Shown in pieces: positions 1 to 27,769 of a stretch of 27,769 nt of DNA; within the stretch, counting starts at the first letter, position 1, and each line of letters starts with the position of its first letter. The translations under genes and the position numbers were made by a program. The stretch spans positions 1 through 27,769 of IMG/VR virus record IMGVR_UViG_3300020183_000371; one strand, written 5' to 3'. The DNA is from a virus. The notes beneath the pieces are model-generated. The model was not told where the DNA came from. It worked only from the letters and a program-made list of their open reading frames with translations, and made no database searches.

Positions 1-14
1 GCCGACAGGGATAA

Positions 15-527
15 ATGACTGACCGGGCGATTTTCAATCGGAAGTATACGTCTTTTGCTTCTGGCGGCGGCACCACGGTTTTTTTGGTGAACGGCGCGGG
101 TGTCACAACCCAACTTTCGCCTACTGAGAATTTTACCGCCGGTGAAAATCTGGTTCAGGGCGATTTTGTCTACGTCAGCGGCACCTCTGTGTTCAGGGCA
201 AGCGCTCTGAGTGGCTTGGCTGCGGATCGTTACGGCGTCATTGGCGCCACCGCTGCAGCGGCTAACAGCGGCAACACCGTGGCTGTGAACCTGGACAGTA
301 TTGTGGTCCTGAGTTCCGCCAACATTACGGCTGAGGTCGCTCTCGTCCCCGGTCAGTTTTACTATTTGTCGAAGTATCCCGGTCAGGTGACCCGTTACAG
401 CACCGCTTCAGGTGAGATTTCGAATTCTGGGACATATCAGTACCAGGTAGTTGCCCCCGTGGGGCAGGCTGTGAGCACCACTGAGCTTGAGGTTGAGATC
501 CAGCCGGTTACTGTGTTATATGATTGA
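15..527 (+). CDS. Virion/tail structural protein with YYL-type surface domain
   Basis: 170 aa, rich in Ser, Thr, Gly, Ala and Val, without catalytic motifs. The second half has the pattern LVPGQFYYLSKYPGQVT (about residues 110-127) followed by a short hydrophobic end (VEIQPVTVLYD). This 'PGQ-YYL...PG-VT' segment is common near the ends of phage tail-fibre and decoration proteins, so a virion surface role is likely; the exact part is not known. The start is an ATG with AGGG a few bases upstream (positions 8-10), directly after a TAA (12-14) that would end a gene lying left of the window. Codon use is visibly GC-richer than that of the genes from 528 on, which suggests that the following block has a different history. 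Next to it, on the opposite strand, the first dioxygenase gene ends one base after this gene's stop. Confidence 0.6.
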   Translation: MTDRAIFNRKYTSFASGGGTTVFLVNGAGVTTQLSPTENFTAGENLVQGDFVYVSGTSVFRASALSGLAADRYGVIGATAAAANSGNTVAVNLDSIVVLSSANITAEVALVPGQFYYLSKYPGQVTRYSTASGEISNSGTYQYQVVAPVGQAVSTTELEVEIQPVTVLYD

Positions 528-1151
528 TTACAGTTGTTCTAATATATGTTTTATAAAGTTGCTTCTAAGGATATCCTCTTCTGGTTTTTGAAAGTTAAAG
601 TTGTCGAACTCAAGTTCGGCGTTTGTTGAGTAATGAAAAAATATCTGTTTTACCCATTTTTGTTCGCATTTTTCTCTCCAGTGAGGCAGCTCACAACCTA
701 AGTACAAAACACCGTCTCCAACAGACGGTTTTGCTTCGTATGTGATTTCATGGTCGTTATTTTTAAAGAAAATAGACCAGGGTTTTGTTTTATCCGCCAT
801 ATTTAAACACAAGGACAAACTTATTTCACATGATGGACGGTCAGTGTGTACCATCAGTTCCTGCCCTTTGTAATATTTTCGGTAAAAAGTGTAAGTCGAG
901 TATAAAGTGTCTAACTTCAGCGCATCTTTTATCTTGGCTCGGATTATTTGATTCACTATGTTAATTGATAATATATTGTACATTTCCTTTGATCCTACAA
1001 CTTGTGTTGCGTTAGTTCGCTCTCGAATTGCATCCAACTCCACAGCAACATTTAAGTAGTTTAAAAGATCGTCTGATATAATATTTTTTACTATTGAGCA
1101 CTTGTTTTCTTTAAAATTTTTTAGATCTTCACTCATCAAAACACTTGTCAT
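528..1151 (-). CDS. 2-oxoglutarate/Fe(II)-dependent dioxygenase (1)
   Basis: 207 aa. The iron-binding facial triad is readable: H102-T-D104 in the strand VHTDRPSCEISLSLCLN, then the distal histidine H157 in ELPHWRE after the turn GDGVLYLG. The conserved pattern His-x-Asp, beta strand, 'GD-LY', His is that of the prolyl-4-hydroxylase-like double-stranded beta-helix fold. A basic residue for the 2-oxoglutarate carboxylate is less clear (R159 or K168). The family couples oxidation of 2-oxoglutarate to hydroxylation of a protein or small molecule; the substrate cannot be read from sequence. It is convergent with the structural gene at 15-527 and its stop abuts that gene. The upstream space to the + strand gene at 1209 is about 57 bp and may hold divergent promoters. 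It looks strongly AT-rich compared with gene 15-527. Confidence 0.85.
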   Translation of the reverse strand: MTSVLMSEDLKNFKENKCSIVKNIISDDLLNYLNVAVELDAIRERTNATQVVGSKEMYNILSINIVNQIIRAKIKDALKLDTLYSTYTFYRKYYKGQELMVHTDRPSCEISLSLCLNMADKTKPWSIFFKNNDHEITYEAKPSVGDGVLYLGCELPHWREKCEQKWVKQIFFHYSTNAELEFDNFNFQKPEEDILRSNFIKHILEQL

Positions 1152-1208
1152 GTCAGAACACCTTTTAACGCTTTATTATAGAAATACTGATATGTGACGC
1201 AGAAATCA

Positions 1209-1688
1209 ATGGTTCTTCGGAAGCCTCTTGTAATTATCAGTGGACTTTCATCTCAGTTGCCTCCGGGAGACACTATTGAAGGTGCTGCCGTTTCGAGTAT
1301 TGCAACTGCGGGCAGCGGCCTCGCCGGTGGCGGAGGAGTCGGAAGTAATTTTAGATTTGATGTTGTTCTAGCAGCAAACCCAAGCGGTCTTATTTTCACC
1401 GCCGGTGCTAGTGGATTAGGTTTAGACGGCTCAGCGGCTGCTAGCGGTAACGCAGCTTTAAGTGTCGCGAGTTCAGCTTTAAGTTCTGGAACTGCTGCTC
1501 TTAGTTCAGGTAATGCCGCTTTAAAAAGAATACAAGATACAGGTCTTGGTAACCTTAGCGGAGTAACCGTGGGAAGTTATGGATCTATTTCAGCTGGTAG
1601 TGTCCTAACTTTTAGCGGTGCTGCTTTTATTGCACAACCACCTGCAGCAGGGGGTGCTTCATTTAGTGATATTTTTGCCATAACTTAA
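1209..1688 (+). CDS. Tail fibre-like structural protein with Ser/Gly/Ala repeats
   Basis: 159 aa from the ATG at 1209 (MVLRKPLVIISG). A GTG five codons upstream (1194) is in frame, but the 'M-LRKPLV' opening is the form I associate with phage tail proteins, so I prefer the ATG. The middle holds repeats of the type A-S-S-A-L-S-S-G-x-A-A-L (about residues 75-105), a low-complexity pattern typical of cyanophage tail fibres, followed by a Gly/Ser-rich region and a Pro-Ala-Gly turn near the C-terminus (FIAQPPAAGG). Probably a fibrous virion protein in host contact. It stands alone on the + strand between two dioxygenase genes on the - strand (528-1151 and 1713-2174), which makes it a plausible, unproven target of them. 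Confidence 0.6.
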   Translation: MVLRKPLVIISGLSSQLPPGDTIEGAAVSSIATAGSGLAGGGGVGSNFRFDVVLAANPSGLIFTAGASGLGLDGSAAASGNAALSVASSALSSGTAALSSGNAALKRIQDTGLGNLSGVTVGSYGSISAGSVLTFSGAAFIAQPPAAGGASFSDIFAIT

Positions 1689-1712
1689 TTTTTATCCAAA
1701 TAAAGCAAAAAA

Positions 1713-2174
1713 CTATTTCTGACTTATAATTTTATACCAAACGGCTAGTGTATATCTAGAGTTATTTTCTACTTTATTGACTTTATGTTTATATTTTGAT
1801 CCTTCAAAACATATTGTTTTACCTATTTCGGGTATTACTTTTATATTTTCAACGACTGTTTCGCCTCCTTGATAGTCAGTGTTTAAATAAGTTATAGAAG
1901 CAAAATTATTACTTTTGTTTATTTTTCCGTCTACATGATATGTCATGTACGACCCTACGGGCCATTTTACTATCTCAAAATAGTTAGGCTCAATTAAAAA
2001 CTTCTCCTGTATCTCTTTACTTATTAATTCAAATAGTGTACAGTCATTTATTTTAAGTATTATAGTGTTTCTCCATATTTTATGTTTGTTTCTATTGTTT
2101 TCAAACAGCTCTATAAGGCACCCACACTCTTGTGAACTGAGAAAATTTTGTGCGGTATAGAAAAAAGGTAGCAC
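1713..2174 (-). CDS. 2-oxoglutarate/Fe(II)-dependent dioxygenase (2), prolyl 4-hydroxylase-like
   Basis: 153 aa, a compact prolyl-4-hydroxylase-type enzyme (2OG-FeII_Oxy_3 style). All landmarks are visible: VKWPVGSYMTYHVDG with H80-V-D82, the strand FASITYLNTDYQGGET, EIGKTICFEG, then distal H130 in KYKHKV and R140 in NSRYTLAVWY, ten residues later as expected for the 2-oxoglutarate-binding Arg. This is one of the clearest members of the cluster. The start is a GTG (MLPFFYTAQNFLS), which gives the usual N-terminal 'fL--eEC--l' helix of the family. The substrate is unknown; P4H-like phage enzymes are generally thought to act on proteins. It lies convergent to the tail gene ending at 1688, with a 24-bp gap, and divergent from the next dioxygenase at 2268. 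Confidence 0.9.
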   Translation of the reverse strand: MLPFFYTAQNFLSSQECGCLIELFENNRNKHKIWRNTIILKINDCTLFELISKEIQEKFLIEPNYFEIVKWPVGSYMTYHVDGKINKSNNFASITYLNTDYQGGETVVENIKVIPEIGKTICFEGSKYKHKVNKVENNSRYTLAVWYKIISQK

Positions 2175-2267
2175 TTTGTATTAATAAAAGAATAGTTTCG
2201 TTAATTACGACTTTAGTTGAAGCGTGTCTACACTACCGCTTACTATACTTTTGTTTCTTTTCAAAAG

Positions 2268-2792
2268 ATGGCCCTTTTAGACCGTATACAAATTTATGAG
2301 AATTTTTTAGATGAAGAGGAATCAGACAGAATTACTTATGATTTAAGCCTCCCAACGTGGAATGGAAGTGCCACATCGATTGAAACTGATGATCCTCAAG
2401 ACATAAAATTTTGGCGCATTGATACGCCTTCCGATAGTTTTTATTCACGAAGACTCTTAAATAAAATTGAAAAACTTTCTGGAAAAGAATTTGTTTGGTT
2501 GTGTGAGCCGAGACCTTATTTTAACGGTCAAACTTTTTCACAAGATGCCAGCTTACACAAAGATTCGTCTTTGGATGAAGCTATGACTTTTTTGCTTTAC
2601 TGCACAAAAAACTACAAGCCCGAGATGGGCGGATTTACTCTTTTTAAAGAAGAAGAAAACGAAGTAATAATCGCTCCGAAATACAATAGGGGTGTTTTAT
2701 TTCCTGCTACACTGGATCATAAGGCTTTTAGTTTTTCAAGGCCCTGGCATCCCTTACGGGTATCGTTAGCTTTTAAATTAAAACTTCGGTAG
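2268..2792 (+). CDS. 2-oxoglutarate/Fe(II)-dependent dioxygenase (3)
   Basis: 174 aa from the ATG at 2268 (MALLDRIQIYENFL). The frame stays open upstream to a TTG at 2217, but the ATG gives the family's usual N-terminal 'i-eNfL--eE---i' pattern and is preferred. Active site: H97-K-D99 in ASLHKDSS, the strand MTFLLYCTKNYKPEMGGFTL, then H151 in LDHKAFSF and R164 in LRVSLAFK. The His-to-Arg distance (13) is longer than the classical ten, but the same spacing occurs in the gene at 8220-8804, so these two may form a subgroup. It is divergent from gene 1713-2174; the 93 bp between the start codons probably holds both promoters. A tail gene follows after 34 bp on the same strand. Confidence 0.85.
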   Translation: MALLDRIQIYENFLDEEESDRITYDLSLPTWNGSATSIETDDPQDIKFWRIDTPSDSFYSRRLLNKIEKLSGKEFVWLCEPRPYFNGQTFSQDASLHKDSSLDEAMTFLLYCTKNYKPEMGGFTLFKEEENEVIIAPKYNRGVLFPATLDHKAFSFSRPWHPLRVSLAFKLKLR

Positions 2793-2794
2793 TT

Positions 2795-2803
2795 TGCTAC
2801 AAT
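2795..2803 (+). promoter_or_regulatory. Possible extended -10 promoter
   Basis: The sequence TGCTACAAT fits an extended -10 element (TGn plus TACAAT, five of six matches to TATAAT) in the short gap between the dioxygenase gene ending at 2792 and the tail gene at 2827. There is no convincing -35. A transcript would start near 2809 and include the AAAGGA ribosome site at about 2813-2818. This could allow the tail genes 2827-4717 to be expressed separately from the dioxygenase upstream. Motif match only. Confidence 0.3.
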
Positions 2804-2826
2804 TACGGTATCAAAGGACTTAATCG

Positions 2827-3144
2827 ATGGCTAGGTTTGTCGCTAGCGGAGTTGACCTTAACACCACAAACAACACCGTGGTGTTTCAGGATCCAAATGC
2901 AAGTTATTTGGTTATAAGTTTATACGCATCTACTCCGCAGGCATTAGCTGCAAACTGCGATATTTTAGTTAGCGGCACTCGAGGTAATACTTATATAACA
3001 AAAGTGAATCAGGTAGGTGCGGGAGAATCGACTGATTTTATTTCAAACAGATTAGTTTTAGTTTCTGGGCAAACTTTACAAGCCAGAAGTTCACTTGCAA
3101 GTGGTATCAGTATTTTTGCTAGTCTGTACGAAGTGAACTCCTGA
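2827..3144 (+). CDS. Small virion/tail protein
   Basis: 105 aa, rich in Ser, Asn, Thr and Val, with no charged clusters and no catalytic motif. Its composition (for example LVSGQTLQARSSLASGIS) matches the neighbouring tail proteins and suggests a beta-rich virion domain. The start ATG has a good ribosome site (AAAGGA about nine bases upstream). The gene is followed after two bases by the double-collar protein at 3147, so both are likely made together and may assemble together. Function beyond 'structural' cannot be read. Confidence 0.5.
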   Translation: MARFVASGVDLNTTNNTVVFQDPNASYLVISLYASTPQALAANCDILVSGTRGNTYITKVNQVGAGESTDFISNRLVLVSGQTLQARSSLASGISIFASLYEVNS

Positions 3145-3146
3145 TC

Positions 3147-4181
3147 ATGGCAAATCGATTTGAACGGGGTAAAGTTCCTCCTTATCCGTTAGTTCGACCC
3201 ACAACAGGTGGCGTTAAACTTGCATCTTCTTTCTCTCTTGAGCAAGACACTCAAAATATTGTTTTAGCTGGTGCTATTTATCCAGTTTATACATTACAGA
3301 CTGACGCTTCTTTTACTGAATGTGCGCCCAGTCTCAGTCCTTGTTCTAGCGGTGTAGCATTAAGCCGAACCACGTACTCTACGCTGTACAACCGCATTGG
3401 CGTTAATTGGGGCGCAGGAGATGGAACAAACACTTTTAACGTTCCTGATTTAAGCAGTAATCCTCGATATACCTGTGGCTTAGACGCAGGCCCTACTTAT
3501 TCAGGAGTTGGTACACGTTTAAAATATTCCCTGGATAGGCATACACATGCCTATAACAACCCTACGACAACGGGCTGGCCTGGTAATAGTCCTGTCAACC
3601 AAACTCGAAACCCTCAGTTCCCACAGAGCCCTAATACTTTTGATAATGCGGGAAATAATGAACAACACCCTGTCTCTCAACGACTTAAAGCTTGGATCGG
3701 AAATCAAGATTCTGGAGCTGAACTGCCTATAGGCACAGTTATTATGAGTTTAGTTCCTAGTAATACATTAGCTACATTTTTAACAAATAATCCTAATTTA
3801 CTTGTCGCTAGTGGACAGTCTATAGATGTTGCAAGTTATCCAAAATGGTTTGCCGCTACCAGTCAAACTACGCTTCCTGATCTTCGAGGTAGATTTTTAG
3901 GTTTTACTGATAACACTGTACTTTCTAGCGGCACCTTATCTTCTTCAACAGGACCCTCTATAGGGTATCATTACCATACGCTACCTGCTAGAGGAACAGA
4001 CTTCGCTCAGGGCCCAGGGTCACAACAAAACCTATACCGAGGTGAACCATCTAACATTAACGCTCAAGCTGTTGGAGGTCCCGGAGCCGGCGGCATGACC
4101 TCGGCTGCTTTTTCTATCGGTCCAGGTAATGAAATAAGACCTTATAATGCGTCTGTTACTTATTTGATAAAAGTAGCATGA
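3147..4181 (+). CDS. Tail collar protein with two collar-type domains
   Basis: 344 aa. Two copies of a phage tail-collar-type domain can be read. The first (about residues 45-115) has the order SRTTYSTLYNRIGVNWGAGDG...FNVPDLSS, the 'YS-LY--IG---G-GDG---FN-PDL-G' signature. The second (about 195-344) begins LPIGTVIMSLVPS and includes ASYPKWFAATSQTTLPDLRGRFL and ends RPYNASVTYLIKV, the usual 'RP-N--v-Y-Ik' C-terminus. His-rich turns (HTHAYNNP, GYHYHTLP) match metal-binding histidines seen in short tail fibre tips. Likely role: distal tail fibre or baseplate-tip protein in host recognition. The stop overlaps the start of the next collar gene by four bases (ATGA), indicating translational coupling. 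Confidence 0.75.
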   Translation: MANRFERGKVPPYPLVRPTTGGVKLASSFSLEQDTQNIVLAGAIYPVYTLQTDASFTECAPSLSPCSSGVALSRTTYSTLYNRIGVNWGAGDGTNTFNVPDLSSNPRYTCGLDAGPTYSGVGTRLKYSLDRHTHAYNNPTTTGWPGNSPVNQTRNPQFPQSPNTFDNAGNNEQHPVSQRLKAWIGNQDSGAELPIGTVIMSLVPSNTLATFLTNNPNLLVASGQSIDVASYPKWFAATSQTTLPDLRGRFLGFTDNTVLSSGTLSSSTGPSIGYHYHTLPARGTDFAQGPGSQQNLYRGEPSNINAQAVGGPGAGGMTSAAFSIGPGNEIRPYNASVTYLIKVA

Positions 4182-4717
4182 TTATTAGTTCGATTACACC
4201 TATTGGGTGGGATACCCAAGGTTCAATTATTACCGACTATTTAGGCCGTGTTTTTGTTCGTCCTGATGGGCGAGAGCTTTTGCAATCCACGTATTCAGAA
4301 TTATATTCAACTATCGGCAACAGATTTAATACTCTTAGCACGACAGCAGGTTATTTTCGAATACCTGACTTCAGAGGTGCTTTTATTAGGGGGGATAATT
4401 TAGGGTCAAATGGTGATCCTGATCCTTCCATTCGAACAATTCCAGGTACACCTACATTAGATTCCGGTCCCGGCACTGTTCAAACTAAATGCCTTAGTAG
4501 TCATACACATTATACTCCTACTACTTTTGCTAATTTTTGGTACGCCGGAGGTCAGCCGGCTCTTCGACCCCCGAACTGCCCTAACTTTGCTTTAACAAAT
4601 ACCTCAGCTTCTGGTTTTTTAGGCACCACGGCAGCCAGTGGACTTGGTATAGTAGAAACAAGCTCAGATTTACGACCAATGACTTTTATTGTCGATTATG
4701 TATTAAGGATTAAATAA
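4178..4717 (+). CDS. Second tail collar protein
   Basis: 179 aa with one collar-type domain. It opens with PIGWDTQGSIITDYLGRVF, contains STYSELYSTIGNRFN and YFRIPDFRGAFIRGDN (the 'Y--LY--IG---N......F-iPD-RG-FiRG' signature), an SHTHYTP histidine turn, and ends LRPMTFIVDYVLRIK. The 'R-PDFRGAFIRG' motif is closer to canonical short-tail-fibre collar domains than either copy in the preceding gene, so this may be the receptor-facing tip and the larger protein its partner or a diverged duplicate. The start overlaps the preceding stop by four bases (ATGA). Confidence 0.75.
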   Translation: MIISSITPIGWDTQGSIITDYLGRVFVRPDGRELLQSTYSELYSTIGNRFNTLSTTAGYFRIPDFRGAFIRGDNLGSNGDPDPSIRTIPGTPTLDSGPGTVQTKCLSSHTHYTPTTFANFWYAGGQPALRPPNCPNFALTNTSASGFLGTTAASGLGIVETSSDLRPMTFIVDYVLRIK

Positions 4718-5269
4718 ATGTGGTATTTACCCGGCACTAAACCTGTCCCACCTCAAAAAGAAGTAAAGGGGGTTGACGGACAAATATACACTGTCCCTCT
4801 CCCTTTAACTTCAGAGTTTTTTGAATCAATAGGGTGGAAAGAAGCCCCTCCCCAACCGACTGTTAATTTCCTCTACTGTCTCATTGACTGGGACGTGGAC
4901 GATGAGAAATGGACCCCTCTTGTTAAATCTTACGAAACGCGTAAGGCTATTTTCGAAGAGCATCGAACTTGTTTAATAAACGCAATTCGGGCATACATTA
5001 AAGAAGCAAGAAACGAAGTTTTAGATCCGAGTTTGCCGCCAGCCATGCGCCCGATGGTTGAAGAGCAGTATAAAGGTTACTTTGAGGAGATTTCTGAACT
5101 TTCTTCAATTAATTATCAGGACTCTTCCATTGATGAACTTTTATCTAAATTTGAAACCTACGATCTTGCTGTTCAACAAGATGAGCAGCAAAACACAGAC
5201 GCTTTACGTTTATACAATTACACTAAAATTTACAATTTAAAATCGCAGCCCCCTAGATCTTATGTTTAA
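4718..5269 (+). CDS. Unknown protein following the tail collar genes, possible tail-fibre assembly factor
   Basis: 183 aa, not recognised. The N-terminal part is Pro-rich (PGTKPVPPQK) with a Trp-containing core (VNFLYCLIDWDVDDEKW, about residues 49-66). The rest is predicted helical and acidic, with conserved-looking ARNEVLDPSLPPAMRPM and a Gln/Asp-rich stretch (AVQQDEQQNTDAL). The start ATG follows the preceding stop directly, so it belongs to the collar-gene operon. Tail-fibre chaperones (Tfa-like) often sit exactly here, and a small, helical, acidic protein with a Trp core fits, but no family signature is visible, so this is positional inference. Confidence 0.5.
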   Translation: MWYLPGTKPVPPQKEVKGVDGQIYTVPLPLTSEFFESIGWKEAPPQPTVNFLYCLIDWDVDDEKWTPLVKSYETRKAIFEEHRTCLINAIRAYIKEARNEVLDPSLPPAMRPMVEEQYKGYFEEISELSSINYQDSSIDELLSKFETYDLAVQQDEQQNTDALRLYNYTKIYNLKSQPPRSYV

Positions 5270-5271
5270 AC

Positions 5272-5796
5272 ATGTCTAATTTTTTAATTGAAAATTATAG
5301 AGGGGTTAAATATAAAAAAAATTTGAATATTGAACTTAAACCTGATATTCCCTCTTCAGAAGGTAATATTTTTACTTTAGACGAAAGTCTATCGAGTTTT
5401 TTACGGTCTTATTTTACGGATAATTTAGAGTCAAAAGATACTCTGTTACAAAAAGAGGATATAGAGGCTTCTGATTTTGAAGAAGAACTCGATTCTATTT
5501 TTTATATTGCTTGGAAATATTTAATTAGGTATAAAGAAATATACTTAACTTTAGAGGATCTCTCGTTTGTAAAGAATATACTTTTTGTTACTGATATTAA
5601 TTGGTTAAATGAAAATATTTGCGAAACTAGGTATTCGATGTGTCTTAACTTTTCTAGCGAACCTTTAGTTTTTTCATATAATCCTGATACAGAAATACCT
5701 CCAGGTGCCGGTAAGTTAGTTCCCGGAAATTTCAATAGTAATTTTTTAACTAACTTTACCTCTACGCCTCTGGTTATTTTATTGCGTTTATTTTAA
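5272..5796 (+). CDS. Unknown protein in the tail/dioxygenase island
   Basis: 174 aa, not recognised. It looks very AT-rich. The N-terminal half is acidic and helical (EDIEASDFEEELDSIFYIAWKY), the C-terminal half beta-rich with CLNFSSEPLVFSYNPD and a Pro-Gly turn (EIPPGAGKLVPGNF). I looked for a His-x-Asp...His triad as in its neighbours and found none, so I do not call it a dioxygenase. It starts two bases after the preceding stop and ends four bases before the next dioxygenase (5801), so it is probably co-translated with both and may be a partner of either the tail proteins or the enzyme. Confidence 0.5.
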   Translation: MSNFLIENYRGVKYKKNLNIELKPDIPSSEGNIFTLDESLSSFLRSYFTDNLESKDTLLQKEDIEASDFEEELDSIFYIAWKYLIRYKEIYLTLEDLSFVKNILFVTDINWLNENICETRYSMCLNFSSEPLVFSYNPDTEIPPGAGKLVPGNFNSNFLTNFTSTPLVILLRLF

Positions 5797-5800
5797 TTTT

Positions 5801-6430
5801 ATGTTTAAAAGTTTTTTAGAATCCCTTGAAGAAAATACAAAACCTTTACAGTCCTATGTGTCAACGTTTACCGATGTCTTGTCTGACGACATTCTTACTT
5901 CTTTTTTAGACTTAGTTAACTTTCAAAATTTTAACGAGAAAAAACAAGCCAGCGTGGGAATTGATTATGTGGTTGATTCAAAGGTACGGGATGCTTATTT
6001 TATGCAGCTCCCTAGTTGTTCTAAATTAATCACTGAAACAATTTTAAAATCTGTTCGGAATCTTTTAAATATTTATATTAATAAGCATGGATTTATTTTA
6101 GATAACGCTGATTTTCAATCTGAGCAAAGTTTTGTTTATTATGAGAATCAAAAAGGTTATACACCACATGTAGATGCGGTGACTTTTGACTCTACAAAAC
6201 GTTTATTTACGACAATTACATACTTTAACGATAATTTTATAGGCGGAGAACTTTATTTTCCTCGTTTAAATCTAACTTTGCCTATTAGACAGAACTCTAC
6301 TGTTATTTTTCCTTCAAATCAATTATTTATACACGGAGCTCGGAAAGTCTACGGCAGGAAAGTGATTAGTCCGTGTTGGTTTGGATATGAGAAAAGGGAA
6401 AAATTCGTTTTCCCCTGGGAAATAGGTTAA
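5801..6430 (+). CDS. 2-oxoglutarate/Fe(II)-dependent dioxygenase (4)
   Basis: 209 aa. Active site: H123-V-D125 in KGYTPHVDAVTFD, the strand LFTTITYFNDNFIGGELYFP, STVIFPSNQLFIHGARKV with the distal H178, and R186 in GRKVISPCWF. The spacing from H178 to R186 (eight) is slightly shorter than usual; otherwise the order is classic P4H-like ('GGEL-F' after the second strand, 'vFPs---iHga--V' before the histidine). The substrate is unknown. The gene follows the unknown 5272-5796 in the same direction. Its last 108 bases (36 codons) overlap the end of the - strand gene 6323-6949, so the two coding regions share sequence tail to tail. Confidence 0.88.
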   Translation: MFKSFLESLEENTKPLQSYVSTFTDVLSDDILTSFLDLVNFQNFNEKKQASVGIDYVVDSKVRDAYFMQLPSCSKLITETILKSVRNLLNIYINKHGFILDNADFQSEQSFVYYENQKGYTPHVDAVTFDSTKRLFTTITYFNDNFIGGELYFPRLNLTLPIRQNSTVIFPSNQLFIHGARKVYGRKVISPCWFGYEKREKFVFPWEIG

Positions 6431-6949
6431 ATCTTCACCATGATCTTTATATTCCATAACTGCAAAACAGTGTTTTTGAGCCGGATCAGAGAAATTTAAC
6501 CAAACTTTTTGGGTGTTATTTGAGACATTTATTATTCCGGTAAGGTGTACATGACATGTTTTGAAATGGTTTTCAAGATTATCTTCCTTGTTTTCAGTAA
6601 TTTGTAGTATCGCATTTGCGTCGGCGTAGTCTACTTTTGAAAAATTTATTAATGCTCCGTTTGTTTGTGAATTAATGTCAGAACCCAGATATAAAAGGAG
6701 ATAATTCTTGTTTTTTTCTAAGACTTTTTTTCCTTCTAAGAACATTAAACTTGTTTTTGTTATCTCAAGGTTTTTATCTTTGTTAGCTAGTATGTAGTCG
6801 TAAACAAAATAAGTTAAAGTTTTAGACAGAAAATCATAAGTTTTTTTATTTTTGAAGTTTGAAGTTATATAACACCGTAACGTTTTGCATAAATCTAGAC
6901 TAATGACCTGTTCATAAACAGCTAGATCGAGTTTTACTTTAGTCTTCAT
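6323..6949 (-). CDS. Unknown companion gene of the dioxygenase cluster
   Basis: 208 aa from the ATG at 6949 (MKTKVKLDLAVYEQVI). The frame stays open to 6973 inside the next gene; the ATG gives an 11-base overlap with gene 6939-7652, normal for coupled genes. The family is not recognised. The N-terminal part resembles the helical start of the neighbouring dioxygenases (VISLDLCKTLRCYITSNF), and the layout (a central Tyr/Leu-rich stretch, then a strand CHVHLTGIINVSNNT) is suggestive, but no His-x-Asp/Glu plus distal His and Arg can be assigned. It could be a dioxygenase that has lost its metal site or an unrelated partner. Its 3' end overlaps the convergent gene 5801-6430 by 108 bases; the gene is otherwise intact. 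Confidence 0.55.
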   Translation of the reverse strand: MKTKVKLDLAVYEQVISLDLCKTLRCYITSNFKNKKTYDFLSKTLTYFVYDYILANKDKNLEITKTSLMFLEGKKVLEKNKNYLLLYLGSDINSQTNGALINFSKVDYADANAILQITENKEDNLENHFKTCHVHLTGIINVSNNTQKVWLNFSDPAQKHCFAVMEYKDHGEDLTYFPGENEFFPFLISKPTRTNHFPAVDFPSSVYK

Positions 6950-7652
6950 TGCGTTTTTCGTAACGGAAAACATCGTACTTGGAAATTATAGCTTCTCCGA
7001 TATTTTCGAATAGTCTTCTTGCCCTTCCGAGATCTTCTAGTTTCGTACGGTGCACACCGTGAGTCACAACATCAAACGCGTCTAAACCTTTAAATAGCTC
7101 TCTTAGTAACTCTCTATCTTTTTGTTCTTTAATATAGCTTTCTGTCCAGAATACAATCGAATAACGTATTCCTTTTGTTATATCTTCAACTTTATGAGGT
7201 GTTCCTGTTGGATATGTTAGTAAGTCTCCAGACGGAAGTTTATAAAAAATCTCTTCGTCGTCTTTAGTTAATACTAATTCACCGTTTTCATAATCTGTTG
7301 TTTCGCTTATAAACAGCGTTGAAGAATAATGAAATGCACCTAAATTTGAATTAGAGTTTACATCTAAATGCTCTCTATAAAAATTCCCCTGTCGGTAACG
7401 GTTAATTATTATGGCTGAAGTTGCTTTAGGGTAAACTACGTACTGTATCCAAGAGCGAGTCTGATCCAACCTCTCAAATATTAAATTTTGTATCGCACCT
7501 AAAAATTCACCTGTATACTCTTGACAGTGTTTGATGCTGGGATTTGACGGCCCTGTAATAGGTTTAGTACTCCAGCCTTCCTCATCTTGTTCCAACCACT
7601 CTCTAATTTGTTTTGCTTCATCTTTTTCTAAAAACTTTTTAAAAACAGCCAT
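6939..7652 (-). CDS. PKHD-type 2-oxoglutarate/Fe(II) hydroxylase (5)
   Basis: 237 aa, close in layout to PiuC/YbiX-like PKHD-type hydroxylases. Readable features: N-terminal MAVFKKFLEKDEAKQIREWL, then INRYRQGNFYREHLDVN with H95-L-D97, STLFISETTDYENGELVL, SGDLLTYPTGTPHKVEDIT with distal H153, and R163 in GIRYSIVFWTES, exactly ten residues after the histidine. The C-terminal 60 residues form the extra helical region of this family, with R/K-rich ends. It is the longest and most canonical member of the cluster. The start codon overlaps that of the divergent gene 7651-8247 within a single CATG, so any ribosome site must lie inside the other gene's coding region. It overlaps the downstream gene by 11 bases. 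Confidence 0.9.
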   Translation of the reverse strand: MAVFKKFLEKDEAKQIREWLEQDEEGWSTKPITGPSNPSIKHCQEYTGEFLGAIQNLIFERLDQTRSWIQYVVYPKATSAIIINRYRQGNFYREHLDVNSNSNLGAFHYSSTLFISETTDYENGELVLTKDDEEIFYKLPSGDLLTYPTGTPHKVEDITKGIRYSIVFWTESYIKEQKDRELLRELFKGLDAFDVVTHGVHRTKLEDLGRARRLFENIGEAIISKYDVFRYEKRNED

Positions 7653-8247
7653 GGATTTTGATGACGGAATTAAACAGTATTATCTTACTGACTTAACCTT
7701 ATGTGACAAGGCTATAAATTTTTTTAATGAAAATAAAGAGCACCAATGTCAAGGGGCTATGTTCACCACTTCCGGCGAGCGAAAAGTAATTCCGTCTAAA
7801 GTTACGACAGACATTTCATGTTATATATCTGATGAGTTTCTAGAAGAACAACGGTTTTTCACGGAAATACTTAATTTTATCTGGGATGTAGTACAGACTG
7901 ATTATTTTAAACTGTTTCATTCACGAGGGTTTGATCACTACCAAATTTATCCTTGGTTCAATCTTCAAAAATACGAACCCCCAAATGGTCATTTTAATAG
8001 CTGGCATTGCGAACATTCTTTGAGCTCTGAGCAAGCTGTTTCCCGCGTGGCCGCTTGGATGCTTTATTTAAATACTTTAGACGAAGGCTACACAGAATTT
8101 TTTCATCAGAAAAAATCTATCCAACCTGAAAAAGGTAAACTTCTTGTTTGGCCTTCTTTTTATACTCACATACACAAAGGAAATCCCGTAAAAACACAAA
8201 TTAAATACATAATGACGGGATGGATTACGGGGGCGACCCAATTGTGA
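7651..8247 (+). CDS. 2-oxoglutarate/Fe(II)-dependent dioxygenase (6) with His-x-Glu motif
   Basis: 198 aa from the ATG at 7651. The open frame extends upstream to 7531, but that part is antisense to the start of the divergent hydroxylase and reads as a shadow. The core is WHCEHS (H119-C-E121), AAWMLYLNTLDEGYTEFFH, PEKGKLLVWPSFYTHIHKG (distal H173) and KYIMTGW, with K185 as the probable 2-oxoglutarate anchor. Glu replaces the usual Asp of the triad. A 'WH-E......W--YLN---GG/YTEF......KG-L-iWPs--TH-H-G-P....KYI-TGW' pattern is one I know from other phage and bacterial members, so the enzyme is probably active. It is divergent from 6939-7652 with overlapping start codons and overlaps the next gene by 28 bases (four if the next gene starts at the GTG at 8244). 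Confidence 0.88.
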   Translation: MDFDDGIKQYYLTDLTLCDKAINFFNENKEHQCQGAMFTTSGERKVIPSKVTTDISCYISDEFLEEQRFFTEILNFIWDVVQTDYFKLFHSRGFDHYQIYPWFNLQKYEPPNGHFNSWHCEHSLSSEQAVSRVAAWMLYLNTLDEGYTEFFHQKKSIQPEKGKLLVWPSFYTHIHKGNPVKTQIKYIMTGWITGATQL

Positions 8248-8804
8248 GTTTGATTGTTGTTCCTAATTTTTTAAACCAGCATAATTTTGCGCTCCTTTTT
8301 GATGAAATTTTTTATGCTGGTTGGCAGGCTAACAACAGAGATACGGCGGAAGACATCAAAAATAATTTTTATTCTTCTCGCGTAAGTTTAAGTATTAAAA
8401 CATCCAATCCGTTTATCTATTTGAGTGTCGCAAGTTATGTTCGATTAAAACTTAAAAAATTTTATAAAGGGTTAGGTCCTTTAAGGAGATGGCATGTTAA
8501 TGGTCAATTTTTTGGACAAGAAAGTAATTTTCACATTGATGTTCCGCATAAAAATGATACTTCTTCTATAACTTGTGTCATATTTACAAATACAGAATGG
8601 AGCACATATTGGGGAGGTGAATTTTGTTTTTATGATCATCAACTAAATGAATATAAATATGTTACTTACGTACCTAACACTGCTGTTATTTTTGCTAGTG
8701 AATTTGATCACTGCGGAAAAAGTCCGAACATCAATGCAGATGAACTTCGAACTTCCGTGGCTTTTATGTTTGATCGAAATAGTGCATCATTGGAATTAAA
8801 ATAA
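8220..8804 (+). CDS. 2-oxoglutarate/Fe(II)-dependent dioxygenase (7)
   Basis: 194 aa from ATG 8220. A GTG at 8244 would give a GTGA stop-start overlap with the preceding gene and has a G-rich ribosome site (GGGGGCG) about 11 bases upstream, so it may be the true start. Active site: H105-I-D107 in [10 protein letters not shown], the strand [37 protein letters not shown] with distal H164, and R177 in [10 protein letters not shown]. The 13-residue His-Arg spacing matches gene 2268-2792. It is the last member of the cluster and leads directly towards speD after 23 bp. Substrate unknown. Confidence 0.87.
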
Positions 8805-8827
8805 ACTGTCGCTTTGGGTTTATTTCG

Positions 8828-9193
8828 TTGGAATGTAAACACTGTGTTGCAGAGTTGTATAACGCAAATGCAGAGAAATTGAATGACGAAGCCTTTGTTC
8901 GCGGAGCTCTTATAGAAGCAGTAGAGCAAGCAAAAGCTACTTTAATTGATGTTCGTACACATTCTTTTGATCCCCAGGGAATAACTGGTTTTGCTTTGTT
9001 AGCTGAGTCTCATATCTCTATTCATACTTGGCCCGAATTTGGTTTTGCAGCGATCGACGCTTTCACTTGCGGCTTTACAACAGATCCCGAATTAGCGTGT
9101 AGTCATTTAGCTTCTGTTTTTGATGCAAAGGGTCATAGTCTTTCTGTAATAGATCGTTCAACACCAAAATCCTTAAGTAAAACTAATGTGTAG
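8828..9193 (+). CDS. speD: S-adenosylmethionine decarboxylase proenzyme
   Basis: 121 aa, full length for the bacterial/archaeal class. The enzyme decarboxylates S-adenosylmethionine to the aminopropyl donor for spermidine synthesis and matures by self-cleavage that turns a serine into a pyruvoyl group. The processing site is readable: LLAE60|S61HISIHTWPE, with H66 and C81 (AFTCG) at the positions expected for the processing and catalytic residues. The start is a TTG ([10 protein letters not shown]); no in-frame ATG is available nearby, and the first residues already match the family start 'KH-v-ELY'. speD is a known auxiliary gene of cyanophages and supports that host group. It sits between the dioxygenase island and an HNH gene. 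Polyamines may help pack DNA or support host growth during infection (inference). Confidence 0.92.
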
Positions 9194-9233
9194 TATATAA
9201 AGCTAAAATAACTTAAATCCCGCGCACATTTTT

Positions 9234-9665
9234 GTGAGCGAGTCGGAGCTGATATTTAATCTTCAATGTCTACAAAGACGCATTGCTAGAAAACGCTTTC
9301 GAAAAGGTATTTTAGACGCTTGGAATAATACATGCGCTTATTGCGGTTCAGATAGAGCCTACACACTTGATCACATTGTAGCTAGAGCTAAAGGAGGAGG
9401 AACAAAAAGAGGTAATTTATTAGCTTGTTGTCCGACCTGCAACCTCCAAAAATCAGATGAGTGCTGGTTTATATGGTTTCGTTCCCAAACATTTTGGAAC
9501 GATGAGAGAGAATTAGCTATTTGGAAATGGTTGAGCTATAACCATGAACAAAATATAGCCGCACGTGAATACGAAGAAGCGTGCCGAGAGCCGTTTAAAC
9601 TCCCGGCACAAAACAAAGACGTAAATGAATTACCGCTTAGCGAGCCGAGTGACGATACCGGCTAA
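9234..9665 (+). CDS. HNH endonuclease
   Basis: 143 aa. A complete HNH nuclease core is visible in the first half: CAYCGSDRAYTLDHIVARAKGG contains the first zinc-ligand pair (C-A-Y-C) and the catalytic LDHI histidine, followed by RGNLLACCPTCNLQKSD with the asparagine, the second Cys pair and the final Lys. The domain starts at about residue 35 and ends near 85; the rest is helical with Trp-rich segments (FIWFRSQTFWNDERELAIW). The start is a GTG that lies in the right arm of a small hairpin (9221-9240). The gene's end overlaps the convergent 58-aa gene 9630-9806 by 36 bases. It could be a free-standing homing endonuclease or a processing nuclease; the context does not decide. Confidence 0.88.
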   Translation: MSESELIFNLQCLQRRIARKRFRKGILDAWNNTCAYCGSDRAYTLDHIVARAKGGGTKRGNLLACCPTCNLQKSDECWFIWFRSQTFWNDERELAIWKWLSYNHEQNIAAREYEEACREPFKLPAQNKDVNELPLSEPSDDTG

Positions 9666-9806
9666 GATCTCCAGCACGCGATAGTATTTGGCGACTGCTG
9701 CGTCATCTTTTGGGGTAGGAGTTAGGTTGACGATCGCAAGGGCCAGAGCGTGAATTGCAAACAGAATCGTCAGCAGCTGCTGAACGTGGGCGAGTAATTG
9801 ATCCAT
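9630..9806 (-). CDS. Small membrane protein (58 aa), holin candidate
   Basis: A very short frame: ATG at 9806, stop TAA at 9630. The protein begins MDQLLAHVQQLLTILF, continues through AIHALALAIVNLTPTP and ends KYYRVLEILAGIVTRLAKR. Residues about 11-28 are hydrophobic enough for one membrane helix; a second amphipathic/hydrophobic helix (YRVLEILAGIV) and a basic C-terminus follow. One or two short membrane segments with a charged tail is the general make-up of small phage holins, and the endolysin gene lies 1.1 kb away. It shares orientation with two other small genes (9836-10150, 10137-10406), one of which also has a membrane segment. Coding is supported by codon pattern and the clean hydropathy, not by a recognised family. 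It overlaps the HNH gene end by 36 bases. Confidence 0.6.
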   Translation of the reverse strand: MDQLLAHVQQLLTILFAIHALALAIVNLTPTPKDDAAVAKYYRVLEILAGIVTRLAKR

Positions 9807-9835
9807 AACAGCTTATTAGCTCTAATTTAGTTTAA

Positions 9836-10150
9836 TTAATCTCTTCGAAAATTACTTCGTATTTCGATGGCCCCACCGAGTAGTTCTTGAGCCTTGGATC
9901 CATCTGGCTCGTGCTCGATTACTGAGTATTTCGGAGGCTCTTCGGCCTCCCATTGCTTTTTTATTTGTTCGACCTGTTTGTCTACGTCTTTTAAAGTTGA
10001 CTCAACTCGCCAAAGAATCCAATCGTGTCTGCAGTAATTTAAAATTAATTTTATTAGCTTATTTTTTCTTAAACTTTTAAATTCTTGGCACAGAGCGTTT
10101 AGTACTTCAAACGTAATTGCTAGCCAAAAATTATATTTAGAACTTTTCAT
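9836..10150 (-). CDS. Unknown small protein of the possible lysis group
   Basis: 104 aa, not recognised. The N-terminus is mildly hydrophobic (YNFWLAITFEVLNALC) but interrupted by charges, so a membrane segment is uncertain. A basic region (SLRKNKLIKL) and a charged helical segment (ESTLKDVDKQVEQIKKQWEAEEPP, shown here only as the type, residues about 50-73) suggest a coiled coil. Its start overlaps the end of gene 10137-10406 by 14 bases, so the pair is probably co-translated. Position between two small membrane proteins and near the endolysin suggests a part in lysis or envelope interaction; there is no motif to prove this. Confidence 0.5.
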   Translation of the reverse strand: MKSSKYNFWLAITFEVLNALCQEFKSLRKNKLIKLILNYCRHDWILWRVESTLKDVDKQVEQIKKQWEAEEPPKYSVIEHEPDGSKAQELLGGAIEIRSNFRRD

Positions 10151-10406
10151 TTATTTTACTAAGTATTAATTGATCTAATTTATCGTTAATGTGATTAAGG
10201 CGATCCTTAATTTCTGAGAGCCCGGAATTCAAGTCTGCTTTTGAGGCGTAAACCCTCGGAAAATTATTTATATCTTGCTCAATAACGTCTAATCGCCGTT
10301 TAATAGAATTAAAACGATCGTTCAGTACATTTTGACGTTGCTGATGAGACCACGTAAAAACGCCGACAACTGTTGCAAGTACTGCGGCTAGCGCTTCGAG
10401 GCCCAC
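10137..10406 (-). CDS. Small N-terminally anchored coiled-coil protein, lysis-related candidate
   Basis: 89 aa. The start is a GTG (MGLEALAAVLATVVGVFTW): residues 3-18 are hydrophobic and would form one membrane helix. The rest is a heptad-rich coil (LDVIEQDINNF and LSEIKDRLNHINDKLDQLIL, about residues 38-83) with a basic tail. This anchor-plus-coil layout is seen in phage holin-like/antiholin and spanin-like proteins, but it is also common in unrelated small proteins, so the role is inferred from position beside the endolysin. It overlaps the downstream gene 9836-10150 by 14 bases. Upstream is the 93-bp divergent gap to gene 10500. Confidence 0.55.
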   Translation of the reverse strand: MGLEALAAVLATVVGVFTWSHQQRQNVLNDRFNSIKRRLDVIEQDINNFPRVYASKADLNSGLSEIKDRLNHINDKLDQLILSKINEKF

Positions 10407-10499
10407 TGCTAATCTTTAACTAAATTAATTTTAATCGGCTTTGATCTCTATCTGGTATTAAATTTTGTCTTAAAATAAAGCTATCTAACAGCTCCTTAC
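10407..10499. promoter_or_regulatory. Divergent intergenic region, likely promoter-bearing
   Basis: A 93-bp AT-rich gap separates the - strand small-gene group from the + strand surface protein/endolysin pair. Both transcripts must start in it or read through from far away. A -10-like TAAAAT lies at 10471-10476 (+), but I find no matching -35, and on the - strand only AT-rich candidates. No strong ribosome site precedes the ATG at 10500. I therefore mark the region but no individual promoter. Confidence 0.3.
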
Positions 10500-10937
10500 A
10501 TGTCGGAATTTACTAAAAATTTAGAGCTGAATACAGTCGTAAATAGCGGTTTGACCGATGATTCGCGTCGTGTTTATTCGACGCATTTTGATCAACGACG
10601 GACCCTCAACGCTAGCGGCGTGGTTGTTGTGAGCGCTCAAAGTCGGGAGTACGCAGCGGATGGTATCTACGGTATTTCTGATTATTACCAACTGACTGTC
10701 AATGCCACGGGCATTCTGCGCGTCAACATTCGGGATCAAAACTCCTGCGGCAATGTGGTTGTTCTCAACTCTTCCGGCACCGAAGTATTAAATGCCAAGC
10801 CTTCTAAATTTAGCAGCCGCAATAATTCTGTTTCCAACACCACCATCAACAGCTCCGGGACTTATTACACCTACATTCAGCTGAAAGGGCGTAGCGGAGC
10901 TGAGTATCGCATCGGCGTGGACGTGACAAGCACCTGA
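10500..10937 (+). CDS. Putative surface/adhesion protein with pre-peptidase-like beta-sandwich
   Basis: 145 aa, no membrane segment. The layout YYQLTVNATGILRVNIRD, then GNVVVLNSSGTEVLNA, then TINSSGTYYTYIQL and YRIGVDV matches the strand order of bacterial pre-peptidase C-terminal (PPC)-like domains: 'D-Y-l-v---G-l-v-l......l-l-d--G--l......v--pG-YyI-v......Y-l-v'. Such domains bind polysaccharide or act as accessory modules of secreted and cell-surface proteins. Here the gene is directly joined to the endolysin: its TGA overlaps the next ATG by one base (TGATG). It could be a virion component helping attachment or an accessory to the lysin. Its composition looks GC-richer than that of the dioxygenase island. 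Confidence 0.5.
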   Translation: MSEFTKNLELNTVVNSGLTDDSRRVYSTHFDQRRTLNASGVVVVSAQSREYAADGIYGISDYYQLTVNATGILRVNIRDQNSCGNVVVLNSSGTEVLNAKPSKFSSRNNSVSNTTINSSGTYYTYIQLKGRSGAEYRIGVDVTST

Positions 10938-12181
10938 TGAAAATATCTCAAAAGGGAATCGATTTCATCAAAAGCTTTGAAGGTTTACGCCTAAACTCAT
11001 ATCAAGATCAAGCGGGTATCTGGACTGTAGGTTACGGCTCAACTGGCCCTGAAATCGGACCTGAATTAACAATTAGTAGAGAAGCTGCCGAGGAGTTACT
11101 TCGGCACGATTTGGCGTATTTTGAGCAAGTCGTTAACGACTCTTTAAAAGTGAGGGTAAATCAGAACGAATTTGATGCTTTAGTAAGTTTTAGTTTTAAT
11201 GTCGGGCCAAATGCTTTTCGGACCTCTACCCTTCTAAAACTTATAAATGACAAATCCGACAAAACCATTGCGGCGTCTGAGTTTTTGAAGTGGGTCAAGA
11301 TTGGCGACGGAAAAATTAGCGAAGGGTTAAAACGGCGCCGCGAGGCAGAAAAATCGCTATTTTTAACCAAGCCCATAAAGTCTGCTTTGGCCCACTCCAT
11401 CGTCGCTCAACAGGAAACGTGGTTAAAACGCAGACCTGTACAAGCGCAGGCTTTATTCGCAGAAGAGAAATTATATGTACCTAAAAATTCAGCGCACATA
11501 TGGAACACCATAACGATGGTCCCTGGTGAGACTCACTATAGAGTTGTTTTAGAAGCTCAACCAGACAAACCCTGGTGGATTTTTCCTGAACACTGGAAAA
11601 TAATTAACGACCCCAAAGTTTCTGACGAACCGATTCCTCTTGATACTTCAAAAAAAACAGTTTTAGACGTTCCTTACTTCTCTCAGAGAGATAACGCACG
11701 GGATCCTCTGCGGACTTGTTTTTCAAGTTCGTGTGCAATGTTATTGAAATATTTAAAACCCAAAAGCATAAAAAACGATGATGAGTATATAAACAGTGTT
11801 TTCCGCCGTGGGGATACGACATCACCCGCTGCTCAGATCGCAGCTCTTGAGTCTTACGGTCTCTATGCCGAATTTAAACAAAACGGTGGATGGGCGGACA
11901 TTGACTCCCAACTGAATTCAGGTATTCCTGTACCCATCGGAATCCTCCATAAAGGCCACGTGGACAACCCCACGGGAGGCGGCCATTGGTTGATCGTAAT
12001 CGGACGCTCCGAAGACAATAAGAGTTACATCGTTAACGACCCCTACGGCGACCTTGATTTGATTCAAGGCACGTATATCAACACAAATGGTGCAAAGCTG
12101 TTCTATTCAAAGAAAAATCTTGCACCCCGTTGGATGGTAGAAGGACCCGGTTCGGGTTGGTACATCAAAGCTAAAATTTGA
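10937..12181 (+). CDS. Bifunctional endolysin: GH24 muramidase plus C39-like peptidase
   Basis: 414 aa with two catalytic domains. Residues about 1-145 are a T4-lysozyme-like GH24 muramidase: SFEGLRL with catalytic E15, YQDQAGIWTVGYGST with D24 and T30, NQNEFDALVSFSFNVG, and the closing RRREAEKSLF. It cleaves the glycan strands of peptidoglycan. Residues about 160-225 form a linker/SH3-like region with paired aromatic motifs (KPWWIFPEHW). Residues about 240-385 resemble a C39-type (papain-fold) peptidase: DVPYFSQRDN, C261 in RTCFSSSCAMLLKYL, H350 in GGGHWLIVIG and D368 in IVNDPYG supply a plausible Cys-His-Asp triad. The combination suggests attack on both glycan and peptide parts of the cell wall. 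It starts in a TGATG overlap with gene 10500-10937. No signal peptide is seen, so release needs a holin; candidates lie at 9630-10406. Confidence 0.88.
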   Translation: MKISQKGIDFIKSFEGLRLNSYQDQAGIWTVGYGSTGPEIGPELTISREAAEELLRHDLAYFEQVVNDSLKVRVNQNEFDALVSFSFNVGPNAFRTSTLLKLINDKSDKTIAASEFLKWVKIGDGKISEGLKRRREAEKSLFLTKPIKSALAHSIVAQQETWLKRRPVQAQALFAEEKLYVPKNSAHIWNTITMVPGETHYRVVLEAQPDKPWWIFPEHWKIINDPKVSDEPIPLDTSKKTVLDVPYFSQRDNARDPLRTCFSSSCAMLLKYLKPKSIKNDDEYINSVFRRGDTTSPAAQIAALESYGLYAEFKQNGGWADIDSQLNSGIPVPIGILHKGHVDNPTGGGHWLIVIGRSEDNKSYIVNDPYGDLDLIQGTYINTNGAKLFYSKKNLAPRWMVEGPGSGWYIKAKI

Positions 12182-12210
12182 TCTGGTCTCACTTCTAAAT
12201 TCATTGTTTT

Positions 12211-12447
12211 ATGGGCTTCGATCTCGAAAATATTCTGACGACCTGGGATACTCAATGGGAGCAATCTAAAGCTGATTTCTTAGAAGAACTGTATGAGTTT
12301 TATTCCCCCGCAGATTACTGTTATACAGGGCTATTTCTCCGCTACCAAAAAGATCTGGCGGAGTTTGTGCGCGACTGGTTTCGGCTTGATCCCTCTGATG
12401 TGCGATTTGGTAAGCCGTGGTTATTCCCTGTACCTACAATTGGTTAG
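12211..12447 (+). CDS. Small unknown protein
   Basis: 78 aa, not recognised. It is acidic and rich in Trp, Tyr and Phe (TTWDTQWEQSKADFLEELYE; FLRYQKDLAEFVRDWFRLDP). The aromatic-acidic composition and short length fit a phage accessory or inhibitor protein, but nothing specific can be said. It lies between the endolysin and the small HNH gene on the same strand, with 29 bp and 13 bp gaps, so it is probably part of one transcript. Confidence 0.45.
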   Translation: MGFDLENILTTWDTQWEQSKADFLEELYEFYSPADYCYTGLFLRYQKDLAEFVRDWFRLDPSDVRFGKPWLFPVPTIG

Positions 12448-12460
12448 AGGAAAATAAACT

Positions 12461-12685
12461 ATGGCTGATCGGGATTACCGCAGAGAATACGACGCCTACC
12501 ACGGTGAGCCCGAACAGATTAAACGGCGAGCTGCTCGAAATAAAGCTCGCCGTCACCTAGAAAAAGAGGGTCGCGTACAAAAAGGGGACGGAAAAGAGGT
12601 TGATCATAAAGATCACAATCCTCTAAATAATAGTCCTGCTAATATTAGAGTTAGATCCCGTTCTGCCAATCGGAGCGATCAATAA
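12461..12685 (+). CDS. Small HNH-like nuclease or DNA-binding protein
   Basis: 74 aa, highly basic. The first half is an Arg/Lys-rich helix (RRAARNKARRHLEKEG). The second half carries the HNH-type core EVDHKDHNPLNNSPANIRV and RSRSANRS: 'VDH-D-nPLnNsp-NiRv-S-s-N' matches the catalytic His and the conserved Asn of small HNH proteins. The domain lacks zinc-binding Cys pairs, as many minimal members do. Likely nicks or binds DNA; phage HNH proteins of this size are often found near genome-packaging or structural genes. Its TAA overlaps the next ATG by one base (TAATG), so the two are coupled. Confidence 0.7.
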   Translation: MADRDYRREYDAYHGEPEQIKRRAARNKARRHLEKEGRVQKGDGKEVDHKDHNPLNNSPANIRVRSRSANRSDQ

Positions 12686-13188
12686 TGGCAATTATTCCTG
12701 GCTCTGACATGTCGGGCAAAGTGCCCGAAGGTCAACTTCAGGGGTTGCAGTTCCCTCCCGGTCTGGATGGGTATAACCGCCAGCCTGGGTTGGGTATCCG
12801 TCGTGCCATGCTTCTCGATAACGGGAACCGCGTCGCAGCTCAGATCGAGCATGATCGCGGGGTTTATGTCCGACCCCCCGTGGGGCCTGTCGAATACGCA
12901 GAAGGCAATATTAAAAAAAGCACGGAGCTGACTGGCGTCGCTGGATATAACCAGCGTGCTATTCCCCTTAAGGACAGTGCTGATGACATGAGTCAGCTCG
13001 AGTACATCAACTCCCTTCGTCAAGCTGAACCGGGGCAACGGTTACGGATGCAGCAAGGGCTGCTTCAGAATCGTCAGCACTTTGTGAACACCCCGACCGT
13101 TCATGCTGACTACCCGTCCATGAGCAGCAACATGGTGGACAACCTCATGATGCTGGCTAAAGCCAAACTTGCTTCAAACAAAAAGTGA
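12685..13188 (+). CDS. Unknown protein, possibly virion-associated
   Basis: 167 aa, not recognised. Pro/Gly-rich N-terminus (GLQFPPGLDGYNRQPGLGIR), a middle with many Asn and Gln, and a helical Met-rich end (SSNMVDNLMMLAKAKLASNKK). No catalytic motif and no membrane segment. It looks GC-richer than the dioxygenase island. Translation is coupled to the small HNH gene upstream (TAATG) and probably to the 43-aa frame downstream (GTGA). It contains one of the six + strand CCCCGTGG octamers (about 12876). A scaffold or virion role is a guess from composition only. Confidence 0.5.
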   Translation: MAIIPGSDMSGKVPEGQLQGLQFPPGLDGYNRQPGLGIRRAMLLDNGNRVAAQIEHDRGVYVRPPVGPVEYAEGNIKKSTELTGVAGYNQRAIPLKDSADDMSQLEYINSLRQAEPGQRLRMQQGLLQNRQHFVNTPTVHADYPSMSSNMVDNLMMLAKAKLASNKK

Positions 13189-13316
13189 GGGACACTAATT
13201 TTCCTATTCGGCTTGCTGGCCAGCGTTTAGGGTTAGAACCTTTCAAACTCATGGGTATTACACCCAGCGAGATTACTCGTAGACTGCGTTATCAAGAAGC
13301 CTTTCCTCAAACTTGA
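13185..13316 (+). CDS. Micro-ORF (43 aa) coupled to thyX
   Basis: A 43-aa frame: GTG at 13185 overlapping the preceding TGA (GTGA), stop TGA at 13314-13316 overlapping the TTG start of thyX (TTGA). The product begins MRDTNFPIRLAGQRLG, continues LEPFKLMGITPSEITR and ends RLRYQEAFPQT. It is basic with a short predicted helix. Both ends show the four-base overlap typical of coupled genes, and it fills the only gap in an otherwise packed + strand transcript, which makes it more likely real than chance. No family recognised. Proteomics or conservation in relatives would settle it. Confidence 0.55.
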   Translation: MRDTNFPIRLAGQRLGLEPFKLMGITPSEITRRLRYQEAFPQT

Positions 13317-14035
13317 GTTCCGTCTTAGAGGGTCAGCACAAAGTAAAACTCGATTGGATCACACCAAATCCTGAGCGAGTTTTAGCCCGACACGCACGGG
13401 TGTCAACCAAGAATCCTAATCGCGCTGAGTACATTCAGCTACTGCAGTATTGTCTGCGTAACGGACACGTAAGTGTTTTCGAGCAGGTTTGCGCGTCTTT
13501 TGAGATCATTACGACGCGAAGCATTTCTCCCCAAATTCTTCGTCATCGGTCGTTTTGTTTCCAAGAGGCAAGTCAGCGCTACTGCAATCCACTTGACGTT
13601 CTCGAAGCAGAATCCTCCTATATGGCGGATTTTGAATTACGCGCTCAAGACACTAAAAATCGGCAAAACAGCATCGTCTACTCGGACGGGGGCGTCGAGG
13701 ACCGTTTCCGTGGTCGGATTCAAGATCTGATTGCGGAGATGGATCTTCTTTATCGCGAGATGATCGATTCCGGTGTTGCCAGGGAGTGCGCTCGGAATAT
13801 CCTCCCGCTTGGAACTCCGACACGATTGCACATGCAAGGAAACCTGCGGAACTGGTTGTTCTACGTAGGCTTGCGCAGCGCTCCAGGTACACAAAAAGAA
13901 CATAAGTTTATTTCTAACTTAATTGGTAAGGAACTGCAGCAACAAATGCCGGATCTAATCCAGGCGGTAATTGAAGCTGCGAAAAAAGATGAGGGATTGG
14001 CTCTGCGTGGGTGGAAATTTATCCACCTCTTATAA
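13313..14035 (+). CDS. thyX: Flavin-dependent thymidylate synthase
   Basis: 240 aa, full length. ThyX converts dUMP to dTMP using FAD, NADPH and methylene-tetrahydrofolate and is a common phage nucleotide gene. The ThyX signature RHR-x7-S is present: R77-H78-R79-SFCFQEA-S87, followed by QRYCNP. Further family motifs are the early 'GH-S-fE' (NGHVSVFEQVC), ARNILPLGTPT and MQGNLRNWLFYVGLR, with the C-terminal substrate-site Arg/His region. The start is a TTG (MSSVLEGQHKVKLDWI) overlapping the stop of the 43-aa micro-ORF. A bidirectional terminator follows directly at 14037-14075. The enzyme presumably raises dTTP for phage DNA synthesis, matching the polymerase/primase block downstream. Confidence 0.95.
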   Translation: MSSVLEGQHKVKLDWITPNPERVLARHARVSTKNPNRAEYIQLLQYCLRNGHVSVFEQVCASFEIITTRSISPQILRHRSFCFQEASQRYCNPLDVLEAESSYMADFELRAQDTKNRQNSIVYSDGGVEDRFRGRIQDLIAEMDLLYREMIDSGVARECARNILPLGTPTRLHMQGNLRNWLFYVGLRSAPGTQKEHKFISNLIGKELQQQMPDLIQAVIEAAKKDEGLALRGWKFIHLL

Positions 14036-14036
14036 A

Positions 14037-14075
14037 GCGAAACCGGGGCTTGAATTAGGCCCCGGCTATTTTCGC
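14037..14075. terminator. Bidirectional terminator between convergent operons
   Basis: A strong hairpin: CCGGGGC (14043-14049) pairs with GCCCCGG (14059-14065) around a nine-base loop, extended by GCGAAA (14037-14042) pairing with TTTCGC (14070-14075), with a CTAT bulge on one side. The flanking A and T runs are short, so efficiency is uncertain. Position is ideal: it separates thyX (+) from the - strand gene ending at 14092 and can stop transcripts from both sides. Confidence 0.75.
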
Positions 14076-14091
14076 CTTACGCGTTTCCTTA

Positions 14092-14715
14092 CTATAAGAG
14101 ATTATTCCAAGGGTTGTCTGAGTTTTTATCTTTTTTTAATGATTGTGCAGGAGGCTCAATAGTCTGAAGCTCATTTGGAGTTTTTGGGATCTGATTCTGC
14201 ATCCGGATCATGCTCTGCAAAGCAATCACCGTTTGCTTTAACTGTGAGTTTTCCCGCAGGATTTCGTCGGTTTGCTGGTCTGCCCACTGTGCCGCACGGG
14301 TAGTAAGCAGATCGACCATGTTTTGCGTGTGGGGGAAGGAGTAAACCACGCTCGCACCGTTATGCAGAATCTGACCTCCCTGCTGCTGAGCAAGAGCAGC
14401 CAGAAAATTATTCGCTTTATCGATGGTTATTTCAGCGTGATAACTAAGCTGATCGGGACCGACAAGACCTTTGTTCTGTTCATATAAAACAGTAAAAATC
14501 TTGCCGACTTTAAATGCCTCTTCGGTTTTTTTGTTCTTGGCGTAGCGCCGCTCCAAAGCAACGTGTGACCCGAGCATCACGCCCCCCGTGGCAGCCAATG
14601 CAGGGGCAAAGAAGTTAGGTGCCAGTACGGCGGCAGCACCAGCCCCAGCGACTCCCAGCGCCACCAGAGGTGCCACATAGGAAGTCCAAGGTTCAGACAG
14701 CGGTTTTCTGGTCAT
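14092..14715 (-). CDS. Membrane-anchored winged-helix-like protein
   Basis: 207 aa from the ATG at 14715 (MTRKPLSEPWTSYVAPLVALG); the open frame reaches 14799 but the extra part overlaps the primase gene. Residues about 12-50 hold a long hydrophobic, Ala/Gly-rich stretch (APLVALGVAGAGAAAVLAP...APALAATGGVMLG) that could form two membrane helices. Residues about 90-135 read like a small winged-helix domain: 'LSYHAEITIDKANNFLAAL' followed by GASVVYSFP, the strand-turn-strand 'wing' ending in -vY-Fp. A coiled coil and a Pro/Lys-rich tail follow. This combination is unusual: a DNA- or partner-binding module held at the membrane. The start overlaps the primase-helicase gene by 23 bases, so it is made with it; the terminator at 14037-14075 follows. 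Confidence 0.55.
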   Translation of the reverse strand: MTRKPLSEPWTSYVAPLVALGVAGAGAAAVLAPNFFAPALAATGGVMLGSHVALERRYAKNKKTEEAFKVGKIFTVLYEQNKGLVGPDQLSYHAEITIDKANNFLAALAQQQGGQILHNGASVVYSFPHTQNMVDLLTTRAAQWADQQTDEILRENSQLKQTVIALQSMIRMQNQIPKTPNELQTIEPPAQSLKKDKNSDNPWNNLL

Positions 14716-17458
14716 GTTCTTCAAAGGCTTTTTGCCAGTTGTGATCTGTAGGATTTGATGCCCATTCGACCGGGCTTGGTAGCCGATTTGAACCAGCACA
14801 TGCCCGATCCGTAGTGGGGTCGAACGGCTTCAATCTTAAACCGGTAAATACAGCTTTACCATCGACGAAGCGTGGTTCGACACCAGATACTTTCAAGACG
14901 TTCTTAATGGTTTCTTTAAGCCGATCTACAAAACGTGGCTTTGCAGAGTGCTTGTATCCGTTGGATTTGCAGAAATTGACGTAAGACGCATACAGTTCTG
15001 TATAAGCATTTTTAACAAACAGGCCCCGTTCAGATTCGTCGGTGCTGGGACGGAAAGCACCCATACCAATCAAACTTTGGCTGTTCGGAGCGTATATGGT
15101 GCATTCAGCAAGCCACGCCACATACGGGTTGTTGAAGATCAAAGCTTCGAGGTTTGTGGCGTTCAGGGTCGGGACGTGTTTGACCGGATTTGCCAGCACG
15201 TCGCGCATCTGATCGAAAGGCATGGACAGTGCCCAGGTCACAACACCCGACAGCTCGGGAGCCAGTTCACCATCTACACGGTCCGCGTAAACATTTAGTA
15301 AATCGCGCCGTTTCGAAGCGGGCACGACCTTATCCATGATGATGGTTAGACGCCGACGTTCCAGACCACTGCTGATGTCACTACTACTGATGTGTTCGTT
15401 TGAGGCGATACACACCAAGACTTCAGGTTTAAAGTTGATGACTTCTTTACCGTATTTGCGCTCTGCACGCAGAGTGTCAGATGCTGACGTAATTTTCTTA
15501 AGAACATCCAAACGTTTGTTGAAGTTTGCTTCGTCCGTAAGCAGAAGCAACCGCTTCCCGATCAGGTTGTGACACTCAAATTTGTTTGTTTCAATGATCT
15601 CCAGGTTGCTGGTGTGAGTGCCAGAGAAGCCAGCCAACGCAATCAGAACCTGCTGCAGCGTGGACTTACCTGTTCCCCCAGGACCCACAAGGTGTAAAAA
15701 ACGTTCTCCTGTTGTGTACCCAGTCAGAAGAGCCCGGCAGAAAGCCTGAATAATGATGACTTTATCTTTGCCAACGCAGGAGTCCAGCCAATTGATGAAG
15801 TTCGGACACTTTGCTTTAAGGTCGAACGGGAACGAAAGTTTTGTTCTCAGGTACAGGTTTTTATCGTTTCCCGACACAAAGTCCAAGTCATCAGACTTCA
15901 GGATGCCGTTGGTAAAGGGGATACAGCTTCTGTTTTTGCTCCATATGGAAACACGACCACCGTTAACTGATTTAAGAAGCTTGGCTTTCAGAATATGAAA
16001 TACCGAGCTGACAGTAGCTGAGTTGTAGCGCTGCAGCACACCAGCGGTGATAAAGGTGTCTAACGTTTTTACAATACGTCGTTTAATGTGCTGCTCATCC
16101 TGTATATACCAAACGCCCTCATCTTTGTCATAGGTAAAGAATTCGTCTAACGAAGAATCGAATAAGAAGTCTTCACCGTAGTTATTTACAATTATGTCTG
16201 CAACGTCATTCTCGGAAAACTGTTTGGAATCTTGCTGAAGCTTGATCAGCTGAGCCGGGCTTTTCGGCGTGGATGATGCCATTTCTCTTTCCTGAGTCGA
16301 TGTTGATGTTGATGAGGATGTGATGGGCGTCGAGGTCTGCTCAAACTCGACTGTAAAAATGCTGCTGACTGGTTTGGGTTTTTGCTCTGAGATCGTTTGC
16401 TTGATCTCTTCAGGACACTTGTTTTTAAAGTAGTCCTTGTTTAAATACTTTACCTTTTTCCAAACCGCCAGTTCACCATCTTCGGATGCGATCACCAAAG
16501 CGGGCTTTAGGTCGCTGCTTTCCGAGATGCTGTTCAGGATGCGGTAGAACTTGCCATCGAGCTCCGAGCTGTAGTCGTATATATTCTCGAACACAAGCTG
16601 TGCGGTTGTCAAGGGGTCAACCATCACAGGTATTTCTGCCCGGTTGAGCCAGTTGCACCAGCCGATAATTTCTTTGAAAGCCATTGCCATGGCGAAGGAT
16701 CGATCCTCCACCACGCCTCCCTCGAGGATTTCCCTTACAGAATTACTTAAAAGTTTTTCAAGGTTAATTCCGTCAGAACTAAGTGCAGCTTTTAAGTAAT
16801 CAGGGGCGTAACCCTTGCAGGTTTGTTCTTTTGGTAAAGTTAAATAATGCTGGTAGGCTTCACTAATTTTTTCTTTTGGGATATATTTATCGGACGTATA
16901 AAAGAGTTCATCAGCGGGATTTTCCCCTTTAGTGCCATAAAAAAGATTGGGCACAGAAGTGGCACGTATGTCCGAACCAGGGATTTGTTTTGATAAATGA
17001 CGCGTAAACCATTGATAAAAATCTGTGTCGATAATCGGTGTCTCTAAACCAAAAACCAGACGGAAGCGTGGCCACTCATCTGTATAACTGGGTGACTTAT
17101 AGACAAATGAACAGTATTTTTTTACAACTTCAAGCTCTAATGCTTGCGCTTCTGTAAGTTCTTGTTTTTGAATCTTATTGCCGTCTTCGTCTTTTCCGTC
17201 ATCTTGATTATCTATATCAATAATAATTAAACCGGCTTTGATGCACTCAGTTTCATTTTTTGAACGTTTGCCTCCAAGTAAATGCCACGCACAAAGACCG
17301 GCACCTTCTGAGATATCTTTTACGATTTCTTCTATTGTTTCAAACTTATTAACCCAGTTTTCGTTAAATGCTTTGAAGTTACCGCCGGGTGCGATCTTGC
17401 CGGTCTTCGGGCTTACATGCTTTTTAACCTCATCGTTCCGGCTGTGGTAAAACTGCAT
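14693..17458 (-). CDS. Primase-helicase: AEP-like primase with SF3/D5 helicase
   Basis: 921 aa from the ATG at 17458, preceded by a strong ribosome site (GAGGGGA, 17462-17468); a weaker in-frame ATG exists at 17479. The N-terminal third looks like a primase/prim-pol of the archaeo-eukaryotic type: LIIIDIDNQDD gives the acidic pair D81 and D83, followed by EWPRFRLVFGLETPI and SVPNLFYGT. A Ser/Thr-rich linker lies near residues 370-400. The C-terminal half is a D5-type SF3 helicase: Walker A GPGGTGKST (592-600), LLLLTDEAN (Walker B, about 637-645), and VLVCIASNE (sensor/motif C, about 680-688), with RRRL arginines after it. It should prime and unwind DNA at the phage fork. It lies between the exonuclease and the membrane/winged-helix gene, on the same strand as polA and SSB. 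Confidence 0.88.
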   Translation of the reverse strand: MQFYHSRNDEVKKHVSPKTGKIAPGGNFKAFNENWVNKFETIEEIVKDISEGAGLCAWHLLGGKRSKNETECIKAGLIIIDIDNQDDGKDEDGNKIQKQELTEAQALELEVVKKYCSFVYKSPSYTDEWPRFRLVFGLETPIIDTDFYQWFTRHLSKQIPGSDIRATSVPNLFYGTKGENPADELFYTSDKYIPKEKISEAYQHYLTLPKEQTCKGYAPDYLKAALSSDGINLEKLLSNSVREILEGGVVEDRSFAMAMAFKEIIGWCNWLNRAEIPVMVDPLTTAQLVFENIYDYSSELDGKFYRILNSISESSDLKPALVIASEDGELAVWKKVKYLNKDYFKNKCPEEIKQTISEQKPKPVSSIFTVEFEQTSTPITSSSTSTSTQEREMASSTPKSPAQLIKLQQDSKQFSENDVADIIVNNYGEDFLFDSSLDEFFTYDKDEGVWYIQDEQHIKRRIVKTLDTFITAGVLQRYNSATVSSVFHILKAKLLKSVNGGRVSIWSKNRSCIPFTNGILKSDDLDFVSGNDKNLYLRTKLSFPFDLKAKCPNFINWLDSCVGKDKVIIIQAFCRALLTGYTTGERFLHLVGPGGTGKSTLQQVLIALAGFSGTHTSNLEIIETNKFECHNLIGKRLLLLTDEANFNKRLDVLKKITSASDTLRAERKYGKEVINFKPEVLVCIASNEHISSSDISSGLERRRLTIIMDKVVPASKRRDLLNVYADRVDGELAPELSGVVTWALSMPFDQMRDVLANPVKHVPTLNATNLEALIFNNPYVAWLAECTIYAPNSQSLIGMGAFRPSTDESERGLFVKNAYTELYASYVNFCKSNGYKHSAKPRFVDRLKETIKNVLKVSGVEPRFVDGKAVFTGLRLKPFDPTTDRACAGSNRLPSPVEWASNPTDHNWQKAFEEHDQKTAV

Positions 17459-17518
17459 CGGTCCCCTCAGTCCTGCCATTATGACTCGGCTCTCGAGGGC
17501 CGGCCACGGAAATGAAGC

Positions 17519-18298
17519 TTAAGCCCCGCGCAGGTTTGCGTAAAATTTTTGTACAATCTGGTGCCACTGAGCTTCATTTTTCTCTACTTCTTTTTCTCCA
17601 AAAGTAAAAACTTGTACTGAGAAACCGGGGACCGCTGTAGAGACGATAATTTGCGTCTTACTTATTTTTATGCCTAAGCAACTTTCAGCAGCAATTTTAT
17701 AGGCAGCTAGTTGCAATTGTGTTTTCTTTAGTTTGTAAACTCCTGAAATTAAAGCTTTTCTGGTCCTATCATCAATTGCTGCACCAGCTTTAGGGAAGCG
17801 TGCGCTATAAGGACCGTTAGAAGTTTTGAAGTCACCGAGAATGACTTCGCCATTTGTGTCTTTATAAATTATATCACAGCAGCCAGCCCAACCTTGTTTT
17901 GTTTTTTCGTCATAGTAATGTATACGACCTACACCATCTTCTCCAACGTACCTAGACCACTGAGGTTGGTTGTACGGTTTTTCACTCCAAAGAACCTTGC
18001 CGTTATCCAAAAGCTCATCGAGCTTTTGAGGCATGTCCGTCCAGTAAGGTTCGTAGTCACGCGGTGGGCGTACGTCCAAACCTCGAATGTAATTCTCAAC
18101 GGCACCATGGATCCACGTTCCCCGCTCAGCTGCTTTGTCCGCAGCACCAGGGTTCATTAAGTTCCAGTGCGCCAGTTTTTTCTGAGTTTCTTCCGACTGC
18201 GTAGCCGAAAGAATACTCGTTACTGATGCCAGTGGTACAGGCACTCCAGAGCAGTTGTAGTACCTAAAACCGTTGAGAGTTAATCTAGTTTGGGACAC
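17519..18298 (-). CDS. PD-(D/E)XK exonuclease, RecB/Cas4-like
   Basis: 259 aa. The nuclease core reads: ERGTWIHGAVENYI (the conserved 'RGt-iH---E' helix, residues about 58-72), GWAGCCDIIYKDTNGEVILGDFKTS (acidic D in the 'G--D' strand, then 'D-F-K' = D-x-K) and LKKTQLQLAAYKIAAE (the 'Q---Y' helix). These are the motifs of RecB-, Cas4- and phage recombination-type exonucleases, which resect DNA ends during recombination or host DNA breakdown. No Cys cluster as in true Cas4 is seen, so a Cas4 label would be wrong. It follows gene 18337-18699 by a 38-bp gap and precedes the primase by about 60 bp, in a replication/recombination row. Confidence 0.85.
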   Translation of the reverse strand: MSQTRLTLNGFRYYNCSGVPVPLASVTSILSATQSEETQKKLAHWNLMNPGAADKAAERGTWIHGAVENYIRGLDVRPPRDYEPYWTDMPQKLDELLDNGKVLWSEKPYNQPQWSRYVGEDGVGRIHYYDEKTKQGWAGCCDIIYKDTNGEVILGDFKTSNGPYSARFPKAGAAIDDRTRKALISGVYKLKKTQLQLAAYKIAAESCLGIKISKTQIIVSTAVPGFSVQVFTFGEKEVEKNEAQWHQIVQKFYANLRGA

Positions 18299-18336
18299 AA
18301 ATCTGTGTCAAATTAACTCAAGTTTAGTGGTAGAAA

Positions 18337-18699
18337 CTAAAACTTCATCGAAACTGTCGAACGGGTAGGAGGTTCATCATCCTCTTCATCATCGTTTATG
18401 TCTTCTATATTGTCTTCATCTTCATCTGATTCAATAAAGAATTCAGATTTTTGATAATCGAATTCCTTCGAACGGACATTTAATTCTTCCGACAAGCACA
18501 TGCCTGCGCAGAAGCTGTCGTTGACTATTTCCGCACATTCCTCTGCCGAGCGTGGTTGACCCTCAGGAGACACACACTCTTGCAGAAGTTGATTAGAGAT
18601 CAGGAGCGCACAGATTTTATCCAGCTTTTCATTTGTAGCTTGGAGGCCCTCGATCATTGAACGCTGGAAGTTTTCAAACTTTTCAGATCTGGATTTCAT
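18337..18699 (-). CDS. Small protein with a highly acidic tail
   Basis: 120 aa, not recognised. The first half is helical (FENFQRSMIEGLQATNEKLD) with several Cys (CALLIS, QECVSPEG, EECAEIV, CAGMCLSEE). The end is extremely acidic (about residues 88-108, runs of Asp and Glu) and closes with PPTRSTVSMKF. A disordered acidic tail ending in an aromatic residue is a feature of single-stranded DNA-binding and other replication partners, but no OB-fold is apparent here, so it may be an adaptor or DNA mimic. The start overlaps gene 18696-19238 by four bases (ATGA coupling). Confidence 0.5.
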   Translation of the reverse strand: MKSRSEKFENFQRSMIEGLQATNEKLDKICALLISNQLLQECVSPEGQPRSAEECAEIVNDSFCAGMCLSEELNVRSKEFDYQKSEFFIESDEDEDNIEDINDDEEDDEPPTRSTVSMKF

Positions 18700-19238
18700 A
18701 CCGGTAATGCGGGGAGCTGATCAACGCGGTCCCAATTTAGGCCGAAAGAGATCTGTGTGTTATCCCGCCACTTGTCGGGATGCTGGAAAACAAACCAGCA
18801 GCTTGTCACCGAGTCTTTAGTCGAACCGATCGCTCGAAACTTCGGGCGTGGGTTCAAAACGACCATGTTTGACATCCTGTGCTTCAAAAGAAAATTCCGT
18901 CTGCGAGCCACAGGTTCAATGAATGAAAGACGATCGAGTACAGCGATGCCTTCGATGGCAATCTGCATACCGTATTCCAATATGTACTCGCTGAGCTCAT
19001 TAAGGCCCATCGTGCTGGCTACAACCCAGTCGTAATTTTTTTGTTTCTCTGACACCCACCACACAGGGTCAGTTAAATTTTCCTCACATTCATTACGTGT
19101 GACTTGGAAGTTATGACTGCGCAATTGATCCGACAAAATCCCGAGTGGATCGTGAGGAACCAAGATGGAGCCTGTCATGTAGGTATGTTTTATCAGCGCG
19201 TGCGTCACTCCGTCCGGGATGCTGTAAAAGTCCTGCAT
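18696..19238 (-). CDS. Degenerate methyltransferase-like protein
   Basis: 180 aa. The layout follows a phage SAM-dependent methyltransferase family: HDPLGILSDQLRSHNFQVT takes the place of the SAM loop, NYDWVVASTMG the place of the catalytic strand, then AIEGIAVLDRLSFIEPVARR and VLNPRPKF-x5-STKDSVTSCWFVF, which match the C-terminal 'aLLLRlsFlEp--R......vL-pRp-F--.--TDsv--aW-vw' pattern. But the SAM-binding 'P--G-G' loop is eroded and the catalytic NPP(F/Y) motif is replaced by ASTM. The fold may be retained while the methylation activity is probably lost, or the protein has a different role. It starts the exonuclease-side operon and is divergent from the small + strand gene. Confidence 0.5.
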   Translation of the reverse strand: MQDFYSIPDGVTHALIKHTYMTGSILVPHDPLGILSDQLRSHNFQVTRNECEENLTDPVWWVSEKQKNYDWVVASTMGLNELSEYILEYGMQIAIEGIAVLDRLSFIEPVARRRNFLLKHRMSNMVVLNPRPKFRAIGSTKDSVTSCWFVFQHPDKWRDNTQISFGLNWDRVDQLPALPV

Positions 19239-19387
19239 TGATGATCACGGTCAGATCGAATAGAGCATAGCGGTTTCTATTCATGTTGTCGATGGAACCC
19301 ATACCTAAAATGGTCTTGTTGCACCTCAAGATTGTGCTAAACATCGCTTGGCTTGGAACGGAACAGAGTTTCCTACATCAGCGGGTG

Positions 19388-19591
19388 ATGATGGACGCTA
19401 AGAAGTTAGACAAAGAGCAACTGATTGAAATATTCGACTCGGTGCACCAGCACTATTTGCTGCGTAACAGGCTGTTTACTAACTTGATTAGTTGGTGCGC
19501 TCGAAACGGCGTGGAGCTACCGCCTATTACAGATTTGTTTGAAGACAAGGTTGCTGTTCATCCAGATCAAACGGAAACTGAATTGACATAA
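19388..19591 (+). CDS. Small unknown protein, isolated on the + strand
   Basis: 67 aa from the ATG pair at 19388/19391 (MMDAKKLDKEQLIEIF); the frame is open back to an ATG at 19283, but the extra residues are unlike the rest and overlap the promoter space of the divergent gene. The product is helical and charged with a motif-like HYLLRNRLFTNLISWCARNG and ELPPITDLFEDK. No family recognised. It is the only + strand gene in the replication block, inserted between two - strand operons. A hairpin terminator for the opposite strand lies directly at its end. It could be an early regulator or inhibitor, but nothing in sequence proves it. Confidence 0.5.
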   Translation: MMDAKKLDKEQLIEIFDSVHQHYLLRNRLFTNLISWCARNGVELPPITDLFEDKVAVHPDQTETELT

Positions 19592-19617
19592 AAAAAGGCG
19601 GCTGCGCTAGCCGCCTT
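19588..19617 (-). terminator. Intrinsic terminator of the SSB operon
   Basis: AAGGCGGCT (19595-19603) pairs with AGCCGCCTT (19609-19617) around the loop GCGCT: a perfect nine-base stem. On the - strand it is followed by a T run (complement of the A run just before it, 19590-19596), the classic intrinsic form. It therefore ends the - strand transcript of gene 19644-20462. On the + strand only a short T pair follows, so it is probably weaker for gene 19388-19591. Confidence 0.8.
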
Positions 19618-19643
19618 CCATGTCCTAATTGATTGTAACTGTA

Positions 19644-20462
19644 TTAGAAATCAATGCCAAGCGCTTTTGCCTGTTCTTCGCTTAGCTGTACCGTTTTTTT
19701 AGCTTTTGGAACCGCCGGTCTCTCATCGGTGTCACTTGGTTCCACAGCAGCAGACTGTAGAGCTTTAGGAGCAGGAGCTGAGGCCAGTGCAACCTGAGCT
19801 CCGGATGGGTGCGATTCTGCAAATCGCGCCTTAATCTCCGCATGATCTGTCCCAAGTGGTAGTTCAACCAGATCCGATCCAGGAATGTGAGACTTGAGCG
19901 CCGACGCGACCAAGTTTGCTCCTTTATCTGTGAGCCACGCATTGACATCTTCGATGAGTTTGGTTTCAGCATCGGAGGTCGCAGGGCGATCCGAAAATTC
20001 GAGTGCATTGAAATTGATCTTCGCCCCGTCTGCACCGGTGACGGGATCCCGCTCATTAAAGCTACGCGTAACAAACTTAGTCGCGGTGATCACCGACGCA
20101 CAGTTGATACGATTGTTATAGAGCGTTTGGAAATAACTGATAAAGTTCTTCTGTGAAGACTTACCCGAGATCATCGAGGTAGTCACACAGCGCGGAGGCA
20201 GAAGCCTGTGGTTAGGACTTACACCGATATATGCGATGCGCAAAAATTCTTCCTGATTTCGCATCCCTAAATTTCCGAAGAAGGGTGAGAAGCCGAGAAG
20301 AATAAATTCAATGGGAATACCGTTGTCGTTTTTGTCGACAATAGCGCTATCAGGATCAACGTCGGACTTCCAACGTCGAGCTTGAAGATCAATCCGTAGC
20401 GTATGCGGAGGGACGTTACAAAGAATTTCGTCTTCCGAAAAATGACCGGCTATAAAAACCAT
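19644..20462 (-). CDS. Unknown replication-associated protein paired with SSB
   Basis: 272 aa, not recognised. The N-terminal 190 residues are mixed alpha/beta (IPIEFILLGFSPFFGNLGM; VTTSMISGKSSQKNFISYF; INCASVITATKFVTRSF). The last 60 are an Ala/Pro/Ser-rich linker and a charged end (KKTVQLSEEQAKALGIDF). The tail ALGIDF resembles the tail ALGSIDFSL of the SSB-like protein encoded just upstream (20478-21122), so both may bind the same partner through it. The gap to SSB is only 15 bp, indicating one transcript, and the intrinsic terminator at 19588-19617 follows. A second DNA-binding or recombination-mediator protein is likely; an OB-fold cannot be proven by eye. Confidence 0.5.
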   Translation of the reverse strand: MVFIAGHFSEDEILCNVPPHTLRIDLQARRWKSDVDPDSAIVDKNDNGIPIEFILLGFSPFFGNLGMRNQEEFLRIAYIGVSPNHRLLPPRCVTTSMISGKSSQKNFISYFQTLYNNRINCASVITATKFVTRSFNERDPVTGADGAKINFNALEFSDRPATSDAETKLIEDVNAWLTDKGANLVASALKSHIPGSDLVELPLGTDHAEIKARFAESHPSGAQVALASAPAPKALQSAAVEPSDTDERPAVPKAKKTVQLSEEQAKALGIDF

Positions 20463-20477
20463 TAGAGGACTCCAGAA

Positions 20478-21122
20478 TCAGAGGGAAAAATCAATCGAAC
20501 CGAGAGCGGCAGCCGCTATCTTTCCCTTTTCGGGATCAGCAGCTTTTTTAGGAGCGGTTTTGTAGGACTTAGGCAGATAGAGAATCTTGTCCACTGTGTA
20601 GTTTAGATAACTCTTATCGTCTTTATCACTTGTCGAAACTTTACCAATTGCGATAGTTGGAGTTCCAGGAGCAAGGTCGGCAAGCTGAGCAGATAGTTCC
20701 GCCCAAGCAGTCAATTTAAACCATGCAGTTTCTTTTTCCTCTGTTTGCCATGCAAGCGAACGATTAGTCACCGTGGTGTCATTAAGCTCAACTTCTTCAG
20801 CCTTAGGCCCTAGACCACCGGTTGCGATAAACAGATTGACCGCCAGTAGATCCTCGAAGTTATCTTTAGTGACAATCAAGATCGGCTGCATTTGAAGCAC
20901 CCCATCGGGCGTTGCCCTCGTGGGACCTATAGCCAATAGAGTGTCGTCTTTTTTGAGGTTGGTTAAAAGTTTGCCTACGTAGTGGTTTTTGTTTTGCAGA
21001 AGTTGGACTTTAGTGACAACTCGTTTGTCGTTTGAAGGGAGACTCTCAGCCAAAACGTTGGCTACATCTCCGCTTTCTTCGACTTCATTTGTGACCCGAA
21101 GTCCCAGTAGAAAGACGTTCAT
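20478..21122 (-). CDS. ssb: SSB-like single-stranded DNA-binding protein
   Basis: 214 aa. The stretch NLFIATGGLGPKAEEVELND, then RSLAWQTEEKETAWFKLTAWA, LADLAPGTPTIAIGKVSTS and YLNYTVDKILYLPK follows the order of the bacterial SSB OB-fold ('iatGrLg-dpe.....g--v...slA......t-WF-v-aWg-lAe-la-l--G--v-v-G-l......-YleitvdeI-lLPk') at residues about 97-190. About 95 extra residues precede it (LRVTNEVEESGDVANVLAES...), which is unusual and may be a second, diverged fold copy. The C-terminus is ALGSIDFSL, not the bacterial DDDIPF tail. SSB protects single-stranded DNA at the fork and recruits partners. The start overlaps the HNH/HTH gene by 38 bases. Confidence 0.72.
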   Translation of the reverse strand: MNVFLLGLRVTNEVEESGDVANVLAESLPSNDKRVVTKVQLLQNKNHYVGKLLTNLKKDDTLLAIGPTRATPDGVLQMQPILIVTKDNFEDLLAVNLFIATGGLGPKAEEVELNDTTVTNRSLAWQTEEKETAWFKLTAWAELSAQLADLAPGTPTIAIGKVSTSDKDDKSYLNYTVDKILYLPKSYKTAPKKAADPEKGKIAAAALGSIDFSL

Positions 21123-21660
21123 TTTTTAAGCGTCGGTAAAGAGTCGAGCGATGGACGTTGAAAGCCTGAGCGACCTTTTCGATTGAGGTCCCTTGGCCCC
21201 GGTACGCTAGGAGCAGTTTCAAATCACCGCATGAAAGTTTGCTATTTCTTCCGTCGAGATACATGAAGTGGTACGGATTAATACAGGTTTTACAACGGCA
21301 GGTGCTTTTTGTGATTGTTTCGTCTTTAGGTATATCTAAATATCTAAGGATTAAGTTTTTTACGTAAATTCGTTTGCCGAATATATAAACACAGGGACTT
21401 CCGTTTGTGTATTTACCGTCCCAATCTGAACAAATTTTCGACCCGAAATCGTTAAAAGCTAATTTTTTAAATAATCTAGCCGTGCAATCCTCTTCAATTT
21501 GTTTGTAGCTCAGAGAAAACGAATCAGCTTCCAACGCACGACATATATCTGAAGCTTGGGCCTGCGCGTGGTTTGAATCGAAGCTTGTTAAGGCGAGTTC
21601 AAACTGTTTTTTATTTTTAAATACTGTGAGGCAATGCGCCTCATGCGTTGCCTCTTTCAC
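21085..21660 (-). CDS. Protein with HNH-like zinc region and C-terminal helix-turn-helix
   Basis: 191 aa. A Cys/His region CRCKTCINPYHFMYLDG (C121, C123, C126, H131) recalls the 'C--C-NP-H' part of HNH/His-Me nucleases, preceded by SDWDGKYTNGSPCVYIFGKR, like the first strands of that fold ('W-G---NG-P-v'). Residues about 145-182 form a helix-turn-helix of the resolvase/IS-element kind: LKLLLAYRGQGTSIEKVAQAFNVHRSTLYRRLKN. This joint nuclease-plus-HTH layout is typical of phage HNH proteins with DNA-site recognition. No clear catalytic His in a 'DH' dipeptide is seen, so it may act as a regulator. Its end overlaps the SSB gene start by 38 bases. Confidence 0.6.
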   Translation of the reverse strand: MKEATHEAHCLTVFKNKKQFELALTSFDSNHAQAQASDICRALEADSFSLSYKQIEEDCTARLFKKLAFNDFGSKICSDWDGKYTNGSPCVYIFGKRIYVKNLILRYLDIPKDETITKSTCRCKTCINPYHFMYLDGRNSKLSCGDLKLLLAYRGQGTSIEKVAQAFNVHRSTLYRRLKNERLSTGTSGHK

Positions 21661-21679
21661 AAATTCAAATGAGCTAGCG

Positions 21680-21862
21680 TCAGGCTAGTCCTGATATTAA
21701 CTTGTCGACAGCCAAAAACTTCTTTTGGAATTGCTTTTGTTCTGGAGTTAAAAGCCGGAGGTCAGTGAAACGCCGAACTAATTCGGATTTTTGTCCGTAG
21801 TCTCGATCCTCCTCCCGACTAAGGGGGCGGTAAAAAATGTCGCCCGCGTATCTAGCTGGCAT
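21680..21862 (-). CDS. Small unknown protein
   Basis: 60 aa, charged, helical, rich in Arg and Lys, beginning MPARYAGDIFYRPLSREEDR and ending FLAVDKLISGLA. No family recognised and no membrane segment. It starts three bases after the stop of gene 21866-22720 and precedes the HNH/HTH gene by 19 bp, so it is part of the same transcript. Length and coupling support a real gene. Its opening 'M-xR-AG---PL' resembles that of its upstream neighbour (MAFRFAGGLPLTG), so the two may share a short N-terminal signal or origin. Confidence 0.5.
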   Translation of the reverse strand: MPARYAGDIFYRPLSREEDRDYGQKSELVRRFTDLRLLTPEQKQFQKKFLAVDKLISGLA

Positions 21863-21865
21863 GTA

Positions 21866-22720
21866 TCACAGACCCTTTAAATAAGCGTCGTAGTATGCGC
21901 GGAACGGATCATTGGTATTGGCGGGGATGCCTGCGCGGTAACCCCCTTTATAGGGTTGGGTTTTGCCGTAGAAAACGTTTTCGCCCAAACGGTCGATTTC
22001 GTTTTGAACGTTGCCAATTGCTGAAAGGTTTGTGCCCACACCGCCCGGACGGTAGTAAGCCTTTGCCTCAAGAATCCGACGCCCGTAGTCAGCGGGATCG
22101 TAAAATTCTCCCATTTTGGAGGGTTGAAGCAAGTTAGTCACGAAAGGAGCGTAACCTTCAGCGCCCTGAAGGTCGGTGCGGATGTCAGTCTGCGTGGTTT
22201 TATAAGGTTCGTAACCAGCAGAACGACTAGCCTTATAGAAGCGATCAATATCTGCGCCGTAGTCCATACCGCTCTGCAGATCTTTATAAAGAGGCTCGAA
22301 CAGCTTATTGAAAGTCGATTGATCTTTAATGTTCTTGGAACCAATAGTCCGCTCTAGAAGTTGAGCTGCTTTACCTGCAGCAGCTTGGCTGGGAAGATCA
22401 GCCGAATAAGTCGAGGTAAAACGAACATCATCAGAGGTGTAACCAGCCCTCGGCGTGGGGGTAGGAGGCGTGGGGGTAGGAGGCGTCGGAGTGGGAGGCT
22501 TAGGTTGTTCACCCCCTGCACCAATGTTGCCGGTGTTTGAAATAGTGGAGACGTTTTGAATAGGATTATTCTCGATATTTACGTAGTTGCCCATCCCATA
22601 TCCACCGCCATATACTTCCTGGCCCATTTCCCTTTCGCGACCCAGACGGGAGCCACGCGAGCCTTTAGGACTGCCAACAAAACCAGTTAAGGGTAAACCG
22701 CCAGCGAAACGAAAAGCCAC
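21866..22720 (-). CDS. Unknown Gly/Tyr-rich protein with PPTPT repeat linker
   Basis: 284 aa, not recognised. N-terminal part is Gly/Arg-rich (GSPKGSRGSRLGREREMGQE, GGGYGMGNYVN). Residues about 74-90 are a Pro/Thr linker of three PPTPT units. The C-terminal half is helical with many Tyr and Gly (SGMDYGADIDRFYKASRSAG; EFYDPADYGRRILEAKAYY) and closes with DPFRAYYDAYLKGL. Such long, flexible, aromatic-Gly-rich proteins are common among internal virion and scaffold proteins; here the gene sits in the replication block, so this is open. It is the only protein in the window with a clear Pro-rich stretch, which would make it a candidate substrate for a prolyl hydroxylase (inference). Confidence 0.5.
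   Translation of the reverse strand: MAFRFAGGLPLTGFVGSPKGSRGSRLGREREMGQEVYGGGYGMGNYVNIENNPIQNVSTISNTGNIGAGGEQPKPPTPTPPTPTPPTPTPRAGYTSDDVRFTSTYSADLPSQAAAGKAAQLLERTIGSKNIKDQSTFNKLFEPLYKDLQSGMDYGADIDRFYKASRSAGYEPYKTTQTDIRTDLQGAEGYAPFVTNLLQPSKMGEFYDPADYGRRILEAKAYYRPGGVGTNLSAIGNVQNEIDRLGENVFYGKTQPYKGGYRAGIPANTNDPFRAYYDAYLKGL
22453..22497 (-). repeat. Three tandem 15-bp units coding for PPTPT
   Basis: On the + strand GGCGTGGGGGTAGGA occurs twice in direct succession (22453-22467, 22468-22482), followed by a third, diverged unit GGCGTCGGAGTGGGA (22483-22497). They encode the Pro/Thr linker of gene 21866-22720. Copy number may vary between strains. Confidence 0.8.
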
Positions 22721-22767
22721 GGTGCGTCAGAAGCTATCTTTCTCTATTTTATAGCAGTTTTTTATCT

Positions 22768-23268
22768 CTAAGTGTCGACTTTAATAAAGAAGCGTTGCAG
22801 GGAGTGCCCACGTTTCACAACCATATCCAGAGTTTTTAAACGTAAATTTGCTGCTTCGTACGACGAAAATATTTTCGCTTGCTCTTTTGTTTTAACGTAT
22901 TCCGTAATCATCCCTGGTTTTTTGGGATCGACAACAAATCCCCCCGTGGGGCTGACGATCACCCACGCCTCGCGAAACCGTAAATGGGTTATCGAGGCCA
23001 TTTCGGCTTCGGTGTATAAATAAACAGTTCGAACTATCTTAGTTGCTACTGGACTTTTCTTAAATGTTTCAAATTTTTTAATATCTGCATTAATTTGATG
23101 TTTTTTCTTGAGCGCTCTCGCGTTATTACTTGCTTTCAAAGGGGACTCAAAGCTTTCAGTAGTCAAATAAATCTCATTCTTACCGGTTACAGCACCGTGG
23201 TAAAAGCCGTTAATCTTAACAGCGAATACTTCTTTTTCAGGATTCTTTTCGATGCTTATAAGTTCCAT
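22768..23268 (-). CDS. Unknown protein next to polA
   Basis: 166 aa, not recognised, basic. It reads as a beta-rich N-terminus (MELISIEKNPEKEVFAVKI, YHGAVTGKNEIYLTTE), a Lys-rich helical middle (KALKKKHQ type, about residues 50-72) and a second beta part (AWVIVSPTGGFVVDPKKPG) followed by a helix with YEAANLRLKTL. No membrane segment. It starts two bases after the stop of polA on the same strand, so it is translated with it and may be a polymerase accessory or processivity factor; that is position only. A 47-bp gap separates it from gene 21866-22720. It contains one CCCCGTGG octamer (+ strand, about 22942). Confidence 0.5.
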   Translation of the reverse strand: MELISIEKNPEKEVFAVKINGFYHGAVTGKNEIYLTTESFESPLKASNNARALKKKHQINADIKKFETFKKSPVATKIVRTVYLYTEAEMASITHLRFREAWVIVSPTGGFVVDPKKPGMITEYVKTKEQAKIFSSYEAANLRLKTLDMVVKRGHSLQRFFIKVDT

Positions 23269-23270
23269 GA

Positions 23271-25166
23271 CTATTTAGATGCCCAGGATTTACCTACGCT
23301 TGCGTCTGCTGATGCTGGAACAGACTTTAACACAACTTCCGCAGCTGTAAGCATTATCTGCTCAAGAATTTTCCTATAAGTTTCAGCTAATTTTTCTTTT
23401 ACTTCAAGCACAATTTCATCGTGAATACATGCTACTAAGTGCACGTCATCACTCAAATGCTCACCGATTCTCGCTATTGCGATTTTAAGGATGTCTGCGC
23501 CTGAGCCCTGAATCAACGTATTGGCGCTGCACATCATTGTGGCATCGTCGTAACTAAGAAGGCGCCTGCGTCCACACGCTGTACGTGCGTAAGCCCACCC
23601 GTCATTCACTAACGCTGCACGCTCTTGGTGCCACGCTCTCAGTCGAGGATAAGCACTATGGAACGCAGCGTGGGCAACCTTAGCTTCCGAAAGCGTGAGC
23701 ATTTTTCCGCTCTGCGCAGCGTAAGTTTTATATTTACGAAAACCCATCCCATAAAGCAACGCGAAGTTCAGGGTTTTACCGTCTTGCCTTTCGTCTTTTG
23801 TAACCTCAGATAGATCTTTCTTATAAATCAAACTGGCTGTCATCGTATGTAGATCGATGTCGTTCGCAAATGCCTGTTTCATTTGAGGAATACCAATGAG
23901 CTCAGCGCCTAAACGCAGCTCGATCTGCGCCCAGTCGCAAATAACTAATTGATAGCCTTCCGCAGCAATAAAGCATTCCCGAAAGTTTTTTGATCGTGGA
24001 ATCTGTTGAATATTTACTGCAAAAACGTTTTTCTGTTTTGTTTTGGCTGTTTTAGGGGATCCACTGCTGGTGAAGCGCCCTGAGTTTGCACCAAATTGGT
24101 TGTAATTAGAGTGTATTCTGTGAGTAACAGGGTTGATATTATCAATCAGTTTAGTAACGTGCTCTAATTCGGTTTCGATTTTTGCCCGCTCTCTGTATAG
24201 CTTCAAGGTCAGGTCATCGCTGTCGAATTCCGACAAAGCAATTTGGTTAAGAGTCGGTTTGCCCGTATTCGCATCCTCTGGGAGCGCAACCCCGATTGAG
24301 GTGAAGGCAGCAACTACCTGCGTGGGAGAGCCGGGGTTAAAATCTTTCTTTGGTTTTTTACCTACACAAATCTTTTCATCAGCACCTCGAGGAAGCTTCT
24401 GATCCTCGGGAAGTCGCAAATCCAGTTCTGTAACAAAATCGTCTGTCTTTTGATCGAGCTTTAATTGGATTTTATTTTTAAGATATTTAAGTTTTTCTAT
24501 GTCAGCTCCGAATCCTCGGAAGCACATACGCGCAACTGGACGCACGCACTTAGATTCAATACTATAAATTTCTACTAAACTCTCCTCTCTCATTTCCTTT
24601 AACTGATCCGCTGCTACCCGAGGGAGAATGTCCACGTCGATTGCTGCGTATTCAATTTGCTCATCCGTCAGCTGGTCGACGCTCCAATCCGTTAGACGTT
24701 GTTCTTTACTGAGATCGATATCGAATCTCCGTTTGACTACAGCTCGCAAAGAACATGAAACATCAGCAAAGTAGGTTTTTTTAGCCTGTGGCGATATGCG
24801 TTTTTCCTTAAAGCCAGCTCTTAAAACCCGTTCAGCTATATAAGTATCAAACACTTTTCCCTTGAAATCAATGCCCAATAAAAATAAAAATTGAAAATCA
24901 AAGTTCAAATTGTGACCCACAACCATATCCCGCTTCTCGATTAAGCCCCTTAGCGCAGATACATCGTTGTATTTAAAAAGATCAAAAACATAAATAGTTC
25001 TGTCATCGATCAGAGGATCAGCAGAACAGAGTTGAAGCAGACGCGGTTTTGCAATCCCTGCTTGCAGCCCCGTGGTCTCAAAGTCCAAGCAGATTTTCGG
25101 CTCATCGTTTAAAGCGCTGACCGCCGCTTGAAATTCTTCAGCTGTCGTTATGTATTTGATGTTCAT
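23271..25166 (-). CDS. polA: DNA polymerase I (family A) with 3'-5' exonuclease
   Basis: 631 aa; no 5' nuclease domain. Residues about 20-190 form a DnaQ-like 3'-5' proofreading exonuclease: CLDFETTG (D28, E30), VVGHNLNFDFQF (D90) and EYAAIDVDIL (motif III). The polymerase half has motif A VICDWAQIELRLGAEL (DWAQIE instead of the usual DYSQIE), motif B RQDGKTLNFALLYGMG (R-x3-K-x3-F-x2-YG) and motif C CIHDEIVLEV. The residue equal to E. coli Phe762 is Phe. The protein replicates the phage genome together with the primase-helicase and SSB on the same strand. It is the first gene after the terminator at 25170-25197 and leads an operon with gene 22768-23268 two bases downstream. It carries one CCCCGTGG octamer (about 25068). 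Confidence 0.95.
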   Translation of the reverse strand: MNIKYITTAEEFQAAVSALNDEPKICLDFETTGLQAGIAKPRLLQLCSADPLIDDRTIYVFDLFKYNDVSALRGLIEKRDMVVGHNLNFDFQFLFLLGIDFKGKVFDTYIAERVLRAGFKEKRISPQAKKTYFADVSCSLRAVVKRRFDIDLSKEQRLTDWSVDQLTDEQIEYAAIDVDILPRVAADQLKEMREESLVEIYSIESKCVRPVARMCFRGFGADIEKLKYLKNKIQLKLDQKTDDFVTELDLRLPEDQKLPRGADEKICVGKKPKKDFNPGSPTQVVAAFTSIGVALPEDANTGKPTLNQIALSEFDSDDLTLKLYRERAKIETELEHVTKLIDNINPVTHRIHSNYNQFGANSGRFTSSGSPKTAKTKQKNVFAVNIQQIPRSKNFRECFIAAEGYQLVICDWAQIELRLGAELIGIPQMKQAFANDIDLHTMTASLIYKKDLSEVTKDERQDGKTLNFALLYGMGFRKYKTYAAQSGKMLTLSEAKVAHAAFHSAYPRLRAWHQERAALVNDGWAYARTACGRRRLLSYDDATMMCSANTLIQGSGADILKIAIARIGEHLSDDVHLVACIHDEIVLEVKEKLAETYRKILEQIMLTAAEVVLKSVPASADASVGKSWASK

Positions 25167-25169
25167 GAG

Positions 25170-25197
25170 GAAAAGAAACGCCCCCTTTCGGAGGCGT
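25170..25197 (-). terminator. Intrinsic terminator between gene 25223-26005 and polA
   Basis: On the - strand ACGCCTCC pairs with GGGGGCGT around a GAAA tetraloop (25178-25197; one mismatch), followed by TTTCTTTTCC, a typical intrinsic terminator with a stable GNRA loop. It ends the transcript of gene 25223-26005 just before polA, so polA needs its own promoter or antitermination. Confidence 0.75.
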
Positions 25198-25222
25198 GAT
25201 TTGCTTACGGTAGTTTAAACGC

Positions 25223-26005
25223 TCATGCCATGCGACGAGCTCGGTAGAACGATTCGATGTAATTCGGGAGATCTGCCCACAGCCCAACGATGGAGTTAGC
25301 GTTTTCGGTCGCTTTGATCTTGTAAAAAATCCGGCTCATCGTGCCTTTGTTGCTCTCGTTTGTCGGGGTGACGGACATCAGACTTTTCTGTTCCACCAAA
25401 CCGTTTTTAACGCACCACAACAGACCTTCCCTGAGACCGATATAAACCGGTGATACATGGAAAGTGTTTTTACGCTCCACGCCGTAGCTGAAATCTAACG
25501 GTTCCCAACCTTCGTCAGTTTGAGTGAACCCTCTATACAGAACCGAATTTTTCGGCATTCGGGTTTGCCTATCCAGCATGTTCACGATGTTGATCGCAAT
25601 TTCCCGGAGCGTGCACCATTCGGTGCTGCTGGTCTCCAGAAGGATGCTGGCGGCCCCCGTGGCCCAGTAAGAGGATGTTTGATTCAGTAGTTCGATGATT
25701 TCTTCGGAAGAGCTGCCCCGGACGCGTGCCGTCCGTCGTGCAATCCGATTCGGGTTGCGCACCCTAGGTTTGCTTGCGTTGCTGTTGGTGGCTAAGGAAA
25801 CTTTAAAAGCGAGAGAAGCGAGATCCGGGATTTTCTTCTCAACTGCCAGGTCAAACAGTTTCTTACTGTCAATTACTTTTAAATCAATAACTTTTTCGAG
25901 ATCAATCGGGTAGTAATCGGTTTTAGCGGACTGCGTGGCCTTGAACAAGGCAGCAGCCTCTTCCTTTTCAATCGGAGTTCCTTGGAGCAAAAATTGGAAG
26001 TTCAT
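25223..26005 (-). CDS. Unknown protein, likely DNA-associated, separately transcribed
   Basis: 260 aa from the ATG at 26005 (MNFQFLLQGTPIEKEEAAALF); the frame opens further to a TTG at 26056, but that lies in the leader. No family recognised. A basic patch (SKPRVRNPNRIARRTARVRG, about residues 80-99) would suit nucleic-acid binding. Two helical parts follow (EEIIELLNQTSSYWATG; LREIAINIVNMLDRQTRMP). The C-terminal stretch YIGLREGLLWCVKNGLVEQ ... GTMSRIFYKIK has the helix-strand order of a winged helix. It is enclosed by a promoter-like leader with an inverted repeat upstream and an intrinsic terminator downstream, so it looks monocistronic. It could be a regulator. Confidence 0.5.
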   Translation of the reverse strand: MNFQFLLQGTPIEKEEAAALFKATQSAKTDYYPIDLEKVIDLKVIDSKKLFDLAVEKKIPDLASLAFKVSLATNSNASKPRVRNPNRIARRTARVRGSSSEEIIELLNQTSSYWATGAASILLETSSTEWCTLREIAINIVNMLDRQTRMPKNSVLYRGFTQTDEGWEPLDFSYGVERKNTFHVSPVYIGLREGLLWCVKNGLVEQKSLMSVTPTNESNKGTMSRIFYKIKATENANSIVGLWADLPNYIESFYRARRMA

Positions 26006-26019
26006 CTTTAAAAGATGTG

Positions 26020-26055
26020 TGCTTGTCAAGGGTAACGAGGTGTCAAAGACAAGCA
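26020..26055 (-). promoter_or_regulatory. Inverted repeat in the leader of gene 25223-26005
   Basis: TGCTTGTC (26020-26027) and GACAAGCA (26048-26055) are perfect inverted copies separated by 20 bases, between the start codon and a promoter-like TATAAA. It can be an operator for a dimeric regulator (possibly the product itself) or the stem of a leader hairpin. A second small inverted repeat (CATCTT / AAGATG, 26003-26008 and 26012-26017) covers the start codon and could hide it in RNA. Confidence 0.45.
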
Positions 26056-26062
26056 AGAGCAG

Positions 26063-26068
26063 TTTATA
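26063..26068 (-). promoter_or_regulatory. Possible -10 element (TATAAA)
   Basis: On the - strand TATAAA lies about 60 bases upstream of the ATG at 26005, which places the transcript start near 26055, at the outer arm of the inverted repeat. No good -35 is visible, so the match is weak; the context (gap between genes, separate terminator downstream) supports a promoter here. Confidence 0.3.
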
Positions 26069-26105
26069 GTTTTTTAAGAATTCACTTGCATAGAGTCATC
26101 TGAGG

Positions 26106-26537
26106 CTATCCTGCAAGCCCCATGAACACGTTTTCAATATTTTTACACCATTCATTTATGTCGTAAGTTATTTCTTGACTTAATTCATAGATGTCTAAAT
26201 CAGAAAAAAATATTTCTTTCTGAATGGACTCGAGCGCAGTCTGTCCAAAGTTGTCCATCAAATACGCAGACACCCAGACACCCACTTCATAAACTTCTTC
26301 CCCTAATAAACATAAAGAATCAGTTTGTTTGCTTTTTAAAATCGAGAAAATCATGCTGTCAGATAGATAATTAATCTGACACGCACAATGACTGTAAGTA
26401 TCTTTGACAGTCGCGCTGTGGTGATTATCTATTGACTTTCTAAGGCACCTAAATATCCAAGTTTTCAGGTCATCATAGTCTGAGTTGTAAGTACAATATT
26501 CTTTTATTAAGTCTTCGAGGGTCGCAGTTATACCCAT
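26106..26537 (-). CDS. Unknown acidic protein
   Basis: 143 aa, not recognised. Acidic, Cys-containing and mostly helical (MGITATLEDLIKEYCTYNSD; CHCACQ-like cluster SHCACQINYL; EEVYEVGVWVSAYLMDNFG). No membrane segment, no catalytic motif. It starts one base after the stop of gene 26539-26787 on the same strand and ends about 100 bp before gene 25223-26005, so it is the last gene of the VWA operon. The compact helical acidic fold could be a small inhibitor or an adaptor of the VWA protein. Confidence 0.5.
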   Translation of the reverse strand: MGITATLEDLIKEYCTYNSDYDDLKTWIFRCLRKSIDNHHSATVKDTYSHCACQINYLSDSMIFSILKSKQTDSLCLLGEEVYEVGVWVSAYLMDNFGQTALESIQKEIFFSDLDIYELSQEITYDINEWCKNIENVFMGLAG

Positions 26538-26538
26538 C

Positions 26539-26787
26539 TTAAACCCAGACTTTCGAGTCCCTTTCGTTAACTTTACTCCAAACTGCTTTACCGTTTATTT
26601 TCCCGTTGCAAACAAACATTTCGTTTGTGTTGGGGTTTAACCAAATTGTTCCGATTGACGAATCATCTGGAAGATTGGGATCCACCGCAACTTCAAGATT
26701 TTTTTTAGTGTTTTCATATTCAGTTTTAATACGGCGTATCACATCGCCAGGATCAGCCGAAGTCTTGTCGTTATTTATCTGATGCAT
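26539..26787 (-). CDS. Small unknown protein overlapping the VWA gene
   Basis: 82 aa, not recognised. N-terminal half is charged and helical (DPGDVIRRIKTEYENTKKN). The C-terminal half has a beta pattern, IGTIWLNPNTNEMFVCNG and KAVWSKVNE, like the short 'G-iWfn--t-e-yv-dg--W---' repeats seen in phage structural and tail proteins. This could hint at a virion domain or an accessory binding module. Its start overlaps the end of the VWA gene by 13 bases, so the two are coupled. Confidence 0.5.
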   Translation of the reverse strand: MHQINNDKTSADPGDVIRRIKTEYENTKKNLEVAVDPNLPDDSSIGTIWLNPNTNEMFVCNGKINGKAVWSKVNERDSKVWV

Positions 26788-27769
26788 TTCTGGATAGCGT
26801 CGATCGTGTTTTCCTGATCGTACAGGTTTACAGAGAATAATTCGTCACTAATTTTGTGACAAACATCTGGAATGTCAGTGTTCACGCAGACAGTCGACCA
26901 CTGAAGACCATGCTTTTGTTTGAAGGCTTGTAAGCGTCTAACAAAATTATCATGGATTTCGGCGTGTCCGTCTGTTATTAAGAGAACATCCGCATTTGTT
27001 TCAACTTTGGCGTTATCGAGCGCGTGGGCAATTACGGCATTGAAGTTTGTTCCTCCTCCAAGAGTCCACTGCCCAACAAAGTCAAGCAACTCTTTATTGT
27101 TTTTACGATCCTTACTAAGCTCAACTGACATATCGATTCTGGTATCAAACAAATGTATGTGAACGTCACGCTTATCTTTCAGTGCTTGTTCAGCAATAAC
27201 AAACGTGATTGCTTTGCTCCAGGTTTCGCTCTCGCCGCTCATCGAGCCAGAAACATCGACGTAAAGGATGATAGGTCCTTTGCCTAAGTCTTTACGGTGT
27301 GCTGTAAAGTCTTTAGTGAGCAGGGATTTCTGAGAATACTTTAAGGCAAACAATGCTTTACCTTTTTCTGAGCTGGCTAGTGCGAGTTCAATCGGAAAAG
27401 TTCTCGTCAAATCGTCACTGAAAACTGCTCCAGTAATTCCTTCATAAGTTGATTTTGCGGGGCGAGCACGCTTACGTTCTTCCCAAATCCGACGCAGTGT
27501 TCCCAGCTTTTTAACTAAAGCTTTGAGCTGTTTGTTTCCTTCTAGTTTTTTTGCAAGGTCTTTTTTGGCCTGCAAATCCATTAGTTTATCTTTTTTACCT
27601 GGGTCGGAGCCCCACAAGGAAGATAAAGCACTTTGCGTTTCGTCATTTTGTTTGATTGTATTATCTACAATCTTATGTGCATTAGCTTGTAGTTTTTCCT
27701 TTGCATTTTGTATAGCATCGTTTATTCGGTTCACAAGTTCTTTGCCGGCTTGGCGAGCTTTTTTGGCAG
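26775..27769 (-). CDS. VWA-domain protein (ViaA/CobT-like), incomplete at the window edge
   Basis: At least 319 aa (from a GTG at 27734), but the frame stays open to the last base with coding-like, charged residues (KKARQAGKEL), so the real start is probably outside. Residues about 153-300 form a von Willebrand A domain with a complete metal site: PIILYVDVSGSMSG (D160, S162, S164), GGGTNF (T229) and LLITDGH (D255). The preceding region is a basic helical section (LRRIWEERKRARPAKSTYEGI). This layout resembles ViaA, the partner of the AAA+ ATPase RavA, and CobT-like VWA partners of CobS-type ATPases; cyanophages are known to carry CobS-like ATPases. A MoxR/CobS-type ATPase gene just to the right of the window would fit. 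It couples to gene 26539-26787. Confidence 0.8.
   Translation of the reverse strand, partial: AKKARQAGKELVNRINDAIQNAKEKLQANAHKIVDNTIKQNDETQSALSSLWGSDPGKKDKLMDLQAKKDLAKKLEGNKQLKALVKKLGTLRRIWEERKRARPAKSTYEGITGAVFSDDLTRTFPIELALASSEKGKALFALKYSQKSLLTKDFTAHRKDLGKGPIILYVDVSGSMSGESETWSKAITFVIAEQALKDKRDVHIHLFDTRIDMSVELSKDRKNNKELLDFVGQWTLGGGTNFNAVIAHALDNAKVETNADVLLITDGHAEIHDNFVRRLQAFKQKHGLQWSTVCVNTDIPDVCHKISDELFSVNLYDQENTIDAIQKCIR

Follow-up and report, generated by a model that had tools for sequence, protein, structure and literature searches.

The window analysed here is a stretch of 27,769 nucleotides of viral DNA. Its left part carries seven intact open reading frames, OX1 to OX7, whose sequences predict 2-oxoglutarate (2OG)-dependent oxidation, and which lie among collar-type tail fibre genes and a number of small genes (Table 1). 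The phage probably infects cyanobacteria; when bacterial genomes were scanned with g1, no relative turned up, and hence no host or provirus. Among the small genes, g6 was assigned to no family by Pfam and PHROGs profile searches. Position and a C-terminal pattern had led us to suspect that g7 and g8 are degenerate oxygenases, but profile comparisons performed no better than controls. The G001 copy of g7 did weakly better than controls, and the structure model of g8 was unusable (pLDDT 32).

Table 1. Features in the left part of the window, with metal triads and putative 2OG-binding residues of the oxygenases. G001 and L218 are related contigs.
Feature	Coordinates	Strand	Evidence
g1, conserved gene bounding the slot on the left, likely virion protein	15..527	+	45-98% identity in 40 lineage contigs
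OX1, 2OG-Fe(II) oxygenase, phrog_2954, HTD...H (H102/D104/H157)	528..1151	-	Model and triad; orthologues at same place in G001 (56%) and L218 (47%)
g2, short, repetitive, adjoins g1, partly conserved in lineage	1194..1688	+	Lineage comparison
OX2, 2OG oxygenase, HVD...H (H80/D82/H130), R140	1713..2174	-	Pfam; nearest S-RSM4 gene 139
OX3, 2OG oxygenase, HKD...H (H98/D100/H152), R165	2265..2792	+	phrog_274; FlmC-like below cut-off
g3, small, precedes collar fibres	2827..3144	+	Retained in G001 and L218
Collar-type tail fibre, two Collar domains	3147..4181	+	PF07484 4.3e-15, phrog_523
Second collar-type tail fibre	4178..4717	+	PF07484 9.2e-08, phrog_523
g6, fibre-associated, perhaps an assembly protein (from position)	4718..5269	+	Weak G001 match
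g7	5272..5796	+	Position as in G001/L218 gene pair (37% identical to each other)
OX4, 2OG oxygenase, HVD...H (H123/D125/H178), R186 or K187	5801..6430	+	Pfam; retained in G001 and L218
g8, overlaps OX4 (tail-to-tail) and OX5	6323..6973	-	Position as in G001/L218 gene pair
OX5, PKHD/PiuC-type 2OG oxygenase, HLD...H (H95/D97/H153), R163	6939..7652	-	Pfam, PiuC match
OX6, P4H-type 2OG oxygenase, WHCE...H (H119/E121/H175), K185	7651..8247	+	Pfam, P4H matches
OX7, 2OG oxygenase, HID...H (H105/D107/H164), R177	8220..8804	+	phrog_274; FlmC-like below cut-off
speD, S-adenosylmethionine decarboxylase	8828..9193	+	PF02675 3.4e-37; right edge of swapped segment fades within
HNH nuclease, conserved, right of slot	9234..9665	+	Conserved in lineage

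Assignment to the 2OG-Fe(II) oxygenases, and with it the double-stranded beta-helix fold, is supported by profiles for OX2 to OX7 and by an AlphaFold model, fold search and metal triad for OX1. The Pfam profile 2OG-FeII_Oxy_3 matches OX2 (1e-09), OX4 (1.6e-10), OX5 (2.6e-10), OX6 (4.2e-12) and OX7 (3.6e-09), with OX3 (8.3e-05) slightly below the gathering score and no match to OX1. In PHROGs, OX2, OX4, OX5 and OX6 fall into phrog_61/2297, OX3 and OX7 match their family at about 1e-20, and OX1 matches its own at 4.5e-39. The AlphaFold2 model of OX1 (pLDDT 91.3, pTM 0.86) retrieved a prolyl-4-hydroxylase with Foldseek (E 6e-09), and VIA gave Z 20.4 to the 2OG oxygenase 6n1f and Z 17.7 to PHD2; judged by this model, OX1 is a 2OG-Fe(II) oxygenase, and its HxD...H triad is invariant across 55 relatives. 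Chance similarity is excluded by these E-values. Several PHROG labels are wrong, since 'ferrochelatase' (2954) and 'DNA endonuclease' (274, 2297) are attached to oxygenase families, and such labels mislead automatic phage annotation.

The first-pass annotation of this DNA had read an HxD/E...H iron site in seven genes, six of them with an assignable downstream Arg or Lys for the 2OG carboxylate, and had expected profile searches to return 2OG oxygenases for most. All of this is borne out: the reading frames lie where they were placed, the triad is found in seven of seven, profiles match six, and the one gene whose Arg/Lys is not assignable is OX1, in which K168 at +11 is unconserved in the family. 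The subfamilies differ as described, OX6 being P4H-like and OX5 PKHD-type (PiuC, 1.6e-17). Against the NCBIfam PiuC/YbiX equivalog, OX5 scores 115.5 bits where the cut-off is 143, so that kinship is clear and equivalence is not; OX3 and OX7 reach 37 and 43 bits against an FlmC cut-off of 240, and the FlmC name is only a lead for them. Single-protein scans of IMG/VR with OX1 and with OX5 gave no matches.

By sequence comparison, the oxygenase genes are mutually distant and are not recent duplicates. A single clade for the six alignable oxygenases is rejected (p-AU 1e-51), which rules out tandem duplication and upholds the earlier argument from diversity. The comparison points to many sources; G+C in the oxygenase genes is 30-37% against 45%, and dN/dS between the window and G001 is saturated or nearly so. 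By contrast, the belief that their density is without precedent did not survive. S-RSM4 has nine 2OG-type genes in 6.3 kb adjoining a tail-fibre gene, at least five such genes lie within 8.3 kb in 32 of the 160 IMG/VR loci retrieved with the same families, and the S-SCSM1 genome holds 24 2OG oxygenase genes (PMC9602691). In several other phages, oxygenase arrays lie next to genes for tail fibres or virion proteins, and some cyanophage oxygenases are located among replication genes. The new element is the location in a swapped tail slot, not the density.

All seven genes occupy one variable slot, from 528 to about 9150, between g1 and speD/HNH, and its edges are conserved genes in many contigs. 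A sister contig, L146, is 95-100% identical to the window outside the slot, within which 8.4 kb are replaced by an unrelated block carrying another collar-fibre set and three other oxygenases. On the left, identity is 95.6% up to 528 and the sequences are unrelated beyond; on the right, it climbs from 52 to 94% between 8857 and 9157, inside speD. Unrelated alleles thus sit on a near-identical backbone, as expected of an exchangeable cassette, and the Collar domains predict a role in receptor binding. G001 holds three oxygenases in the same slot, including homologues of OX1 and OX4, and the number varies among close relatives (7, 3 and 3). Gene order is kept in distant relatives, L218 being of the window/G001 type and L297 of the L146 type, and OX1 and OX4 hold their position beside homologous fibres in relatives of the former type. 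The collar genes noted at first are confirmed (PF07484), but the oxygenase genes do not merely alternate with tail genes: they fill a single swappable slot. 'Phase-like variation' is unsupported, and whole-cassette exchange accounts better for the variation.

Of the 28 complete slots in the lineage, five have collar fibres and each of these contains oxygenases, whereas 22 of the 23 without collar fibres lack them, seven of these carrying a glycosyltransferase instead. The co-occurrence is significant (Fisher 6e-5; 0.0015 without two contigs that were found through oxygenases), albeit phylogenetically non-independent, because in the unbiased sample those genomes that carry both are closely related. 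L381 has oxygenases and no recognised collar fibre. Other slots are occupied by a GT47-type glycosyltransferase, in two cases together with a sulfotransferase. Oxygenases are not a trait of the whole lineage: of 41 lineage records, 3 carry PF13640, as does 1 of the 15 in an earlier set that overlaps with these but lacked the window.

How might the oxygenases be connected to the fibres? Their genetic linkage is observed, and from it we infer substrate and chemistry. With moderate confidence, we read 528 to about 9150 as an exchangeable host-recognition cassette whose oxygenases mature the phage's own fibres. Besides collar-type tail fibres, such a cassette would hold accessory genes and its own private oxygenase set. 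These 2OG-Fe(II) enzymes would draw on Fe(II), O2 and 2-oxoglutarate from the host to hydroxylate residues of the cassette's fibres or adhesins, or sugars thereon, while the particles assemble, and the modification might adjust stability or receptor contact. A swap of the cassette would then move an adhesin and its matching chemistry jointly, and OX2, OX3, OX5, OX6 and OX7 may be later additions from an oxygenase pool shared with T4-like cyanophages. This reading is favoured by the replacement of fibres and oxygenases as a unit between the window and L146, by the contrast between collar slots and the others, and by the surface-modifying types of enzyme found in the same slot elsewhere. What stands of the earlier proposal is the tie to tail genes, in that the oxygenases travel with collar fibres and that arrays border tail or virion genes in other phages. 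A near-identical pair differing in the cassette, together with two cassette types recurring in distant relatives, points to the virion itself as the substrate, and particle mass spectrometry could test this directly. More tentatively, and at somewhat less than even chance, phages may generally swap adhesins and matching private modifying enzymes (oxygenases, or glycosyltransferase plus sulfotransferase) as a module, a post-translational receptor-contact chemistry of aquatic phages at large. If true, module exchange would account for the place of 2OG oxygenases among the most abundant cyanophage accessory genes, for which nitrogen sensing, DNA repair and host reprogramming have been proposed as roles.

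A recombination hot spot, however, would gather cargo without any functional linkage, and the enzymes lie on both strands with overlapping ends, unlike a single late tail operon. The oxygenases of L381, which has no recognised collar fibre, and those that some cyanophages carry among replication genes also speak against the fibre reading. Conceivably, then, the tail slot collects small mobile genes whose products act on host proteins (e.g., EF-Tu or ribosomal proteins) or on metabolites. The low G+C, the many sources and the varying number of the oxygenases fit this, as does the nearness of the OX1 fold to the prolyl hydroxylase of Pseudomonas whose structure was determined together with EF-Tu (4iw3), and host reprogramming is favoured by the authors of the S-SCSM1 study (PMC9602691). 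We nevertheless consider it rather unlikely, given that particular oxygenases pair in order with particular fibres in distant phages and that a position by tail genes recurs in other phages.

Control of metabolism, whereby consumption of 2-oxoglutarate alters NtcA/nitrogen signalling in a cyanobacterial host, was proposed for cyanophage 2OG oxygenases (Sullivan et al., 2010, PMC3037559); it seems improbable here, predicting neither seven distinct families nor fibre linkage nor joint exchange. As a sink for 2OG, moreover, the uncoupled turnover of enzymes of this superfamily is poor. Repair or modification of nucleic acids in the manner of AlkB or TET, as suggested for Syn9 oxygenases adjoining uvsX/uvsY (PMC2984593), is very improbable: the 'DNA endonuclease' labels that would favour it are contradicted by Pfam, among solved structures, OX5 and OX6 match best to protein hydroxylases or to enzymes resembling hydroxylases, and the genes lie in a tail slot rather than amid repair genes. 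That a metagenomic chimera joined oxygenases to tail genes is hardly credible, even for a single metagenomic contig, when the gene order of the slot matches G001 and L218, conserved genes mark its edges in many contigs, and the catalytic residues are intact. As for a more specific reason within the cassette reading, OX6 is related in sequence to P4H by its profile matches. No collagen-like G-P-x repeats were found in the window, which ends before the upstream tail genes. Such repeats are present in the tail locus of G001 and also in relatives without oxygenases; they do not track the oxygenases, and collagen hydroxylation is for that reason unsupported.

The closest known arrangement is that of S-RSM4 (FM207411, 88.7-95.0 kb, genes 132-142), where gene 132 belongs to the OX1 family, gene 139 is the nearest isolate relative of OX2 and gene 141 is a close relative of OX6; unlike the window, this T4-like member of the Kyanoviridae has its array on one strand. 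S-SCSM1 is likewise a cyanophage whose genome unites many divergent families of oxygenase, but its genes are dispersed over 228 kb. OX6 matches the PBCV-1 and bacterial prolyl 4-hydroxylases (5c5t, 3itq, 5hv0; 1e-9 to 4e-10) and differs from them in having HxE in place of HxD; a viral P4H acts on viral collagen-like peptides (Eriksson 1999, as cited in PMC9301287). Over most of its own length, OX5 matches the PKHD-type hydroxylase PiuC/YbiX; it remains below the equivalog cut-offs and sits in a phage tail context. Finally, the locus resembles the exchangeable tail-fibre and receptor-binding cassettes of phages, in which a variable adhesin block between conserved genes is exchanged by recombination, and departs from them in adding oxygenases to the fibres, where its relatives add a glycosyltransferase or sulfotransferase.

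The first-pass annotation had placed seven dioxygenase genes at 528-8804 of the window, a linear 27.8-kb virus record in IMG/VR, and profile searches, a structure model and the active-site residues uphold this reading: all seven ORFs are intact and encode 2OG-Fe(II) oxygenases (OX1 to OX7). Five pass the PF13640 cut-off and OX3, a sixth, lies just below it (Pfam); PHROG families match all seven, the HxD/E...H triad is intact in each, and a 2OG-binding Arg/Lys can be assigned in six. The solved relatives of OX6 are prolyl 4-hydroxylases, and that of OX5 is PiuC. OX1 has no match in Pfam, and its family, PHROG 2954, is labelled 'ferrochelatase' and appears in cyanophage tables as 'hypothetical with ferrochelatase domain' (PMC3037559). 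A structure predicted from an alignment of 55 relatives (pLDDT 91.3, pTM 0.86) matches 2OG oxygenases (VIA Z 20.4 to 6n1f and 17.7 to PHD2; Foldseek E 6e-09 to a P4H), and the HxD...H residues are invariant across that alignment. As modelled, OX1 has the 2OG oxygenase fold; the signature HxD...HWR is invariant in PHROG 2954 (OX1 and its homologues in contigs L217-L296), which is a family of 2OG oxygenases. Two families that carry the label DNA endonuclease, PHROG 274 and 2297, match PF13640 as well.

Positions of the features discussed
Feature	Sequence	Position	Strand
g1	window	15-527	+
OX1	window	528-1151	-
g2	window	1194-1688	+
OX2	window	1713-2174	-
OX3	window	2265-2792	+
g3	window	2827-3144	+
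collar fibre	window	3147-4181	
collar fibre	window	4178-4717	
g6	window	4718-5269	+
g7	window	5272-5796	+
OX4	window	5801-6430	+
g8	window	6323-6973	-
OX5	window	6939-7652	-
OX6	window	7651-8247	+
OX7	window	8220-8804	+
speD	window	8828-9193	
HNH nuclease	window	9234-9665	
VWA-like protein	window	26775-27734	
G-P-x repeat protein	L132	1251-1955	
GT47/RXYLT1-like glycosyltransferase	L133	5136-6011	
GT47/RXYLT1-like glycosyltransferase	L134	9147-10870	
GT47/RXYLT1-like glycosyltransferase	L135, L136, L169, L175, L178		

Recent duplication, already doubted in the first pass, does not account for OX2-OX7. In a maximum-likelihood tree of 96 oxygenases (OX1, too divergent, was left out) they scatter to separate places, with low support at many forks, and a topology that joins all six in one clade fails the AU test (log-likelihood 242 lower, p-AU 1.2e-51). 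OX2 is nearest to S-RSM4 gene 139 and IMG/VR kin, OX3 to S-CAM1 and S-RSM4 genes and OX5 to an ACG-2014f gene; OX6 joins the group of S-RSM4 gene 141, and OX4 clusters with the same-position genes of two relatives. The G+C content of the oxygenases is 30-37%, against 45% for the backbone. Within the array, a single CATG (7650-7653) supplies the start codons of the divergent OX5 and OX6, leaving no space for a promoter between them; OX4 and g8 overlap tail-to-tail by 108 bases, and g8 and OX5 by 35.

The relatives found via polymerase and primase form a large lineage (longest contigs 75-87 kb) and keep the order g1, g2, slot, speD, HNH, lysozyme-type gene, thyX, primase. Most have no PF13640 genes, and other genes fill their slots: in many, an approximately 800-aa repetitive protein that, from its sequence, looks fibre-like, and frequently a GT47-type glycosyltransferase, twice with a sulfotransferase. 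Both enzymes are candidate fibre modifiers. In the 81.8-kb relative G001, the GT47 homologue (Exostosin_GT47, 3e-11) lies just left of g1, and the slot holds three oxygenases, including homologues of OX1 (56%) and OX4. Collagen-like G-P-x repeats occur in lineage tail-region proteins (L132, L163, L169, L170, L173, L177), with or without oxygenases. The HNH nuclease next to the slot is strongly conserved and shows weak similarity to the HNH region of IscB; one may speculate that it is tied to recombination there. Farther right, a protein resembles, by eye only, VWA-domain (metal-binding DxSxS) proteins.

The 10.7-kb contig L146 matches the window at 95.6% identity over 11-528 and 97.7% over 8957-13824 (100% in the last kilobases); between these flanks, clear nucleotide similarity is limited to part of g2. 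On the left the similarity breaks off abruptly at the g1 stop codon; on the right the edge is gradual and falls within speD, itself partly recombinant (73% nucleotide identity to L146 versus 93-100% for genes just beyond). The slot of L146 carries two collar genes and three different oxygenases (PKHD-like, PF13759-type and P4H-like). Thus, one backbone bears different fibre-plus-oxygenase sets in near-identical phages.

Both arrangements recur in distant lineage members (g1 47-50%; L297 primase 54.5%). In L218 the genes run as in G001 and the window (OX1, g3, two collars, g6/g7, OX4, g8); L297 follows L146, with two collars and then homologues of L146's first two oxygenases (35%), and has an OX6 relative outside the slot. 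That particular oxygenases stay paired with particular fibres across such a distance is the best indication that the two function together. g7 and g8, kept by position in G001 and L218, are possibly divergent oxygenase-like partners or chaperones. Among 28 complete slots, five have collar and oxygenase, one (L381, with a GT47 gene) an oxygenase alone and 22 neither, seven of these with GT47. Fisher's test gives 6e-5, or 0.0015 without L218 and L297, which were found through oxygenases; both values ignore relatedness, and in the unbiased sample the genomes that combine collar and oxygenase are close kin. The oxygenase models applied to the slots had been iterated on the fetched sequences, and IMG/VR contigs are fragments.

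We lean towards a scenario, the likeliest of those considered, in which the oxygenases would hydroxylate fibres of their own cassette, or sugars borne on them, as particles assemble. In other IMG/VR phages, arrays adjoin tail-fibre genes in S-RSM4-type contigs, L240, L236, L241, L266, L300, L302 and L249, and virion structural genes in L351 and L326. Not every oxygenase need serve the tail, since some of those in cyanophages are found in other places, among replication genes for instance; that the enzymes act on host proteins or metabolites, the slot being a hot spot, is a lesser but serious possibility. The host is likely cyanobacterial, judging from oxygenase kin and from the primase, whose best relative is in Synechococcus phage S-EIV1 (29%). 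A role in 2OG/nitrogen control seems improbable, one in nucleic-acid repair slightly more so, and an artefact, with every triad intact, least probable of all.

The oxygenase density of the window, which the first-pass annotation contrasted with the one or two 2OG enzymes usual in cyanophages, is not new. At least five oxygenases in 8.3 kb occur in 32 of 160 IMG/VR loci, and at least seven in nine; these loci, retrieved through the OX1 and OX6 families and all containing oxygenase genes, were picked by oxygenases and include near-duplicates, and hence show recurrence rather than frequency. S-SCSM1 has 24 such genes genome-wide (PMC9602691), and S-RSM4 carries nine 2OG-type genes within 6.3 kb, adjoining a tail-fibre gene.
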